Below are positions 1-64,000 of a stretch of 64,000 nt of DNA, piece by piece. Both the position numbers and the translations under genes were made by a program. Numbering within the stretch: position 1 is the stretch's first letter; every line of letters starts with the position of its first letter. Origin of the DNA: a virus. The stretch lies in the IMG/VR virus record IMGVR_UViG_3300033153_007973, positions 126,001 to 190,000 of that record; one strand, 5' to 3'. A model generated the notes under the pieces. That model was not told where the DNA came from, searched no databases, and saw only the letters and a program-made list of their open reading frames with translations.

Positions 1-3000
1 GGATGTGTTATCACTGATATTGAGATACAGAGTCTTCCAGAGAAGTTTAATACATTCTCAATACGATTAGCAATGCGTGGTGTTGACATTCATCAGTCAG
101 ACAGAGAGACACCTCGCCGCGTGTCTCAAGAATATGACCGAGCATTACTCTTGAGAGATGCATGTACCGTTCCATCATATGTAATACAAATAGGTGAAAA
201 AGAACTCAAAACTAGAGGGATTCAAGATATCATTATGAATATCTCATCTCGTGGTGAAAAGATCGCAGCGAAGCTCGCTATTGTCGCACTTATAGCAAAT
301 CTAGAAGAAGCATATAACACAATGGAACAACAAGCGATAGCGAATGGACATGATGCCACAGATACACATATGTACGATAAGACACTAGACATCATGTTTA
401 GTTATGTAGCTAAGGAGCTCACTGTCCCCATACTCCAAACATACATAGAAAATCCAACGAGAACTACAGCCGAAGCACAGATTCAGTCTCTTCTCAGAAA
501 TCTTCTAAGAAGAGCAGAGAATGTACTAATCAATGTTGGAGGATCCTTAATAACTGGAGGAGTAACATCAGAAAAGCGATCAAATTGGACACAAGCAACA
601 GCCGAACCAGCAAGACTAAAGGCTTTCTGGACGTCTCTTCATGCAAATAAATATGCAAAGTTTTGGTCACATGCACTTGGTAGATCAGATAGAGATATAG
701 ATGATGATGCTCAGGAAAAAGAACTACATAGTACTTTCCTTTCAACCATATTGATATATCTCACAATGCTCTCTGGAGATAGCGACGAAGATTATTACAC
801 AAAATACACAAACGATGCTAAAAGTCTTGGTGATCTATTTAAGGATAAAGCAGTCCTTCATAACTTAATGGCACAGATTCGGGATAATCTTATTCCTGAT
901 GTTGGAACATGGATTCCAACAGTATCTGCTGTCCTGAACTTTTATCAGCTTCCGTTTCTTATGTCGCCATATTATTATGCACAAGAGGACATACACATAA
1001 GACGCACAAGAGGACAAAGACGTATCCCATCACCAAAAGAAATAACGGATAGTAATAATGAGGACGCCATAAAAGCATACAACCACTTTGGTATACATAG
1101 TACTAATGACTATATAAAAAGAACAAAAAGATTTCAGAGATATCTACGAAGTTCAAGTAATCGCCCAACAATTGGCGATAGAATTGAATTGGCCCGCGGA
1201 TTCAATAATATTATCACTGATAACTATTTCAAAAGCGTTAGGACTAGACAAACCACATGGAAAGAGTATGGTAAGTTCAAGGATCTACTGACACCATTCA
1301 AAAAGCTAATACAAGATCCTAGATATGGATTAGCTGGTGCGATCGCAGGAACCAATACATATAAGAACTCACATGTCTTTGAGCCTGATAAAAGTAAGGT
1401 TACGATAGATAGAATTACGAATGGAATTACGTATGCTAAAAAATATACATATACAGATATGTTCTCTATTCCATCTGAAACATTTAATAGTTCAGACTTT
1501 GATAAACTTGCAAGATGGAGCACAAATGAACAAAGTATTGCTGGCATGCTTGGATTGACTGCACTCCCTACCGGTATTCTTGCAGCTGTTGGTGCATCTT
1601 TACTAGTAGGTTCAGGGCTATGGTTACCTGGAGCAATAGTTGGTGGAATACTTGGATTGGGTCTTGGTGTTGTATCATCCGTCATAGGAGCAGTCCAACA
1701 ATATCTCACCGATATTCTTGGTGCAGAAAGTCAGATTCCATATGATATTCTGATGATGATCAAGTTTGCTGATATACTTCATAACTCAATGGTCAGTCCG
1801 TTCTTGGGATTGAGACAAAGAGACGAGAAAGATGATCGTATACATTTAACTGAGAGTCCTAATATTACGACATTTCAAGCTAGTATCTCGGACAGAATAA
1901 TATTCGAAGATATCGTTCACTTGTTATCACCATCAACGCTAGCATTTTATGATTATCTGTATCTCAGTTCTGATGGAAGAGGAACCCAGTACTATGATAC
2001 ATATAATGCATATGGAGACAGACCACTCCCTATACTTGTCACAGGAAGACAAAAGAACACACCACTACCATGGTTAGGATTATTTACTACACCTGATTTC
2101 TTTGTCTACAAAGATCCAAAGTCTGTCGATAAAGTATATGACTTTATGAGTGATCTCGTTAATGAATCATTACAAGCTGCACAACTAACTCAAGATGCAA
2201 TTAGTAGTGCAGATGATCCAGGGACTGGTCTAGCAGCTCAACGTTTAAAGCCCGGAGAGACACAATATAGACACAAGCTTCTTGAATTAAGAGATGGTCT
2301 AGATGACCAACTCACGAAAGACACTTTTGCTGGAGATCTGGAAAGAACAAGAATCGCCAGGCAGATGGCGATTGAAATGCTTATCGGAACTGATACAAGG
2401 AAAAGAAGAGCATTTATAACAGGAAATGACGTAACTAAAGGAGGACGGGATATTAAGTACGTGAAGCTCGTGAAAGATATAGATTTAAGGACAGATCTTA
2501 TCTATGAAGCAATGCAAGCTGGTGGAAATAATCTGGATCCGTCAAATTCTCTAGAGAAGAAAGGTAATAAATGGAAATCTAAAAAGTTCAACATTAAGAA
2601 ATCATCAACATCGAATACATTATTCACACTTACTGACTCACTAAAAGATTATCCACACCTCACGAATCCGCAACCCGGAGGCAATTATCGATCATCTACT
2701 AACGTTATAAAAGACTTTATGACGCTCAGAAACAGAGTTGATAGACAACTATCAACTAAAAGGCTTAGAGATAGAGTTGATAAAATGACAAGAAAGAGCT
2801 TCCTGAGTAGAGCAGATAAACTGATGATTGATAAGATCTTTAATCCGTCTTCTGGTGCATACGGTGCAGAATCATTTTTAGTAATGCGAAAGAGAATGTT
2901 CAAAGCTAGAGCAGATAGCATTAGATCTAGAATGCCGAATAGCTTTGGATTATCAATGCCAACATTCAAACTATATATCATTGAAGAAGATGGAAAAGAA

Positions 3001-5871
3001 CTTCTGTTTGCGAATGATTTCTATTCTTATGGTGCAGTCATTGATATCAGTATGAACTCAAGTCGCAAAAGAGCATCCAGTGTTGCTGTGATCAAGGTTT
3101 CAAATCTCTATGGTAAACTGTCTAATGTAGCAGGAGAAAGACTTCAGGTTGAAAATCCATTTGCAGCATATCCATCAGACGAAGAGAACTTCACAGCCCT
3201 AATGCTAAGACCAGGCGCCATGATACAAATCAGAATGGGATACAATGCACACCTTGGACCAGAGTCTATTGTATTCTCAGGAGAGATAGCAGAAATTCAA
3301 GGGTCAGATATATTAACTATAACAGCACAAAGTTGGGGTTCACAATTAACTAGACCAATAGGAACGGGAGCGGGCGAAGACTTCGGATCGCTTTTGAATC
3401 TTACTTCATTGGGTAGCAGGACACATACAGACTTAGGACTTGTTTCGAATATCCTGGATCAGAACAAAGAGATGAAACATCTGGGGGGCGCTTCTCCATT
3501 CTTGGGATCTCTATATGGGAATAGAGTAGAAGCATTTCAATATCAGAATATTATCAATAGGAGATTCAAGACGATGTTAGCTGAGTCAGCAGGAAATGCA
3601 CTTGGCATGAACATGTCCATAATTGATAGCAGACTTGCGAACATAAATCTTACTGATGACCAAACTGTATTCTTTTCTCCAAGAAGATGGCTAATATATA
3701 ATGAAACATCATGGGACGCTCTCCAAGATTTCACTCTCCAGAAGCCCGGATACCATTTCATGACCAGACCTTTTGATGAAGATGAGACTATGGTTATGGA
3801 TACAGATGATGGCGTATATCAATATACGCTTGAAAATGCTGTCTCGACAATGAGATATTATCCATATATCAAACTATTACAAGAATCAGCTAGAAGAGAA
3901 GATAAAGCATACAAGATGGTAAAAGAGTTACTAGAAAAAGAATGGAAAGAACAAAGTAATGTCATTGATGAAACAGATGCAACACGACCAGTGCATAAAA
4001 TGGTAAAGCATTTTATCTCACAATCATTGATGGATATCGGAGTCATTAATTATGGCCAACGCGCTGAGTTCATTGTAGAAGGTATCCGTACTCGTAATTT
4101 ATATTACAAGGACATCCATGAAATTGGACGAATGAGTATTGAAGAAGCAAGTGCCCTTTCGAATCAACAATCTCTCGGTATTGAGAATCTCCATATAGAT
4201 CAGAGTACTAAAGACACATTGGGTAAGCATTCTGAAAAGAATGCGAAACTTGAAAAAGAAGCGTGGGTTCTTAGCAGATCTCTTCCTATGGTATGCCTTA
4301 TGATGTCTTGGCAATTAGCTGCTGCTTGTCCTGGATTCACGTCAGTTTCAAAGTCACACATGAAGACAACAGCAAAGGACATCATTAAAAATGACATACG
4401 TCTCGAGTCGGGCTTCAATCGTGTTGATCTATCATTCCTCTTTGAGACAGCACTTGGATGGATTGCACGAGCCACCATTGTCACAGGTGACTTAGGAACA
4501 ACAATCTTTGGGTCAACATTTGGTAATATTTCTTTAGGAAATATTGATAAGCCAAATCAGCGCAAGAATATAACTGTATCAGCATCACCAACACTGGAAG
4601 CTTCTGCTGTGAAAACATATGCGACATTCCAGAAGAATGCCATGATCAGAAACATGTTCTGGTTTGATTCATTTGAGTACATCATTGGGAACTCAATTCT
4701 TGCGAACCTGATCAAAGACTATTACGGAGGAGAACTCATACTCACTCTTGATCCAGGTATCAGGCCTCATGATACTATTCTAATCTATGATAATGTTAAT
4801 GACATGTGGGGACTAATTGGTGTTAAGGAAGTAACACATAGAATCTCAAAAGAAACTGGAGCAGTGACGATTGTGGTTCCTGATGTACATACCACAGTGC
4901 GCAGAGATTTCGGAAAGAAGCTCTTCAGTGGATCAACATCAGCAATGCGTGCTGTAGCATGGATTGGTGAGGGTGCACTGCAAGTTGGTCTAGCCGTCTT
5001 TGGTGGAAAGATTCTCAGCAAAGTAGGAGGTTTCTTAGCGAGAGGAATCGCTAAGAAACTCTTTGCAGCAATGGGTACCAAAGCATTAACAGGATTCAAA
5101 GGTGTTAGTCCTGCGCTGCTACAGAAAGCAACAGGCTGGATTTTAAAGGCAAAATCACCAGGCAATGCAATTTCAATTATTGATGACATTGCAAATTCTC
5201 TAATAAAAGGAACCTCAAAGAAAACGACATCCGCGGCAGCCCAAGAGATAGCCACCCTAGCTAATCGTCTCTTTAGTATAACCAAAAATGGGAAGAGTGT
5301 CACACAGATGGCAAATGCTTTCGGTAAGATCATAAACACACCAAGTGCAGCCAATGCTAAGATAAACGTATTAGAAGCTGCGCTTACTACGCTTCAAGGT
5401 ACTTTCAGTTTAGATCTCTCTATTGGCGGCGCCACTGTGATCAATCAAAATCTCATGGGTAATCTCACTAATGTTACAGGAGGAATCATAGACGGCATGC
5501 GTGGTCAAAGTGCTATAAATGCAGGATTTGGACTCTTCCTATCGGTTCCAATAGCAATGATGAAATTTGGAATCATGAACAAAGTAGGATCTCTGGTATT
5601 TGGAGATACAAAGTGGATGCAAGGAGCTTGGACATCCCTGGGTGAGTTCTATTTCAACCAGAATCCAATTACCATATCGGGCTTAGTCCATAAGGGAGAA
5701 CCATTTATCGGAAATCTGGAAGGTATGCAAAAGAAGGACTTCAAGGGTATACCAGAGCTGCTAGCACACAAATTCTACAAGATGTTCCAACCTATAGGTG
5801 AGATTATAGGTGGGACACAAGATCTTATAGCAGAAACTGGTAAGTTATTTAGGAACATCAGAGGCAACTAA
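1..5871 (+). CDS. Large baseplate-hub-like tail protein, 5' end cut by window
   Basis: The frame is open from the first base, so the gene begins before the window; 1956 residues are visible. Around residues 987-1120 there is a beta-rich hub-type domain, with the stretch GAMIQIRMGYNAHLGPESI followed by VFSGEIAEIQGSDILTITAQ, the pattern of gpD/gp27-type hub proteins. A second matching beta segment lies near residues 1553-1640. Residues 517-570 form a long Gly/Ala-rich hydrophobic stretch, and the C-terminal 300 residues are also Gly/Ala-rich. Such proteins form the central tail-tip ring under the tube. The roughly 980-residue N-terminal part is unrecognised and makes the protein several times larger than a usual hub. 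Downstream lie spike, wedge and J-like genes, which supports the assignment. It could be a fusion of hub and another tail protein. Confidence 0.6.
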   Translation, partial: GCVITDIEIQSLPEKFNTFSIRLAMRGVDIHQSDRETPRRVSQEYDRALLLRDACTVPSYVIQIGEKELKTRGIQDIIMNISSRGEKIAAKLAIVALIANLEEAYNTMEQQAIANGHDATDTHMYDKTLDIMFSYVAKELTVPILQTYIENPTRTTAEAQIQSLLRNLLRRAENVLINVGGSLITGGVTSEKRSNWTQATAEPARLKAFWTSLHANKYAKFWSHALGRSDRDIDDDAQEKELHSTFLSTILIYLTMLSGDSDEDYYTKYTNDAKSLGDLFKDKAVLHNLMAQIRDNLIPDVGTWIPTVSAVLNFYQLPFLMSPYYYAQEDIHIRRTRGQRRIPSPKEITDSNNEDAIKAYNHFGIHSTNDYIKRTKRFQRYLRSSSNRPTIGDRIELARGFNNIITDNYFKSVRTRQTTWKEYGKFKDLLTPFKKLIQDPRYGLAGAIAGTNTYKNSHVFEPDKSKVTIDRITNGITYAKKYTYTDMFSIPSETFNSSDFDKLARWSTNEQSIAGMLGLTALPTGILAAVGASLLVGSGLWLPGAIVGGILGLGLGVVSSVIGAVQQYLTDILGAESQIPYDILMMIKFADILHNSMVSPFLGLRQRDEKDDRIHLTESPNITTFQASISDRIIFEDIVHLLSPSTLAFYDYLYLSSDGRGTQYYDTYNAYGDRPLPILVTGRQKNTPLPWLGLFTTPDFFVYKDPKSVDKVYDFMSDLVNESLQAAQLTQDAISSADDPGTGLAAQRLKPGETQYRHKLLELRDGLDDQLTKDTFAGDLERTRIARQMAIEMLIGTDTRKRRAFITGNDVTKGGRDIKYVKLVKDIDLRTDLIYEAMQAGGNNLDPSNSLEKKGNKWKSKKFNIKKSSTSNTLFTLTDSLKDYPHLTNPQPGGNYRSSTNVIKDFMTLRNRVDRQLSTKRLRDRVDKMTRKSFLSRADKLMIDKIFNPSSGAYGAESFLVMRKRMFKARADSIRSRMPNSFGLSMPTFKLYIIEEDGKELLFANDFYSYGAVIDISMNSSRKRASSVAVIKVSNLYGKLSNVAGERLQVENPFAAYPSDEENFTALMLRPGAMIQIRMGYNAHLGPESIVFSGEIAEIQGSDILTITAQSWGSQLTRPIGTGAGEDFGSLLNLTSLGSRTHTDLGLVSNILDQNKEMKHLGGASPFLGSLYGNRVEAFQYQNIINRRFKTMLAESAGNALGMNMSIIDSRLANINLTDDQTVFFSPRRWLIYNETSWDALQDFTLQKPGYHFMTRPFDEDETMVMDTDDGVYQYTLENAVSTMRYYPYIKLLQESARREDKAYKMVKELLEKEWKEQSNVIDETDATRPVHKMVKHFISQSLMDIGVINYGQRAEFIVEGIRTRNLYYKDIHEIGRMSIEEASALSNQQSLGIENLHIDQSTKDTLGKHSEKNAKLEKEAWVLSRSLPMVCLMMSWQLAAACPGFTSVSKSHMKTTAKDIIKNDIRLESGFNRVDLSFLFETALGWIARATIVTGDLGTTIFGSTFGNISLGNIDKPNQRKNITVSASPTLEASAVKTYATFQKNAMIRNMFWFDSFEYIIGNSILANLIKDYYGGELILTLDPGIRPHDTILIYDNVNDMWGLIGVKEVTHRISKETGAVTIVVPDVHTTVRRDFGKKLFSGSTSAMRAVAWIGEGALQVGLAVFGGKILSKVGGFLARGIAKKLFAAMGTKALTGFKGVSPALLQKATGWILKAKSPGNAISIIDDIANSLIKGTSKKTTSAAAQEIATLANRLFSITKNGKSVTQMANAFGKIINTPSAANAKINVLEAALTTLQGTFSLDLSIGGATVINQNLMGNLTNVTGGIIDGMRGQSAINAGFGLFLSVPIAMMKFGIMNKVGSLVFGDTKWMQGAWTSLGEFYFNQNPITISGLVHKGEPFIGNLEGMQKKDFKGIPELLAHKFYKMFQPIGEIIGGTQDLIAETGKLFRNIRGN

Positions 5872-5889
5872 TCGTTGATATCTCGACGG

Positions 5890-5918
5890 TTGACAATGTC
5901 CAATTTGGCGGTTATAAT
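5890..5918 (+). promoter_or_regulatory. Consensus sigma70-type promoter before the spike-position gene
   Basis: TTGACA at 5890-5895, a 17-nt spacer, and TATAAT at 5913-5918. Both hexamers are perfect. It lies in the 75-nt gap after the hub gene and upstream of the GTG-started gene at 5947, whose ribosome binding site is GGAGGA. It suggests that host RNA polymerase can start inside the tail block. Confidence 0.75.
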
Positions 5919-5946
5919 GAGAAATCTGGATCTAACGGAGGAATAG

Positions 5947-6930
5947 GTGGCAGACAGATTCGAAAATAAGAACACTGCAGAGCTGAAATCCGATCAAGAG
6001 ATGGGCAGGTCACAAACTGGTACCGGTGGTCCGTCTATTCTCATCGGGGAAATCTGGCTCACTGGAAATGTGCCTCCTCCTGAAGTTGGTCCTCCATATA
6101 TAAGCCAAGGACAACAATGTGGTCACCATCCAGATTCTGGACAAGGCACAGTTGACCTTCTTATCGACAGCACAGCATTTTATGATGTTCCATATAATAA
6201 CACATCGAAAGCAGACAAAGGAAACACGTTCGCCGCGGGCACTAAATTTCATGTACTCTTTCCGCCAACTGCAGGAGGCGAGGAGACTATTCAACCTTCT
6301 TCTGATTTTAATGCAAGGCTACAGGCAACTGTTCTACCAAATCCAACGACTGATAATGTGGAAATGGAACCATCTCTTCCTGGATCATTTGGATCTGACT
6401 TCAAGAAGGTATTCAGCTTTGACTCGAACCAATCATTCGTAGAGAACATTGCTAATATACAGATGAATTGCCCAGCTGTTCCGCGCAATCTGAAAGAGGC
6501 AATAAATAAACTGAAACGAAGAGCAGCTGATAAGAATATTACACTTCCAAATGCTTTCAACATTAGAGAGAAGAGATTTGATGAATCAGGAAGATCACCC
6601 AGTATCAAATCAGCGAATCCACGAATAGAAGTACATGGCGGACCAAACGCCGCAGTAAAGCTCACTTCAGAAGGCGGTACCGGTGTTGTTGTTGATCATG
6701 GTGATGTGATTATGTCTGGACGAATTAATATGAACACAAGTTCTCCCGTTAGAAAGATGCAGGGACTAGGAGTCGAAGTGGCACCTATGGATAATCCCCC
6801 AATACAGGGACCAATACTAGCTCCTCATCCAAAGTTTCTACCTTCATTAGATTGGATTCTAGCCATTGTTCCTTTAGCGCTAGGTGTAGAATTGGCAATA
6901 GATCTTGTAAATGAATGGAGAAAAGTATAG
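5947..6930 (+). CDS. Probable baseplate spike or spike-associated protein
   Basis: 327 residues, GTG start preceded by GGAGGA. The protein is Gly/Pro-rich and beta-rich. Residues around 230-265 (EVHGGPNAAVKLTSEGGTG, then VVVDHGDVIMSGRINMNTSS) look like short repeating strands such as those in spike shafts. A hydrophobic segment near residues 300-320 (ILAIVPLALGVELAIDLV) ends the protein. No lysozyme motif is visible. Position between a hub-like gene and a gp25/W-like gene matches the V-W-J order of P2-like baseplates, where the first gene is the membrane-piercing spike. The function is inferred mainly from this order. The gene has its own consensus promoter. Confidence 0.45.
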   Translation: MADRFENKNTAELKSDQEMGRSQTGTGGPSILIGEIWLTGNVPPPEVGPPYISQGQQCGHHPDSGQGTVDLLIDSTAFYDVPYNNTSKADKGNTFAAGTKFHVLFPPTAGGEETIQPSSDFNARLQATVLPNPTTDNVEMEPSLPGSFGSDFKKVFSFDSNQSFVENIANIQMNCPAVPRNLKEAINKLKRRAADKNITLPNAFNIREKRFDESGRSPSIKSANPRIEVHGGPNAAVKLTSEGGTGVVVDHGDVIMSGRINMNTSSPVRKMQGLGVEVAPMDNPPIQGPILAPHPKFLPSLDWILAIVPLALGVELAIDLVNEWRKV

Positions 6931-7962
6931 ATGGTACTTGCTGATATTCTTCTTTCTGATACTGGAGATATTGCATTCAATGGAGATCTCATAATCGTTG
7001 AAGGACTAAATCTAGTATACCAAAATATGCTACGATTTCTTCGTTCAGAAGCAGAAGACGTTCCAACTGATCCATCAATGGCATTTGGTATACGAGATTA
7101 TCTTGGCTTACCAAATACAAAGGCATCTGCAGAGATTATTAGAAGCGACTTTCTCGATAAGATCTCATTTCTAGATGCATTCAGTGAACATATTATTGAT
7201 GTTGATGTCTATCCGACTGATATCAAAGATCTAAAGATGGAAATAACCATAGAAGAACAAGACAATAAAGGAGAGTCTCTCGTTATCGCTGGAAATATTC
7301 TGATGAATAATGGATTTATACAGAATATTCCAGATAAGTTCAATTCAGATATATATGACACATCCAGTACAGTAACAATAATCGAGACAGTGACAATCAC
7401 TGAGAGAGACAATAAGATCAGAGTTAAATACAATCCAGATATCTCATCAGTTCTCGTATTTAATTCAACAGATGCTGTCACTGTTAATGAAGAAGATATT
7501 GTTACAAATCTACAAACTATCTCTGGTACGATTGTGATGGCACAGGAAGGAATAGACTATCCTTCTGGTACACTGGTTCCACAAGAGTTTCTATCGATAT
7601 CACTCGATGATGAGATTCCCATCTTAAAGGATGAGAAGATTATCCTATCATCATTTAGTGTGAGCGGAGTCACACTAACTAAAACAGGACTAGACCCATC
7701 ACCATATGAATATATTGAAGATAGCATAGATGGATTTGATCTTACATTTGGAGATACACACGAAGCATTAGGATATGTTATTGACTATGAAGATATTATC
7801 ATTAGAGCAACTGGTATCGTAGAAACCGAAAGAGAATTACCACCTCCTGAATATCTTGCTTTCTCTTTTGCTACCGAAAATGTAGTACATGATATTATAC
7901 TGGAAAGATATCTTAATCCAGGAACATATATTATACAATATAGAACAAGCCCATTATTATAG
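6931..7962 (+). CDS. gp25/W-like baseplate wedge protein with C-terminal extension
   Basis: 343 residues; the ATG follows the upstream stop without a gap. Residues 1-110 carry the W/gp25-like pattern: DILLSDTGDIAFNGDLIIVE, a helix with NMLRFLRSEAEDVPTDPSMAFG, then IRDYLG. These proteins link hub and wedges and are among the best conserved parts of contractile machines. The usual family length is about 100-150 residues, so here some 200 beta-rich residues are added; they include an acidic segment with IIETVTITERDNKIRVKYN near residue 150 and may form extra baseplate contacts. The following gene is gpJ-like, which is the expected neighbour. Confidence 0.72.
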   Translation: MVLADILLSDTGDIAFNGDLIIVEGLNLVYQNMLRFLRSEAEDVPTDPSMAFGIRDYLGLPNTKASAEIIRSDFLDKISFLDAFSEHIIDVDVYPTDIKDLKMEITIEEQDNKGESLVIAGNILMNNGFIQNIPDKFNSDIYDTSSTVTIIETVTITERDNKIRVKYNPDISSVLVFNSTDAVTVNEEDIVTNLQTISGTIVMAQEGIDYPSGTLVPQEFLSISLDDEIPILKDEKIILSSFSVSGVTLTKTGLDPSPYEYIEDSIDGFDLTFGDTHEALGYVIDYEDIIIRATGIVETERELPPPEYLAFSFATENVVHDIILERYLNPGTYIIQYRTSPLL

Positions 7963-7971
7963 GAGTAGGTC

Positions 7972-9111
7972 ATGGCTTTCAGTTTTCTCTCAGCGGAAGA
8001 TGTCACAGAAAGAATTATAGGGGAATGGCAAGCCTCAGGTATTATCAATACTGAGGATGCATCTGTATTAAGTCTCATAATGTACCCATTCCAGATAAGA
8101 ATCACAGATCTCTATGCAACTCTATTTGATATACATCAGTCACATAGAATATCTAGTGCATTTGGAATAGATCTAGATGAGATAGCCAGAGGGTTCGGTG
8201 TGATAAGAAAGACCAGTATACCAGCAGCGGACTATACATATGGCAACTTTAGATTCTATCTTCCAAATGAAATCACAGCAAAAGATTATACAATTGATAG
8301 AACAGGATTCGAAATTCCAGCTGGACAGAATGTCTCGGATGGTGTTACTAATTTCATTACATTAGATGCTGCGGTTTTCGATGCTGATTCCCATTCCGCA
8401 TTTGTAAGAATACAAGGAACAGACGCATCTGCACTTTATATTCCAGAGAATGCAATAACTGAACATCAAGTAACACCAGTAATTATATCTGAGATGGATC
8501 CCAACATAGAAGTAACAATATTATGCACAAATAACCAGCCCATAGAACTGGAATCCACTCTGGAGGATGATAACTCTCTACGAGATCGATTATATGACAG
8601 AGTAAACTCGAATGGCACAAATGATAGTGCGATCACATTCGCTCTGAAGACTTTAGGTATTCTAGATGCAGAATATGTAACAGATGCATTCGGGGTAGGA
8701 ACACTCGGTGTTAGATTAGTGACAGGAGAACCAATCATCTCTGACACCACTCTCGATGCCGCAGATGGTGTTATCAGATCTATTACTCCATATGCAAGAG
8801 TGATTCGATCAGAATATCTGGTAATAAAGATACAGTTACAATTGGATGTTGATGATGAAAGCATCATTGAAAGCACAAAGTCAGATGTTATGATTGTGAT
8901 CAAGGATTATATAGATGCGATCCCTTCCGGATCCCAACTAAATATAACAACACTTGATGAAACAATCGATAATGTTCCCAATGTAACTAGACATAATACT
9001 AGATGTCTCTTCCTTAACGAGAGACGATGTGTGTTATCTTCACAACGTTCTGCTTCTGACCAGAAGTTCATTATATCAAGAGAAGACGATGCTGTTATGT
9101 TCGTCTCATAA
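7972..9111 (+). CDS. Baseplate J-like wedge protein (gpJ/gp6 family)
   Basis: 379 residues, ATG with GGAG upstream. The overall order matches baseplate J proteins: an N-terminal helical segment (SHRISSAFGIDLDEIARGFG), a beta domain with DRTGFEIPAGQNVSDGVT, a helical region with LRDRLYDRVNSNGTNDSAI, and a C-terminal segment with ADGVIRSITPYARVIRSEYL followed by a short beta domain (LVIKIQLQLDVDD). In phages with contractile tails this protein forms the inner wedge ring that triggers sheath contraction. It directly follows the gp25/W-like gene, as in P2 and Mu-like phages. I am confident of the family, less so of detailed domain limits. Confidence 0.75.
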   Translation: MAFSFLSAEDVTERIIGEWQASGIINTEDASVLSLIMYPFQIRITDLYATLFDIHQSHRISSAFGIDLDEIARGFGVIRKTSIPAADYTYGNFRFYLPNEITAKDYTIDRTGFEIPAGQNVSDGVTNFITLDAAVFDADSHSAFVRIQGTDASALYIPENAITEHQVTPVIISEMDPNIEVTILCTNNQPIELESTLEDDNSLRDRLYDRVNSNGTNDSAITFALKTLGILDAEYVTDAFGVGTLGVRLVTGEPIISDTTLDAADGVIRSITPYARVIRSEYLVIKIQLQLDVDDESIIESTKSDVMIVIKDYIDAIPSGSQLNITTLDETIDNVPNVTRHNTRCLFLNERRCVLSSQRSASDQKFIISREDDAVMFVS

Positions 9112-9120
9112 GGATAACGT

Positions 9121-11232
9121 GTGCCTAGATCAACTGCATCACTATTTACGAGTCAGATACTAAAAGATTGGCCTGGTTGGTCCGCAGCAAAGAGAGATCT
9201 AAACTCTTTTGCGCGTAGGATGATCAATCCATTCAGTCTACTATTAGATGATCTGGAACTAATGCTACCAGAACTCGAGCGAAGCTTGACGTTAGCAACT
9301 GCTGATCCAGATGCCTTTCCATACAAAGCATGGGTGTCTGATGAAGATGATATATCTAACCATCCAAATCAATATGGATCTTCAGATCAATATCTAAATG
9401 CTGTTGACTCAGTAAATGGAAATATCTCTGGTGTAGCAATCGGTATTACCGAAGTTACACCTGATAATTTCAGAATTGCAAATCCAACTGGATTCTTCGT
9501 CTCTGGATCACTCCCAATTGATAGCCTTGGATTATCTGGCGTCCCGCAAATGGGCGAGTATGACACTACAGCAGGAGAGTATCTAATAACGACCGTCTCT
9601 GGTGAACTATCCGGGGAAACCGTTGAGCCTTCATATGCACACGGCATTACAATACCAGAACAGTTTAGTAATATTGCAGAAGCTGAGCTTGGTCTCAGAA
9701 CATTTGTAGATCCAATGTATACTGATATAACTGTTGACTTTGAAGCTGCAATATCGGGTTCAAGAATGGTGCTAGATTATCATCTAGGATCTATGCCAAC
9801 TATAACCAGAACAATAGACAATGTTACTTCTGATGGAGAAGACTTAACGACCTGGACAAATACACAAGACTGGAAAACAGTATACGAGACCAGAGATGAT
9901 CTAGATAATGATGGTATCATAGATGCACGAGAAGAACAACTAATTATTCCACATCTTGGAATAAAGCGTTCTGATGACCCTGTCGCATGGGATGAATTGT
10001 ATGCACAATATGATCTCAATGGAGACGAAGTCATTGATGAACTAGATCTCCTCAGAGTACAAACTCTTGCTAATACAATAAGACCAGATGGTGGCGATAT
10101 CCTGGAATTCGGAGCAGCTGGTGCATATTCGATCACCTTCCAGATTCCAAGAGATGGATATGCTGGAACTACTTCATTCTATAGGAATGCAGTTGGTCCA
10201 GATGTGCGGATTGATTTATCAATGGAATCATTTAGGAACGAGACATTTGGACACTTGCTTACTAATTTTGACGAAGGGTATATTGATTCAGCATATGATC
10301 CATCACTTGGAGTATTCTATTACTTGGATGAAATAAATCGTTGCATCTGGGCAGTAAAATATGACGCAATTGGTATTAATAGAGATAAGTTTAAAATCAT
10401 CCTTCCCTATGAACACAAGAATACACAATTCCGCGGGATTACATATATCGATAATCTTATATATGTTCTAGTCATCATCAATGGAAAGACATGGATATAT
10501 CTCATTGAGACTAGTATATCTAATCCAGAAGCATCGCTTGTAAAGCTCCCAGTACATGCAGGAAACATTATGAATGGGGATCCAGATATTCGTATCAGGG
10601 ATGGAGAAGGTCTCTCGTCTGGCGTTACCTCTCTTGGTTCTATAGATTCAGATAGATTAATGACAATAGATGGTGATAATCTAAAGTTTCTTTATCCTCT
10701 TGTGGATGTCTATTCGAGAGATGTTAATGAACGAACGACTAAAAGCAACCTAGTGTTTAGAGAGAAATATGATTCTCTCACACCATATCCAGAAGCAACA
10801 ATGCTTCAAACATATTTCCATCTGTGGAATGTCTTCGATGAATACGCGCTCGAGCGCGGATTAGAGAGGCATCCAGGAGAGAACAATAGTAGTCTAAAAG
10901 AAACATGCTTAGATGTATATGATAATCCATGGACAATGGACCCACAGGGTATCCATTATGGAATCGCAAGATCTTTGAGATCATCACCATATATTATAAC
11001 TGATCCACTGACATATCGATTATCATCAGCACCGGCAAGTGAGCGAATCAGCGGAACACTCTTAAGACATAACGATGTTCCTGTATGGTGGGATACAATC
11101 ACTGAAGATAAGGTATATCGAGATAGCGCATATCTTTATTCAAAGTTTATGTTCTATTCAGGTGAAACAGAGATGTTTAGAATAGAGAATGATACATTAA
11201 AGGTGAATGAGGATGCACTTATATGGATCTAA
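9121..11232 (+). CDS. Tail-tip protein in gpI position with two calcium-binding loops
   Basis: 703 residues, GTG start. The first 60 residues (helical, with two tryptophans and an acidic LLLDDLELMLPELERSL) may be the baseplate-attachment part; the gene stands where gpI follows gpJ in P2-like phages. A canonical 12-residue EF-hand loop lies at residues 260-271: D260, D262, D264, G265, I267, D268, E271. A second, dockerin-like loop is at 298-309: D298, N300, D302, I305, D309. These predict bound calcium. The remaining 380 residues are beta-rich and unrecognised. The gene overlaps the next by 10 nt, suggesting coupled translation. Confidence 0.5.
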   Translation: MPRSTASLFTSQILKDWPGWSAAKRDLNSFARRMINPFSLLLDDLELMLPELERSLTLATADPDAFPYKAWVSDEDDISNHPNQYGSSDQYLNAVDSVNGNISGVAIGITEVTPDNFRIANPTGFFVSGSLPIDSLGLSGVPQMGEYDTTAGEYLITTVSGELSGETVEPSYAHGITIPEQFSNIAEAELGLRTFVDPMYTDITVDFEAAISGSRMVLDYHLGSMPTITRTIDNVTSDGEDLTTWTNTQDWKTVYETRDDLDNDGIIDAREEQLIIPHLGIKRSDDPVAWDELYAQYDLNGDEVIDELDLLRVQTLANTIRPDGGDILEFGAAGAYSITFQIPRDGYAGTTSFYRNAVGPDVRIDLSMESFRNETFGHLLTNFDEGYIDSAYDPSLGVFYYLDEINRCIWAVKYDAIGINRDKFKIILPYEHKNTQFRGITYIDNLIYVLVIINGKTWIYLIETSISNPEASLVKLPVHAGNIMNGDPDIRIRDGEGLSSGVTSLGSIDSDRLMTIDGDNLKFLYPLVDVYSRDVNERTTKSNLVFREKYDSLTPYPEATMLQTYFHLWNVFDEYALERGLERHPGENNSSLKETCLDVYDNPWTMDPQGIHYGIARSLRSSPYIITDPLTYRLSSAPASERISGTLLRHNDVPVWWDTITEDKVYRDSAYLYSKFMFYSGETEMFRIENDTLKVNEDALIWI

Positions 11233-13307
11233 GTGGACATATTATACTTGAGTATCTGGTAAAGAACAATTCTGAGTTCCAGAATGCTGCCGCAGGTTTC
11301 GATTTCCATGCCGGAATAGATAGCTTGGATTCTATCCCTGATGTAGAAAGCCTCCTGGATGAGAATGGTGATCCAACTCAAGAGCTATTAGATCTTCTCG
11401 CTAATCTCAGAGACGCTACACTTGGATATACTGATACAGATGCAGATCATATTCGTATACACTATTTGAATGATGAAGGATTTCTCTATAACGATGCTAA
11501 TGGTTTCTTCCTAAGTGGAGAACCTACAGCAAACATGACTGATCGGATTACAAGCCTTGAAGCTATTAATATATCTAACTGGGGACATATAAGAGCAGAT
11601 GAAAGCTGGTTAGATGCCAAAGACGTACGTTCAGGATTTACTAGAGTCTTCAATACATACTATGATAAATCTGGTGAGACAAACTCCGAAGCACGATGTG
11701 GAATAGGATTTGAAGATGATCTCAATATGATCAGGATCATGAACTTTGATCCTAATGATGTCATTGGACCAGGACAGTTCACGATTAGTGGTGATATACT
11801 CACTGGTTTAATTCGTGAACAATCAATTGATCATGGCAATATCTATAACTATGCTCCTGAATTACAGGATGGCTATCTATATCTGGATGGACAGGAAACA
11901 TATCTATATGGATCTAAGGTAACTGAGGTCTTCCCAGATCACATATCTGGTTCTGTATTATCAGGTACACCAAATGACTATGCTCCAATCATGATCAGAG
12001 TTGGAACCATAGATCCTCTGACGGCCGGATGCCAAAGTGGTCTCGTGTCTGGTCATCTGATCTTTGAGAGTGACCAATTCCATGATCATCACTCTGAAGA
12101 ATGGAATGATAATGTTACACCTCTATCTCCATTCCATAAAGCCGAAGGTTTGTCTAGAGTATATATCAGTGGTACTGAGATCGAGGATAGAGAGCTCTCT
12201 GGTAATCCTATCGCAACAAACTATTATGACCACAGTGGCACAGTACAGACAATAACCTCAGGCAGTTTAGTGGTTACATATGAAGAACTGGGTGAAGATA
12301 AATGTATTCTCCCAGATACTGATCTCTCTCCGCTGACATGGGAGGATGGAGATAGGATCTTTGCGATTCAGTCACAAGAGAAAGATCCATATAGCATTGC
12401 TGGGTATCTCACTCAGAGCGTGATCCAACCAGTAGTCTCTACAGAAGTAGTCTCTGGTGATACAAATCTTATACATGTCGTAGCTAATATACGCGATGAA
12501 GATGGCGCACCTCTCAGTGGTGTCATAGTCAGATTCGACATTGAGAAATACCTCGAGAACTTATCAGGTGACATAATATCATCTACACAATCACTTGATG
12601 AATATGAAGTTTTATCATATCCATCTGGAAACAGGGTAAGAAGCATCGAGCATAAGGCCATCCTTGATGAATCATATTCTGGGGATATATTTGACTCATA
12701 TCAGATCGGACTCTTCAGAGCGATCGAGGCAGTCCAGACATATGCAATGCCAGCCAGAGCATACTTCGATGTCTCTGGTGACATAGGCTTAGTCAAATAT
12801 GCTGAGACAGACATATTCGGAAGCGCTGAACTCCCAATCAGGATACATAACTTCAATAACTATACAACTGATAATGCAATCAGGCTATCCATCTCAGGAA
12901 CACCAACAATCTCAGACATCCTCAACTTTCGGATCCTGTCAGTTGGAACATCCATCGATGGATATGTTGATACACCAGTAGATGGGTTCTCTATACCTAA
13001 TATAGCTACAAAATTCCAGTATGTGGACTTCTCCGGAGCTACTCCAGAAATAGAGCTTAATACATACCCATACGGTGGCGAACAAATGGTGAGATTATAT
13101 ACTGCAACTGATTTCTCTGATGCGCACCATGTACCAGGACTGACCTCATTTTCTGAACCTTTGGTAACTGACAGAGGATCAGAACTGTGGTATGATGGGG
13201 AAGGTCATGCACATGTGACTTTCAATGCAGCACTAAGTGGTGGTTATGTTGGCTGGGAAATGCTAATTTCACACACAGCTGACCTAATTGGAGTAAATTA
13301 TGACTAA
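11223..13307 (+). CDS. Large beta-rich tail protein with Ig-like domain
   Basis: 694 residues; the ATG lies inside the end of the previous gene. The N-terminal 60 residues are helical, followed by beta-rich sequence with many SGD, SGE and SGT turns. Near residues 400-440 there is a bacterial Ig-like (Big-type) segment: ANIRDEDGAPLSGVIVRFDI. Ig-like domains are common surface additions on tail and fibre proteins and usually bind carbohydrate weakly. No catalytic motif is seen. It probably sits at the outer baseplate. The next gene overlaps by 8 nt. Confidence 0.45.
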   Translation: MDLSGHIILEYLVKNNSEFQNAAAGFDFHAGIDSLDSIPDVESLLDENGDPTQELLDLLANLRDATLGYTDTDADHIRIHYLNDEGFLYNDANGFFLSGEPTANMTDRITSLEAINISNWGHIRADESWLDAKDVRSGFTRVFNTYYDKSGETNSEARCGIGFEDDLNMIRIMNFDPNDVIGPGQFTISGDILTGLIREQSIDHGNIYNYAPELQDGYLYLDGQETYLYGSKVTEVFPDHISGSVLSGTPNDYAPIMIRVGTIDPLTAGCQSGLVSGHLIFESDQFHDHHSEEWNDNVTPLSPFHKAEGLSRVYISGTEIEDRELSGNPIATNYYDHSGTVQTITSGSLVVTYEELGEDKCILPDTDLSPLTWEDGDRIFAIQSQEKDPYSIAGYLTQSVIQPVVSTEVVSGDTNLIHVVANIRDEDGAPLSGVIVRFDIEKYLENLSGDIISSTQSLDEYEVLSYPSGNRVRSIEHKAILDESYSGDIFDSYQIGLFRAIEAVQTYAMPARAYFDVSGDIGLVKYAETDIFGSAELPIRIHNFNNYTTDNAIRLSISGTPTISDILNFRILSVGTSIDGYVDTPVDGFSIPNIATKFQYVDFSGATPEIELNTYPYGGEQMVRLYTATDFSDAHHVPGLTSFSEPLVTDRGSELWYDGEGHAHVTFNAALSGGYVGWEMLISHTADLIGVNYD

Positions 13308-13989
13308 CTGGCTCGGCGGAGAGACAGGACTGGAAGCACTTGAGATAGGACGAACAAGCCTTTGGTATACCAAGGTTGTGGGCGAAGTGCCGGAAGCAAT
13401 AATAGTTCCATATGTCACTATTGGATTACATGAAGTGGGCGCCATCCATGTAACTAAATACATTGCAAAGGATTATTCTCTGAGAGTATATCTGAATGGA
13501 ATATTGGTTACCACTCAAGAAGAAGGACAGGGTAGATTTAGCATAGTATCTGACATGTTAGGATGGATTATGATTGACTATCTTCCAATAAAGATAGGAC
13601 AAAATAACTTCTATATTGGAAAGAAGATACTACCAACCAAATACAACTGGATATTGTGTCCTCTAAAGAAGGTACATCTAACGAACTTAATCACAGCCAT
13701 CAATGCTGCAGAATTAGATCTTCATCTGGAGAAGACTCTTTGGCCAGTAGGCAGACTTGGTGCACTGAGTGAATCAGCAGAAGTTACGACCTCATCTGTA
13801 GTAGATAAATCACTATTTACTCAGATCGTATCAGCGATAAACTATCTTAGATACGTGCTTGTAAACACTCACCAGAAACTAGTACCAGGGTCTAATATTA
13901 CATTCTCTACAAATATTATAGATCCTGAGTTCATTATGAATGCAAGAACGCAGATCAACGATATAGAACAGGTGATCATTACATTATGA
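13300..13989 (+). CDS. Conserved-context tail protein of unknown function
   Basis: 229 residues, not recognised. The N-terminal half is a beta-rich domain (residues 1-110, with YSLRVYLNGILVTTQEEGQG); the second half is helical (LTNLITAINAAELDLHLEK and SLFTQIVSAINYLRYVLVN). It overlaps both neighbours: 8 nt with the gene before and 4 nt (ATGA) with the gene after, so it belongs to the same translation unit as the baseplate proteins. A small adaptor between baseplate parts is likely from size and position, but this is inference. Confidence 0.45.
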   Translation: MTNWLGGETGLEALEIGRTSLWYTKVVGEVPEAIIVPYVTIGLHEVGAIHVTKYIAKDYSLRVYLNGILVTTQEEGQGRFSIVSDMLGWIMIDYLPIKIGQNNFYIGKKILPTKYNWILCPLKKVHLTNLITAINAAELDLHLEKTLWPVGRLGALSESAEVTTSSVVDKSLFTQIVSAINYLRYVLVNTHQKLVPGSNITFSTNIIDPEFIMNARTQINDIEQVIITL

Positions 13990-16013
13990 AGCCCATTATC
14001 GCTAATAGATTAAATAACGATAACGTGAATATCGCATTTGTAAAAGCGACACGGCTCAAGTCACAGGACTGTATTCAGATCCAGGACAAGTCTATCACGT
14101 ATCCAGATAATCTACTCCCCGTACTAACTGGCACAATACAGACAGATTCAAGTCCAAGTGGCGCATTGTCTTTCCCTAATGCGACCAATGATATTATGAT
14201 CACCAATCAGTCACAATATGTATATAGTGAAGGAAGACGGATACCGCTATGGTATCAGTATTCTGTCTCAGAGAGATATCATAACACTACAGCAAGAATC
14301 GGAAACATCAAACACACTGATGTTACTGAGGGTACTGAATATAGCTTTGTACCTCAGACATCAGAAGAACTCGTGGTAAGAAATACAGTAATAGTCCAAT
14401 GGCTGGATGGTGCATCATGGACTACAATAGATACAGATGATTATGTGCTAGATCTTGGGCGCAGATCCATCAAACTTAGTGTCGCTACATATAATACTGA
14501 AACCATTAGGATTAGCTTCTATGCTATTAATCATGACATCACTGTGATTGATCAAGAGGGAGATGACCTTCCAAAAGATGAATTCATGATTGTATTAGAT
14601 AGATTCAAAACCAACCCAGGCGGAGCAGATGAATTTGCTGAAGACACAATCAATCCAACACTCAATGACTTATATTTCTGTACAATATATCTAAAGGAGA
14701 CTCCTCAGAAAGATGAGACATTCATAGTAAAGTATCGTACAGTGGATGAGAACATTGTTACAGAAGAACGCGAGGAGATTATTAATCCAATCACTATCTA
14801 TGAAGAGATCGATGCATTTACATCTGAAGATAGGAATGATATGAAGTATGTCATCGAGACAGACTATTCGATCTCAACTAAACTCAATGACCATGATACT
14901 ATATATGTGAAGCAAGTAGCCAGAAGGAACTCAAAGATTGGTCTCCTAGAACCACAGGATGTACCACATGATCAGATGTGGTTCATAGAGACAGCATCAC
15001 AAGATACAATCATTGATGGATATACATACAACCTACTGGAGGAGAATTCCTTCCAGAGAACAAATGGCTTTATCATTAAAGAGCACACTGAGATTGCTCA
15101 GATGCTCACCGCGGGTAAGATTAAGACAAAGTATAATAATATTCTATCAATCAGAAACTCGACTGGTTTCTCTGGAATCAGCATCAGAACAAACAATATA
15201 GATATAACATCATTCATTACTGACATTGATTCCAAAAATGGAATCATTCATCTTCAATCAAACTTCCCATTCCATCATGGGAATACAATAATTACATACA
15301 AGACAATGCATAAATATGTTCCATATGATAAGCTCTGTGTTAACGCATATAGAATCTTTGACTTAGTCTCAGATTATATCGTGGATAAATATGCTGTGAT
15401 ATATATGTTACCTCAGAGTGAACTGAAAGCATCGATGGGAAGAAGTATCTTCCATCTGAACATATATAAGCATCCAGAAATGCTCTTCGAAACTGTACCG
15501 AGTTATAAGCAAACCATCGATGGCGCAATTGATTACATTGTCGAAACAGATGATTTAGGACAAAGCAATCTGTATAATCTTATTCCAGAATACATCGATA
15601 GCGGCGCCGGTGATGAGTTACATCCAATCATTCTTGGTGTGGTATCTGTAACTTCCCCAGTAACTGCAGCAAGCTTGGAGTTCATTGATATCAGAAGAGC
15701 AGGTGGAGGAGTGAGAGAGTCTGAGACATATCTGGAACATCTCCATCCTGATATTCGTCATAACCTGGATATTGCACATTGGAATGCCTTCAATTATAAT
15801 CTTGACAACATTGCAGTTGTGCGCATTCCAGAAACAATCCGTACTGAATTGATCGAGAAGATGAAGCAATATGACACAAAGCTCATCAGATTGCTTAGGA
15901 ATGATCCTGATCATGATGTGGAAGAGTATGTAGAAACCTTTATCCGAAACAGAGTTCGAAAGTATCTCAGAGCAGGGTGCCATTTTAGTATCGAATATGT
16001 GGAGAGTGCATAG
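13986..16013 (+). CDS. Tail/baseplate protein, unknown family
   Basis: 675 residues, starting in an ATGA overlap with the upstream stop. Predominantly beta-stranded with several repeated small domains; the last 60 residues are charged and helical (RTELIEKMKQYDTKLIRLL followed by an acidic-basic tail). No enzyme motif is visible. It sits within an unbroken run of structural genes and ends in a 1-nt overlap with the next gene's GTG. Most likely an outer baseplate or arm protein, assigned from position only. Confidence 0.42.
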   Translation: MKPIIANRLNNDNVNIAFVKATRLKSQDCIQIQDKSITYPDNLLPVLTGTIQTDSSPSGALSFPNATNDIMITNQSQYVYSEGRRIPLWYQYSVSERYHNTTARIGNIKHTDVTEGTEYSFVPQTSEELVVRNTVIVQWLDGASWTTIDTDDYVLDLGRRSIKLSVATYNTETIRISFYAINHDITVIDQEGDDLPKDEFMIVLDRFKTNPGGADEFAEDTINPTLNDLYFCTIYLKETPQKDETFIVKYRTVDENIVTEEREEIINPITIYEEIDAFTSEDRNDMKYVIETDYSISTKLNDHDTIYVKQVARRNSKIGLLEPQDVPHDQMWFIETASQDTIIDGYTYNLLEENSFQRTNGFIIKEHTEIAQMLTAGKIKTKYNNILSIRNSTGFSGISIRTNNIDITSFITDIDSKNGIIHLQSNFPFHHGNTIITYKTMHKYVPYDKLCVNAYRIFDLVSDYIVDKYAVIYMLPQSELKASMGRSIFHLNIYKHPEMLFETVPSYKQTIDGAIDYIVETDDLGQSNLYNLIPEYIDSGAGDELHPIILGVVSVTSPVTAASLEFIDIRRAGGGVRESETYLEHLHPDIRHNLDIAHWNAFNYNLDNIAVVRIPETIRTELIEKMKQYDTKLIRLLRNDPDHDVEEYVETFIRNRVRKYLRAGCHFSIEYVESA

Positions 16014-18703
16014 TGGCTGACATATTAGAACCGAGATATTATAAGCAACCTTATATTGAGAATTATCTCAAAGAGATCAAGGCATATCTATTCAAGACTA
16101 TAAGTAGTCCTGAGACCCAAATTGCCCCAATTCTCAGTGAGGTAACACAGCATATAGAAACAGCGATGGATCAAGTCAGAGTCAATGGGCAAGCATCTGT
16201 TCCATTTGAATTTGAATCTCAGAAGCTACGATCTAATAACTACAATGAGATGATTGAGAATATCCAAATCGACCTTGCTGTGCTATATGATAATCTCTCG
16301 AGCTTCGTAACGATTCTAACCCAGACAGTCATCATGATGGACAGAGTTATTAGTAAGATGATTAGCAAAGTAGATGATCAGACAAGTCGTATCCAGAGTC
16401 TGGAGGCATTGAGCAATCTCCATGTGGAATTTGATGAGGTTATACATAACTCATTTACTTCTGATGATAATACATATCCAATTCGCGACTCATCCACGAT
16501 TAACAAGGATACCGCTGGAGTTATTACATTAAACACCGTGAATGTCGATGATATTGTCAAAGATGAACTTGGATATGATCTATATCTGAAGCCAGTCACC
16601 CGGGGCGCTTTGACCGTCATCAATAATGAAACACTTGCTGCTGAATCATTTGTCAATACAATGGACATGGATATCATATCTGATTCTCCTGCAGGAATAG
16701 AATATGCAATTATCATTGTTCTTCCAGCAGCAAAATGGATCAATAATATTTCATTTGGGCAGTTTTCATCCCATGCTCTTACCATAGAAGGAATCTTCTA
16801 TGTTAGTGATATTAATACAAGTTCCGATTCTACTAACTGGACAGAGATCAACACACGAACCGATGTGTTCAACTATCGAAACTTTAACTTTAATTTCGAG
16901 CAGGTCGATGCACGCAGTATTATGATTAAGGTCAAGCAAGAGAAGTATAAGATCAAGAAGATAGCTGCAGACATGGCCAGCAGACTATTCTTTAGTGGAG
17001 AGACAAGAAGCTTTAGTGATGTCCTTCATGAAATAGGTAAGAATAGCACACAGAATACTAGCGGTTTCAACCAGGTTGTGCCAACTATTGTCCGAGAGAG
17101 TATCGATAAGAAGATCAAAGTGCTCATCCAAAATGCTATTGATACTCTTAATCTAGACTTGAACTCAGAGGACGGTAACAAGGGAGATTTGACATCCACA
17201 TATTGGTACAACATTGGCATGTTCGATCTTAGGATATATAATAATAGATATCAGGATGATAATATATATAGATCACAGACATTCGGTGGACGTGGTGACA
17301 TTACAGCGGTTACTCTTGTTAAGAATGACAATGTCCCTGATGGAACACTTGCAAATTATTATCTTGAAGTAGGCGGTGATGTACATCGATTCGATTCAAA
17401 TGATGAATGGATGACAGATATCATCACTATAAATGATACAACTGTTAAGACATATAACACAGATCTATTTCTAGATTCTGCAATAAACATTGAAGTAACT
17501 AGAAATGGGTCGATTGTTGGTGGCGCCAACTATTCGATTCGTAAACCATATGCAACATCACAAATGGCATATGGTATCACATTTGACAACTCATATACAC
17601 TGGGTCTTGGTGACTTCGTTACGATCAAATATAAAGTTGCTTCAGTCAACGATCTTGGAAATCCATATAGTCCTAACACACTTAACATTGTGGATATAGG
17701 TGGAAAGCCAAATCTTCGCAACCAGCTTGAAGATGGTAATCTTCAGAGAATGATCATAGAGACACAGAATGGTGACTTCGTTTCTTACAGCATCACTAAT
17801 GATGAAGCACACCCGTTCCTCATCCCATCTAGTGCATCTGGAGATATCCCCGAGTTTGGATATGGTATAAAGAGTAAGAAGAGCATGAATGATTCCATAT
17901 TCCCTCCATATGTAGATCTAGTTGCACCATATCTTTATGGAATCTCAGGAGAATATGTTACTCCTCCGCAAAGAGCGATCTACTATGGTATTATCAATGA
18001 GAATATCAGTGGAGGCGGAGGTACATCATTCAATACTGCATATGATTACATACCAGGTTCTCTACATGTATATATGTCGGGAAGACCTTTGATCACATCC
18101 GAGTATGATACAGATACATCATATCCCGGTAATGATAAGAATGCATTCACAACACCTCTGCACTCTGGTATCGATGGTATTATGAAGACATCATATATCC
18201 CACTCAGTGGAGATGTTGGTGCTCAGCAAAGTAACATTGCTGAACAGAACAGGACAGAACTTTTCTTTGGTACCGATGAAGATAACGTCATTACTCTGGA
18301 GTTTGGGATCTATATCGATCCGCGAATCATTGGTGACACATCTACTGTTCCTCCAATCTGGAGAGAGGGAGATGGAATCTTTGTGCTTGAGTATAATAAT
18401 GATGTAGTATATGAACCGGTTATCATTACCATCAGAGGCAAAAGAGCACGAAACCTTACTGACTATGTGGGTAATACGAAGCCTGAGTTTACAGAGTTTA
18501 GTCCAGCCAGGAGAAACTACGAATATTATGTAGAGGCAAATCGTGTATACTTCAATACAAATATAGATCTTGAGATTACAGTAAGATACTATGTGCTCCC
18601 CGATATCTTAGCTTCTGTAATAAAACTATACAGAACAGATAGAAGCATTGATACGGCCACGCCGGCCATCTATGACTATAGCAACTTTATCGATAAGGCA
18701 TAA
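16013..18703 (+). CDS. Tail-periphery protein with helical N-terminus
   Basis: 896 residues, GTG start sharing one base with the upstream TAG. Residues 1-130 are helical and probably coiled coil (YIENYLKEIKAYLFKTISSP, then a long stretch ending VISKMISKVDDQTSRIQSLE). After this comes a beta-rich domain near residues 220-320 of the kind seen in discoidin-like folds (INNISFGQFSSHALTIEG), another helical linker with VRESIDKKIKVLIQNAIDTL, and a long beta-rich C-terminus. It shares this plan with the next two genes. No catalytic signature. Probably a trimeric arm or fibre-anchoring protein. Confidence 0.42.
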   Translation: MADILEPRYYKQPYIENYLKEIKAYLFKTISSPETQIAPILSEVTQHIETAMDQVRVNGQASVPFEFESQKLRSNNYNEMIENIQIDLAVLYDNLSSFVTILTQTVIMMDRVISKMISKVDDQTSRIQSLEALSNLHVEFDEVIHNSFTSDDNTYPIRDSSTINKDTAGVITLNTVNVDDIVKDELGYDLYLKPVTRGALTVINNETLAAESFVNTMDMDIISDSPAGIEYAIIIVLPAAKWINNISFGQFSSHALTIEGIFYVSDINTSSDSTNWTEINTRTDVFNYRNFNFNFEQVDARSIMIKVKQEKYKIKKIAADMASRLFFSGETRSFSDVLHEIGKNSTQNTSGFNQVVPTIVRESIDKKIKVLIQNAIDTLNLDLNSEDGNKGDLTSTYWYNIGMFDLRIYNNRYQDDNIYRSQTFGGRGDITAVTLVKNDNVPDGTLANYYLEVGGDVHRFDSNDEWMTDIITINDTTVKTYNTDLFLDSAINIEVTRNGSIVGGANYSIRKPYATSQMAYGITFDNSYTLGLGDFVTIKYKVASVNDLGNPYSPNTLNIVDIGGKPNLRNQLEDGNLQRMIIETQNGDFVSYSITNDEAHPFLIPSSASGDIPEFGYGIKSKKSMNDSIFPPYVDLVAPYLYGISGEYVTPPQRAIYYGIINENISGGGGTSFNTAYDYIPGSLHVYMSGRPLITSEYDTDTSYPGNDKNAFTTPLHSGIDGIMKTSYIPLSGDVGAQQSNIAEQNRTELFFGTDEDNVITLEFGIYIDPRIIGDTSTVPPIWREGDGIFVLEYNNDVVYEPVIITIRGKRARNLTDYVGNTKPEFTEFSPARRNYEYYVEANRVYFNTNIDLEITVRYYVLPDILASVIKLYRTDRSIDTATPAIYDYSNFIDKA

Positions 18704-18705
18704 AG

Positions 18706-20241
18706 ATGACAACGCTTATACAATATCAAATCGACGAGATCAAGACTGAACTGGAAGAGCTAGTCAACCAGACTGGTCCATTAGTGGACATCAGAATGGC
18801 CGAAAAGATTCTTAGACAGCTCAATCATCTAGTAGAGACAGGTGGATTTCCAGAGTTTACGATTAGTGATGTTCGCTTCACAGATCCTTTACAATCAAAG
18901 CATCTAAATGATATGCAAAATCAGATACATAAAGTGATGACTGTGTCTCGAGATGTTCTTGAAGAGATGACAGATAAGTTTAATACAGTGCTCGATAAAT
19001 TCACCACTGCAATAAATAAGTCAAGTCAAATGATTGAGACCTCGACTTCTTCTATCGATAACATCGAAGAACAAGTCAAAGAAAGAAGCACCAATGCTTC
19101 TATTCATACACATGAACTGAAGGTAATCAATTTCAACTTCAATTATAAAGAGAACATTAGTAATATTATTGCAGACCACACCATGACATTACCAATAGTA
19201 TCAAAAAAGACACTTGCATTAACACCAAGTCTTAAGGTAGTTCAGCCATCTAATGCAATGATTACAAAACTGAATGACATGGAAGATGTCAGAGATAAAG
19301 ATCTCTTCCGTGGATCATTTATCGGCCGCCTCATTGCTCCACTTGATTCCATTCGCTGGGGCAGAGACTACGGACTCAGTAATGCATTTGATGGTTCTTC
19401 AAACACTGACTTCATTGTACAAACAATAGGATGGCAGGCAGAATCTCAAGTCGACATCATGGTAAAGATGCCAAGGCTGCACAGTGCCAACATTATTACT
19501 ATAGATACAAATGCATCAAGAACACACGTTGACTTTCTTGGAGGAACAACGACATTGACTGTGGTTCCAAGAAATGGTCTTATCATTGGTGATAGAAAGA
19601 CGAATGCACTGAATTTCAGATTGAGAAACGAATTTGTAACTTATCCCACATATAATGTTCTAAAGCTGAAGGAGCGAGAATCCAAGGAGACCGTAAGTAT
19701 CCTAAACTTCTCCGAAACTCTGGAAGCAATGAACCTAGCAAAAGAGATCTTTGGACCAAATCAAATTGTAGTAGATGTAGGTGATAGTGATCTGGAAGAG
19801 GTTGAAAAGAAAGCCATTCCAGTAGTAGAAACAATAGTAGATAACATTTCAGTGACAGAAGCGATATTTGGAACCAATACACTGTGGCAATCAAATGCAA
19901 TCAAGACTGAAGATAACATTATCTCAGTCGAGATCAATGCAGAAACAACTGTACCAGATTCAGGAAGAGAGCTATTGAAGTTCTTTATCTCATTTGATGA
20001 AGAAGAATGGCATCAGGTAAGAAATGCAACAGGTGCAGTGAACTCATTCAATGTCAATTATCCAACAAGAATTGTTCTGAATGGTGATGAGCTCATTAAT
20101 GAATATCTATATCTTCCAGAGATAAAGGAACAGAAGAAAGTATATCTGAAGATTGAGATGGCTGCAGCAGATTCAAACAAGGATACGCCAGTTATTTACT
20201 CACTAAAACTTAAGATCAAAACAGATCAGGTGGCTGAATAA
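18706..20241 (+). CDS. Coiled-coil tail protein with beta-rich C-terminal domain
   Basis: 511 residues. Residues 1-130 form clear coiled coil (QIDEIKTELEELVNQTG; then QIHKVMTVSRDVLEEMTDKF and a Ser/Thr-rich helical run). The rest is beta-rich, with RWGRDYGLSNAFDGSSNTDF near residue 220, a pattern reminiscent of discoidin-type domains on the basis of the Y-G-x-x-N-A-F-D-G motif. It lies between two larger proteins with the same coiled coil plus beta layout and ends in a TAATG junction with the next gene. Likely part of the same multi-subunit tail appendage. Confidence 0.45.
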   Translation: MTTLIQYQIDEIKTELEELVNQTGPLVDIRMAEKILRQLNHLVETGGFPEFTISDVRFTDPLQSKHLNDMQNQIHKVMTVSRDVLEEMTDKFNTVLDKFTTAINKSSQMIETSTSSIDNIEEQVKERSTNASIHTHELKVINFNFNYKENISNIIADHTMTLPIVSKKTLALTPSLKVVQPSNAMITKLNDMEDVRDKDLFRGSFIGRLIAPLDSIRWGRDYGLSNAFDGSSNTDFIVQTIGWQAESQVDIMVKMPRLHSANIITIDTNASRTHVDFLGGTTTLTVVPRNGLIIGDRKTNALNFRLRNEFVTYPTYNVLKLKERESKETVSILNFSETLEAMNLAKEIFGPNQIVVDVGDSDLEEVEKKAIPVVETIVDNISVTEAIFGTNTLWQSNAIKTEDNIISVEINAETTVPDSGRELLKFFISFDEEEWHQVRNATGAVNSFNVNYPTRIVLNGDELINEYLYLPEIKEQKKVYLKIEMAAADSNKDTPVIYSLKLKIKTDQVAE

Positions 20242-22895
20242 TGTCAATTATTAAAGAACTGCAAGAAGATCTGCTTATACAGCATGAGATTGCTGTTTAT
20301 AATCGAGGTGAGACTGACCTGTTGTTAACTAAGCTGCAGGCAATGATTACTCACATCAAAGTATCAGATCTGTTGGGCAAACCCCTATTTCCAGGATATA
20401 CATTTGAGAAACTGGCTGTAGAATCAGACGAAGAACCTAAGAGACCTCTTTTTGCATTACATAATGATAATATAACTGGACTAAGAAATGATACAGATGT
20501 TGTCGATGGTACTATCGATTGGATACAGACCACTATCGATAAGGCAGATAAAGCCAGTGAGAAGATCTTTACATTCATAAAGGACATTGGTGACAAGCTG
20601 AATGCGCTTATAAGACGCGCCAGCACCAGACTTCGTGCAGCAGCTAAGACACTTACAATAGATTTCTCATCTGCTCAGCATATCGATACAACCAATACTA
20701 CAGCACTTATTGATCTAGAGAACCATGTGTGTTCACTAGCTGCAAAGTCTAATGTTGGTCAAGTTAACATTAGAGATCTGGATAAATCCGATGTCACTAT
20801 ATCTTTTGACAACAATGTCCCATACGGTACAGATAAATTACCATATCTTATTCTCAGACCAGCGAGTGATGACATAGTAAATATCACAGCAATAGACTAC
20901 TCTAACTCTCTGAATGAGATTGGTGGTAGTATCCAGATGCGACTTAATAAGGATGGATACAATAAGACCATTAATTCAATCACAATTGAGATGGCTAATC
21001 CAGATGCTGTGACTTTAAGAGCAGAAGCCATTTATGGTACAGGTGATCAAAAAGAGATAGTGCCAGAGTTTCTTGCTGCTACTGGAATTTATACATTTAC
21101 ATTCGAAGGTATTGATGCATCAACGATTGAACTATTCATGCACAAAGTGGGTCCTGATCTAATACTGGATAACGAACGAAGATTTACATTTAGTATCAAG
21201 CGCATCCTACTTGAGAACACAGCATTCCAGAGTGAAGGTATTGTGCAAAGCACAGCCATTTCTGCTGGAATGTCAGTCGGTGATGTGATGCTGAAGGTTG
21301 ATCACTATGTTCCTCGTGGGGCAGATGTTGACTACTTTGTCAGCAGTGATGGAACTCGCTGGATTGGAATAGATCCAATCAATGAAAAGGAATCGCCGCG
21401 GAATGTTATCTCCCTAGGTCTCAAAAGCACAATCTCTATTGATGATATCACTGAGAATGATAGCTCCAGATGGAGCACACTACAGCCACTGGAGGATTAT
21501 GGAAACAAGCCTCTATATAATATTATTGAGAAGGCCGGTTTATCTGACTTTGTCTCTGGTGATGTCTTAGATATCTCTGGTTCTGCAGAGGTTTCTGCTG
21601 ATCTTCCATCCATTCGTCTCATGCGCGGATATGATACATATGCTATAGATAATTCTATCCTTGAGATAAAGACAGAAATAGAGAACGTCAAGTACGTCTT
21701 TACAGATGTAGCAACTGGGGGAGTAGAATCCCTCGAGATCTATACCAGGATAGATAATGAAGCTAAAGTTATCAAGTCAGATCTCACAATCGAACTACAA
21801 TATATACCAGCAAATGATGATATCTACGTTACAGATGGAGTATACAAATTAGATATCATTAGTAGAAATGGGAAAACTCTTCTGTTATCAGGTCCCAGTG
21901 GAGCACAAATTAATACAACAACATATGTGACTTATCCCGTATTGATTAGAACACTCGAACAGAGTGGAAAGTTTGTTCTCGAAGTGGATCCTGATAGCTT
22001 TGAGATGAGACACAGTCCTGATGAAGAAACTATTCCAGATGGTAATTTCTTCGTAGATCCGATTGGAAGACTAGTTAGCCTATCAGAGAATACAGAGATA
22101 GGAACATCCGTGGGAGAAGGAACCACTCAAGCCATTACTGTTAATGTTGGTAGTGGTTCATCCTCATCAACTATGCCAAGAAGAGCCAAAAGAACTGCAT
22201 ATGTCTCCTTCTCTTATACTACCAAATCTAGAGAGAAGTACAACATCTATACAACCAATGTCTTCTACTCTGTAGAAACAGAGATCGTTATTTATCCATT
22301 TACAGAAGAAGAAATCCAGGCTGGGAATCTTCACGTGATCGATGGTATCAATGTCAGCAACATGACAACATATCTGATGAAAAGTGGCTGGCATAACGTA
22401 CGAACGACACAACCATATAAGACTGATCCCAACAATAGACTGGACGTAAATCAACTCACTTCCGATGTATCTATTGCAGGAATCAATCTAGGTGAATACG
22501 AAGAAATGCGAGCATTCGAAAAGCCTTTAAGGCTAGTAAGTACCAAAGCATTGTCAAATCAGGTAGGACCAAAGGACCACAGATCCTTTGCTTATAGCGG
22601 AGGAAAGATCTTATTAAACTATGTTCCAGAATCTCTACCTGAACAGATCAATATATATGAGTCACATGTAAAGGGCATAGATATCATTGGAAAGCGAGCA
22701 ATCTATACTGCAGATGGTGACTTTGATTACTATGAAATCATACCAGACAAATACTCACTGTTCCTCAATACCAAGAGAAAGGAAGAGGACAGTGAAGCAG
22801 TAACCCAGATATACGTAAAAGCAAATCTTACCAGAGAAGGTAAGAAGACATATCAAACTCCGATCCTTAACAGGATCGAGTTATTGTTACTGTAG
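20241..22895 (+). CDS. Large tail-periphery protein, same architecture as its neighbours
   Basis: 884 residues, ATG overlapping the previous TAA by one base. Residues 1-60 and 90-140 are helical (WIQTTIDKADKASEKIFTFI), then beta-rich sequence. A Ser/Gly-rich linker lies near residue 640 (TVNVGSGSSSSTMPRRAKR), separating two blocks. Near residue 770 the FAYSGGKILLNYVPESLPEQ stretch begins the last domain. No enzyme motif. The N-terminal helical plus C-terminal beta layout repeats that of the two genes upstream, which suggests descent by duplication or a common assembly. Confidence 0.42.
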   Translation: MSIIKELQEDLLIQHEIAVYNRGETDLLLTKLQAMITHIKVSDLLGKPLFPGYTFEKLAVESDEEPKRPLFALHNDNITGLRNDTDVVDGTIDWIQTTIDKADKASEKIFTFIKDIGDKLNALIRRASTRLRAAAKTLTIDFSSAQHIDTTNTTALIDLENHVCSLAAKSNVGQVNIRDLDKSDVTISFDNNVPYGTDKLPYLILRPASDDIVNITAIDYSNSLNEIGGSIQMRLNKDGYNKTINSITIEMANPDAVTLRAEAIYGTGDQKEIVPEFLAATGIYTFTFEGIDASTIELFMHKVGPDLILDNERRFTFSIKRILLENTAFQSEGIVQSTAISAGMSVGDVMLKVDHYVPRGADVDYFVSSDGTRWIGIDPINEKESPRNVISLGLKSTISIDDITENDSSRWSTLQPLEDYGNKPLYNIIEKAGLSDFVSGDVLDISGSAEVSADLPSIRLMRGYDTYAIDNSILEIKTEIENVKYVFTDVATGGVESLEIYTRIDNEAKVIKSDLTIELQYIPANDDIYVTDGVYKLDIISRNGKTLLLSGPSGAQINTTTYVTYPVLIRTLEQSGKFVLEVDPDSFEMRHSPDEETIPDGNFFVDPIGRLVSLSENTEIGTSVGEGTTQAITVNVGSGSSSSTMPRRAKRTAYVSFSYTTKSREKYNIYTTNVFYSVETEIVIYPFTEEEIQAGNLHVIDGINVSNMTTYLMKSGWHNVRTTQPYKTDPNNRLDVNQLTSDVSIAGINLGEYEEMRAFEKPLRLVSTKALSNQVGPKDHRSFAYSGGKILLNYVPESLPEQINIYESHVKGIDIIGKRAIYTADGDFDYYEIIPDKYSLFLNTKRKEEDSEAVTQIYVKANLTREGKKTYQTPILNRIELLLL

Positions 22896-22903
22896 GAGGG
22901 AAC

Positions 22904-23605
22904 ATGTCTCTTCCCATAGATACACAAATCCTCGAATTCCAGCAGGTTGATCTCCTGGAAAGTCCTATCTGTGGTTATGAGTGGATAGCTAAGATCTCAT
23001 TTGACAAGAACTTTGATAAGGCAGTAACTGGTGATTCATTTATCCTACACAAATGGATTATAGATCCAAGTGACCCTGACGTTACCCAATATCTGTCAGA
23101 ACTCAGTAGTTCTCACCCATTCTTGCAGTATATGTCACTCTGTAGATACATGTCTACCACCCTCTTTATGGGTGGTCTAAGCATGCTGGAGGATATGAAG
23201 GCAGTCCACGAAACTGTCGATATAACGCCTATATTCCTAGCTGGAAGAGATTTCGTACTCGATCCTGTGGTTGACACAGACCTTATCGTACTGTATAATA
23301 TGCAATATACGTACAATGGAACGTGTTATTGGACAGATTACACAGGATCATATGTTCCGGTGCCCCGTGAAAGGTATGACAAACGATTCAGACCCTGTAT
23401 CAGTAGTAGAAATCTCAGATACAGAGGACACAATGAGTCATTCAAATATGGAGATACTTTCAGAGAGATTTCAAATGATTTGTTCTTCCTTTACAATAAG
23501 GAAGCCGAACTGGAAGAGTATTCAGAAACCATCATTCCAAGCGAAGAAACGATGCGGACCTTTTTGGATCTTCATGAAAGATTCGTTCATACAATAGGAG
23601 TCTAG
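22904..23605 (+). CDS. Unknown protein in tail operon
   Basis: 233 residues, ATG with GGAGGG upstream. Not recognised. Mixed alpha/beta, rich in Tyr, Phe and Asp; the middle (FVLDPVVDTDLIVLYNMQY) is beta-like and the C-terminus is helical and acidic (EETMRTFLDLHERFVHTIGV). It is smaller than its neighbours and only 8 nt downstream of the previous stop, so it is co-translated with tail proteins. An adaptor or chaperone role is possible but unsupported by a motif. Confidence 0.42.
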   Translation: MSLPIDTQILEFQQVDLLESPICGYEWIAKISFDKNFDKAVTGDSFILHKWIIDPSDPDVTQYLSELSSSHPFLQYMSLCRYMSTTLFMGGLSMLEDMKAVHETVDITPIFLAGRDFVLDPVVDTDLIVLYNMQYTYNGTCYWTDYTGSYVPVPRERYDKRFRPCISSRNLRYRGHNESFKYGDTFREISNDLFFLYNKEAELEEYSETIIPSEETMRTFLDLHERFVHTIGV

Positions 23606-23607
23606 CC

Positions 23608-24789
23608 GTGATATTCAATTTTCAAGAGCTAGTACGTGGAGAACAAACAGATTCTAGGAAGCTGAATGGCTTCTTCAGGGCTATTGGAGATGATGTCAGT
23701 GAACTCTACACTGGTCTCTCTCAGCTTGATACAAATCTAGAAGCGCAAGTTGATGCGGCTGGCGCCTCGAATGATGCGCTCATTGCACAGATGAACATCA
23801 TTCAGAACTCTCTCAGTGGTGTGACAGATTCACAGACCTATCTATCCTTCTTTGATCCAGATAATGTTCTATATCCAACCATCACAGAAACTTCAGACAC
23901 ACAAAAAGCCGAACTAGATACCACATATGGTGCGACCACCTTAGCCATTACAGTCCAGCATAGAGAATTCTTACACCTGGATCCAAATACAGGAACATAT
24001 ATCCTCCCACAAAACATAGAGGACTATCTCGAATACTACATTACCAGCAATCGTTTCCTCCCTAAGGTTGATAGAATCATTGAGAATGATGTGAGTCGAA
24101 TATTGGATGATAACGCAGCATCAGCATTTATCACTAAAGTATTTACAAGTAATCCAGCCATCTCTGATATCGAACAGATCTTCACTGTACGCATGGAAGC
24201 AGAGAAAGAGATCAACATGATCAAGATTATCCCTGTTCCAGAGATGGGTATCGATCTTACAAGTCTAGAGATTGATTCTCCAGGAGGAGGATACGGAACA
24301 CTACGTAAGATTGATGGCACAGAATATAGTGTTCCAATAACCAATGCTCAACGACAGATCCTTCCGATATATCCAACAAACTGTAAAGCAATACGGTTTG
24401 GAGTTAAACAAAGAACTCGTAGTGCCACGATTCCATATCAGTTCCTCCTTGGAGTAAGACATCTCTCCATCGAGGCAAACACTTATAGCAATCTCTCGTA
24501 TATATGCCTAAAGTTCCCAGTTCCTGCTGGGAAAACTGGTTTCTCTGAGCTAGTCCCAAATTGGATTGCTGATAGCAACACTGTGCTATCTGTGTATACA
24601 GATAAGGAACGGATGCTGGCATTGGATCCAAATCCACTATATAGATCAGATACGATGCCTCTACTACCACCAAATCCGATCATCTTCTCCGATTCACCCA
24701 GTAATATATATCTACTATTCAAAATGCAAACACCCACTGCAATCGCTAGTACACCCATTGTGTACGGTGCGAAGGTTCGCTGGGTATAA
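23608..24789 (+). CDS. Tail protein with helical N-terminus and beta-rich body
   Basis: 393 residues, GTG start two bases after the upstream stop, with GGAG in the end of the preceding gene. Residues 10-80 are helical (FRAIGDDVSELYTGLSQLDT, then a heptad-like run), followed by beta-rich domains, including a discoidin-like pattern near 190-270 (EKEINMIKIIPVPEMGIDL). The same general layout is found in the genes at 16013, 18706 and 20241. Probably another subunit of that appendage. Confidence 0.42.
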   Translation: MIFNFQELVRGEQTDSRKLNGFFRAIGDDVSELYTGLSQLDTNLEAQVDAAGASNDALIAQMNIIQNSLSGVTDSQTYLSFFDPDNVLYPTITETSDTQKAELDTTYGATTLAITVQHREFLHLDPNTGTYILPQNIEDYLEYYITSNRFLPKVDRIIENDVSRILDDNAASAFITKVFTSNPAISDIEQIFTVRMEAEKEINMIKIIPVPEMGIDLTSLEIDSPGGGYGTLRKIDGTEYSVPITNAQRQILPIYPTNCKAIRFGVKQRTRSATIPYQFLLGVRHLSIEANTYSNLSYICLKFPVPAGKTGFSELVPNWIADSNTVLSVYTDKERMLALDPNPLYRSDTMPLLPPNPIIFSDSPSNIYLLFKMQTPTAIASTPIVYGAKVRWV

Positions 24790-24801
24790 GCGAGGAACAT
24801 T

Positions 24802-27800
24802 ATGGCAGAGAAACGTTTACAACTTCCACTAAACTTTTCAGCTACTCCTCCAGGTGAGGGCTATGTCGGGACTCAGCATCAGAATGATGCGTTCGTTCTT
24901 AAGAATGCTCTAAGAGGGGAGCTCTTTAATTCATATGAGAGTATCTTTGCAGAAATCTATGAATTCTTTGGTGATATTCATTCCGATAAACTTGGTACCA
25001 AGAACAATATTGGTGACGCATTTGAGTCAGTATTCGAACAGCTGAATGCAAGTACTACTACATTTCTAACATATTATTTCTTCGCCCAGATGGGTGGCGG
25101 AATTGTTCTTCCTGATCCTGATCACCAGACAACTAGTGATGAGGAAGCACATGAATTTGATAGTAATAATACATCAACGATCCCTACCATTCAGATGGAG
25201 ATCAGTGGTGGTACCGGCGTACTTGGACTTGGAAAAACAACTAGTGCAGTTGTAGTAGTAGACGATGAAACATCGCATATATTTGATTCTATTGATGAAG
25301 ACATCGTTGGTAATATGACTGCAAGTGATGATACTAATGATTGGACAGGTGGTGAACTTCAAAATGCATCCACTGGCTCATGTACTCTAGATCACCATCA
25401 TATTAAGGGCAACGCTGTTACTCCAGATCTGGGCGCCGGTCCAGTAGCAAGAACTATTATTGGTACAACCGGAACCAGCCCAGCTAAAGTCAACTATACA
25501 TGGAATGATGGTGATTTCGATTTCGATCCTGAGACAGGTGAGATCACCAACTTCTCTGCTAATCCCGCAGCTGTCACATTCTACTATGTATACTTTCAGT
25601 ACAGACGTGATGTGGTTGTCCTCAAACAAGGCACATCCAACAATGATCGAGTACTCATTCGTAAGGGCACTCCTGAGGATGAACTTTCTGAGACCACTAC
25701 TAATATCATTGCGACCACAGATGAGCCCCTCTATGAAGTAGTCATCAGACCAGAGAACGATGAGTTCGACCACTTCGGCACCAGTGGTGCTACCACGGTG
25801 CTACCAGATAATCAGATCGTTGACCTAAGAGTTGGTCGGCGTGATGAAGAAGCCAGAAAAGGCCTCACAAATGGTGTCGTACAGTTCGAACATGATCGAT
25901 TCATGTTCGACTTCCGTGATGACACCATGAAGGCATATGTTAAAGCAATGGACGCGATCGTTGATGGTGCATTGGTACGAACAGAACCTACTATCATTAC
26001 TGTTCCTGCTGCTGATACAGATACCAGATTCGACATAATCCGTACTGCGAAAGACGGTACCGTAGATGTTGTCTCCGGATCATATGGTCTTCCAGTCGTA
26101 CCTGAGGCAGGAGATGGGTATGCCCCTCTTGCCGCAGTAGAGATCCTGTCTGGCCAGACCACTCTGTCAGGTAGCATTAAGCCAACGATGGCATTGCCTG
26201 CACAGAATAAGAGTCTTGGAGCAAACGTTCTATGGACAAAGGACAGACCTCTCTATGGATTTGATGTCCAAGATCAAGCAGACTTTACTCTCTCACTGTC
26301 TGGAATGCCTAACCTAGCTAAGGAAGCTACGAGTCATATTGCATCTATGGAGATCAGTGGCGGCCGTGTACTGATCAATGGAGTGTTTGTAGACGTCCCA
26401 GACATGACATCACCATATAGTTTGAATATGAGCACATGGGATAATGGTGATTATCAATTGATCTGGATGGGAGTCAACAAGTCCACACTTAAGATCGATA
26501 CCAGGGGTCAGAAATATGAATCCACTGAGAGATGGGAAGCACTAAGCCCACTCGGGTGGGAATCATATAAGATGATCAATGGTCAAGGTTCTTGGGATGA
26601 CTTCGTTCCTCTATATGTATTCATAGCAGCAAAGGATACTACATCAAAGATTGCTCTATTGTCTGACGAAAGAGATTTCCATCCAGTCTTGCGCCCACGG
26701 ATTAAGACTGGTATTATTTGGAAGACAAGGATTTATGGAGAGGACTGGTCGAATGAAAGGATCATCCTAAGACATGATATTGGAGTACCTGATTATGCAG
26801 TATTCATTCAGCCCATTGGTGTCTATCCTGCAGATCCTGTAGACCCAGTACCAGCTATCGAATACATCAGTAACAATCAGTGCACAATACATATCTCAAC
26901 GGACAAACGCCTACCCAGTACATTATCTCTCTGGAGTAAAACTGAGGATGTTGCATCAATAACTAATCCTGAAGTTGGTCCCCCCGGTACTATTTTAAAT
27001 TCACCGACCTTCCCTGTAGGAAAGTTTGGGAGGGGAGTGGGAATGGATTATGCTGGATCGGTTTTTAATGGTGTATATCATGCTCTACCGTATCCTGCAT
27101 TCAATACTGATTTAGGATGTTTTGAGGTATGGGTTAAGCCTGTTGGATTTAGTATCGTAGATTCGAAGTCTGTTGGTGGACCTAATGGTGCATATTCAAT
27201 CTTTGAGTGGAAGGTTCCTGGTTCAGGCGGTCACTATGTTTATGTTAGATTTCATACAACTAATGGGCTGGAATGGCTTAATGGCGCCGCGGATCAGTGG
27301 ATATCAGTCATTGCTGCTATTGATATCCCAGATGGTACTTGGGCTCATCTTGCGTTTACTTGGGACAGGAGCCATGCCACGAAGAAACAGCGAGTATTCT
27401 TCAATGGCATAGAAGTAGCTTCACGCAATGTTGCATGGGCAGCTGCGACTGATTCTTCGACACGAGAATTTCGTGTCGGGTATGGTAATGAAGGTGGGAA
27501 TGTGTGGTGGGAAGGTGTTCTTGATAATTATAAGTTCTGGGATTATCAGAAGCTTGATTTCTCGGACAGAAATACCGAGGGATACATTGCTGCTACTGAC
27601 ACGTTGCAAGGTTTCAGGTGGTTAGCAATCGCTGAAACAGATATGATCGAATATGGTACGATCAAAGCCGGTTATGATGCTGATACATCACAGATCCTGC
27701 CGATTAACTTCTCTGACAAAATGTACGATGGAGACGTTACATATCCAGCAATCCTCCTATCTAATATCTATCATGATGATTGGGAGAATGATAAAGCACT

Positions 27801-28218
27801 CACCGCATACCAAGAATCCCTTGGTACAAGTGGTGAGCTCATAGGTATCAGCGCCAGGATTCATGACAATGACATAAGTGGTTATCCTACGCCACATTAC
27901 ATTAACTATGCTATATTCCCAGACTCAATGCTAATGGCTCGCGGGAATAGCGCACTAACGATTGCTGATGCTACCTACGAACAATCAGGCTATGTCAGTG
28001 AAGTAGATGACCTCGATATCAACCGCATAACTCTAGCACAGCACTACGAGTTGGATGATTCCGTCCCTAGCGGCGTCGCAACCAGCATACAGAGAGCAAC
28101 TTCTGGAAACGGTGATCAACTCAGGATCGTCGGAGTTCCAGGAGATTATAATATCAACTGGTTTACACTAAGAGAACCAGTAGCCCCAATTCGTCCATAT
28201 GGACGTCAAGATCTATAG
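24802..28218 (+). CDS. Large receptor-binding-type tail protein with LamG-like lectin module
   Basis: 1138 residues. The long N-terminal part is beta-rich tail-protein sequence. Residues about 703-933 are a concanavalin A/LamG-like module: CFEVWVKPVGFSIVD, then DGTWAHLAFTWDR, TKKQRVFFNGIEVASRN and a closing VLDNYKFWDY. This fold binds glycans or peptides. Closely related copies occur twice in the gene at 32332 and a more distant one in that at 42979. Base use in the module (more T-ended codons, several G runs near 27010) differs from the flanking sequence, consistent with a swapped cassette. The C-terminal 200 residues resume the tail-protein type. Likely an adhesion protein. Confidence 0.6.
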   Translation: MAEKRLQLPLNFSATPPGEGYVGTQHQNDAFVLKNALRGELFNSYESIFAEIYEFFGDIHSDKLGTKNNIGDAFESVFEQLNASTTTFLTYYFFAQMGGGIVLPDPDHQTTSDEEAHEFDSNNTSTIPTIQMEISGGTGVLGLGKTTSAVVVVDDETSHIFDSIDEDIVGNMTASDDTNDWTGGELQNASTGSCTLDHHHIKGNAVTPDLGAGPVARTIIGTTGTSPAKVNYTWNDGDFDFDPETGEITNFSANPAAVTFYYVYFQYRRDVVVLKQGTSNNDRVLIRKGTPEDELSETTTNIIATTDEPLYEVVIRPENDEFDHFGTSGATTVLPDNQIVDLRVGRRDEEARKGLTNGVVQFEHDRFMFDFRDDTMKAYVKAMDAIVDGALVRTEPTIITVPAADTDTRFDIIRTAKDGTVDVVSGSYGLPVVPEAGDGYAPLAAVEILSGQTTLSGSIKPTMALPAQNKSLGANVLWTKDRPLYGFDVQDQADFTLSLSGMPNLAKEATSHIASMEISGGRVLINGVFVDVPDMTSPYSLNMSTWDNGDYQLIWMGVNKSTLKIDTRGQKYESTERWEALSPLGWESYKMINGQGSWDDFVPLYVFIAAKDTTSKIALLSDERDFHPVLRPRIKTGIIWKTRIYGEDWSNERIILRHDIGVPDYAVFIQPIGVYPADPVDPVPAIEYISNNQCTIHISTDKRLPSTLSLWSKTEDVASITNPEVGPPGTILNSPTFPVGKFGRGVGMDYAGSVFNGVYHALPYPAFNTDLGCFEVWVKPVGFSIVDSKSVGGPNGAYSIFEWKVPGSGGHYVYVRFHTTNGLEWLNGAADQWISVIAAIDIPDGTWAHLAFTWDRSHATKKQRVFFNGIEVASRNVAWAAATDSSTREFRVGYGNEGGNVWWEGVLDNYKFWDYQKLDFSDRNTEGYIAATDTLQGFRWLAIAETDMIEYGTIKAGYDADTSQILPINFSDKMYDGDVTYPAILLSNIYHDDWENDKALTAYQESLGTSGELIGISARIHDNDISGYPTPHYINYAIFPDSMLMARGNSALTIADATYEQSGYVSEVDDLDINRITLAQHYELDDSVPSGVATSIQRATSGNGDQLRIVGVPGDYNINWFTLREPVAPIRPYGRQDL

Positions 28219-28229
28219 GAGGATAGAAG

Positions 28230-28475
28230 ATGCCAGACGAAACAACCAAAGTAGAAGTATCCAAAGCAAAGCCATGGTGGAAGAAATTTAAATTAATGGT
28301 TGGTATCGGAACTATTGTTATCGATGCAGTAACAATTCTGGTTTCCCAGCTGGTCACAGATCCTGCAACTAAGGCAATCATCATAAAGATGGTGCCCGTA
28401 GTTACGACAATGGGAATCACACTGATTACCGGACACACGATCACTGATACTGCACGCGAACTCAAAAAGAAATAG
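28230..28475 (+). CDS. Small two-helix membrane protein, holin-like
   Basis: 81 residues, strong AGGAGG site. After a charged N-terminus with KPWWKKFK come two hydrophobic segments (roughly residues 27-46, LMVGIGTIVIDAVTILVSQL, and 52-72, AIIIKMVPVVTTMGITLIT), then a short basic tail ending ELKKK. Size, two membrane spans and charged tail are those of class II-type holins, but no endolysin gene is visible in the window and the neighbours are tail genes. A tail-associated membrane protein is an alternative. Confidence 0.5.
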   Translation: MPDETTKVEVSKAKPWWKKFKLMVGIGTIVIDAVTILVSQLVTDPATKAIIIKMVPVVTTMGITLITGHTITDTARELKKK

Positions 28476-28511
28476 AACACAGATACACCAATCTATTTCT
28501 AAGGATACCGA

Positions 28512-29798
28512 ATGGGACACAAACAAGAACATCCTAAAGATATCAGTGCATATAAGACACAACTGATTGCACTGGCAAAGGCCCTGAGGCGTGCTCCGAA
28601 CCTCGCAGAAGTTGCTACGAGGTTCGATTTTAGTGTCACGACTGCACACAAAATCGTTGGCAACTCTAGAAAACTAACTAGCTATCTCTCAAGATGGTTG
28701 CAGTTTGACAGAGACGGTAATGTCATCGGGACAAGACCAAAGACAGGAGGAGTACCACAAGAACTGGAAGAAGAGAATCGAGCACTCCGTTCGACAGTTG
28801 ATAATCTTACTAAGAGAGTCCTGAAGATTGACAAAGCCAAGACTCTCGAAGCAGTTCTTGTACGAAAGGTAACTGATGCCATTGGAATGTTGCCTATTAT
28901 TAAGACAGTTCCGAAGCCTCCAATGATAAAGGGTAAGTTGGATGGTGAAGCGATTCTATTACTCTCTGATTCACACTTTGGTGAAGTTGTAGATATGGAA
29001 GAGATGTGCGGAATCAATGAATATAACATGACAGTTGCCGCGAAGCGTATCCAATATCTCGTAGACAATGTCTTTGAGAATCTGGATCCGTTCAAGGTAA
29101 AGAAGCTTCATATCTTCATGCTAGGAGATATGGCAAGCGGAAACATCCATGATGAATTAAGAGAGACAAATAATCCTAACATCGTTGATTGTACCTTCAT
29201 GGGGTCTAGTCTACTTGCACAAGCTACATGTGAGCTTGCTAGTAAGTACGAAATAAGTATTACTGGAGTTCCTGGAAATCATGGACGGATGACAAAGAAG
29301 AAGTCATACAAACAAGCATATGTCAATTGGGACTATGTCATGTACAGAGCTCTCGAGAAGGATCTGAGAGGACAAGAGAATGTAACCACTTCATTCAACC
29401 ATTCGATCTTCAGAATTGTAGATGTCCAAGGCCAGAGATTCCTTATCCTACATGGTGATAACATTCGTGGATGGGCCGGAATCCCTTGGTATGGCATCGA
29501 GAGAGCAACGAAGAAACTGGTTGAGATCCTACAAACTCAGCGAGAAAAGCCTTTCGATCATATATGTTTGGGACACTTCCATTCCGGCGGGCTTATCAAC
29601 CGTACACAAGGTAAGGTATTTGTTAATCCTTCTATCATTGGTGGGAATGAGTACAGTCTGGGAGCTCTGTTCTCAGTCTCAGAACCACAACAGACATTGA
29701 TGCTAGTTAACAAGGACAAAGGTATTCAGTATGAGATGCCACTCAGTCTTAAGAAAGCAGATCTCTTGACTGACAAACAAATGAGATACAAATTATAA
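28512..29798 (+). CDS. Calcineurin-like metallophosphoesterase with putative HTH N-terminus
   Basis: 428 residues. The five metal-binding blocks of calcineurin-like phosphoesterases are all present: D153-S-H155 (LLSDSHFGE), G205-D206, G255-N256-H257, H314-G-D and G354-H-F-H357. Members cleave phosphoesters using two metal ions; substrate here is unknown (nucleic acid or nucleotide are candidates). Residues 15-60 look like a helix-turn-helix (APNLAEVATRFDFSVTTAHK), and residues 83-120 like a coiled coil (QELEEENRALRSTVDNLTKR). This layout suggests a DNA-directed enzyme, unusual inside a run of tail genes. All catalytic residues are present, so it is probably active. Confidence 0.8.
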   Translation: MGHKQEHPKDISAYKTQLIALAKALRRAPNLAEVATRFDFSVTTAHKIVGNSRKLTSYLSRWLQFDRDGNVIGTRPKTGGVPQELEEENRALRSTVDNLTKRVLKIDKAKTLEAVLVRKVTDAIGMLPIIKTVPKPPMIKGKLDGEAILLLSDSHFGEVVDMEEMCGINEYNMTVAAKRIQYLVDNVFENLDPFKVKKLHIFMLGDMASGNIHDELRETNNPNIVDCTFMGSSLLAQATCELASKYEISITGVPGNHGRMTKKKSYKQAYVNWDYVMYRALEKDLRGQENVTTSFNHSIFRIVDVQGQRFLILHGDNIRGWAGIPWYGIERATKKLVEILQTQREKPFDHICLGHFHSGGLINRTQGKVFVNPSIIGGNEYSLGALFSVSEPQQTLMLVNKDKGIQYEMPLSLKKADLLTDKQMRYKL

Positions 29799-29829
29799 CA
29801 GATAACTATCTGAGGGAGCACAACTGTAA

Positions 29830-30258
29830 ATGATCAATATATTAGAACAATGGAAGAAGATCTTCCAATACATCTTTGGCACAAATGAGTTCAAGACTGC
29901 TCTCTCTGACAACGAAGACAAAGTCGGAATCTCCAGCAAGAACATGCCAATACTCATATTTTACCCTACGAACACAGGCAGACCTAAAGACTGCTTTGGA
30001 ATTCGTGGGGTTCGGACTCATGTATATGATAATGAACATCACGAGATTCAGATCTGGTACACCAGAAGAAGTCGGGACTACGACTTCTTCACCAAGAGAG
30101 ACAGATTTAGTAGGATCATTATGATTCCACCAACAGAGCATGGTGCAAAAAGAGTTATGCGTTTCAGTCATCTAGTGATGACTGAAAAGAAAGAAACAGC
30201 ATGGGGCTCCGAGATTACTTATATTGGAAGACCTGTACAGGAGGCAAGACATGTTTAA
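29830..30258 (+). CDS. Hypothetical basic protein
   Basis: 142 residues, not recognised. An N-terminal amphipathic helix (ILEQWKKIFQYIFGTNEF) is followed by mixed, strongly basic sequence with HHEIQIWYTRRSRDYDFFTK. No membrane span. It is preceded by GGGAG about 12 nt upstream and overlaps the next gene by 8 nt, so it is translated with the fibre genes. Function cannot be said. Confidence 0.5.
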   Translation: MINILEQWKKIFQYIFGTNEFKTALSDNEDKVGISSKNMPILIFYPTNTGRPKDCFGIRGVRTHVYDNEHHEIQIWYTRRSRDYDFFTKRDRFSRIIMIPPTEHGAKRVMRFSHLVMTEKKETAWGSEITYIGRPVQEARHV

Positions 30259-31234
30259 TAAAGGAGAAATCCTGAACGATATTCTCAAAAACAAGGCTCT
30301 AATCGATAACATAGGACCAAAGAATTTGCTAATTAATAGCAACTTTGATGTTTGGCAGAGAGAGACGAGTAAGGTCTTGACGACCAGTCTGGTCTATCTT
30401 GCTGACCGCTGGTTAGTGAGCGGAGGTACCAGTGGTGAGTATATGTCGCGGCAGGATTTTACTAACGGGCAGACAGATGTCCCAAACGAACCGAAGCATT
30501 ATCTACGTTTGTCCTTAGATGGTGAGGATGGTAAAATAGCTCAACGAGTAGAAGGTGTGCTGACACTTGCCGGTCAAACTGCGTCTTTGGGTTTCTGGAT
30601 ACGAACATATGGTGCTATTAACTATACGTTAAAGTTGGTGCAGAATTACGGTAGTGGAGGTAGCTCCGCAGACACGACAGTCATACAATCAAGTGTCGCG
30701 ACGATTAACGCCTGGACATACCATACATGCACATTCGATGTTCCAAGTGTATCTGGAAAGACAATATCGGGCGGTGATGATTACCTTGAAATTCTGATAG
30801 AGTTCGCTACAACTTCTGGGAGTATTAGATTTGCACAAGCACAATTAAACGAAGGTGAATTGCTTGACTATCAGCCAAGAACATTCGGAGAAGAGTTACT
30901 AGCTTGTCAGCGATATTACGAAAAGAGTTATGAGATGGATAAATTTGCAACTGATGTTGGAGCTGCTGGTGCAGTCGGTACTATCGGAACAACAAATGGG
31001 CATTGGTCAATTGAAGTTTCTTATAAAGTTAGTAAAAAACCAGGAGGTACGACAATCAAGATTTATGCACCAGCATCCGGCACTCTTGGTCAGGCTCGTA
31101 ATGGTATTGATAACCAGGATACTCCATATGGATTTATAGTTGCTGGAAGTAGTGGTTTTTCTATTACAGCACATACCGGTGGGGATGCTGATGATCAAAT
31201 TTATGCTCATTTCACTGCTGATGCTGAATTATAA
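30251..31234 (+). CDS. Tail fibre-type protein with carbohydrate-binding-like domain
   Basis: 327 residues from the ATG at 30251, chosen because AGGAGG stands directly upstream; an in-frame ATG at 30224 lacks this. The N-terminus has NLLINSNFDVWQR and LADRW, a pattern I know from many phage tail-fibre and virion proteins, where it opens a beta-sandwich domain of carbohydrate-binding type. The middle (VEGVLTLAGQTASLGFWIRT) fits the jelly-roll strands. The C-terminal 100 residues are Gly/Ser/Thr-rich. A host-surface-binding role is likely. Confidence 0.6.
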   Translation: MFNKGEILNDILKNKALIDNIGPKNLLINSNFDVWQRETSKVLTTSLVYLADRWLVSGGTSGEYMSRQDFTNGQTDVPNEPKHYLRLSLDGEDGKIAQRVEGVLTLAGQTASLGFWIRTYGAINYTLKLVQNYGSGGSSADTTVIQSSVATINAWTYHTCTFDVPSVSGKTISGGDDYLEILIEFATTSGSIRFAQAQLNEGELLDYQPRTFGEELLACQRYYEKSYEMDKFATDVGAAGAVGTIGTTNGHWSIEVSYKVSKKPGGTTIKIYAPASGTLGQARNGIDNQDTPYGFIVAGSSGFSITAHTGGDADDQIYAHFTADAEL

Positions 31235-31245
31235 GGAGAAATGAA

Positions 31246-31719
31246 ATGGCTAAACATTATATTGTTGTTGATAATGATGACTTGGTAATCGATAGTTTCT
31301 CAGATGCATTCAGGAAACCATCTGGTGGAGAGATAGAAGTTAACTCAAATGGCGGCAGACATTTTAACTTGAACCTGCGTGATAAGAATACGAATCCTCG
31401 TCTTAAATGGAATGGATCTGCTATCGTTGAGCGAACAGAAGATGAACGCGATCCAATGGATAACCTGAAACAACGCATGAAAGATCGTGTATTCAAAGCT
31501 GGTATACATATTATGCAGAAGACACAATGGAAAGTCGACCGTCATCGCGAAGAATTAGAGCTCAGTATTGCAACCACGTTGACACCAACACAGTATACAA
31601 CACTTCTAACACAGCGCAAAACAATACGGGACAAAATCATTCAATTTTATCAGCAGATCACTGATCTATCAGATAGGCAGCTAGTAAAAGACTTTGCCGC
31701 GGACTTCTCAGGAGAATAA
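31246..31719 (+). CDS. Probable tail-fibre accessory or assembly protein
   Basis: 157 residues, AAGGAG before the ATG. The first 60 residues are beta-like (HYIVVDNDDLVIDSFSDAF), the rest helical and probably coiled coil, ending with LTQRKTIRDKIIQFYQQ. The short beta domain followed by a helical tail with the NPRLKWNGSAIVE pattern is similar in style to tail-fibre assembly chaperones, and it follows directly a fibre gene. No confident family. Confidence 0.45.
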   Translation: MAKHYIVVDNDDLVIDSFSDAFRKPSGGEIEVNSNGGRHFNLNLRDKNTNPRLKWNGSAIVERTEDERDPMDNLKQRMKDRVFKAGIHIMQKTQWKVDRHREELELSIATTLTPTQYTTLLTQRKTIRDKIIQFYQQITDLSDRQLVKDFAADFSGE

Positions 31720-31720
31720 T

Positions 31721-32017
31721 ATGCCAGACCCAGCAACAACAAATGGACTCGGTAATATACTCGGCATAAGTGGTCTTGCCGGCGGTAGTCTTGGAACCGG
31801 CATCCTACTCAAGATCATCTTCGATTGGCTAAAGGGGAAGAAGAACGGCAATGGCGATTCAGATAAGATCTTATCTAAGCTTGAAGAGATCAAGACTGAG
31901 ATCCATGATACTAGAATGAGCAATGACCGCACAGAACAGGCTGTAAATAAGCTTGTATCACAATCTGCGGCCACAGATGTCAAAATACAGGCGATTCTGG
32001 ACAAGAATCACGAGTAA
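31721..32017 (+). CDS. Small membrane protein with coiled-coil tail
   Basis: 98 residues from ATG 31721; the ribosome binding site AGGAG just upstream selects this start over the in-frame ATG at 31694. Residues 10-32 are Gly-rich and hydrophobic (ISGLAGGSLGTGILLKIIF), probably one membrane span, then a basic patch (DWLKGKKNG) and a long charged coiled coil (KILSKLEEIKTEIHDTRMSN). This layout resembles haemolysin XhlA-like or spanin-like lysis accessory proteins. It is one of four small membrane or amphipathic proteins scattered in the fibre region. Confidence 0.5.
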   Translation: MPDPATTNGLGNILGISGLAGGSLGTGILLKIIFDWLKGKKNGNGDSDKILSKLEEIKTEIHDTRMSNDRTEQAVNKLVSQSAATDVKIQAILDKNHE

Positions 32018-32018
32018 G

Positions 32019-32047
32019 TTGACGCCCCTAAATAGATATGATATAAT
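32019..32047 (+). promoter_or_regulatory. Near-perfect sigma70-type promoter
   Basis: TTGACG at 32019-32024, 17-nt spacer, TATAAT at 32042-32047, in the 56-nt gap after the small membrane gene. The AAGGAG of the next gene follows at 32061. It would drive the small gene at 32074 and the LamG gene behind it. Confidence 0.72.
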
Positions 32048-32073
32048 ATATTAGCTAAACAAGGAGCATACAT

Positions 32074-32319
32074 ATGGCACCACTCGATAATCCTACAGAT
32101 ATGGAAGAACTGAGAAGGTTCTTCAAGTCAAATAGCGGCAATGCTAATAGTGGTGAAGGCGATATTTTGACCGCTTTTGATCCCAAGCTTACTATCACCA
32201 GCAGTGGTGGCAATACAACCCAGATCGATGCTGAACTCGGGGGACATATTGCGAGAAAGAGATTCACATACCCAGATGCCAACACACAGATTGTGTGGCC
32301 CTGGGAATTCGTGAGTTAA
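32074..32319 (+). CDS. Small protein directly behind a strong promoter
   Basis: 81 residues, AAGGAG eight bases before the ATG. Not recognised. The N-terminal third is charged (MEELRRFFKSNSGNANSG), the rest beta-like with a Gly/Thr-rich turn and aromatic end (TQIVWPWEFVS). No membrane span, no cysteine. Being the first gene after a consensus promoter, it is probably well expressed. The following gene is 12 nt away and encodes a fibre protein, so it may be a small fibre or tail component. Confidence 0.5.
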   Translation: MAPLDNPTDMEELRRFFKSNSGNANSGEGDILTAFDPKLTITSSGGNTTQIDAELGGHIARKRFTYPDANTQIVWPWEFVS

Positions 32320-32331
32320 CAGGAGCTTGAC

Positions 32332-34743
32332 ATGGGCAGCATTATAGGTCACAAAGTCAATAATACTATTTTCGGCATAGCCACAAAGGGCTATGTCGAT
32401 GATGCCATATCTGGCATTGCATCAACTGCATATAACTATGTATCCACCTGGGACGCTACTACCAACACTCCAGCACTAGCTAGTGGTGCTGGTACCAAGG
32501 GAGATGTCTACTACGTGAATGTCGGTGGTAGCACGAACTTAGACGGAATCACAGACTGGGTAGCGGGCGACTCTGCTGCATTCAATGGTTCTGTCTGGAC
32601 CAAGTGGGATCATACCGATCAGATCACCAGTATATTCGGTCGACAAGGTATTATTGAAGCAGTAAGCGGAGACTATGATGCCGCCGAGATCTCTTCTCTT
32701 CCAGACACATTAAACTACTGGAGCAAGATGGGGTCTACTATAGAGATTACCAATCCAGTGGTTGGCCCGGTTACGACATTGGACGCGACAGTTGTATACG
32801 AAACTGGCAAGTTTGATAATGGCGTGCGGGGTACAGTAGCAGATGAGGAAAAACCCATATCGTTCCCTACTATATCTCCATCTTTCGATTTTGCACAAGG
32901 CTGTATTGAAATGTGGATCCGTCCCGTAGGATACAATATTGTTAATGGTATTAATGATGCCGGCGATGGCGAAGGCAAGTATTTATGGCAGTGGATGAGT
33001 CCAGCACCACATAACTATGTGCACTATTTTAAATTCGGCGTGATTGGCATCGGTTGGCAAACCAATTCTGCTGCCGGTCAAACTCATTGGGATGATGAAC
33101 TTCCTGGATTAGATATTGCTGATGGTGAACTTGCTCATATTGCATTAGTCTGGGATCGCACACACCTCACCAAGAAACGTAGAGTTTACCTGAATGGAAT
33201 TGAAGTTGGATCAAACAATGACCAGTGGAGTGATGAGGACATGACTGGCGCTACGATGACTATAGGAAGCGCCACTGGTGGAACTCGTATTCTCGAAGGC
33301 CAGATGGATAATATGAAATGGTGGGATTTTGCACAAACTGATTTCTCAGGAAAAGACATAGAAGGATTCGCCACTGTTGCTAATCATCTCGCCAGTAGCG
33401 AGCTTCACAGAGAGATCAATGATTCAGAATATGCTGATACTGATTTATGGAGTGCTGACCAGATAAGTGGACATGTAGCAACTGAGATCGGATCTATTAG
33501 TGATGCTGAAGATTCAGTTAGCGGTGTTCTCCTGGGGGACGGAACCGGAGCATATTCCGAGGCAGATGCAGGTGACCTTCCTGTCACCATACAGGGAAGT
33601 CCTCCAAGCACATTAAATTACTGGAGTAAGATGGGTACTCCCGGAGAGATCACCAGTCCGGAGGTCGGTCCTACTACAACTCTGACTGCGACAGTTGCAT
33701 ACGAAACTGGAAAGTTTGACAATGGTGCTAGAACTACAGTGGTGGATGAGGCAAAAGACATATCATTTCCAACAGTATCTCCTTCGTTTGATCATGCACA
33801 AGGTTGTATCGAGATGTGGATCAGGCCTGTTGGATTTAATATCGTTAATGGTGCATATGATGCCGGTGGTCCACCGAAGTTTCTGTGGTATTGGAACAGT
33901 GCATATGAGCAACATTTTAGATTCCAAGGAAGTGGCGGTGGTATTTATTGGAATCTTAATGATGCTGGTGGATCATATGCATGGTCTGGTGAACTTCCTG
34001 GATTAGATATTGCTGATGGTGAGTTAGCACATATTGCATTCGTATGGGATCGCACACATAGCACAAAGAAACGTAGAATCTATCTGAATGGTGTAGAAGT
34101 CGGCTCAGATAATACAGCATGGGTCGATGAGGACATGACTGCTGGGACAATGTATATTGGAACAGATACTGGTGGGTATACAGGTTTTTACGGCCAGATG
34201 GATAATATGAAATGGTGGGACTTCGCGCAGACTGATTTCTCTAGTAGAGATACAGAAGGATTTAGTTCAATAGGCGATGCCCAAACTTACCTCGATGATA
34301 ATACTGCAGGTATTACAGCAAACGTCGCAAGCATTGCAACAAATGCTGCTTACATAGATACCGTCAGTGGTGATGTCAATACGCATTCTGCTGACTCAGA
34401 CAAGCACTCTCAGGTATATAGCTTCTTCATTCCTGGTGATGCCGTGTCAGGCACGGCAATCCAGGAGGCGGAAGTTGCCTTCTCTGGAGATATCTCTCTG
34501 GTAAGAGCTACAGCTAAGGGACCAGTAGGTGGGAATCTGGATATCGATATTGACCTAAATGACACAACAATCTTTACCGACCAGGATAAACGACCACAAA
34601 TCATCTCTGGATCTCTGTCTGATATCAGTGATACACCAGATATTATAACTGTTGTACCTGGTGATATCCTGGGCGTGAACGTGGATGCTGTCGATCCTGT
34701 AGATCCTGGAAACAAGGTAAAAATAGCCATCGTCGTGGTATAA
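32332..34743 (+). CDS. Fibre protein with two tandem LamG-like lectin modules
   Basis: 803 residues. N-terminus has the common fibre pattern GDVYYVNVGGSTNLDGITDW and ITSIFGRQGIIEAVSGDYDA. Two LamG-like modules follow, at about residues 126-344 and 427-644. Each opens with LNYWSKM, contains GCIEMWIRPVG, DGELAHIA, a WDRTH motif, YLNGIEVG or YLNGVEVG, and closes with QMDNMKWWDFAQTDFS. They are joined by a linker holding one copy of the fibre repeat (HREINDSEYADTDLWSADQI). The C-terminal 110 residues are beta-rich, with VVPGDILGVNVDAVDPVDPG. The tandem copies probably raise glycan-binding avidity. Confidence 0.65.
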   Translation: MGSIIGHKVNNTIFGIATKGYVDDAISGIASTAYNYVSTWDATTNTPALASGAGTKGDVYYVNVGGSTNLDGITDWVAGDSAAFNGSVWTKWDHTDQITSIFGRQGIIEAVSGDYDAAEISSLPDTLNYWSKMGSTIEITNPVVGPVTTLDATVVYETGKFDNGVRGTVADEEKPISFPTISPSFDFAQGCIEMWIRPVGYNIVNGINDAGDGEGKYLWQWMSPAPHNYVHYFKFGVIGIGWQTNSAAGQTHWDDELPGLDIADGELAHIALVWDRTHLTKKRRVYLNGIEVGSNNDQWSDEDMTGATMTIGSATGGTRILEGQMDNMKWWDFAQTDFSGKDIEGFATVANHLASSELHREINDSEYADTDLWSADQISGHVATEIGSISDAEDSVSGVLLGDGTGAYSEADAGDLPVTIQGSPPSTLNYWSKMGTPGEITSPEVGPTTTLTATVAYETGKFDNGARTTVVDEAKDISFPTVSPSFDHAQGCIEMWIRPVGFNIVNGAYDAGGPPKFLWYWNSAYEQHFRFQGSGGGIYWNLNDAGGSYAWSGELPGLDIADGELAHIAFVWDRTHSTKKRRIYLNGVEVGSDNTAWVDEDMTAGTMYIGTDTGGYTGFYGQMDNMKWWDFAQTDFSSRDTEGFSSIGDAQTYLDDNTAGITANVASIATNAAYIDTVSGDVNTHSADSDKHSQVYSFFIPGDAVSGTAIQEAEVAFSGDISLVRATAKGPVGGNLDIDIDLNDTTIFTDQDKRPQIISGSLSDISDTPDIITVVPGDILGVNVDAVDPVDPGNKVKIAIVVV
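32709..34262 (+). repeat. Internal duplication: two LamG-encoding units
   Basis: Two units of about 650 bp (32709-33363 and 33610-34262) run in the same order and remain similar at DNA level. Both contain GAACTTCCTGGATTAGATAT and, shortly after, GGGATCGCACACA. Differences are mostly silent. A third, less similar unit lies in the gene at 24802 (about 26910-27600). Confidence 0.75.
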
Positions 34744-34791
34744 TAATATTGGCTATAGAATCATTGCGACATAAATCACAGGAGGAAGTAG

Positions 34792-35082
34792 ATGGCAGAA
34801 GACCAAACTCCCAATGAATTCAAACGAGAATCTATCCTATCAGCGATATCAACATCTATAGAACTTCAAATTCTTAAGCTCTTTAAGCAACTAAAAGAGA
34901 CATATAACAAGAGATTTGAGATCTATGATGAGGATATCGACAAGCTCAATAAATTCATGATCAAAACTATATCATGGATGGAAAGTCATGAAGCACAACA
35001 CAAACGTGATCTTACCATCCTTTCGCTCGTATTGGTTGGAGCAACAATACTAATCAACTTCGTGTTCTTTATGCTAAAATAA
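34792..35082 (+). CDS. Small tail-anchored membrane protein
   Basis: 96 residues, AGGAGG upstream. The first 70 residues are helical and charged (ELQILKLFKQLKETYNKRFE), followed by a single C-terminal membrane span (ILSLVLVGATILINFVFFML). This cytosolic coiled coil plus C-terminal anchor is typical of phage membrane proteins of haemolysin XhlA or antiholin type. Only 10 nt separate it from the next small gene, so the two may work together. Confidence 0.5.
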   Translation: MAEDQTPNEFKRESILSAISTSIELQILKLFKQLKETYNKRFEIYDEDIDKLNKFMIKTISWMESHEAQHKRDLTILSLVLVGATILINFVFFMLK

Positions 35083-35092
35083 GGAGAACAAC

Positions 35093-35296
35093 ATGAACAA
35101 GACAATCAAATTCCTTGGTAAGATCTGGACAATCATAGTCTTTCCAGCATTGAAAGCCGCGAAACCAGCTTTGAGGAAATGGGCCAAAAAGAAGCTGATT
35201 CCTGAGCTACAGAAGAAGATCAATGCAGGCGCTATCGATCAGCAAGTTGATGATAAGATCAAAGAAGTTATCCTGAACCTGATTGATAAGATCTAA
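35093..35296 (+). CDS. Small basic amphipathic protein
   Basis: 67 residues, AAGGAG upstream. Strongly basic N-terminal half with a possible membrane-associated helix (FLGKIWTIIVFPALKAAKPA, followed by a Lys-rich run) and an amphipathic C-terminus (DDKIKEVILNLIDKI). Not recognised. Together with the anchored protein just upstream it may be part of a lysis or membrane-associated unit; this is inference from size and place. Confidence 0.45.
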   Translation: MNKTIKFLGKIWTIIVFPALKAAKPALRKWAKKKLIPELQKKINAGAIDQQVDDKIKEVILNLIDKI

Positions 35297-35315
35297 GAAC
35301 AATACAGAGAATTAG

Positions 35316-36152
35316 ATGGCTCGCGATGATCTCATCATAAATTTAACTGACTTCTCCATCGAGGACCTTGATGATGTTATTATTGAGTCACCAACAAGCG
35401 GCGAAGTTCTTGTTTACGATGAAGATCTTAGCGGTTGGGTTAATGAGTCTATAAGCCAGATCGCTATCTCTGGCGATTTCTATACAAAGACAGAGACAGA
35501 TGACCTCCTGGATGATAAGTCCGACACAGGACACACTCATGATGACTATGCCCTTTCAGGTCATGTACATGATGAATATGCAACTTCTGGACATATACAT
35601 GATGACCGATACTATACTGAAGATGAATCAGATGGGTTATTTGAAGCATCAGGCACAATGTCAACCCATGAAGGCACATATGTACACGGGGACATCGCTT
35701 CAAATAGTGCACACCGCAACACAACTACCGGAAACCCACATAACATCGATGCAGCAGATGCTGGCGCTGATCCCGCGGGCACTGCAGCCTCAGCAGTGTC
35801 AGCACATGAATCATCATATGATCACGATGCCTATGATGTTCACGTTGCCAGTGGAGAAATTCACAGACGGATCGACGACTCCGGATATGGAGCAGAGGAC
35901 CTCTGGAGTGCCGAAAAGATTAGTGGAGAACTCGACACTATCTCTGGTGGAGGGAGTACGCAATATATAGATGATCTCCTTGATGTTGATACTGCAGGTG
36001 TTATCTCAGGAGAGATTCTCAAGTTTGATGGTAGTCAGTGGCTTAATGCAGTGGATACTGGGGACGCTGGTGATCAAAATATTGACGGAGGACGCGCGGA
36101 TACAGTCTACTTTGTACAAAACGTAGACGGTGGTGCAGCAGCGAGCTTCTAA
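35316..36152 (+). CDS. Histidine-rich tail-fibre protein
   Basis: 278 residues. After a short N-terminal domain (LTDFSIEDLDDVIIESPTSG) the protein is built from fibre repeats with HxH motifs: GHTHDDY, GHVHDEY, GHIHDDRYYTEDESDGLF, and one copy of the block containing IDDSGYGAEDLWSAEKISGE. The RYYTE motif resembles phage tail-fibre repeats. In T4 gp37 HxH motifs bind iron in the needle; the same may hold here. The gene abuts the next with no gap (TAAATG). Confidence 0.65.
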   Translation: MARDDLIINLTDFSIEDLDDVIIESPTSGEVLVYDEDLSGWVNESISQIAISGDFYTKTETDDLLDDKSDTGHTHDDYALSGHVHDEYATSGHIHDDRYYTEDESDGLFEASGTMSTHEGTYVHGDIASNSAHRNTTTGNPHNIDAADAGADPAGTAASAVSAHESSYDHDAYDVHVASGEIHRRIDDSGYGAEDLWSAEKISGELDTISGGGSTQYIDDLLDVDTAGVISGEILKFDGSQWLNAVDTGDAGDQNIDGGRADTVYFVQNVDGGAAASF

Positions 36153-37835
36153 ATGGCACAACAGATACAAATTAGGCGGGACACTGCAAGCAATTGGACA
36201 AGCGTCAATCCAACCCTAGCTGTTGGTGAATACGGATACGAGACCGACACCGACAAGTTAAAGCTTGGGGATGGCTCCACTGCTTGGAACTCTCTCGGAT
36301 ACATGCTCGCCCCAGTCTTGATCTCTTCTCCGATATCCGGAGAAGTTCTGAAGTATGATGGCACATACTGGGTAAATGATCAGGACATAAGCGGCACTGG
36401 CGCAATTGCTGGACACGAGTCGATCTATGATCACGATGCATATGATCAGCACCTAGTCAGCGGAGAACTCCACAGGCAGATCAACGATTCTGCTTACGGA
36501 GATACTGATCTATGGAGCGCCGAACAGATAAGTGGTGAGCTGGTAAGTAAGTCTGATACAACACATCTTCATGATGATAGATATTATACTGAGACTGAAG
36601 CCAATGGTCTCTTCGAGCCATCAGGTCACACACATGATGAATATGCAGAATCGGGACACATACATGACAACAGATATTATACAGAAGCAGAAGCCGATGG
36701 CTTATTCTCCGCCTCGGGTCACCTCCACGACGATAGATATTATACCGAAACTGAAGCGGACGGACTCTTTGAAGCGTCGGGAGCAGTAGCTGCTCACGAA
36801 TCAGCATACGATCACGATGACTTTGCACTGTCAGGACATGCTCATGCTATCAATGATCTCTCTGATGTCACGATCGGTTCTCCCGTATCAGGAGAGATTC
36901 TCAAGTATAATGGATCTCAATGGACCAATGGAGAGGATGTCAGTGGTGGCACCGGATCAGTGGATGCTCACGAGGCATCATATGATCACGACTTATATGA
37001 TACACACATAGCGAGTGGCGAAATCCACCGCACCATCGATGATGCCGGCTACGGATCGATCGATCTATGGAGTGCCGAGCAGATTAGTGGTGAATTGGTA
37101 AGTAAGTCTGACACTGGGCACAGCCACAATGACCTCTATTACACAGAGGCTGAGGCAGATGGTCTCTTTGCAGCTTCAGGGCATGTCCACGATGACATTT
37201 ATGAAACGTCAGGCGCAGTGGCGGGACACGAAGCCGCTTGGGACCACGATAACTTCGCGTTGTCGGGTCATAATCACGATGCTGACTACGCGGCATTGGA
37301 CCATGATCATGATGCAGATTACGAAGCATCAGGAGCTGTCACTGGTCATGAGTTTGCCTACGACCATGAGGCATATGATGACCATCTAGCAAGCGGTGAG
37401 CTTCATAGAACTATAGATGATGCAGGATATGCCGATACAGATCTGTGGAGTGCACAGCAAATCAGTGGACAATTACAACAGAGCTTCTTGATTCAGATAT
37501 CGGCAGGAATGGATGCACCCAACACCACGAATCAATATCTGAGGGGGCCTGGAGACATACCGATGAACCTCGGGGGTTTCTCTCTTCCGTTTGATTCCAC
37601 GCTAGCTGGAATAACAATGGTGGGAGGAGCAAATAACGATATATGGAATACTGAGGTTAGGAAGAATGATGGTATAACTGTTCTAGCTTGGCTCAATATT
37701 ACGAATGCATATGAAAATCATGATTTCACTCAGAATGTTGACTTCGATGCCGGGGATAGAGTACAGTTATACATGAGCGGAACAGCAGTGAATAGGCCCT
37801 CAGTGACTGCGTTCTTTACGAGGAGAATCGGCTAA
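36153..37835 (+). CDS. Tail-fibre protein with Mtd-N-like start and HxH repeats
   Basis: 560 residues. Residues 1-48 (QIQIRRDTASNWTSVNPTLA, then VGEYGYETDTDKLKLGDGS and TAWNSL) match the N-terminal module found in major tropism determinant-type and hyaluronidase-like fibre proteins, which anchors the fibre. The middle contains three copies of the block around DLWSA (residues about 115, 290 and 425) with many HxH motifs (HLHDDRYY, HTHDEY, HIHDNRYY, DHDHDADY). The C-terminal 130 residues are a separate beta-rich head domain (GAWNNDIW-like region, ending TAFFTRRIG). Likely trimeric. Confidence 0.7.
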   Translation: MAQQIQIRRDTASNWTSVNPTLAVGEYGYETDTDKLKLGDGSTAWNSLGYMLAPVLISSPISGEVLKYDGTYWVNDQDISGTGAIAGHESIYDHDAYDQHLVSGELHRQINDSAYGDTDLWSAEQISGELVSKSDTTHLHDDRYYTETEANGLFEPSGHTHDEYAESGHIHDNRYYTEAEADGLFSASGHLHDDRYYTETEADGLFEASGAVAAHESAYDHDDFALSGHAHAINDLSDVTIGSPVSGEILKYNGSQWTNGEDVSGGTGSVDAHEASYDHDLYDTHIASGEIHRTIDDAGYGSIDLWSAEQISGELVSKSDTGHSHNDLYYTEAEADGLFAASGHVHDDIYETSGAVAGHEAAWDHDNFALSGHNHDADYAALDHDHDADYEASGAVTGHEFAYDHEAYDDHLASGELHRTIDDAGYADTDLWSAQQISGQLQQSFLIQISAGMDAPNTTNQYLRGPGDIPMNLGGFSLPFDSTLAGITMVGGANNDIWNTEVRKNDGITVLAWLNITNAYENHDFTQNVDFDAGDRVQLYMSGTAVNRPSVTAFFTRRIG

Positions 37836-40800
37836 TGGCATTCAGAATAACTACCACAGGGGCACCAGATCCTGTTGTATTCGACGACTTGGGAGCAAGA
37901 AGTTTCTCACACCCGACTACCGGCTACGATCTTCTACTGGAGTTCTCACAGGATGAAATCAACAACTCTGTTGATATTCAGGACGCAATTGATATCAGTG
38001 GAATTACCGTTGTAGACGAGTTTGGTAATTCTATAACATCAGTTAGCAATGAAAATATCATGTCGAGAACCACATATGATATGAATCAAAATGGTGTGGT
38101 CGACGATGTAGATAGTATTGGTGGTCTTGCCTCTGGTGATCTTGCTCTTGCTGGCCACACACATAACGATCTATATGAAGTGTCTGGTGCTGTAGATACA
38201 CATGAAGTGGCTTGGAATCATGATAGCTTTGCTCTATCCAGTCATGATCATGATGCTGATTATGAGGTATCTGGCGCAGTTGCATCCCATGAAATCACAC
38301 ATGATCATGACAGCTATGATACGCACCTTGCCAGCGGAGAACTACACAGAGAAATTAATGATTCAGGATACGATGCTACCGATCTCTGGAGTGCACAGAA
38401 GATAAGCGGTGAACTCGTAAACAGTGATCAACTCAGTGAGCTGAATGATGTAACTATATCTGCACCTGTATCAGGAGAACTTCTTACCTATAATGGAACC
38501 GAATGGATAGATGGTGGCAATGCCTTTATAGATGGAAATCTGGATGTCAGTGGAGATCTGACTGGCATTACTCTATATGGAGATGGATCGAACATCACTA
38601 ACATCGGTACCTCAGTATCCAATGCTGTAACAATCGATGCAAGAGTAAATGAAGCTGGTGGCATTACCAAGGGACAAGCAGTATACATCAACGGATCCAC
38701 AGGCATGACACCTCAGGTGGGTCTGTGTGATAATACAGACCCAGCAAAAACGGGCATTTATGCATTAGCAGCTGAGACAAGAACTCATGGCCAAAGCATT
38801 CTTATCAGACGAGAAGGCATACTGAATGGTGTCAATACAAATAGTTGGAATACAGGCGACAAACTGTATCCCTCTACTGCGGGTGCTCTAACCAATGTGA
38901 TACCCACAGGAGCAGTCAAAAGTGCTGGTGTGGTCGTAACCAAACACATATCACTTGGAGTAATCCTTGTTTCGACAGGGATCAAGGATTGGTATGTCTC
39001 TGCCGCTAGTGGGCAGGATATAGATCTCCGAATGGGAGACAACGCTGGTGCAACCCATATTGCATTTGAGAACTACAATGATGATGAAGTTGCACACATT
39101 GACTCCCTTGGGAATGGATACCTCAGTGGGGACCTTACTATTTCCGGAAGCCTTACCGATGGAACAAATGCAACCACCCCAGCCCAGATCAGATCACACA
39201 TTGATGATACTGACAAACACAGAGAGATTAATGATTCAGGATATGGCTCTACTGATCTGTGGTCAGCTGATCAAATCAGTGGAGAACTAGCTGGCAAATC
39301 GGACACTTCGCATACCCATGATGATCTATACGAAACATCTGGTGCAGTGGATAGCCATGAATCAACCTGGGATCACGACAATTTCTCAATCGTTAGCCAT
39401 GACCATGATGCTGATTATGAAGTCTCCGGTGCTGTGAATACACATGAATCCGCATATGATCACGATGGATACGATACCCATTTAGCTGATGCTGATAAGC
39501 ATCGAGAGATCAATGATACTGGATATGGCGTGACTGACCTCTGGAGCGCGGACAAGATCAGCGGTGAACTTGCCAGTGTGGAGGGTGATCTAGACGAGAA
39601 GGTCAAGATATCCAGTAATGATACAACTAGCGATTATCTGTCCAACAAAATCAGTGGAGATGCCGGAGATATTGTTGTCTCAGAAGAAAACGATGGTGGC
39701 AACGAATACATCAAGATCGACATAGGAAACAATGTTTCCGGAGCGATCACTCACGCAAATGTCACAACAGGTAACCCACATAGCTTAGATGCATCTGATG
39801 TTGGTGCGGATCCAGCAGGGACAGCAGCAAGCGCAGTCTCAACTCATGAGAGCACCTGGGACCATGATAGTTTCTCAATATCCGGACATGATCATGATGC
39901 AGATTACGAAGTATCTGGCGCAGTAACTACACACGAAAGTGCATATGACCACGATGGTTACGACACACATATTGCTGACGATACAAAGCACAGAACAATT
40001 AATGATTCTGGATATAGTGTCACCGACCTATGGTCAGCTGATCAGATAAGTGGTGAACTAGCTGGAAAGTCAGATACCAGTCACAACCATGACGAGAGAT
40101 ACTACACAGAAGATGAATCAGATAGCCTTTTCGAGGCTTCAGGTGCTGCAGTTACAGTAGTGTCTGCACATGAATCTGCCTGGGATCATGATAACTTCTC
40201 AGTGGTGAGTCACGATCATGATGCAGATTATGAGACATCGGGAGCTGTAACTGCACACGAAGGCACTTATGCCCATGGTGACATAGCGACTAACTCAGCA
40301 CATAGAACCACAACCACAGGCAATCCTCATAATCTTGATCACAATGATGTAGGTGCGGAGGTTTCGGGTGCAGTAGATACTCATGAGAGCTCATATGATC
40401 ACGATGGTTATGATACCCACGTGGCAGATGCTGACAAACATCGGGAGATCAACGACTCCGGCTACGGGCCCACAGATCTGTGGTCAGCCGAGAAGATAAG
40501 CGGAGAGCTCGAGAATGTCTCTGGTGGCACAGGAGCAACAGAACTTGATGAGCTGACTGATGTTACTCTGTCCGGCCCTGCATCAGGTGAAGTTCTGCTA
40601 TACAATGGTGCAGAATGGGTGAATGACACAGTCAGCGGCGCTGGTGGAACGGATCCGAATGCTATTCACGATAACGTGCCCAGCGAGATTCAAGCCATTA
40701 CCCAGAAAGTATCTCCAATAGGCACAGACATAGTTCTTATCGAGGATAGCGAAGCAACATGGGCCAAGAAGAGAGCACAGCTCAGTGACTTCCCAGCTGC

Positions 40801-42979
40801 TGCTCATACTCACACATATCTCGATAATGACTTAACCATTAGTGGTGACTTTGTCGCTAGTGGAGACATTACGGCCATTGGATATAATATTCCCAATAGA
40901 TTTGCTATGCCAGTGACATATGATTCTGCTGGTATTAATGCAGCTATTGATACATTAGGGTCCATGGGTGGAGAGATATATCTTCCTGCTGGAGATTATG
41001 ATATTACGGCAGAAATAACTATAGATTACTCCAAGACCAAAATCATTGGTGCTGGAAGAGCTACTCAGTTATGGGCTAGTAATCGTGCGGCATTTGACGA
41101 TGCCACTAGTACGCTATCAGTTGATGATACGATTACTGGAAGCGTCAACTCCTATACTGCCATCGTCCGTAGGATTGTCTATGATACGGCCACAACCGGT
41201 ACTGTTTGGTTTACCGACCTGAGTAATTCCGCTGGATTCAACGATGACGAAGTGTTGGCCAGCGGCGGTAATGACATCACTCTGAATGGAGCTTCTGTCC
41301 AACCGAACTTTGACGTATTTTTAGCAGCAGGTGGAAAGAATGAACTTACTTTTGCTAATTTTGTTATTTGGGGTGCGTCGGGCAGTGGTAACACAAAGCA
41401 TGGAATAACCCTTGCCATATCTGACGACACCATTGTTGATAATGTCACGATCAATAGAACTGGAGGTAATGGGATTGTCGCATTGGCTACTAGTAGCCTT
41501 CGTGTAATGAATTGTTATATCAACTACGTTGGTCTTGTTGGCATATCGTTCGGATCTGGGGATAACATGTTTATCCGTGGGAATACTATTATTGGCTCTG
41601 GTACTAATGATATAACATGCACGGGAGCCGATCGACTACGAATAATGGGCAACTTTATCAATGGGGATTCAATTGCTGGTAAGGGTATCGTTATGACTGG
41701 CAGCAACAATTGTATTGTTGCTGGTAATCACCTGCTCAATCATACTACAGTAGGTATTGAAGAGTTAGCAAATTGTGACAACAATATCATCTATGATAAT
41801 GATACAGAGGGAGAGTCCACTCCGTACGACCTCAAAGGCATAAATTCAACATACCAACTAATGGAAGGCGGAGTCAACGATTTCGTCGGCGGTATACTTC
41901 GGGACATCGCCGATCCTATGCAAGATCAGGATGCTGCCACCAAGGCATATGTAGATTCCAATACGGAAGTATCTGGCGCCGTGGCCACACATGAGTCTGC
42001 CTGGGACCATGATAACTTTGCAATATCCGGCCATGACCATGACGCCGACTACGAAGTCTCCGGAGCTGTAGCATCACATGAAAGTACGTACGACCACGAC
42101 GGATATGACACACATCTCGCTGATGATACCAAGCATCGAACGATAAATGACTCAGGGTATGGAGACACCGATCTCTGGTCGGCGAACCAGATCAGTGGAG
42201 AACTTGCGGGCAAGGCAGATACAGGACATGGACATACCCTAGATGATCTATCAGATGTGGTCATCTCAGCACCGACATCCGGCGCAGCTCTTATCTACAA
42301 TGGATCAGACTGGATCGATGATACACTCAGTGCTGCCGATGCAGATGCTATCCACGACAATGAAGCATTCGAGATCAGCGGAATAACAGAAAAGACCACT
42401 CCAGCCAGTACAGATTTGCTTGTCATTGAAGATTCGGCTGCAGGCTATGTGAAGAAGCGAGTTCAAGTAAGCAAACTAATATTCCCAACATTCCATTTCT
42501 TCGCAGATCAGTTTGACAGCCCAAATACAGCAGATTGGGCAGTAAATAATTCAACTAGGGCGTTTGCAGATAGTAACAACAGTGCATTAACTGTCCGTGA
42601 ATTTGATGATACATCTGAAGAGGGAGTCGGAATGATTATAGAAATTCCGACTGGTGCAACTAATATAGTTATCTCACTTAGGTCCAGACCTGAAACAGGA
42701 GCGGCTTCTAATCTTGGGGTTGTGCCAAAACTGTATGTCCGAGAGATGCCAGATAACGGAGTCGTTGAATCGTGGTCGGCAGGAACCGATATGACAGCAA
42801 TTACAATGGGAACGTCAAATGAATATTTTCAATATGATACTCAGACGATTGCGTTGACCACGTTGTCCCTTGTCGCAGGAAGGATTGCTCAGATAGAACT
42901 GACTCGTAATACAGGAAGCGGAAGCGATACACTCGTGGATGACTGGAATCTTCTTGAGCTGAAGGTGAGTTTCACATAA
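37835..42979 (+). CDS. Giant tail fibre with HxH repeats and beta-helix domain
   Basis: 1714 residues, ATG overlapping the previous TAA. Six copies of the DLWSA block and HDHDADYE motifs are spread along residues 100-920 and 1370-1470. Residues about 235-400 hold a domain with TKGQAVYINGSTGM. Residues about 1022-1340 form a right-handed parallel beta-helix: AAIDTLGSMGGEIYLPAGDY, then repeating short strands such as TIVDNVTINRTGGNGIVALA and NMFIRGNTIIGSGTNDITC. This is the fold of tailspike polysaccharide depolymerases, although no catalytic residues can be named. The C-terminal 170 residues form a distinct head domain. Likely a host-surface binding fibre with possible glycan-cleaving activity. 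Confidence 0.7.
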   Translation: MAFRITTTGAPDPVVFDDLGARSFSHPTTGYDLLLEFSQDEINNSVDIQDAIDISGITVVDEFGNSITSVSNENIMSRTTYDMNQNGVVDDVDSIGGLASGDLALAGHTHNDLYEVSGAVDTHEVAWNHDSFALSSHDHDADYEVSGAVASHEITHDHDSYDTHLASGELHREINDSGYDATDLWSAQKISGELVNSDQLSELNDVTISAPVSGELLTYNGTEWIDGGNAFIDGNLDVSGDLTGITLYGDGSNITNIGTSVSNAVTIDARVNEAGGITKGQAVYINGSTGMTPQVGLCDNTDPAKTGIYALAAETRTHGQSILIRREGILNGVNTNSWNTGDKLYPSTAGALTNVIPTGAVKSAGVVVTKHISLGVILVSTGIKDWYVSAASGQDIDLRMGDNAGATHIAFENYNDDEVAHIDSLGNGYLSGDLTISGSLTDGTNATTPAQIRSHIDDTDKHREINDSGYGSTDLWSADQISGELAGKSDTSHTHDDLYETSGAVDSHESTWDHDNFSIVSHDHDADYEVSGAVNTHESAYDHDGYDTHLADADKHREINDTGYGVTDLWSADKISGELASVEGDLDEKVKISSNDTTSDYLSNKISGDAGDIVVSEENDGGNEYIKIDIGNNVSGAITHANVTTGNPHSLDASDVGADPAGTAASAVSTHESTWDHDSFSISGHDHDADYEVSGAVTTHESAYDHDGYDTHIADDTKHRTINDSGYSVTDLWSADQISGELAGKSDTSHNHDERYYTEDESDSLFEASGAAVTVVSAHESAWDHDNFSVVSHDHDADYETSGAVTAHEGTYAHGDIATNSAHRTTTTGNPHNLDHNDVGAEVSGAVDTHESSYDHDGYDTHVADADKHREINDSGYGPTDLWSAEKISGELENVSGGTGATELDELTDVTLSGPASGEVLLYNGAEWVNDTVSGAGGTDPNAIHDNVPSEIQAITQKVSPIGTDIVLIEDSEATWAKKRAQLSDFPAAAHTHTYLDNDLTISGDFVASGDITAIGYNIPNRFAMPVTYDSAGINAAIDTLGSMGGEIYLPAGDYDITAEITIDYSKTKIIGAGRATQLWASNRAAFDDATSTLSVDDTITGSVNSYTAIVRRIVYDTATTGTVWFTDLSNSAGFNDDEVLASGGNDITLNGASVQPNFDVFLAAGGKNELTFANFVIWGASGSGNTKHGITLAISDDTIVDNVTINRTGGNGIVALATSSLRVMNCYINYVGLVGISFGSGDNMFIRGNTIIGSGTNDITCTGADRLRIMGNFINGDSIAGKGIVMTGSNNCIVAGNHLLNHTTVGIEELANCDNNIIYDNDTEGESTPYDLKGINSTYQLMEGGVNDFVGGILRDIADPMQDQDAATKAYVDSNTEVSGAVATHESAWDHDNFAISGHDHDADYEVSGAVASHESTYDHDGYDTHLADDTKHRTINDSGYGDTDLWSANQISGELAGKADTGHGHTLDDLSDVVISAPTSGAALIYNGSDWIDDTLSAADADAIHDNEAFEISGITEKTTPASTDLLVIEDSAAGYVKKRVQVSKLIFPTFHFFADQFDSPNTADWAVNNSTRAFADSNNSALTVREFDDTSEEGVGMIIEIPTGATNIVISLRSRPETGAASNLGVVPKLYVREMPDNGVVESWSAGTDMTAITMGTSNEYFQYDTQTIALTTLSLVAGRIAQIELTRNTGSGSDTLVDDWNLLELKVSFT

Positions 42980-44406
42980 TGGCTATGCAATTTGATGGTG
43001 TGAGTCAAGCTCTTGTAAGTGACGCAGTCATTACTGTGCCAACTGATGGAACTATATGCTTTTGGGTCAAAAGAGACAATATCGGATCTATTCATACATT
43101 AATTTATGTAGAGGATAACTTCTTAATTAGATTTAACACCAGTAATGAAATACAAACTATCTTACGCAGACATAAAGCAAAAGGAACTGAAAGTAATGCA
43201 ACGATAACGTCTACTACACAGTGGTATCATGTCGCTTGTTATTATACTAATGCAGGCGTAAATGGCATATTCATTAACGGTGTATTTGATATATCGGACA
43301 CACAAACGACGGGAGCGGTTACTAATGATTATTTACGGGTTGGTGATGCTGGCTATGGAACTAATAACTTTCACGGAGTCATTGATGATCTGCGAATATA
43401 TAATAGAGTTCTACCGGCAGATGAAGTGGCAACAATATATGCATGTAGAGGTACAGATGGAATACATTATGGATTAGAATATAGATGGGCACTGAATGAA
43501 CCAACGCCTATAGTTTGGAGGGATACAGTCGGAACGGTCCACCCGTATGGTGTTGCAATTTCCAACGGAAAGATTTATATAGCAGAATCGCCTCCATTAG
43601 CTTCTGGTGATAAAATTACTGTATGGGATGAAACCGACTTGTCATATATCACTTCATTTGGTGCTAATGGACTAGGGAATGGGCAGTTCCGCGATCCAAG
43701 AGGGATTGCCATTTCAAACGGTAAAATCTATGTAGTTGATTTTGGTAATGATCGTGTTACTGTATGGAACGAGTCCACGTTGGCATGGGAATCGAATTTT
43801 GGATCGACGGGAGCTGGTGATGAGAACTTTTCGGGCCCCATAGGAATAACAATCGACAATGGGAAGATATATATAACAGATGAAGGCAATAATCGGGTAT
43901 GCGTGTGGGTAGAATCCGGATTGACGTGGGATGCAAATTCGGGAGCCGTTGTGTCATCCCCGAGGGGGATCGGAGTAGCAGATAGTAAAATATTCATCGC
44001 GTCATTTATTGGGGATCAGGTGGTTGTCTTAAATCAATCGGACCTATCAGCCAATACGACATTCGGGTCGAGTAACTTAGATGGTCCACGAGGTCTTCAT
44101 ATTGCCAACGGGATTATATATGTTCTTGATAATGCTAACGCCCGTATAGCGTTTTTTGATTTGTCTGATTATTCCCTATTGCTGTCTTATGGTTCAAGTG
44201 GTTCAGGAGTTGGGCAGTTTTCATCGTTGAGAGAAATTACCTCTATCCACAATCGAGTTTATGTATCAGACACACTCAACGCACGAACAGCCCTACTAAA
44301 TTATAACGGCAATAAATTGATAGATTTGGCAGGTAGTATTGATTTATTATATGTAGATTCACCAACTGCGGTGGGAACAGAACTAAAATTCAGGAGGAAT
44401 GCGTAA
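42979..44406 (+). CDS. LamG-like domain fused to NHL-type beta-propeller
   Basis: 475 residues, TAATG junction with the giant fibre gene. Residues 1-160 form a LamG-like domain (DGTICFWVKRDN, TQWYHVACYYTNAGVNGIFI, DDLRIYNRVLPADEVATIYA). Residues about 175-455 contain five to six propeller blades with the NHL pattern: PYGVAISNGKIYIAE, DPRGIAISNGKIYVVDFGND, GPIGITIDNGKIYITDEGNN, SPRGIGVADSKIFIA, GPRGLHIANGIIYVLDNANA, REITSIHNRVYVSDTLNA. Both folds bind ligands such as glycans. I know of no common phage fibre with this pairing. It is probably a virion adhesin, given its place among the fibre genes. Confidence 0.7.
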   Translation: MAMQFDGVSQALVSDAVITVPTDGTICFWVKRDNIGSIHTLIYVEDNFLIRFNTSNEIQTILRRHKAKGTESNATITSTTQWYHVACYYTNAGVNGIFINGVFDISDTQTTGAVTNDYLRVGDAGYGTNNFHGVIDDLRIYNRVLPADEVATIYACRGTDGIHYGLEYRWALNEPTPIVWRDTVGTVHPYGVAISNGKIYIAESPPLASGDKITVWDETDLSYITSFGANGLGNGQFRDPRGIAISNGKIYVVDFGNDRVTVWNESTLAWESNFGSTGAGDENFSGPIGITIDNGKIYITDEGNNRVCVWVESGLTWDANSGAVVSSPRGIGVADSKIFIASFIGDQVVVLNQSDLSANTTFGSSNLDGPRGLHIANGIIYVLDNANARIAFFDLSDYSLLLSYGSSGSGVGQFSSLREITSIHNRVYVSDTLNARTALLNYNGNKLIDLAGSIDLLYVDSPTAVGTELKFRRNA

Positions 44407-44966
44407 TGGCCGATTATATTATATACGATCCAGATGATGCACTGGTCGCAGATCGCGTAACCGAATATAGGATGAGTGCGAATACCCCTACAGATACTGT
44501 CAACTGGCTGAAGAACCCCAACTTGAGCGACGTATCTGGGGTATCTCAGAAGTACTGGAAAGAGGATTCGGGCTTGGTGGCAGAGATGTCCCAGGGTGAG
44601 AAAGATATCATGGACCATGGGGATCTCACCGCCCACAAACAGACAAGGTATGCTGAAATCGACGATAAGACTGTTTCTTTGATATCCGAAGGATTTACTT
44701 TTGACGGGAATGTGTTCAGCCTATCGGTGCAGGCGCAGACAAATATCAACACGATCAAGAATAATTCTAGTGTATTTACATGGCCGCTTGCTGTCACAAC
44801 GAATGACAATAATGTATATATGCTATCTGAGGCAAATCTTCCGGGATACTGGGGGGCGGCGATGGTGGCGACAAAGACAAATCTTGATACTGGACGATCG
44901 CTGAAGAAGCTAATCTTTGATGCTACAGACAGAGCAGGCATAGATGCTGTGGTAGACACAAGATAG
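44406..44966 (+). CDS. Probable tail-fibre accessory protein
   Basis: 186 residues, starting in a TAATG junction. The segment around residues 98-125 (GFTFDGNVFSLSVQAQTNIN) is close to the pattern seen in phage fibre-accessory proteins (DUF4376-like), where F-x-G-x-x-F-S followed by a helix recurs. N-terminal 60 residues are mixed. Last gene of the fibre block; a 78-nt gap follows before the glycan cassette. Likely a fibre assembly or tip protein. Confidence 0.5.
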   Translation: MADYIIYDPDDALVADRVTEYRMSANTPTDTVNWLKNPNLSDVSGVSQKYWKEDSGLVAEMSQGEKDIMDHGDLTAHKQTRYAEIDDKTVSLISEGFTFDGNVFSLSVQAQTNINTIKNNSSVFTWPLAVTTNDNNVYMLSEANLPGYWGAAMVATKTNLDTGRSLKKLIFDATDRAGIDAVVDTR

Positions 44967-44985
44967 CGAATTATTCTTAAATGAC

Positions 44986-45012
44986 TTGACAAGATCTATA
45001 CAAGACTATACG
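44986..45012 (+). promoter_or_regulatory. Possible promoter for the glycan cassette
   Basis: TTGACA at 44986-44991 is perfect; the best -10 is TATACG at 45007-45012 with a short 15-nt spacer. It lies in the gap between the fibre block and the first glycosyltransferase gene. The weak -10 and short spacing leave it uncertain. Confidence 0.35.
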
Positions 45013-45044
45013 CTGCCATAAAATAGAGAATAGGAGAGCTTTAG

Positions 45045-46178
45045 ATGAAAGTCGAATACCTCAGTGAAGCATTCAAGAACAGTGGGTATGGCGATGCCAG
45101 TCGCCGCAATATCATCCTGCTAAAGAGAGCAGGTTTTGATGTCTCAGTCACACAAATAGATAGTGATGATACCAAGCTATCTGATGACTGGAAGTATCAG
45201 GAATGCAAGCGCCTCAAGAACAAGTTCAATGATCCTGACATAAGAATTTCTCATATCTTAGCCTGTGCTATGGACAAAGTCCATCGCGACGGCGTCAAGA
45301 ATATCTGCTACACTACCTGGGAGACTGATCTTCTCCCAACAGACTGGGTCGCAAAGCTCAACAAGTATGCTGATGAGTGTTGGGTAACTGCGACTCGGAT
45401 TAAGAAGGTCTTCGAAGAATCCGGAGTCAAGATCCCAGTCAAGGTCTTGCCACCTACCCTCTTCCCTGAAGACATCAAATCTGCAGATGAGCCCATCAAT
45501 CAGACAAACCTCGATCCAATCATCAACAACCTCAGACCCAAGAACTTTTGCTTTTATTCAATCTTCCAGTGGATCCCACGAAAGAACCCCGATGCACTGC
45601 TCGAGGCATATGTCAGCGAGTTCGATGCCTCAGAACCAGTTACTCTACTTTTGAAGAGCTACAGAGTAGACCACTCTCCGGCAGAAACAAAGGCAATGAT
45701 ACAGACTATTAATAACCTAACGATAGAAATGGGATGCGGCCGAGAGCTCCTACCAGATATACTTCTGATACATGAACAACTCAGCAATGAATCCATGAAA
45801 GCAATACATAAGCTAGGAGACTGCTTTGTTCTCCCCCACCGCGGTGAGGGCACAGGCCTCCCCATTGTAGATGCTATCATGTTCAACAATCCAGTGATCA
45901 CTACAGCATATGGTGGTCCCGAAGACTTCCTTACTGAATACAATCAGAAGAAGCTCCCATATCGGATGAGACCTGTCAGAAATGCTTTCTGGGCATATAA
46001 TTACTTTAACTGCTACATGAACTGGGCAGATGTAGATGTCATGGACCTCAGAAACTGGATGCGTGATGCATATGAACGTAGAGATAGTCCTGCTATTATT
46101 GCAGAACAGAGGAAGAAGCTACTTGATAGCTATGGACAAGATACGACACTTAAAATGGTAAAGGAGATGTTAACATGA
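45045..46178 (+). CDS. GT-B glycosyltransferase (GT4-like)
   Basis: 377 residues, AGGAG eight bases upstream. The N-terminus has the SGYGDASRRNIILLKRAGFD pattern of GT4 sugar-binding lobes. The C-terminal lobe has FCFYSIFQWIPRKNPDALLE and HRGEGTGLPIVDAIMFNNPV, the EX7E-type donor site with Asp in place of the second Glu. Such enzymes transfer a sugar from a nucleotide-sugar donor in the cytosol. First gene of a cassette in which coding regions overlap or nearly touch; the next starts in an ATGA overlap. Confidence 0.75.
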   Translation: MKVEYLSEAFKNSGYGDASRRNIILLKRAGFDVSVTQIDSDDTKLSDDWKYQECKRLKNKFNDPDIRISHILACAMDKVHRDGVKNICYTTWETDLLPTDWVAKLNKYADECWVTATRIKKVFEESGVKIPVKVLPPTLFPEDIKSADEPINQTNLDPIINNLRPKNFCFYSIFQWIPRKNPDALLEAYVSEFDASEPVTLLLKSYRVDHSPAETKAMIQTINNLTIEMGCGRELLPDILLIHEQLSNESMKAIHKLGDCFVLPHRGEGTGLPIVDAIMFNNPVITTAYGGPEDFLTEYNQKKLPYRMRPVRNAFWAYNYFNCYMNWADVDVMDLRNWMRDAYERRDSPAIIAEQRKKLLDSYGQDTTLKMVKEMLT

Positions 46179-46828
46179 GAGTGGTTCTACCATTTAAGAA
46201 TCGGCCAAACTACTTAAGATTGACTTTATCAACTATTAAGGAAGCTATGCGTAGCCGGACTGATATTAAGCTTCACCTCTTTGATGACATGTCTACGACA
46301 GCATATCCTTTAATTATAGAAGAGATGGACCTCATGATTACCAAAAACAGCACATTAGCAGGACCATATCAAGCCACTTCTAGAGCAATCAATGAAGAGT
46401 TTCTTATATGTGAGGATGAATATCTATTCGCACTAGATGCAGACTGCATTGTCCATCCTAATATCTTTAATATTGTAGAAAATATGGTCAAAGATCTCCC
46501 AAAAATGGGATTTGGTACCCTGTTTAATACTGACACACATAAAGTTAAAGCTGGAAATAGGGACGCAAAAGGATATGTCAGAAAGGTATCTATAGGTGGG
46601 TTAGGTTGCATTATTAAAAGAGATGCTTGGGAGTGGTATCGAAAGCAGACAACACAGAAAGGCCCAAAACATAAAGGATGGGACTGGGACTTCTGTTACT
46701 GGCTCGCAACAACAGATCAGTGGCATATCTGTAGTACAATCAATTCATATGTAGATCACATGGGCCAAACCGGTAGCCACAGTGGGCCTTCATGTGAAAT
46801 CGATCGGGCAATTAGGTTCTTGGAGTAG
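46175..46828 (+). CDS. GT-A glycosyltransferase-like protein
   Basis: 217 residues; the ATG overlaps the preceding TGA. Compact GT2-like domain: N-terminal VVLPFKNRPNYLRLTLSTI, DXD-type metal site in LFALDADC near residue 87-92, and a later GLGCIIKRDAWEW segment followed by WDWDFCYWLA. At 217 residues it is a minimal catalytic domain, with no membrane span, so it acts in the cytosol. Sugar and acceptor are not identifiable from sequence. Confidence 0.65.
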   Translation: MRVVLPFKNRPNYLRLTLSTIKEAMRSRTDIKLHLFDDMSTTAYPLIIEEMDLMITKNSTLAGPYQATSRAINEEFLICEDEYLFALDADCIVHPNIFNIVENMVKDLPKMGFGTLFNTDTHKVKAGNRDAKGYVRKVSIGGLGCIIKRDAWEWYRKQTTQKGPKHKGWDWDFCYWLATTDQWHICSTINSYVDHMGQTGSHSGPSCEIDRAIRFLE

Positions 46829-46831
46829 CTA

Positions 46832-47521
46832 ATGACTAAAGATGTAACAGTAACAATGACAACATGTAAGCGATTACATCTTTTCAAGAAGACTATCGCA
46901 TCATTACTCGAGATGTGCGAAGACCAAGATAGAATAGCTGAATGGATAGTCTCAGATGATCATTCCCCCAAAGAACAAGTTGCAGCAATGAAGAAGCTGT
47001 ATCCATTCATGAATGTCCTTAGTTCTTCAGAGAAAGGACATGCAGCTAATCTGAACAATGTGTTTAAACATGTCAAGACACCATATGTGCTTCACTTAGA
47101 GGATGATTGGCGGTTCATCAAGAAAGGTAAGTTCATAAGCAAAGGAATCCATATCATTAAGAATACCACCAGGATAAAGATAGTCGTATTGAAACCTGGC
47201 ATGGGTGACATACCAAAGATAATCAAGGGCGAATCATGTCTCATACATCTATGGGATAAGGATGAGAATAAGGGAAAGTTTGATTACAAGAAGGCAAAAT
47301 GTAAACAGTTCGGACACTACACATTAAACCCAAGTATACAATCTATGGATGCAGTTAGGAAAACTGGTCGATTCAAGAAGCCACCAAACACCGAGGGACA
47401 ATTCACAGGAACATTTTCAAATCATGGATTTAAACTAGCAACACTACCACACCAATATGTAGAACATATCGGCACTGGAGCAAAGAATAGTGCTTACATT
47501 CTAAATAAGACACGGAGATAA
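46832..47521 (+). CDS. GT-A glycosyltransferase-like protein
   Basis: 229 residues, 3 nt after the previous stop. GT2-like: TVTMTTCKRLHLFKKTIASL at the N-terminus, SDDHSP in the nucleotide-binding region, and DXD-type LEDDW near residue 90. The C-terminal half is basic (KFDYKKAKCKQFGHYTLNPS) and ends with HQYVEHIGTG. No membrane span. Second of two small GT-A enzymes in tandem, probably adding successive sugars. Confidence 0.65.
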   Translation: MTKDVTVTMTTCKRLHLFKKTIASLLEMCEDQDRIAEWIVSDDHSPKEQVAAMKKLYPFMNVLSSSEKGHAANLNNVFKHVKTPYVLHLEDDWRFIKKGKFISKGIHIIKNTTRIKIVVLKPGMGDIPKIIKGESCLIHLWDKDENKGKFDYKKAKCKQFGHYTLNPSIQSMDAVRKTGRFKKPPNTEGQFTGTFSNHGFKLATLPHQYVEHIGTGAKNSAYILNKTRR

Positions 47522-47523
47522 TC

Positions 47524-48285
47524 ATGGATCAAATACCAATGCGTTGGTGCGCGGGTCTTGCAAATTGGGGAGACATACTCTCACCATATCTAACTTCACT
47601 AATCTCTGGTAAGAAAGCAGTTTTATGTACAGACATAAGTAAGCCAAAGTACTCAGTAATTGGAAGCCAGATGAATCTTGTGGATCGTAATACCATAGTA
47701 TGGGGAAGTGGATTTATGCTCCCAGCTGACAACTTCCAAAAGGGCCCACCTAAGCAAGTTCTAGCAGTCAGGGGACCCATGACCAGGCAGAGACTGCTTC
47801 AGCTCAAGGTTCCTTGTCCAGAAGTATATGGTGATCCCGCCCTTCTGTATCCAAGATACTATCATCCGAAGGTCGAAAAGAAATATGTTTGGGGCATCAT
47901 TCCACACTACGTAGATGTAAAACATCCATGGCTTAAACGATTTGTAGGTAATCCAAAAGTCAAGGTTATTGATATCACACAATCAATAAATGGATTTGTA
48001 GATGATGTGTTGTCATGTGAACGAATCGTCTCAAGTGCACTACATGGAATAATAGCTGGCGACGCGTACGGTCTTCCATCATACTGGATCGAGCTTTCTA
48101 ATAAAGTCTTTGGTCAGGGATTCAAATTCAGAGACTACTTTGCTTCAGTGAGTCGCCCATCAGTCAGACTTACCCCGGATATGGGCAGACTCAAAGACAT
48201 GTCTGTTCATATGAAAGAGTATAAAGTGAACATAGATCTCAATAAACTTATGGATGCGTGTCCATTCAAGTCAAAGGACATATAA
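47524..48285 (+). CDS. Polysaccharide pyruvyl transferase-family protein
   Basis: 253 residues. The family pattern is clear: GLANWGDILSPYL near the start, VWGSGFM, LAVRGPMTRQRL, YGDPALLYP, GIIPHYVD and SSALHGIIAGDAYGLPSYWI. Such enzymes form pyruvate ketals on sugars using phosphoenolpyruvate (CsaB/WcaK/PssM type). It is somewhat shorter than the usual 300-370 residues but has the motifs of both lobes. In the cassette it suggests an acidic, pyruvylated glycan. It ends one base before the radical SAM gene's start. Confidence 0.8.
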   Translation: MDQIPMRWCAGLANWGDILSPYLTSLISGKKAVLCTDISKPKYSVIGSQMNLVDRNTIVWGSGFMLPADNFQKGPPKQVLAVRGPMTRQRLLQLKVPCPEVYGDPALLYPRYYHPKVEKKYVWGIIPHYVDVKHPWLKRFVGNPKVKVIDITQSINGFVDDVLSCERIVSSALHGIIAGDAYGLPSYWIELSNKVFGQGFKFRDYFASVSRPSVRLTPDMGRLKDMSVHMKEYKVNIDLNKLMDACPFKSKDI

Positions 48286-48286
48286 C

Positions 48287-49573
48287 ATGCATGACATGAT
48301 ACTTATATATTTACCCCATCCATATCTCAATGAGCCCAACGCACAGGCACCCATGGGATTGCTAGCAGTAGGTGCTGTTCTTAAAGAGAACGATTATAAT
48401 ACTGTCGTGAAGAACTACTCCGCGTACTCTATAGATAATGCTATAAAGGATCTTCCAGAGTCTAGGGTCTATGGTATCACCGTGACAAGCCTCGAGCTAC
48501 TTGCAGCTAACAGGTTTGCCAAGAGGATCAAGCAGAAGTATCCTACATGTAACGTGATCCTGGGTGGCCCAGGCACATATGCGGATGAGTTCGTTGATAC
48601 TAATTATATAGACAGTATCTTAAAAGGTGAGGGTGACATAACATGCCTGGAAATGATGCGAGATATGGAGATCAACATCCTTAAACCAGTATACCATGGG
48701 AAACTTGTGACAGATCTAGATACTCTGCCATTTCCTGCTAGAGAGATGCTTGATGGGAATATGGGTGGAAATATCTTCGCATTCAAGAAACAGTACACTA
48801 ACGATGGTAAATCCACAATCCTGCTATCTTCCAGAGGCTGTCCCTTCAAGTGTGCATTCTGTTCTGCGCCTTCTTTCACTCACAACAGTAGGGTTCGACT
48901 CAGAAGTCCAAAGTCAATAGCGGATGAAGTCAAACAAGTCATAGATGAGTATGGTATACGACAGTTTAGGTTTTCTGATGACATGTTTACTGCTAATGCA
49001 AGACATGCTATAGAGGTTAGTAAGGAGCTCCAGAAGCTGGACATCTACTGGCGGGTATCGTGCCGAACCAAGCCACTATCAGAGGACATGCTTAAGGCCA
49101 TGTATGATGGCGGGTGTAAAGAGCTCTCATTTGGTGTAGAAAGTTTCGACGATGATGTCCTAAAGCTATTGGATAAGCGGGCAACATGTGCTGACAATGT
49201 CAGAGCGCTCGAACTCTCTCACAAGCTCAGGTTCACCACTCGAATCTTAATGATGATCAGGACACCTGGGCAAACACCCAAGACAATAGAGGATAACAAA
49301 CACTGGCTAACTAGGGTCCCCTACTCTATCATAGCATGCACCACCTTCGTGCCCATCCCCGGCTCTGATATATGGGACAATCCTGACAAATACAATGTAG
49401 AGATCCTTAACAAGAATCTTGATGACTACAACTTCTACTTCTTTGGACCCGGTGGAGAGAATGAACTAAAGCCCATCCTTAAGATCAAGGATCGTACACT
49501 AGAAGAGTTCCATGCTGAAACAATCGAGTTTCGAGACTGGCTGAAAGAACATACGCAAGTAAATAGAGGATAA
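48287..49573 (+). CDS. Cobalamin-binding-type radical SAM enzyme
   Basis: 428 residues from ATG 48287; the AAGGAC site upstream fits this start better than the in-frame ATG at 48254 inside the previous gene. Residues 1-130 are a B12-binding-type Rossmann domain (APMGLLAVGAVLKENDYNTV, VILGGPGTYADEF, ILKGEGD); the DxHxxG motif is absent, as in many family members. Residues 183-192 give SRGCPFKCAFC, with C185, C189 and C192 holding the 4Fe-4S cluster. Downstream FGVESFDDDVLKLLDK completes the family pattern. These enzymes methylate or rearrange unreactive carbons, for example in sugars and antibiotics. Probably a C-methyltransferase for the glycan, but the reaction is inferred. Confidence 0.82.
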   Translation: MHDMILIYLPHPYLNEPNAQAPMGLLAVGAVLKENDYNTVVKNYSAYSIDNAIKDLPESRVYGITVTSLELLAANRFAKRIKQKYPTCNVILGGPGTYADEFVDTNYIDSILKGEGDITCLEMMRDMEINILKPVYHGKLVTDLDTLPFPAREMLDGNMGGNIFAFKKQYTNDGKSTILLSSRGCPFKCAFCSAPSFTHNSRVRLRSPKSIADEVKQVIDEYGIRQFRFSDDMFTANARHAIEVSKELQKLDIYWRVSCRTKPLSEDMLKAMYDGGCKELSFGVESFDDDVLKLLDKRATCADNVRALELSHKLRFTTRILMMIRTPGQTPKTIEDNKHWLTRVPYSIIACTTFVPIPGSDIWDNPDKYNVEILNKNLDDYNFYFFGPGGENELKPILKIKDRTLEEFHAETIEFRDWLKEHTQVNRG

Positions 49574-49577
49574 GATA

Positions 49578-50270
49578 ATGAAAAGCGTACTTGAAGAGAC
49601 ACAGCTAGAAAGAGATGAGGAACTGGGACCACTGATAGATATCCCACTAAGGTATGTGCAGCAGCTAGGCATTTGCACGCCAGATTCTATAAGAATCTAT
49701 GATGGTAGTGCTCCTATCCGTAATGAAGAGGACTATATAGATCTATATAAAGACTTCAAGAGTTTGGATTTTCATGCATACCTCAGGACTCTGATGTTTA
49801 CAAGTGTTGTTCGTAGAGGACACTATTTTAAAGATACCAAACATAAAGATAAAACATGCTTAGATTATGGTAGTGGTGTGGGAACACACACCATAGTCCT
49901 TCTAGAACGTGGTAACTATGTAGACATGATGGACATTAATGGACCTCTATTAAGATTTGCACATAGTCGTGTTCTAAAGCGTGGATATAAGACAAACATA
50001 CTATATTCTGACGCGGTTCTACAGGATGATCACTATGATATTGTCGTGTGTCTAGATGTCTTAGAACATGTATATGATCCCTATTCTGAATTGGTACGAT
50101 TGCACAAAGCTATGAAGAAGAATGCCATATTGATACTAGAAGTTAGTCTCAAGGTGAAAGAATCATCAGGACATTTCAAGAATAGCATTGATGTATGGGA
50201 GAGTAAAGGGTTAGCATTTCTACGTAAGCATTTCACTCGACAGAGCAATACCAGATGGGTGAAATCATGA
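49578..50270 (+). CDS. SAM-dependent methyltransferase
   Basis: 230 residues. Class I methyltransferase signature: KTCLDYGSGVGTHTIVLLE (motif I), VDMMDINGPLLRFA (motif II) and YDIVVCLDVLEHVYDP (motif IV). A helical N-terminal domain of about 90 residues precedes it. Likely methylates a sugar hydroxyl or small molecule of the glycan pathway. It is 4 nt after the radical SAM gene and overlaps the acyltransferase start by an ATGA. Confidence 0.75.
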   Translation: MKSVLEETQLERDEELGPLIDIPLRYVQQLGICTPDSIRIYDGSAPIRNEEDYIDLYKDFKSLDFHAYLRTLMFTSVVRRGHYFKDTKHKDKTCLDYGSGVGTHTIVLLERGNYVDMMDINGPLLRFAHSRVLKRGYKTNILYSDAVLQDDHYDIVVCLDVLEHVYDPYSELVRLHKAMKKNAILILEVSLKVKESSGHFKNSIDVWESKGLAFLRKHFTRQSNTRWVKS

Positions 50271-50767
50271 TAACAGCCAAACTCATCAAGGGTGCGCATT
50301 GTACTATCTCTCCAGAGTCACACATTGGATACAATGAACATGGTGGCGAGATTATTCTGGGCAATGGAACTAAGATCATGCATAACTGTATCATCCGTAC
50401 GTGTACAGGAACCATCCGCATGGGAAAACTTGTCAGTGTAGGATATAATACTATTATGCACGGACAGGGCGGCATCACCATTGGAGATTATGTTCTGATC
50501 AGTCCTGGAGTTCAAATACATGCACAGAACCACGGTATAAAACGCAATACTCTGATAAGAAACCAGCCAAACACACATAAAGGTATCAATATAGCAAATG
50601 ATGTATGGATAGGAGCATCAGCTATTATTACTGATGGAGTAAGCATAGGACAAGGTGCAGTAATCGGCGCCGGCGCTATTGTCACAAAAGATGTTCCTCA
50701 ATATGAAATATGGGCCGGGAATCCCGCCAAGAAGATAGGAGAAAGACATGAAGATACTGTACTTTAG
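50267..50767 (+). CDS. Left-handed beta-helix (hexapeptide) acetyltransferase
   Basis: 166 residues from ATG 50267, which overlaps the upstream TGA (ATGA). Hexapeptide repeats cover most of the protein: GGEIILGNGTKIMHNCII, GGITIGDYVLISPGVQIHA (with the catalytic-type His in QNHG after it), VWIGASAIITDGVSIGQGAV and IGAGAIVTKDVPQYEIWAGN ending PAKKIGER. Typical of maltose/NodL/WbbJ-type O-acetyltransferases, active as trimers with acetyl-CoA. The end overlaps the next gene by 20 nt. Confidence 0.85.
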   Translation: MITAKLIKGAHCTISPESHIGYNEHGGEIILGNGTKIMHNCIIRTCTGTIRMGKLVSVGYNTIMHGQGGITIGDYVLISPGVQIHAQNHGIKRNTLIRNQPNTHKGINIANDVWIGASAIITDGVSIGQGAVIGAGAIVTKDVPQYEIWAGNPAKKIGERHEDTVL

Positions 50768-51650
50768 CGACCGGTATACATACAACAACTACGGCACAAA
50801 GCGCTCGATATTTGAAGAAGTTAAAAGCAGAGGAATAGATATAATCTGGATAGACACGTCACAAATGAACAAGATACTTCAGCTCATTAAGGAACACTCT
50901 CCAACAATGATATGGCTAGCCAGTTCAGCGCTGTTGCTCAGTCCTGCAGTGAAAGCAAAGATAAAGATACCCATTGTTGGATTTGGTTTCTCGGATCCCT
51001 ATTACTTCAAACCAGATCGGTTTAAGAGTTATGATCTATATGTCACCAACCATATAGGTACCTATGAGAAGTACAAGACTACCATTCCTATGCATTATAA
51101 CCAGACAGCATGTGATTTCAGGTATCATAAGGTAATGGATACACCCAAGAATATAGATGTATCAGTCATCGGACTGGGTACCCATCCATGGTTTCACGAC
51201 AAGCAAACAAGGATCAAATTCGTTAACAAATTACGATCAGAGACATCCTATAGAATACTAGCATTTGGTGCCCAATGGAATTCTCATCCCGAGAACCATG
51301 GATTTATTACTGGAGAGAAGTTTCTGCGCATTATCGGTAAGAGCCAGATAGGACTGGATGTGCAAGACGACTGGAGCCCACTGGCGCACCGCATGTTCGA
51401 GTATGCAGCATGTGGGGTACCTGTTATCACCAGAGCACGACCAGAAATTGCTATGGTGTTCAATGACAAGGAAATTATTACATATACCACATACAGCGAC
51501 ATCTTGTCCAAGTTAAACCACTATATGAAACATCCAGAGCAGCTAGCAGAGATTGGCAAGAGGGCACACGAACGATGTAAGAGACAACACAATATCAATT
51601 TCAGGGTGGACGGGATACTACAGTTTGTCAAGAAACACGAAGGAGACTAG
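50748..51650 (+). CDS. CgeB-like glycosyltransferase
   Basis: 300 residues, starting inside the end of the acetyltransferase gene, with AGGAG upstream. N-terminal lobe: MKILYFSDRYTYNNYGTKRS; middle SVIGLGTHPWFHDKQTRIKF; C-terminal HRMFEYAACGVPVITRARPE followed by the Glu/Asp-rich end. This is the pattern of CgeB-family GT-B enzymes, common in phages and spore-coat clusters. Substrate unknown. It ends with TAG directly followed by the next gene's GTG. Confidence 0.72.
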   Translation: MKILYFSDRYTYNNYGTKRSIFEEVKSRGIDIIWIDTSQMNKILQLIKEHSPTMIWLASSALLLSPAVKAKIKIPIVGFGFSDPYYFKPDRFKSYDLYVTNHIGTYEKYKTTIPMHYNQTACDFRYHKVMDTPKNIDVSVIGLGTHPWFHDKQTRIKFVNKLRSETSYRILAFGAQWNSHPENHGFITGEKFLRIIGKSQIGLDVQDDWSPLAHRMFEYAACGVPVITRARPEIAMVFNDKEIITYTTYSDILSKLNHYMKHPEQLAEIGKRAHERCKRQHNINFRVDGILQFVKKHEGD

Positions 51651-52205
51651 GTGCATATCCCTGAAGTATCTAAAGTAATCCATAATGCTGTCGCTTCATA
51701 TGTCAAGAAATATGATCCTTCTACTGTGTTGGATATTGGAGGATTCAGAAGACTGCAACAGTTTCTGACAGCCAAAGTAACTGATGCTAATATCAATAAT
51801 GGAATCGATGGCACGAACCTCCCATATAAAGATAACAGCTTCGATGTCACGACATCGATTGCTACGTTAGAACATGTGAACAACCAAGCGAAATTCATGT
51901 CGGAATCAATCAGAACAGCAAGGATTGCTTCCGTACACTGGTTCCCATTTGGACCTGATGGTCAACGGATAGAAGATCTTCTTAAAGGATATAATCATAA
52001 ACATGACTGTGTCGTTCCAAGTCTATCTATCTTCCTGGATCTCTTCAATCGATATGATTTCAGTGTCCATATGTATCCTAAATACAAAGACCACCTCAAG
52101 AATATGGCACACATAAAACCACAGATTATGAATAGCGATACTATGAGGTTCATTGAGAGATTTAGTTCGAGATCATATGGAATCATACTGGAGATAATCA
52201 AATGA
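51651..52205 (+). CDS. Small methyltransferase-like protein
   Basis: 184 residues, GTG start directly after the upstream TAG with GAAGGAG before it. Motif I is present as STVLDIGGFRRLQQFL and the later motif as SFDVTTSIATLEHVNNQAKF, the pattern of type 11 methyltransferases. Motif I has GGF instead of GxGxG, so activity is uncertain. The C-terminal half (VHMYPKYKDHLKNMAHIKPQ) is unusual. Overlaps the next gene by ATGA. Confidence 0.6.
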   Translation: MHIPEVSKVIHNAVASYVKKYDPSTVLDIGGFRRLQQFLTAKVTDANINNGIDGTNLPYKDNSFDVTTSIATLEHVNNQAKFMSESIRTARIASVHWFPFGPDGQRIEDLLKGYNHKHDCVVPSLSIFLDLFNRYDFSVHMYPKYKDHLKNMAHIKPQIMNSDTMRFIERFSSRSYGIILEIIK

Positions 52206-52930
52206 AGATAAAGCTCTCCGGATATATGATCAGTTATAATGAGAAACCCATTATAAAGTTATCCATCATGAACTTACTACAGTTCGTTGATGAGTTAATC
52301 ATTACCGATGGAGAGAGTACCGACGGCACAGCAGAGCTTCTAGATAGAATGGCTAATAGATTTAGTAAGATCAAACTATATCCAATGCGACAGAGATATG
52401 GCAGAAAGAGAACTGTATCTGGTCGTGAAAGAACTGCCGATGGCTTTAATGAAATGGAACGTAGAACATATGCTATATCTAAGTGTTCGGGCACGCATAT
52501 ATTAATGAAAGATGTAGATGAATTGTATCACGAACACACGGATTTCCACAATCTGATAGAGAAGAATCCTGCATTTCTATCCTTTAGTCAGCTACAATAT
52601 GAAGTAGTGCCAGGAAATAAGTTCTTGCCTCATATACGAATCAATGGCCATCATAGTGTACCAAGACTTATTAAAAACACTCCAGATATAGTCTTCAAAG
52701 ATATACGTAACCTGAATGGAATTGATTGTTGTCTCTTTAGTAACAAGTATAACAAACGACTGGCAGATATCAAGGACATGGTTGGTGCATATAGTATGTG
52801 GCACTACAAAATGATGTTTGATAAGAAACAGCTATACAAGCACTACAAGAGCAAGGATCGGGCAACAAAGCCATTGTTAACATTTCCATCAGAACATAAT
52901 AAATTCATTGACATGGGCAGCTTAACGTGA
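52202..52930 (+). CDS. GT-A glycosyltransferase-like protein
   Basis: 242 residues in an ATGA overlap with the gene before. GT2-like start: KLSGYMISYNEKPIIKLSIM, ELIITDGESTDGTAELLDRM in the nucleotide-binding region, and DXD-type ILMKDVDELY near residue 103-109. The C-terminal half is basic and contains YSMWHYKMMFDKKQLYKHYK. Its stop TGA overlaps the GTG of the small membrane gene (GTGA). Confidence 0.68.
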   Translation: MKIKLSGYMISYNEKPIIKLSIMNLLQFVDELIITDGESTDGTAELLDRMANRFSKIKLYPMRQRYGRKRTVSGRERTADGFNEMERRTYAISKCSGTHILMKDVDELYHEHTDFHNLIEKNPAFLSFSQLQYEVVPGNKFLPHIRINGHHSVPRLIKNTPDIVFKDIRNLNGIDCCLFSNKYNKRLADIKDMVGAYSMWHYKMMFDKKQLYKHYKSKDRATKPLLTFPSEHNKFIDMGSLT

Positions 52931-53061
52931 TATTAGGGATAGTCATTGCATTCTGTGTTGGGCTGCTCGCTGGATGGGTACTGAGATTCTTTTGGATCAG
53001 GTGGCACTACAACAACTGTCGATTTGCACCTATAAGAAGTCTATTTGGAACAGAAGATTAA
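52927..53061 (+). CDS. 44-residue membrane protein hidden between glycosyltransferases
   Basis: GTG at 52927 overlaps the upstream TGA, and TAA is at 53059-53061. The translation has one strong membrane span (ILGIVIAFCVGLLAGWVLRF) followed by a short aromatic and basic tail with FWIRWHYNNCRFAP, ending GTED. The positive residues after the span predict a tail on the cytosolic side. It fills what would otherwise be a 142-nt gap in a cassette without gaps, and the AAGGAG of the next gene follows directly. A membrane anchor for the soluble transferases is possible. Confidence 0.6.
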   Translation: MILGIVIAFCVGLLAGWVLRFFWIRWHYNNCRFAPIRSLFGTED

Positions 53062-53072
53062 AGGAGAATAAT

Positions 53073-53864
53073 ATGAAGATTGTTGCATGCTGGATTTGTT
53101 ACAACAACATTGTGACACTGCCCTACAGTATAGATGCTGTCTATGACCTAATAGATGAGCTAGTCATAGTAGATGGATCCTTTAAAGGAAAGAGGAGCAC
53201 TGATGGTACCTGGGAGTATCTACAGAAACTGAAGGCATCTTCCAAGAAGCCACTGCACATAGTGGCTTCTCAGATGGGGTCTCTCTTCAATAAGCACAAT
53301 GAACATGTGGATGTAACTGGTAACCATGACTCCAACTTATGGACATGGCAGATAGACTCGGATGAGATATATTCTGAGGCTAATGCGAAGGCAGTCAGTG
53401 AAGCTATTCGATCTGATAAATACAATGGCATCATTGTAAAGCTAATGAACATCGAACGATTTATAGATGGAAAGTTCTTCATAGCAAACAATCTTGATAG
53501 GATAGACACCAACCAAATGCGTGTATATCGCATGCATAAAGGTTTGAACTTCAAGACAAAAGACTCGATCTTTGAATGGATAGTATACGAGGATGGATCC
53601 GAGGTACAACGTGGTAACAATAAGATACATGCAAATAGTAAGACTCTAAGAGTGGACCACTATCACTGCCTCGCTACCGTGGAACAGGCGATTGCACGAT
53701 ATAACCACTATGGGAGCAATGATCCAGTTGGAACAGAAGCTAGGATCAGAAGCCCAGGAAACAGCACCGAAGAGATCAAAATGCATGCTCTTGCAACCAA
53801 ATGGTTGCCCGATACCATGACAAATAAAGAATACTATAAGGCTCTCAAGCCTTTCAAAGGATAA
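53073..53864 (+). CDS. GT-A glycosyltransferase-like protein
   Basis: 263 residues from ATG 53073, selected by the AAGGAG directly upstream; an in-frame ATG at 52974 would overlap the membrane gene. GT2-like: VACWICYNNIVTLPYSIDAV, DELVIVDGSFKGKRSTDGTW, and the DXD-type WQIDSDEIYSEANAKAV near residue 95. Later sequence has RMHKGLNFKTKDSIFEW. No membrane span. Related in layout to the gene at 52202. Confidence 0.7.
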   Translation: MKIVACWICYNNIVTLPYSIDAVYDLIDELVIVDGSFKGKRSTDGTWEYLQKLKASSKKPLHIVASQMGSLFNKHNEHVDVTGNHDSNLWTWQIDSDEIYSEANAKAVSEAIRSDKYNGIIVKLMNIERFIDGKFFIANNLDRIDTNQMRVYRMHKGLNFKTKDSIFEWIVYEDGSEVQRGNNKIHANSKTLRVDHYHCLATVEQAIARYNHYGSNDPVGTEARIRSPGNSTEEIKMHALATKWLPDTMTNKEYYKALKPFKG

Positions 53865-53867
53865 GCA

Positions 53868-54167
53868 ATGAAGAATACACTAGTGCCGTATTGGACTAAC
53901 GTAGACATGCAGGAACCTCACATAGCATTTGTGAGTAATTGGGAGCCATTTCCTACAGATGATATTGAGATCATCAACCAAAAACGTAAAGAAAATCCTG
54001 GGACGCCCATTTTGATCCTTATTAGGGACACTCGGATCAGAAAGGAAAATGTGCTTAAGAGAGCCGAGCCGATCATACAATGGATGAAGGATAAGGACAT
54101 CAAGGGATCAGTTATGATCATACCAGATGTCTGTGAGGTCCATGACTTAGATGAGGAGAGTATATGA
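53868..54167 (+). CDS. Small unknown protein in glycan cassette
   Basis: 99 residues, 3 nt after the previous gene. An alpha/beta pattern can be seen: beta IAFVSNWEPFPTDD, helix EIINQKRKENP, beta TPILILIRDTRI, helix and beta KGSVMIIPDVCEVHD. This could be a reduced nucleotide-binding fold, with some likeness to nucleotidylyltransferases, but their HxGH motif is absent. Its end overlaps the next glycosyltransferase (ATGA), so it belongs to the cassette. Confidence 0.5.
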   Translation: MKNTLVPYWTNVDMQEPHIAFVSNWEPFPTDDIEIINQKRKENPGTPILILIRDTRIRKENVLKRAEPIIQWMKDKDIKGSVMIIPDVCEVHDLDEESI

Positions 54168-55126
54168 TGAATCTGCACCTAGTTCCAACTCTTAAGAAGA
54201 AGTGCGGAATAGCCGAGTTTGCCAAAGGACTGAACTCTTATCTTAACATGGAGATAAATGATTCAGTCATTATTTCTCCAGATGTTATCTTACTAGAACA
54301 TGAGTACGCATATGATGGTGATTGTTGGGAACAAATAGAAGTGCTGCGTCCTAAAACCTTTATTTACATGCACTCTGTAAATCTTACCAATCCGAACAAC
54401 CAGATCACTCACAGAAAGATCAACGAGTTATGTGAGGGTGTGTTTGTCTCCACTGAGATCATGAAATCAAAACTCGCTCAGGTTATTACTATTCCTATCT
54501 ATGTAATACAGCACTACTCTGAACCTATCACAGACTCTCCAGACGAGACAAAAGCAGAGAACATTTTCACTATTGGGATGCATGGCTTTGCTGTCCCCAG
54601 AACATGTCTTATCAGAGGCATCATGGAGCTGGGATATAATCTAGATATGCATCTTCATATCGTAAGCACTATTAATGACGTAACTCTGAAACACTTCCAG
54701 ATCTCTAAATCATATCTGGATAGGTGCAGGAGTGTTTGCCGGCGTCAGGGTTTCGAAGATAGAGTTACATTCGATTTTAATTATTACAAAGACAAATCCG
54801 ACATCATTAAAGCACTGAACAAGAAGTGTGACATGATCCTTCTCGTTCAGGCTGATGGTGGTGATACGTACAATGCAAGCGGCACTGCCCGCGTTGCATT
54901 AGCAAGCGGGCGGCCTGTTGTGGTGCCAAGCTATCCTCAATTTGATGGTCTTCCAGAAGGTGTTGTCTATCGTATGAAGGACAACTATAGAGACAGCATC
55001 AGAGAGGTCATAGAAGACCCTCAGAAGGTAATTAACTCAATTGACATACGAAAGGTTATAGAGTATACTGAAGAGACCAGCCCGGCCAACACCGCGGCAA
55101 AGATCAAGGAAATCATGGGGATATAA
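54164..55126 (+). CDS. GT-B glycosyltransferase (GT4-like)
   Basis: 320 residues in an ATGA overlap with the gene before. N-terminus has KKKCGIAEFAKGLNSYL, the GT4 acceptor-lobe pattern also found at the centre of the minus-strand two-domain enzyme. The C-terminal lobe has ADGGDTYNASGTARVALASG and RPVVVPSYPQFDGLPEG, resembling a donor site; the classical EX7E is not clear. Last transferase of the cassette; the stop overlaps the next ATG (TAATG). Confidence 0.65.
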   Translation: MMNLHLVPTLKKKCGIAEFAKGLNSYLNMEINDSVIISPDVILLEHEYAYDGDCWEQIEVLRPKTFIYMHSVNLTNPNNQITHRKINELCEGVFVSTEIMKSKLAQVITIPIYVIQHYSEPITDSPDETKAENIFTIGMHGFAVPRTCLIRGIMELGYNLDMHLHIVSTINDVTLKHFQISKSYLDRCRSVCRRQGFEDRVTFDFNYYKDKSDIIKALNKKCDMILLVQADGGDTYNASGTARVALASGRPVVVPSYPQFDGLPEGVVYRMKDNYRDSIREVIEDPQKVINSIDIRKVIEYTEETSPANTAAKIKEIMGI

Positions 55127-57072
55127 TGGCAATATCAACAATACGGGACTCATATCATCATCTCTTTAGTATCAAATCACTAAATCCTCGTAATGGAATA
55201 TATCTGAATGGCTCTCTATTCGGCATACCAACTTGGGCAAACTCTGAAATCGATCCAGGAGTGGTGAATGCTGAATATAGAAAACTGAAACCGAAGTCTG
55301 CTTCAGAAGCAGGAGAAACCACAGATAAAAACTCAACCGCGGGCAACTGGGTGCTAACAAACCTAGATAAACTAACTGGTACAGAAGCAGACAAATACGA
55401 TTGGGTATTTAAGTATGCAACACTAGCTCTATTTAAGAACCACTTTCATTCTGAGAACCCGGATAATTTTAGTATGTCGGTTGGTGGTGGAAGCTCCATT
55501 GGTTCTGAACGGGAAATTCCAGACTGGAGATTTATTAAAGCATTCTTTGCTACCAGATCGTTACTAGATATGACGAAAGCATCTCGCGTTCCCTCAATCT
55601 CTACTATAAGTTCTAGATTTGGTATTTGTCAGCTCAGTTTCGATGATTTCTTTAATGGCCTTAGTATTTTAATTGATAGATATAACAAAAGGTTCTTTTC
55701 TGAAAATAGTAATAGTAGATTTGCACCTTATCTATATAGGCCAGGAGATAGCAGAAGACTAACCCTCGGAATAACAGGTAATCCTCTATTGTTCGAGATC
55801 AAAGGATTTGTTGCAAGAGCAATTGATTCTCAGAGTCCGCATTTATCATTTGGCCCACAATTCACTTATGGAGATTCAACATATCAATCAGCTAGAGAAC
55901 ATCTAATAAAGAGTCAGGTTACACGATGGGAAGACATATATAACAATGCAGTGAGTGATAGTACTACTTCGGATCCACCAGGACTAGGATTAGATAAGAA
56001 TGATTCAAACGAGAAAGAAGAAGCTATAGCTATAGCAAATGAAGCAAGCACACCAACAGTTGCAAATGCGTTTCTGGAGAAAGTTATACTTACTCAGCTT
56101 TCACAATTTGATCAAATCATGATTTCAGTAGCAGCACTAAAATATTACTATACGAAGTGCAACTCAGGAAATAATGATTTAAAAATGGTTCAAGCAATGG
56201 CAGCAATGACTGCGCCAGATCGCGTTGATATGTTTAGAAATTGTCTCAATGTAAACTCTATCAATGAATTTCTGCAAGCTCTTAATATATTTGATTCGCA
56301 TGTATTCGTATCAGCTGATCGTATACCAGGTAAGACAGTTGATTTCGGAGTAAGTGGTAGTAGCCGCAAACATATATTTAGTAGTGAACATTTCACTAAG
56401 AATAATCACCAACTCCATCTACGATTTGCTAAAGCAAACGAAGATGTATCTATTCTAGAGAATGATGTATCCACAAGATACGGATCAAGTGGTAATGCAA
56501 TTCTACAAAAGACAGGAGATAGACCCACAGTTCCTACTGTTCCTTCATTAAGTGAAGCCGATGATGGCGTTGAAACGCCTCATCGACGGCTCTATAAGAT
56601 TGATGATGAATACTATTATCTAGATGAGAAATTCCGAGAGTGTCTTGAGACATTACTTAAGACCATTACTCTCACAGATTATTACTCACAACATAAGAGG
56701 TCAACAACAAATCCAGCAGCAGCTGGTGTCACAATAGAAATAGGACAAAGAGGACACACACCAAGTGTCATGAATGTAACAGGTGTAACAGCTTTGCATA
56801 CATTCATGACAGAAGCTGAAGGTAACGGCCCTAACCAACCCTTAACTCGACAGCAGGTACAAACCGCTGTAGCCGGTGCAGCTGCTACTATAACAGGAGT
56901 AGCTGTTGATACAGTAACGGATGCACCAAAAGCAATAGCTAATACAACAAGAGAGACAATTCATGTTGAAAGTAAAGGAAGAAATTGGTTTCGTGTTTGG
57001 TGGTTTAACTGGTTTGGCAATCTAATATTTAAATCTAATGTGAGTTCAAAACCGAGAATCCGATGCGTCTAA
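55126..57072 (+). CDS. Large unknown protein, probably structural
   Basis: 648 residues. Not recognised. Starts in a TAATG junction with the last glycosyltransferase gene, so expressed with the cassette. Mixed alpha/beta with a Gly/Ser-rich region (NFSMSVGGGSSIGSEREIPD), an Ala-rich helical stretch near residue 580-610 (QVQTAVAGAAATITGVAVDT), and an aromatic end (NWFRVWWFNWFGNLIF) that could insert in a membrane. Codon choice and general style recall the large protein at the left edge. It may be the protein that the cassette glycosylates, but nothing in the sequence proves this. Its last 38 nt overlap the convergent gene. Confidence 0.5.
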   Translation: MAISTIRDSYHHLFSIKSLNPRNGIYLNGSLFGIPTWANSEIDPGVVNAEYRKLKPKSASEAGETTDKNSTAGNWVLTNLDKLTGTEADKYDWVFKYATLALFKNHFHSENPDNFSMSVGGGSSIGSEREIPDWRFIKAFFATRSLLDMTKASRVPSISTISSRFGICQLSFDDFFNGLSILIDRYNKRFFSENSNSRFAPYLYRPGDSRRLTLGITGNPLLFEIKGFVARAIDSQSPHLSFGPQFTYGDSTYQSAREHLIKSQVTRWEDIYNNAVSDSTTSDPPGLGLDKNDSNEKEEAIAIANEASTPTVANAFLEKVILTQLSQFDQIMISVAALKYYYTKCNSGNNDLKMVQAMAAMTAPDRVDMFRNCLNVNSINEFLQALNIFDSHVFVSADRIPGKTVDFGVSGSSRKHIFSSEHFTKNNHQLHLRFAKANEDVSILENDVSTRYGSSGNAILQKTGDRPTVPTVPSLSEADDGVETPHRRLYKIDDEYYYLDEKFRECLETLLKTITLTDYYSQHKRSTTNPAAAGVTIEIGQRGHTPSVMNVTGVTALHTFMTEAEGNGPNQPLTRQQVQTAVAGAAATITGVAVDTVTDAPKAIANTTRETIHVESKGRNWFRVWWFNWFGNLIFKSNVSSKPRIRCV

Positions 57073-57796
57073 GTCCTGCAGCATCTAAGTCCTTATATCC
57101 TAATAGCTTTCCGAATCCCACATAGCCAGAGTCTTTAACATTTCCAACATCCTTAAGATAATAATACATATTCTGGATGGTACTATTTGGCGCCTGTTCC
57201 ATAGAAACAAGGCGCTTAATAAGATCTAATCTGGTTAGTGCTTTCTTCTTATTATCTATATAATCATCGTTAAGCTCTATAACAGGATGAATAGATGAGC
57301 GAAGGTGTCTCTTATATGTCTTATGTATCTTAAGTAATGCTTTTGATGTATACAAAGGAAGCATCCTGAGGAAGTAAGGAAGATACTCTGTATATATTTT
57401 TGTTTTGTTAACTGGTCGAAAGCGTTGAGGCATAACATAGAATGAATCATACCAAAGATCTGACCACAAGGTATCCCACCCATAGATACTTAAGGGCTTA
57501 TGGAACATCTGTCGGAAGGCATCTTGTGCTGCGATGATAGGATAAGTCTTTGTACAGAGTCGCACCACCGTCCAGCATAGCTTCTCATGACGATGGATAT
57601 ACTCATGAAACCCACACCTCTTCGCGATACTACTACTTAGAACAAGATACCTACTCGACTTAAGGAAGTCGAGTAGGTACATGATCGCTGGTGCTACGTG
57701 GTTAATGTCTACTGTGTACGTAAGACTACGATTTCTTGTCTGGTGCCGGATCGTTATATTTCCGTTGGAACCAGTCTGGTACGACTTCTTTGCCAT
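57035..57796 (-). CDS. Unknown protein, convergent with plus-strand block
   Basis: 253 residues from ATG 57796; longer (57856) and shorter (57682) in-frame starts exist, none with a strong ribosome binding site, so the start is open. Basic and rich in Tyr, Leu and His: SSIAKRCGFHEYIHRHEKL, then LPYFLRMLPLYTSKALLK, and a Gly-rich end with YVGFGKLLGYKDLDAAGLRR. No recognised family. It overlaps its upstream neighbour by 71 nt with this start and the plus-strand gene by 38 nt at its end. Confidence 0.45.
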   Translation of the reverse strand: MAKKSYQTGSNGNITIRHQTRNRSLTYTVDINHVAPAIMYLLDFLKSSRYLVLSSSIAKRCGFHEYIHRHEKLCWTVVRLCTKTYPIIAAQDAFRQMFHKPLSIYGWDTLWSDLWYDSFYVMPQRFRPVNKTKIYTEYLPYFLRMLPLYTSKALLKIHKTYKRHLRSSIHPVIELNDDYIDNKKKALTRLDLIKRLVSMEQAPNSTIQNMYYYLKDVGNVKDSGYVGFGKLLGYKDLDAAGLRRIGFSVLNSH

Positions 57797-58082
57797 TCTC
57801 TCTATGCCACCTCCAGTTCTTGCCCTTCCAGAACTGTTCGAAAAGTCCAGCCGCATTAAAGAATGCGCTGACCTTCTTCCAGGTTTCTTCGTCTTGTATC
57901 TCTCGGAAGACCCCTGTAAACTTTTCCCTACTTGGCGAGAGTGATACTTCTTCTACGAAGTTCTTCTGACTATTGATGTCGACCATAGCCACATAATAGA
58001 TGCTGGAATCGATTGCCATCCCAATACTATATAGTGACTTAGACTTTGGAATCTTTTTCACATCTGTATTGATCAGTTTCAT
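57726..58082 (-). CDS. Unknown small protein
   Basis: 118 residues. N-terminus LINTDVKKIPKSKSLYSIG and a middle with IYYVAMVDINSQKNFVEEVS suggest beta strands; the C-terminal half is helical and basic, with an aromatic segment FWKGKNWRWHRENGKE. No family recognised. Its start lies two bases after the stop of the small gene at 58085-58372, so the two are likely co-translated. Confidence 0.5.
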   Translation of the reverse strand: MKLINTDVKKIPKSKSLYSIGMAIDSSIYYVAMVDINSQKNFVEEVSLSPSREKFTGVFREIQDEETWKKVSAFFNAAGLFEQFWKGKNWRWHRENGKEVVPDWFQRKYNDPAPDKKS

Positions 58083-58084
58083 TG

Positions 58085-58372
58085 TTATTTAGCTTTATCT
58101 CCCTGGCTGTCTAGGAGGCTGCTCCCCTCCACCATAGGCACGCTGACGTCTCCTTTCATGATTATTGTTGTTACCAGCTGTCTGCTGATGAGCACTGTTG
58201 CCATGAATCCCATTGCTGAGTCGCTCGGATCTGGGATTTTGGTCTCCACTACCATGTCCTTCGCATCGAAGTCCAGGAGTTTCCCCTCCATTCCTGCTGC
58301 TCTCCCGCCCATCATTGGAAGTTCCAGCGATACTATCTTGCCCTTGAATCTTTCCATTACATCGTTGCTCAT
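58085..58372 (-). CDS. Small protein overprinted on the glycosyltransferase tail
   Basis: 95 residues from ATG 58372, which has a perfect AGGAGG six bases upstream; the longer frame starting at 58537 lacks one. The sequence is balanced and protein-like: FKGKIVSLELPMMGGRAAGM, EGKLLDFDAKDMVVETKIPD, then FMATVLISRQLVTTIIMKG. The short strands with GKL-type turns suggest a small beta-barrel (SH3 or Sm-like), an inference only. It lies almost wholly within the last 95 codons of the glycosyltransferase frame, which there is low-complexity, and both frames stop within 10 nt. Confidence 0.65.
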   Translation of the reverse strand: MSNDVMERFKGKIVSLELPMMGGRAAGMEGKLLDFDAKDMVVETKIPDPSDSAMGFMATVLISRQLVTTIIMKGDVSVPMVEGSSLLDSQGDKAK

Positions 58373-60836
58373 TGTCAACCTCCTGTGTAGTGTATGTTGC
58401 GATCTGTATCTGTGTAAACAGACGATCGTAAATCTGCGTCTTATGCATGGCAGCAAATGCTGTAAAGCTAAACCTAGCTGCTGCTTGGATACAATTTGTT
58501 CGCATTGATTTGATGAGATCTGGTTGCCCATCAGCAAACTCTAATCCAGATTTGATAAACTCGACAGGGTCATTTGTGGTAGCAACACTTAGTGTACACC
58601 TAAGCTTATAGAGTTCATGATGCATCTTGCCCTTACCAGCAACGATACATGGAACTCCACTACTAATAAGCATGCGTACGGAGCCCGAATTGGCTCCGAC
58701 TGCCTGGTTATTAACAAACATCCAACCAATATCAAGACACTGCAGATATTCTACCAGCTTGGATTGTTCATGGAATCCAAGCTTGATCACGACACGGTCT
58801 CCTACCCCGTTCTCTTTAGCATATGACATGATCTCTTCGACAACATTATTAGCAAAGCCTGCGCTATCATTCCTATGTCGCGAGACCGGGAGAAGCAGAG
58901 CATACTTCGGCCGGTCTTTCATCATATCTATGATCTGTTTTGAGATCTGAAGGATCATCTTGTATGATAAGAGGAAACCAGTGGTTCCAATAACAAAGTC
59001 ATCTTCTTTGAATCCCAGATCAGCACGTACTTTATCTCTAGCATCCTTTCTCATAATTTCAATCCCAGTATAGAATGGATGTTGCGCCTTGATAATATTA
59101 GTATACTTAAGGCTGTTTCCAATATTAAACATATCCGAATGAAGGATAATGCTATCGGCGATGCCATCCAGTCCTCTGATACTGCGCTCATTTTCCTGAT
59201 GCATGGTGAGGACAGTCTTAATCTTGCCACCCGATAAGGACTTTAGCTTAGCCATAAACGGCATAAGCTTCTCTGGTGAGAATAGGTTGGGCTCATACTG
59301 AATGTGTATGATCGTAGCCTTATCTGAATCGAGGATGAGGTCCAGATACTTCTCTGGATCTGAGGTATCGTCGAGAACTAAATAGTCTCTTCTTTTGTCG
59401 ATGCGCTGAAGATTATTAATCAGGTTCTCTGTATATGTAGCAATCCCACACTCCACATTATAAGTGGAGAGAGCAATAACCCTCTGGTTCGAATATGTCT
59501 TGTCTTCTTCCTTCTCATAATCTTCCGCGGTAGATTTGATTGCATCCTTCCATTGTTTAATCATCGATGCACCATTCCAGTCCAACTCATTAGTGAACTT
59601 GATACCAGCTGGAACAGTAATGGTTGCAGCATCCTGTTTCTGAGCATACTTATACATCTCAGCCAACTCGAAGCCAATAGATTCGGGATTAGCTATTGCT
59701 GCCTGAATCTCATAGTTCTCCTTGTATTCATATCCACCCACTTCAATTGGGATGCCTTTGCACTCACAGATCTCACCAAGATTTGCATGATCGATGTATG
59801 CTACAGGAACACCCAAACTCATTGCCTCGATTACGGGGATACCAAACCCCTCACCTCTGCTCACATTGATATAAACATCCATGGCTTTATACAGAGAGAC
59901 TAAGTCTTCTAGTGATGCACCCTTCTTCACTCCTGAATTGATTCTTCCGGTCCGGGGGTCCCTGGTTTTCTTGAACGAGTCTACTAGCATATCAGATATC
60001 AGTATATACTTCTCAATGCCTAGCTTCCTAGCTAGTGAAGGTAGATCCCATCCTGCAACATCATGTCTGGGTGTATGAAGAAGTAAGACTGGTTCTGGTC
60101 CCTTCTTCTTGAGTGCTTCCCACTTCTTAATGAAATTGGCGAAGCCTATCAAAAGGACATCGAGAGCTTTACGCCAGCCGTTTCGGCAGACTGTACCAAC
60201 AACGAACTTATCCTTAAGACGTCTAAACTCTCTGGGCTCTATGCTTCGCAACCTCTTGTTGTCGATACCATGATAGATGAATGAGTTACAGATGTCTTTA
60301 CCGACTAGTTTCTGAACAACGTTCATACCATTCTTTGTATATCCAATGATCTTATCTGCATATGAATAGAGCCGGCCGATGTTACACTCAATATTCCTTC
60401 CAGGAAAGGAGAACTTCGCGACGTCCACTAGTTCAGTAGATTCTACTGGAAGGTAGCTGATCCATTTCATCTTAGGGAACATGAGCTTTGTTGTCTTCAT
60501 GTACCAGAATGTCCATGGATCACCGATGGTCAGGACTATGCATTTCTCATTGGTATTTCTAAGCATAGTGCGTAGGGTATGCATGCCACACTTACCATCT
60601 TCAGCCATCATGGTCCCTTGCATGCTACCTACAATGGACGGTGTCGCTGCATTAATGAGCCTATATTTCGTAGGGAATTCCTCGTTGGTGCCCCTGCTGT
60701 ACCCAATAGTTGTGACATCACTGATAGGACAACCATCGTATTTCATTTCGTTATCAATGATCTGACTGATATGATGTGTAAGTTGAGAGAATCCTGAATG
60801 ATTAATTGGGTGTTCGCCGCAGATAAATAGTCTCAT
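58095..60836 (-). CDS. Two-domain GT-B glycosyltransferase
   Basis: 913 residues, AAAGGAG upstream. Two GT4-like units in one chain. The first spans residues 1-430: NHSGFSQLTHHISQI, KFVVGTVCRNGWRKALDVLL, and the donor site RGEGFGIPVIEAMSLGVPVA with E329 and E337 (EX7E). The second spans about 450-815: STYNVECGIATYTENLINNL, DFVIGTTGFLLSYKMILQIS, NSGSVRMLISSGVPCIV; here the EX7E is not conserved. Residues 820-913 are Asn/Gly/Arg/Gln-rich low complexity and coincide with the small gene at 58085-58372. Probably adds one or two sugars, perhaps to the same target as the plus-strand cassette. Confidence 0.75.
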   Translation of the reverse strand: MRLFICGEHPINHSGFSQLTHHISQIIDNEMKYDGCPISDVTTIGYSRGTNEEFPTKYRLINAATPSIVGSMQGTMMAEDGKCGMHTLRTMLRNTNEKCIVLTIGDPWTFWYMKTTKLMFPKMKWISYLPVESTELVDVAKFSFPGRNIECNIGRLYSYADKIIGYTKNGMNVVQKLVGKDICNSFIYHGIDNKRLRSIEPREFRRLKDKFVVGTVCRNGWRKALDVLLIGFANFIKKWEALKKKGPEPVLLLHTPRHDVAGWDLPSLARKLGIEKYILISDMLVDSFKKTRDPRTGRINSGVKKGASLEDLVSLYKAMDVYINVSRGEGFGIPVIEAMSLGVPVAYIDHANLGEICECKGIPIEVGGYEYKENYEIQAAIANPESIGFELAEMYKYAQKQDAATITVPAGIKFTNELDWNGASMIKQWKDAIKSTAEDYEKEEDKTYSNQRVIALSTYNVECGIATYTENLINNLQRIDKRRDYLVLDDTSDPEKYLDLILDSDKATIIHIQYEPNLFSPEKLMPFMAKLKSLSGGKIKTVLTMHQENERSIRGLDGIADSIILHSDMFNIGNSLKYTNIIKAQHPFYTGIEIMRKDARDKVRADLGFKEDDFVIGTTGFLLSYKMILQISKQIIDMMKDRPKYALLLPVSRHRNDSAGFANNVVEEIMSYAKENGVGDRVVIKLGFHEQSKLVEYLQCLDIGWMFVNNQAVGANSGSVRMLISSGVPCIVAGKGKMHHELYKLRCTLSVATTNDPVEFIKSGLEFADGQPDLIKSMRTNCIQAAARFSFTAFAAMHKTQIYDRLFTQIQIATYTTQEVDNEQRCNGKIQGQDSIAGTSNDGRESSRNGGETPGLRCEGHGSGDQNPRSERLSNGIHGNSAHQQTAGNNNNHERRRQRAYGGGEQPPRQPGR

Positions 60837-60847
60837 TTTATCTCCTT

Positions 60848-61351
60848 TTATTTTAGCAGTTGAGTGATATTACGACGCCCGTATTCTGCAAGAAGGAGGG
60901 CGTCAACTAAACCGCTATGAGGTACTTTTGATCTTGATGTTGCTAGAAGATCTATTTCTGGAAATAGATCAACAACTGCTTGTTTAGCTCTGATCTTTGG
61001 ATCTTTACCGGTGTATTTACGTGTCATTTCTCTGGTCCATCTCTGTGGTGGTACAAGAATATATGCAGCAGAGATCCCGGACAGAATACCTTCTATCATA
61101 CCAAAGATACGACCAAATTTAAAGGAACTCGCGACCCCCTGCTTAGGCATGGATGCCACCTTCTCGAGCACAAAGTAACGATTCAGCCCCTGAACAGCAC
61201 TTAGAATCTTACCCAGTTCATCGAGATCTAATTGTACTTTCTCCTTAATCTTACAGAGAGGCATTACATCTTTACTGTAGAGAGTACCATTGTCCGCAAT
61301 AGTGACAATACCACCTGTGAGTCCTGGGTCAATACCTGTTATAAGTCTCAT
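60848..61351 (-). CDS. RuvC-like Holliday junction resolvase
   Basis: 167 residues, CAGGAG upstream. RNase H-like fold with the resolvase carboxylates: D8 in TGIDPGLTGGI, E63 in YFVLEKVASMP, and H145 with D150 in VPHSGLVDALLLAEY. The central part (PKQGVASSFKFGRIFGMIEG) matches the segment that contacts DNA in RuvC-like enzymes. Such proteins cut branched DNA during phage replication and packaging. Eleven bases separate it from the glycosyltransferase gene downstream. Confidence 0.85.
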   Translation of the reverse strand: MRLITGIDPGLTGGIVTIADNGTLYSKDVMPLCKIKEKVQLDLDELGKILSAVQGLNRYFVLEKVASMPKQGVASSFKFGRIFGMIEGILSGISAAYILVPPQRWTREMTRKYTGKDPKIRAKQAVVDLFPEIDLLATSRSKVPHSGLVDALLLAEYGRRNITQLLK

Positions 61352-61393
61352 CTATGTCTCCTGTATCATAAATCACCAAACGTGTCAAGCAAT

Positions 61394-61762
61394 TTATAAT
61401 AGATTCTTTGCTAACGGCTCATCTACCTTTGGATGAATCTGAGAAGCCACTTCTCTCTGTTCCATTTCATGCATGATATTATGTATATTATGTTCTTCCC
61501 GGACTCTCTCATCAATGAGCTTCCAGACCTTACGTACCACCCCAAAGTGGATATACTGTCTGGATGCATATGTTGGCGCCGGAGTATCGAAGCCAACTAC
61601 ATACCTTCTAGCGAGGTCTTTCAGATTCATCCTTGTCATCATATAGGAATAGACAAAGAGGAAATCTATGTCACTAACTCGCCCTTCTTTATGAAGCTCC
61701 ACCAATGCCTCTGAGAAGAGGTCCATCAACTCTTGTGGATATTTCTGATATCTTTCGAACAT
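61394..61762 (-). CDS. Unknown helical protein
   Basis: 122 residues from the ATG at 61762 (GGGAAAG close upstream); a start at 61852 is possible and would overlap the previous gene by 164 nt. Mostly helical: FERYQKYPQELMDLFSEALV, DIDFLFVYSYMMTRMNLKDL, VVRKVWKLIDERVREEHN. No family recognised. A 42-nt gap separates it from the resolvase gene. Confidence 0.5.
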   Translation of the reverse strand: MFERYQKYPQELMDLFSEALVELHKEGRVSDIDFLFVYSYMMTRMNLKDLARRYVVGFDTPAPTYASRQYIHFGVVRKVWKLIDERVREEHNIHNIMHEMEQREVASQIHPKVDEPLAKNLL

Positions 61763-62519
61763 CGTTCTTTCCCGTTGTTCCTCTTCGTTCACATTCTCCT
61801 CTGCAAGGACAATTCCTGCAGCGTCTCGTTGCATTCTTCCCCAATATCCCATAGGTCATCTGCCTCCCTAATCTGTGGATGTTTTGTTTGCATTCGTCTA
61901 TGTACTCTGGCGTGAGATCCAGCCTATATACAGTTTTCCTGAAAGCAGAAATAACGTCTACTAAGACTGGATTCGTCGACATGAGATCGGATGCGAGGCA
62001 GACTGTCCCCATTACTCGTGGGTTATACAGTAACCATACCTTGCTTGGTTCCCTGTCAGGATCTAAATGGTAAATTATTAAGCGAAGGCCAAACTTTGGA
62101 CTGGAACTCGAGGTCTCACTAGTCTTAACCTCAGACAACATAAGGTCAATATTGAGATTGATTGGGTTCCCGTCACCTACGTATAGTACAGGGAGATTAA
62201 AACCAGCTACTCTTTTTCTGGATATTCCACCAGTATGAATAGCTTTCCCTACACAAAATGAAAGGTTATCGACGGCACGGTAGGCCTTATTGATGAGTTG
62301 CTCATCAAAGCGCTTTAAGAGCGCTCTGAGAAGCTTTTTGAGGAGGGGTAAAGAGTATTCTCTACGTTTAACTTGGAGGGTCATGTACCTAGCCATAGCG
62401 AAAACGACCGAACGTTCATACACTACTTCAGCAACTCTTGTATCACCGTTCTCAGCGATATCAGCGTAGGTAGGGCACAGCATAAACCACTGTGCATATC
62501 TTGTTGACTGTATATCCAT
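61689..62519 (-). CDS. Cysteine-motif protein, possibly a Cas4/RecB-like nuclease
   Basis: 276 residues; no ribosome binding site precedes the ATG at 62519, and a terminator-like hairpin lies just before it, so the true start may be internal. Residues near 125-140 contain IDLMLSEVKTSETS, which could be the E-x-K part of a PD-(D/E)XK nuclease site. Near the C-terminus (about residue 233) are four cysteines in RRCRNCPCRGECERR, similar in idea to the Fe-S-binding cysteines of Cas4 and AddB. Both marks together suggest a Cas4-like exonuclease, and the neighbours are replication and recombination genes, but the match is loose. Confidence 0.45.
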   Translation of the reverse strand: MDIQSTRYAQWFMLCPTYADIAENGDTRVAEVVYERSVVFAMARYMTLQVKRREYSLPLLKKLLRALLKRFDEQLINKAYRAVDNLSFCVGKAIHTGGISRKRVAGFNLPVLYVGDGNPINLNIDLMLSEVKTSETSSSSPKFGLRLIIYHLDPDREPSKVWLLYNPRVMGTVCLASDLMSTNPVLVDVISAFRKTVYRLDLTPEYIDECKQNIHRLGRQMTYGILGKNATRRCRNCPCRGECERRGTTGKNDVRKISEISTRVDGPLLRGIGGAS

Positions 62520-62520
62520 T

Positions 62521-62552
62521 ATAAAAAGCAGGTCAAGGGAGTGGCTACCTGC
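62521..62552 (-). terminator. Hairpin with T-run just before the cysteine-motif gene
   Basis: Reading the minus strand: GCAGGT (62552-62547), a 13-nt loop, ACCTGC (62533-62528), then TTTTTAT (62527-62521). The shape is that of a Rho-independent terminator with a short 6-bp stem. It would end a transcript coming from the tRNA-like region or act as an attenuator for the next gene. Confidence 0.45.
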
Positions 62553-62690
62553 GTCGCCCTAGTAGATATCATGCTCGAACCAGTTCCGCCCCTATTTACG
62601 GAGATCCGGGAATGCCAGTTGATTTACTTAATTATCGGAGGACAACTGACTCTATTACCGAGCTGCTTTTCCAGCATGGACCCTCCGCTA

Positions 62691-62790
62691 GGCACAACCA
62701 GGGATTCGAACCCTGGACATCGCATGACATGTAAAACATGTAACATGCATTCTGAAGCGCACTGACGCACCCCGTTATAGGGTACCGTGC
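62691..62790 (-). tRNA. tRNA-like element with clear T-arm, anticodon uncertain
   Basis: On the minus strand, 62715-62711 CAGGG, loop TTCGAAT and 62703-62699 CCCTG give a textbook T-arm. The 7 nt after it (GTTGTGC, 62698-62692) pair with GCACGGT at 62790-62784, using three G-U pairs, giving a 100-nt element of class II size. Inside, GCATG...CATGC with ACATG/CATGT forms a long hairpin in the variable-arm place. D-arm and anticodon arm do not fold canonically; TTCAGAA at 62756-62750 would read CAG (Leu), but its stem is poor. No CCA is encoded. It could be a degenerate or unusual tRNA. The rest of the 342-nt gene-free stretch (62520-62861) holds hairpins only. Confidence 0.35.
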
Positions 62791-62791
62791 T

Positions 62792-62811
62792 CACAAGTAC
62801 GTCTACTTGTG
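62792..62811. other. Perfect 8-bp hairpin beside the tRNA-like element
   Basis: CACAAGTA (62792-62799), loop CGTC, TACTTGTG (62804-62811). No T-run on either side, so a processing signal or operator is as likely as a terminator. Confidence 0.5.
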
Positions 62812-62861
62812 TCCCGCATCTGCCCTTTCTGCTACCGTACCTAGAAAATCTATTTCTCCTT

Positions 62862-63389
62862 CTATCCTTCATCCTTCTTGTCTCTCTTTGGACCACATGC
62901 CTTAAAGAGCTTTAACTCTTCCTTGGAGAGATCTTCGAACCATGGGCTTTGTGGTCTCATGCCCCTCTTCCTGCAAGCCCAGAGTATAGTACCATAAGCC
63001 TTAGATAATTCAACGCACTCTTGTAGACCTTTTATCTCTTCCGGCTTGATCTCTTCCGAGTCTGCACATGCCCACCAAAATACATCGTTGCAATTTACGT
63101 ATAGCTTGATGGTTTCATCTGCGTCAATGTGTATCCAATCCTTTAAAAGAGCGTCCTCGATTTCAGTTCGATATTGATGCTTCCTGATAAAGTCTGCTAT
63201 CTGACTCGCCTTCTTCGCAATCCCCATTATTGCTTCGTTATGTCCTTCCATTCTTTCTGTCCGTTTTTCGTACGGATTCTTTCCGCCAGTTACAGCTGCT
63301 GCATATATACCAACATCATCTATCGCTAGGCGATATGGGAGATTTTCAATAGCTGCTTCTCTATAGTCTACTTCAATCTTCTTCATCAT
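62862..63389 (-). CDS. Unknown acidic protein
   Basis: 175 residues from ATG 63389, preceded by AGGAAGTGG; the open frame extends to 63413 but that start lies in a hairpin and has no such site. Mixed alpha/beta and charged: IENLPYRLAIDDVGIYAAAV, IMGIAKKASQIADFIRKHQ, LYVNCNDVFWWACADSEEIK. The VNCNDVFWWACAD segment is distinctive, but I cannot place it in a family. It lies directly behind the helicase gene and may be a replication-associated protein. Confidence 0.55.
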   Translation of the reverse strand: MMKKIEVDYREAAIENLPYRLAIDDVGIYAAAVTGGKNPYEKRTERMEGHNEAIMGIAKKASQIADFIRKHQYRTEIEDALLKDWIHIDADETIKLYVNCNDVFWWACADSEEIKPEEIKGLQECVELSKAYGTILWACRKRGMRPQSPWFEDLSKEELKLFKACGPKRDKKDEG

Positions 63390-63410
63390 TCCACTTCCTA
63401 AGAGGACAGC

Positions 63411-63481
63411 CACGATGCAGACTGAGAGGGTATCCGCATCGTGTTGTCCAAATGCTCGGTCAGGAGCACCTCACAAGGAGG
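63411..63481. other. Three consecutive hairpins in the leader behind the helicase gene
   Basis: CACGATGC (63411-63418) pairs with GCATCGTG (63436-63443); TGCTC (63453-63457) with GAGCA (63464-63468); CCTC (63469-63472) with GAGG (63478-63481). They fill the 96-nt gap between the helicase stop and the next start. The middle one is followed on the minus strand by TTT after its stem. Confidence 0.5.
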
Positions 63482-63485
63482 CTTA

Positions 63486-64000
63486 TTAAGACCAGTCTCC
63501 GTTACTCTGTTGTTCCCTGGTTCTGATCTCTTTCTGTTCATCCAGGGACAGTTCTGTCATCTGGTTCATCACAGGGTTGAACTTCTGGAGTATACTACCC
63601 TTGAAATACCCCAGCTTGTTCTTCTGAATGTCTGCATCAAGGTAAGGATATGTCCTTCCTGATGAACCATCATTCCAGGAGTACTTAGTGCCCTTTTCTC
63701 CCTTGGCTTGTAGATCATTCCATATAACCACACCTAAGTCAAGCAAATATTCTATTCTTATTGTCTCTGAAATACTGTTCAGAGTGGGCTTCCGATTGCC
63801 AGTTCTCTCAGATTTGTTCATCTCTAGCACACTAAAGACGGGCATATCATACTTGGTAGCCAGTCTCTTCAGCTGTTGAGCAGTATCCATAACGTTAGCG
63901 CGTGCGTCTCCTCCGTACGATGTAACATCCATGAAGCTATGCAGACTATCTACGAACAGCACCATTTGCCTACCGGAGAGTTCCTTCTTGTTATGGAAGA
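63486..64000 (-). CDS. DnaB-like replicative helicase, C-terminal part
   Basis: The frame runs through the window edge, so the N-terminal part, with the Walker A site, is missing; 170 residues are visible. QMVLFVDSLHSF is the Walker B strand with its Asp; AQQLKRLATKYDMPVFSVLE followed by MNKSERTGNRKPTLNSI matches the DnaB-type helix and sensor segment (compare LKxLAKELxxPVIxLSQLNR). SISETIRIEYLLDLGVVIWN matches the segment after it. Such helicases unwind DNA at the fork. The end (SLDEQKEIRTREQQSNGDWS) is a charged tail. Confidence 0.72.
   Translation of the reverse strand, partial: FHNKKELSGRQMVLFVDSLHSFMDVTSYGGDARANVMDTAQQLKRLATKYDMPVFSVLEMNKSERTGNRKPTLNSISETIRIEYLLDLGVVIWNDLQAKGEKGTKYSWNDGSSGRTYPYLDADIQKNKLGYFKGSILQKFNPVMNQMTELSLDEQKEIRTREQQSNGDWS

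Follow-up and report, generated by a model that had tools for sequence, protein, structure and literature searches.

The 64,000-nucleotide stretch analysed here (the window; positions 126,001 to 190,000 of virus record IMGVR_UViG_3300033153_007973) carries, at 45045-55126, a cassette of glycan-building genes in the genome of a jumbo myophage, represented by a 234-kb record. New about this cassette are a conserved core of three genes, coding for a pyruvyl transferase-family protein (PyrT), a B12-type radical SAM enzyme (rSAM) and a CgeB-like glycosyltransferase (CgeB), and the link of this core to bacterial flagellar genes; phage clusters with multiple glycosyltransferases (GTs) are already known. 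As judged from their sequences, the core enzymes are a fixed set recurring in many unrelated phages. This recurrence, together with the flagellar context of bacterial homologues, makes glycosylation of a virion protein probable, and the explanation tentatively preferred here is that such a protein is glycosylated in the cytosol by a pathway of the flagellin type. To our knowledge, phage glycan clusters have usually been taken, without test, as modifiers of lipopolysaccharide (LPS); the conserved core and its homologues at flagellar loci lead to the specific prediction of virion-protein glycosylation in the cytosol.

The cassette comprises 13 tightly packed open reading frames (ORFs) of at least 60 aa and one ORF of 44 aa, all on the + strand, in agreement with the 14 genes, two small proteins (44 and 99 aa) included, that had been counted in a sequence-only reading. 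As also described there, it directly follows the fibre genes, being separated by 78 nt from tail-fibre and tail genes at 35316-44966 (+ strand; Pfam Beta_helix, Laminin_G_3, NHL and DUF4376; PHROG 2837 tail protein), whose fibres lack a striking Ser/Thr tract. The functions of all cassette genes are predicted from family membership. First comes a putative GT-B glycosyltransferase of the Glycos_transf_1 family (GT1a, 45045-46178; Pfam PF00534, 3.9e-8; PHROG 2170 glycosyltransferase, 6.5e-12), followed by two putative GT-A enzymes of family 2, GT2b (46175-46828; PF00535, 5e-8) and GT2c (46832-47521; PF00535, 9.4e-9). The core starts with PyrT of the polysaccharide pyruvyl transferase family (PS_pyruv_trans; 47524-48285; PF04230, 8.1e-12) and rSAM (48254-49573; PF04055, 1.6e-23). 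Its third gene, CgeB (GT-B, Glyco_trans_1_2; 50748-51650; PF13524, 6.7e-25), is preceded by a putative SAM-dependent methyltransferase (MTa, Methyltransf_23; 49578-50270; PF13489, 8.8e-12) and a hexapeptide O-acetyltransferase-like protein (Hexapep; 50255-50767; PF00132, 1.3e-12), for which the nearest NCBIfam models are sugar acetyltransferases with scores below cut-off. Downstream of CgeB, a second putative SAM-dependent methyltransferase with GTG start (MTb, Methyltransf_11; 51651-52205; PF08241, 2.9e-7) and another family 2 GT-A enzyme (GT2d, 52202-52930; PF00535, 1.6e-8) are encoded. The translated 44-aa ORF (52927-53061), with one hydrophobic stretch, has a GTG start overlapping the GT2d stop. 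The following family 2 GT-A gene, GT2e (53073-53864), matches PF00535 weakly (0.0023, 18.3 bits versus a cut-off of 23.3); the ORF as listed starts at 52974, and the start at 53073 matches the 263-aa form in another locus (L014). Hence, the earlier domain calls, including six GTs, are borne out by Pfam, with one GT below its cut-off.

The remaining genes are less readily classified. Neither Pfam nor PHROG searches assigned a significant family to the 99-aa protein (53868-54167). The last cassette gene (GTx, 320 aa; 54164-55126) gave no match in Pfam, PHROG or NCBIfam, and its single-sequence structure model was unusable (pLDDT 39); by eye, motifs such as CGIAEF and SGTARVALASG are GT4-like, and GTx is a candidate for a seventh, GT-B-like GT. 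Joined to the cassette is the gene of an orphan 648-aa protein without family match (P648, 55126-57072, + strand), which is the last + strand gene ahead of a convergent region and of which the sole other copy found belongs to the same phage. P648 is a candidate acceptor or an unrelated late protein.

Gene packing is as tight as had been claimed, with ATGA or GTGA junctions, gaps of 0 to 4 nt and three overlaps of 16 to 32 nt; the widest gap (43 nt) is occupied by the 44-aa ORF. Promoter-like sites at the cassette were not above chance, and no separate promoter is therefore claimed. With a GC content of 0.415 versus 0.422 for the genome, the composition of the cassette gives no hint that it was captured recently. 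Recent capture and decay, named together earlier as one refuting case, are both ruled out by this genome-like GC, the intact ORFs and the conservation of the core in other phages. This phage has been assembled a second time (IMGVR_UViG_3300033143_005075); in that assembly, the cassette is identical except for one mismatch and one missing segment of 115 bp (52897-53011), so that the 44-aa ORF is mostly absent there.

The radical SAM enzyme belongs to the B12-binding radical SAM superfamily, as it combines an intact CxxxCxxC motif (SRGCPFKCAFC) with invariant cysteines and an N-terminal B12-binding-like domain (PF02310, 24.4 bits, under the cut-off of 32.1). Its predicted model (pLDDT 85) matches the folds of TsrM, AprD4, TokK and OxsB. 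Among solved structures, the best sequence match is AprD4 of apramycin synthesis (profile E 1.5e-21; PDB 6fd2, TM-score of about 0.7), a radical SAM diol-dehydratase acting on a sugar ring (PMC5461906). However, identity to AprD4 is low (about 17%), the score of 61.4 bits does not reach the curated NCBIfam AprD4 cut-off of 500, and the fold agrees equally well with those of TsrM and other B12 methylases. Among named phages, Streptomyces phage SF3 holds the best rSAM match, which has no annotated GT neighbours. PyrT and CgeB profiles found no solved-structure relative by sequence.

Conservation of the core was assessed in 59 phage clusters, all found through the PyrT gene alone. CgeB is present in all 11 rSAM-bearing clusters of this sample (Fisher p = 1.3e-9), and the order of the core genes is the same in 10 of these 11; methyltransferases and a hexapeptide acetyltransferase often accompany them. 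Core identity to that of other phages is about 30-60%. The cassette as a whole gave no megablast match in 50,697 phage records, and single-protein searches for close relatives found either this phage itself or few further ones. PyrT of Cobetia phage Carin-5, Tunturi_5 and Lak phages is linked to neither rSAM nor CgeB; hence, PyrT by itself is no marker of the system. The core lies near predicted tail tip (L016), minor head (L046), portal/capsid (L053) and head protease (L084) genes. In L021/L033 it adjoins lysozyme and DNA polymerase genes and in L018 a QueC-like gene, without structural genes, so that a constant association of the core with structural genes is ruled out.

Three homologous loci were found in bacteria, two of which include flagellar genes. 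In a member of the Phycisphaerae (L040), the locus lies directly upstream of fliD, with a FHIPEP-like gene beyond; in a member of the Myxococcota/Deltaproteobacteria (L039), the core shares its contig with a Maf glycosyltransferase gene and a flagellin gene about 42 kb away. The third locus is near neuB and has no flagellar gene within the 20 kb examined. Flagellin glycosylation is a cytoplasmic process without lipid carrier (PMC7591256), and flagellin glycosylation islands (PMC4875605; PMC7591256) share cytosolic GTs, methyltransferases and acetyltransferases with the phage cassette. Likewise, the cassette proteins comprise soluble GTs and neither a flippase nor an oligosaccharyltransferase. 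In contrast to these islands, the cassette is devoid of flagellin, Maf and nonulosonate synthesis genes; the Maf/MptE-like acceptor transferase family (PF01973) has no match in the phage record. In phage loci L016, L082 and L112, genes close to the core match the Maf fold (MptE-like) weakly.

In the flagellin-type pathway proposed, soluble GTs would add sugars singly, taking them from nucleotide-sugar donors of the host; neither a lipid carrier nor a flippase would be involved. Host donors, as claimed earlier, are probable, with no sugar-nucleotide synthesis genes in the cassette. The core, together with methyl- and acetyltransferases, would make and attach one strongly modified sugar, altered by radical deoxygenation or C-methylation, O-methylation and acetylation. 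The chain would be attached before assembly to a phage structural protein, most likely one of the tail fibres or some other late protein, and may shield or tune the adsorption apparatus. Inferred here are, besides this benefit, the acceptor protein, the sequence in which the enzymes act, what the radical SAM enzyme catalyses and expression together with the late genes. A virion target is favoured by the location of the operon, intact and tightly packed, after the tail genes of the late strand, by the weak Maf-fold genes near the core in three phage loci and, as far as gene neighbourhoods indicate, by the structural neighbours of the core in four phage loci. The missing Maf/MptE-like transferase, the absence of a striking Ser/Thr tract in the upstream fibres, the lack of structural neighbours in L021/L033 and L018, the low number of bacterial loci (three, two of them with flagellar genes) and the distance of about 42 kb between flagellin gene and core in one of these speak against it. 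Of the targets envisaged earlier (virion protein, DNA or host glycan), protein is favoured by the flagellin-type bacterial homologues.

The main rival, possible if on the unlikely side, is modification of the host envelope during infection: cytosolic GTs would extend or decorate the host LPS core, an O-antigen unit, capsule or flagellin, which would keep competing phages from adsorbing or progeny from being lost to debris. Jumbo phages and cyanophages carry glycan clusters with several GTs and as many as 15 genes, which are read in this way (PMC7824862), as are pelagimyophage GT clusters beside tail fibres, where radical SAM cassettes are gained and lost (PMC7029224). Calling the present cassette a candidate for an undescribed system was therefore overstated. 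It shares with clusters such as that of P-SSM2 about 15 clustered genes, several GTs (as typical of phage LPS/capsule-type clusters), sugar-tailoring enzymes and a large myophage genome. However, complete cyanophage clusters (PMC7824862) contain epimerases/dehydratases, isomerases and sugar kinases, of which none is found among the cassette proteins, and the consulted portion of PMC7824862 does not describe the PyrT-rSAM-CgeB core for P-SSM2-type clusters; nor is this core reported in the consulted portion of PMC7029224, a comparison by description alone. Envelope modification would also fit the bacterial homologues of the core, which are host surface-structure genes, and the GT9 heptosyltransferase-like gene in L084. 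Against it, family matches among the cassette proteins include, as noted earlier, no initiating transferase, flippase or polymerase, so that the cassette itself does not hold a Wzx/Wzy O-antigen or capsule pathway, and no epimerase or sugar kinase; moreover, from its place at the late strand's end, the cassette would presumably bring about exclusion late. For the preferred virion target, glycans on capsid and tail tube proteins of mycobacteriophages offer a precedent (Freeman et al. 2023, cited after PMC12619734); compared with that system as outlined there, the present cassette is richer in predicted tailoring enzymes.

A broader reading, which we regard as rather doubtful, takes the core as a portable phage module capping virion proteins or bacterial flagellins with one radically modified sugar, the same rSAM family being reused with a 5-hmdU kinase and TET-associated GT (TAGT) for DNA-linked groups in other phages. 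Members of this family occur in glycan and DNA-modification clusters alike; its tree is too poorly resolved to show these contexts as separate clades. Hypermodification of the phage's own DNA, with the glycan on a modified base as anti-restriction armour, is improbable. rSAM relatives of about 38-51% identity do sit with 5-hmdU DNA kinase (HMUDK), TAGT or thymidylate-synthase genes (L030, L032, L034, L035), and jumbo phage YerA41 combines an oligosaccharide-like substitution of about 1 kDa on thymidine with several GT genes (PMC9023294). Yet, HMUDK, TAGT and the thymidylate-synthase family (PF00303) had no match in the possibly incomplete 234-kb record, which makes DNA an unlikely target in this phage; the detection of HMUDK and TAGT in the related DNA-modification loci indicates that those searches work. 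Tet_JBP (PF12851) had no match in the record either, in a search without positive control, home-made HMUDK, TAGT and thymidylate-synthase models matched none of the 59 PyrT clusters within 8 kb, and the position of the cassette on the late strand is remote from the replication genes. Least probable is that the product is a small molecule able to diffuse, such as a glycoside or an antibiotic-like metabolite, and not a glycoconjugate: the AprD4 match of rSAM and the secondary-metabolite clusters proposed in cyanophages (PMC7824862) would agree with it, but the cassette has six or seven GT genes and no aglycone-making gene or exporter, and two of the three homologous bacterial loci are flagellar.

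Three genes of the glycan-building cassette form a core that, as seen by neighbourhood comparison, co-occurs in phages whose structural genes differ considerably: a pyruvyl-transferase-family gene (PyrT, 47524..48285), a B12-type radical SAM gene (rSAM, 48254..49573) and a CgeB-like glycosyltransferase gene (CgeB, 50748..51650). The rSAM protein has 22 further relatives in IMG/VR contigs, and two methyltransferases (MTa, MTb) as well as a hexapeptide acetyltransferase-like protein (HexP) accompany the core in part of the compared phages. As a guard against circularity, a second sampling was performed by PyrT alone, yielding 182 matching stretches, from which 79 loci were retained and grouped into 59 clusters at 80% identity. 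rSAM was present in 11 of these 59 clusters, all 11 of which also carried CgeB; among the 48 clusters without rSAM, a CgeB match was obtained in just three, of which two were weak and the third lay at the end of a contig. The resulting Fisher p of 1.3e-9 is approximate, because the lineages that the clusters represent are only partly independent and the query alignment of PyrT stemmed mostly from loci found by rSAM or CgeB. The gene order PyrT, rSAM, CgeB is retained in 10 of the 11 rSAM-bearing clusters and permuted in one (L016). Some rSAM proteins of these clusters are only ~30% identical to that of the window, which marks the association as old. Large glycosyltransferase clusters next to fibre genes are already known from phages, and no paper on the PyrT-rSAM-CgeB core was found in the open-licence literature; new here are the defined core, its spread over phages and its flagellar counterparts.

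The window covers bases 126001-190000 of a viral record of 234,008 bp, in which tail sheath, major head and baseplate wedge protein genes together with 31 tRNA genes (none in the window) identify a jumbo myophage. Compared with named phages, the capsid protein shows only ~26% identity. The cassette (45045-55126) comprises 13 ORFs of at least 60 aa plus one 44-aa ORF, all on the + strand with tightly coupled junctions, and starts 78 nt downstream of a tail gene end (44966). Pfam supported the domain list of the sequence-only reading except for two details: GT2e, a family 2 glycosyltransferase, scored below the cut-off, and the 320-aa GTx (54164-55126) matched no family in any search, although GT4-like motifs can be made out in it by eye. 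The cassette end is coupled with zero gap to P648 (55126-57072, + strand), a 648-aa orphan for which no relatives were found beyond this phage and the last + strand gene ahead of a convergent minus-strand region. A 15-bp hairpin and the T-rich tail behind it (57647-57680, minus strand) are probably the terminator of that convergent operon. Apart from the cassette, a 913-aa ORF (58095-60836, minus strand) that bears GT4 signatures and has a second half of GT-B-like type could provide a separate glycosylation activity. In an otherwise near-identical second assembly (IMGVR 3300033143_005075), a 115-bp segment (52897-53011) is missing, which alters the C-terminus of the family 2 glycosyltransferase GT2d and deletes most of the 44-aa ORF; this reflects either genuine strain variation or an assembly fault. 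The fibre genes at 35316-42979 are rich in HxH and LHR-IND type repeat modules common to neighbouring fibres.

The window's rSAM protein retains the CxxxCxxC motif common to its aligned relatives. Its structure model (mean pLDDT 85) matches TsrM, AprD4, CysS, MgmA and TokK, and hence the predicted fold places it in the B12-type family, while no NCBIfam equivalog cut-off was reached. The top sequence match is AprD4, a diol-dehydratase acting on a sugar ring (PMC5461906); the putative reaction is either sugar methylation or deoxygenation.

In bacterial genomes, rSAM relatives are few, with two in a first search, one in a further genome (395 sampled) and one weaker match plus the known one (392 genomes); these counts are lower bounds, since the scan relied on two short patterns only. 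One of the genomes, from Phycisphaerae, has rSAM, MTb and a fusion of CgeB, HexP, GT2 and GT2 immediately upstream of fliD, followed by an FHIPEP-family gene, on a contig otherwise resembling an ordinary chromosome. A 51-kb Myxococcota/Deltaproteobacteria contig carries MTb, MTa, rSAM, a carbamoyltransferase, CgeB and a PyrT-like gene along with many glycosyltransferases, a Maf-type glycosyltransferase and, ~42 kb away from the core, flagellin, mostly on the same strand. A third genome holds two rSAM copies, MTb, CgeB-like and PyrT-like genes and neuB; flagellar genes were absent from the 20 kb read. Flagellins are glycosylated in the cytoplasm, from soluble donors and without a lipid carrier (PMC7591256), and flagellin glycosylation islands include methyl- and acetyltransferases (PMC4875605). 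By analogy, such a pathway, needing no lipid carrier, would explain how the phage cassette can do without an initiating transferase, flippase and polymerase.

Virion glycosylation is already known, according to work cited in PMC12619734. A virion protein is tentatively favoured as the target here, at slightly less than even chances. Structural genes adjoin or stand near the core in the window and in four other phage loci (L016, L046, L053, L084); however, lysozyme and DNA polymerase genes lie by the core in L021 and L033, and a QueC-like gene in L018. Modification of the host envelope, the published view of similar clusters (PMC7824862, PMC7029224), is possible but less probable. Modification of phage DNA is improbable: although rSAM cousins adjoin 5-hmdU DNA kinase, TET-associated glycosyltransferase (TAGT) or thymidylate synthase genes in L030, L032, L034 and L035, and jumbo phage YerA41 can bear oligosaccharide-like thymidine (PMC9023294), these three families are missing from the present phage record, Tet_JBP was negative there in a search without positive control, and 0 of the 59 PyrT clusters match models of the three families within 8 kb.

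At 9082-13454 of L030, an rSAM relative (50% identity) is flanked by the TAGT and 5-hmdU DNA kinase genes, with a nucleotidase and then a thymidylate-synthase-family gene downstream; this is a cluster for DNA hypermodification that includes a radical SAM enzyme. PyrT homologues at 34-38% identity also occur in Lak megaphages including Lak-B7 (L068), the single Lak region read, where rSAM and CgeB are absent near PyrT. Another homologue lies in a glycan cluster of a 462-kb phage (LR756500.1; locus L067, 2881-12105) together with a GT29 sialyltransferase-like gene, a KdsA-like DAHP-synthase-family gene and a cytidylyltransferase, and this phage possibly makes CMP-Kdo.
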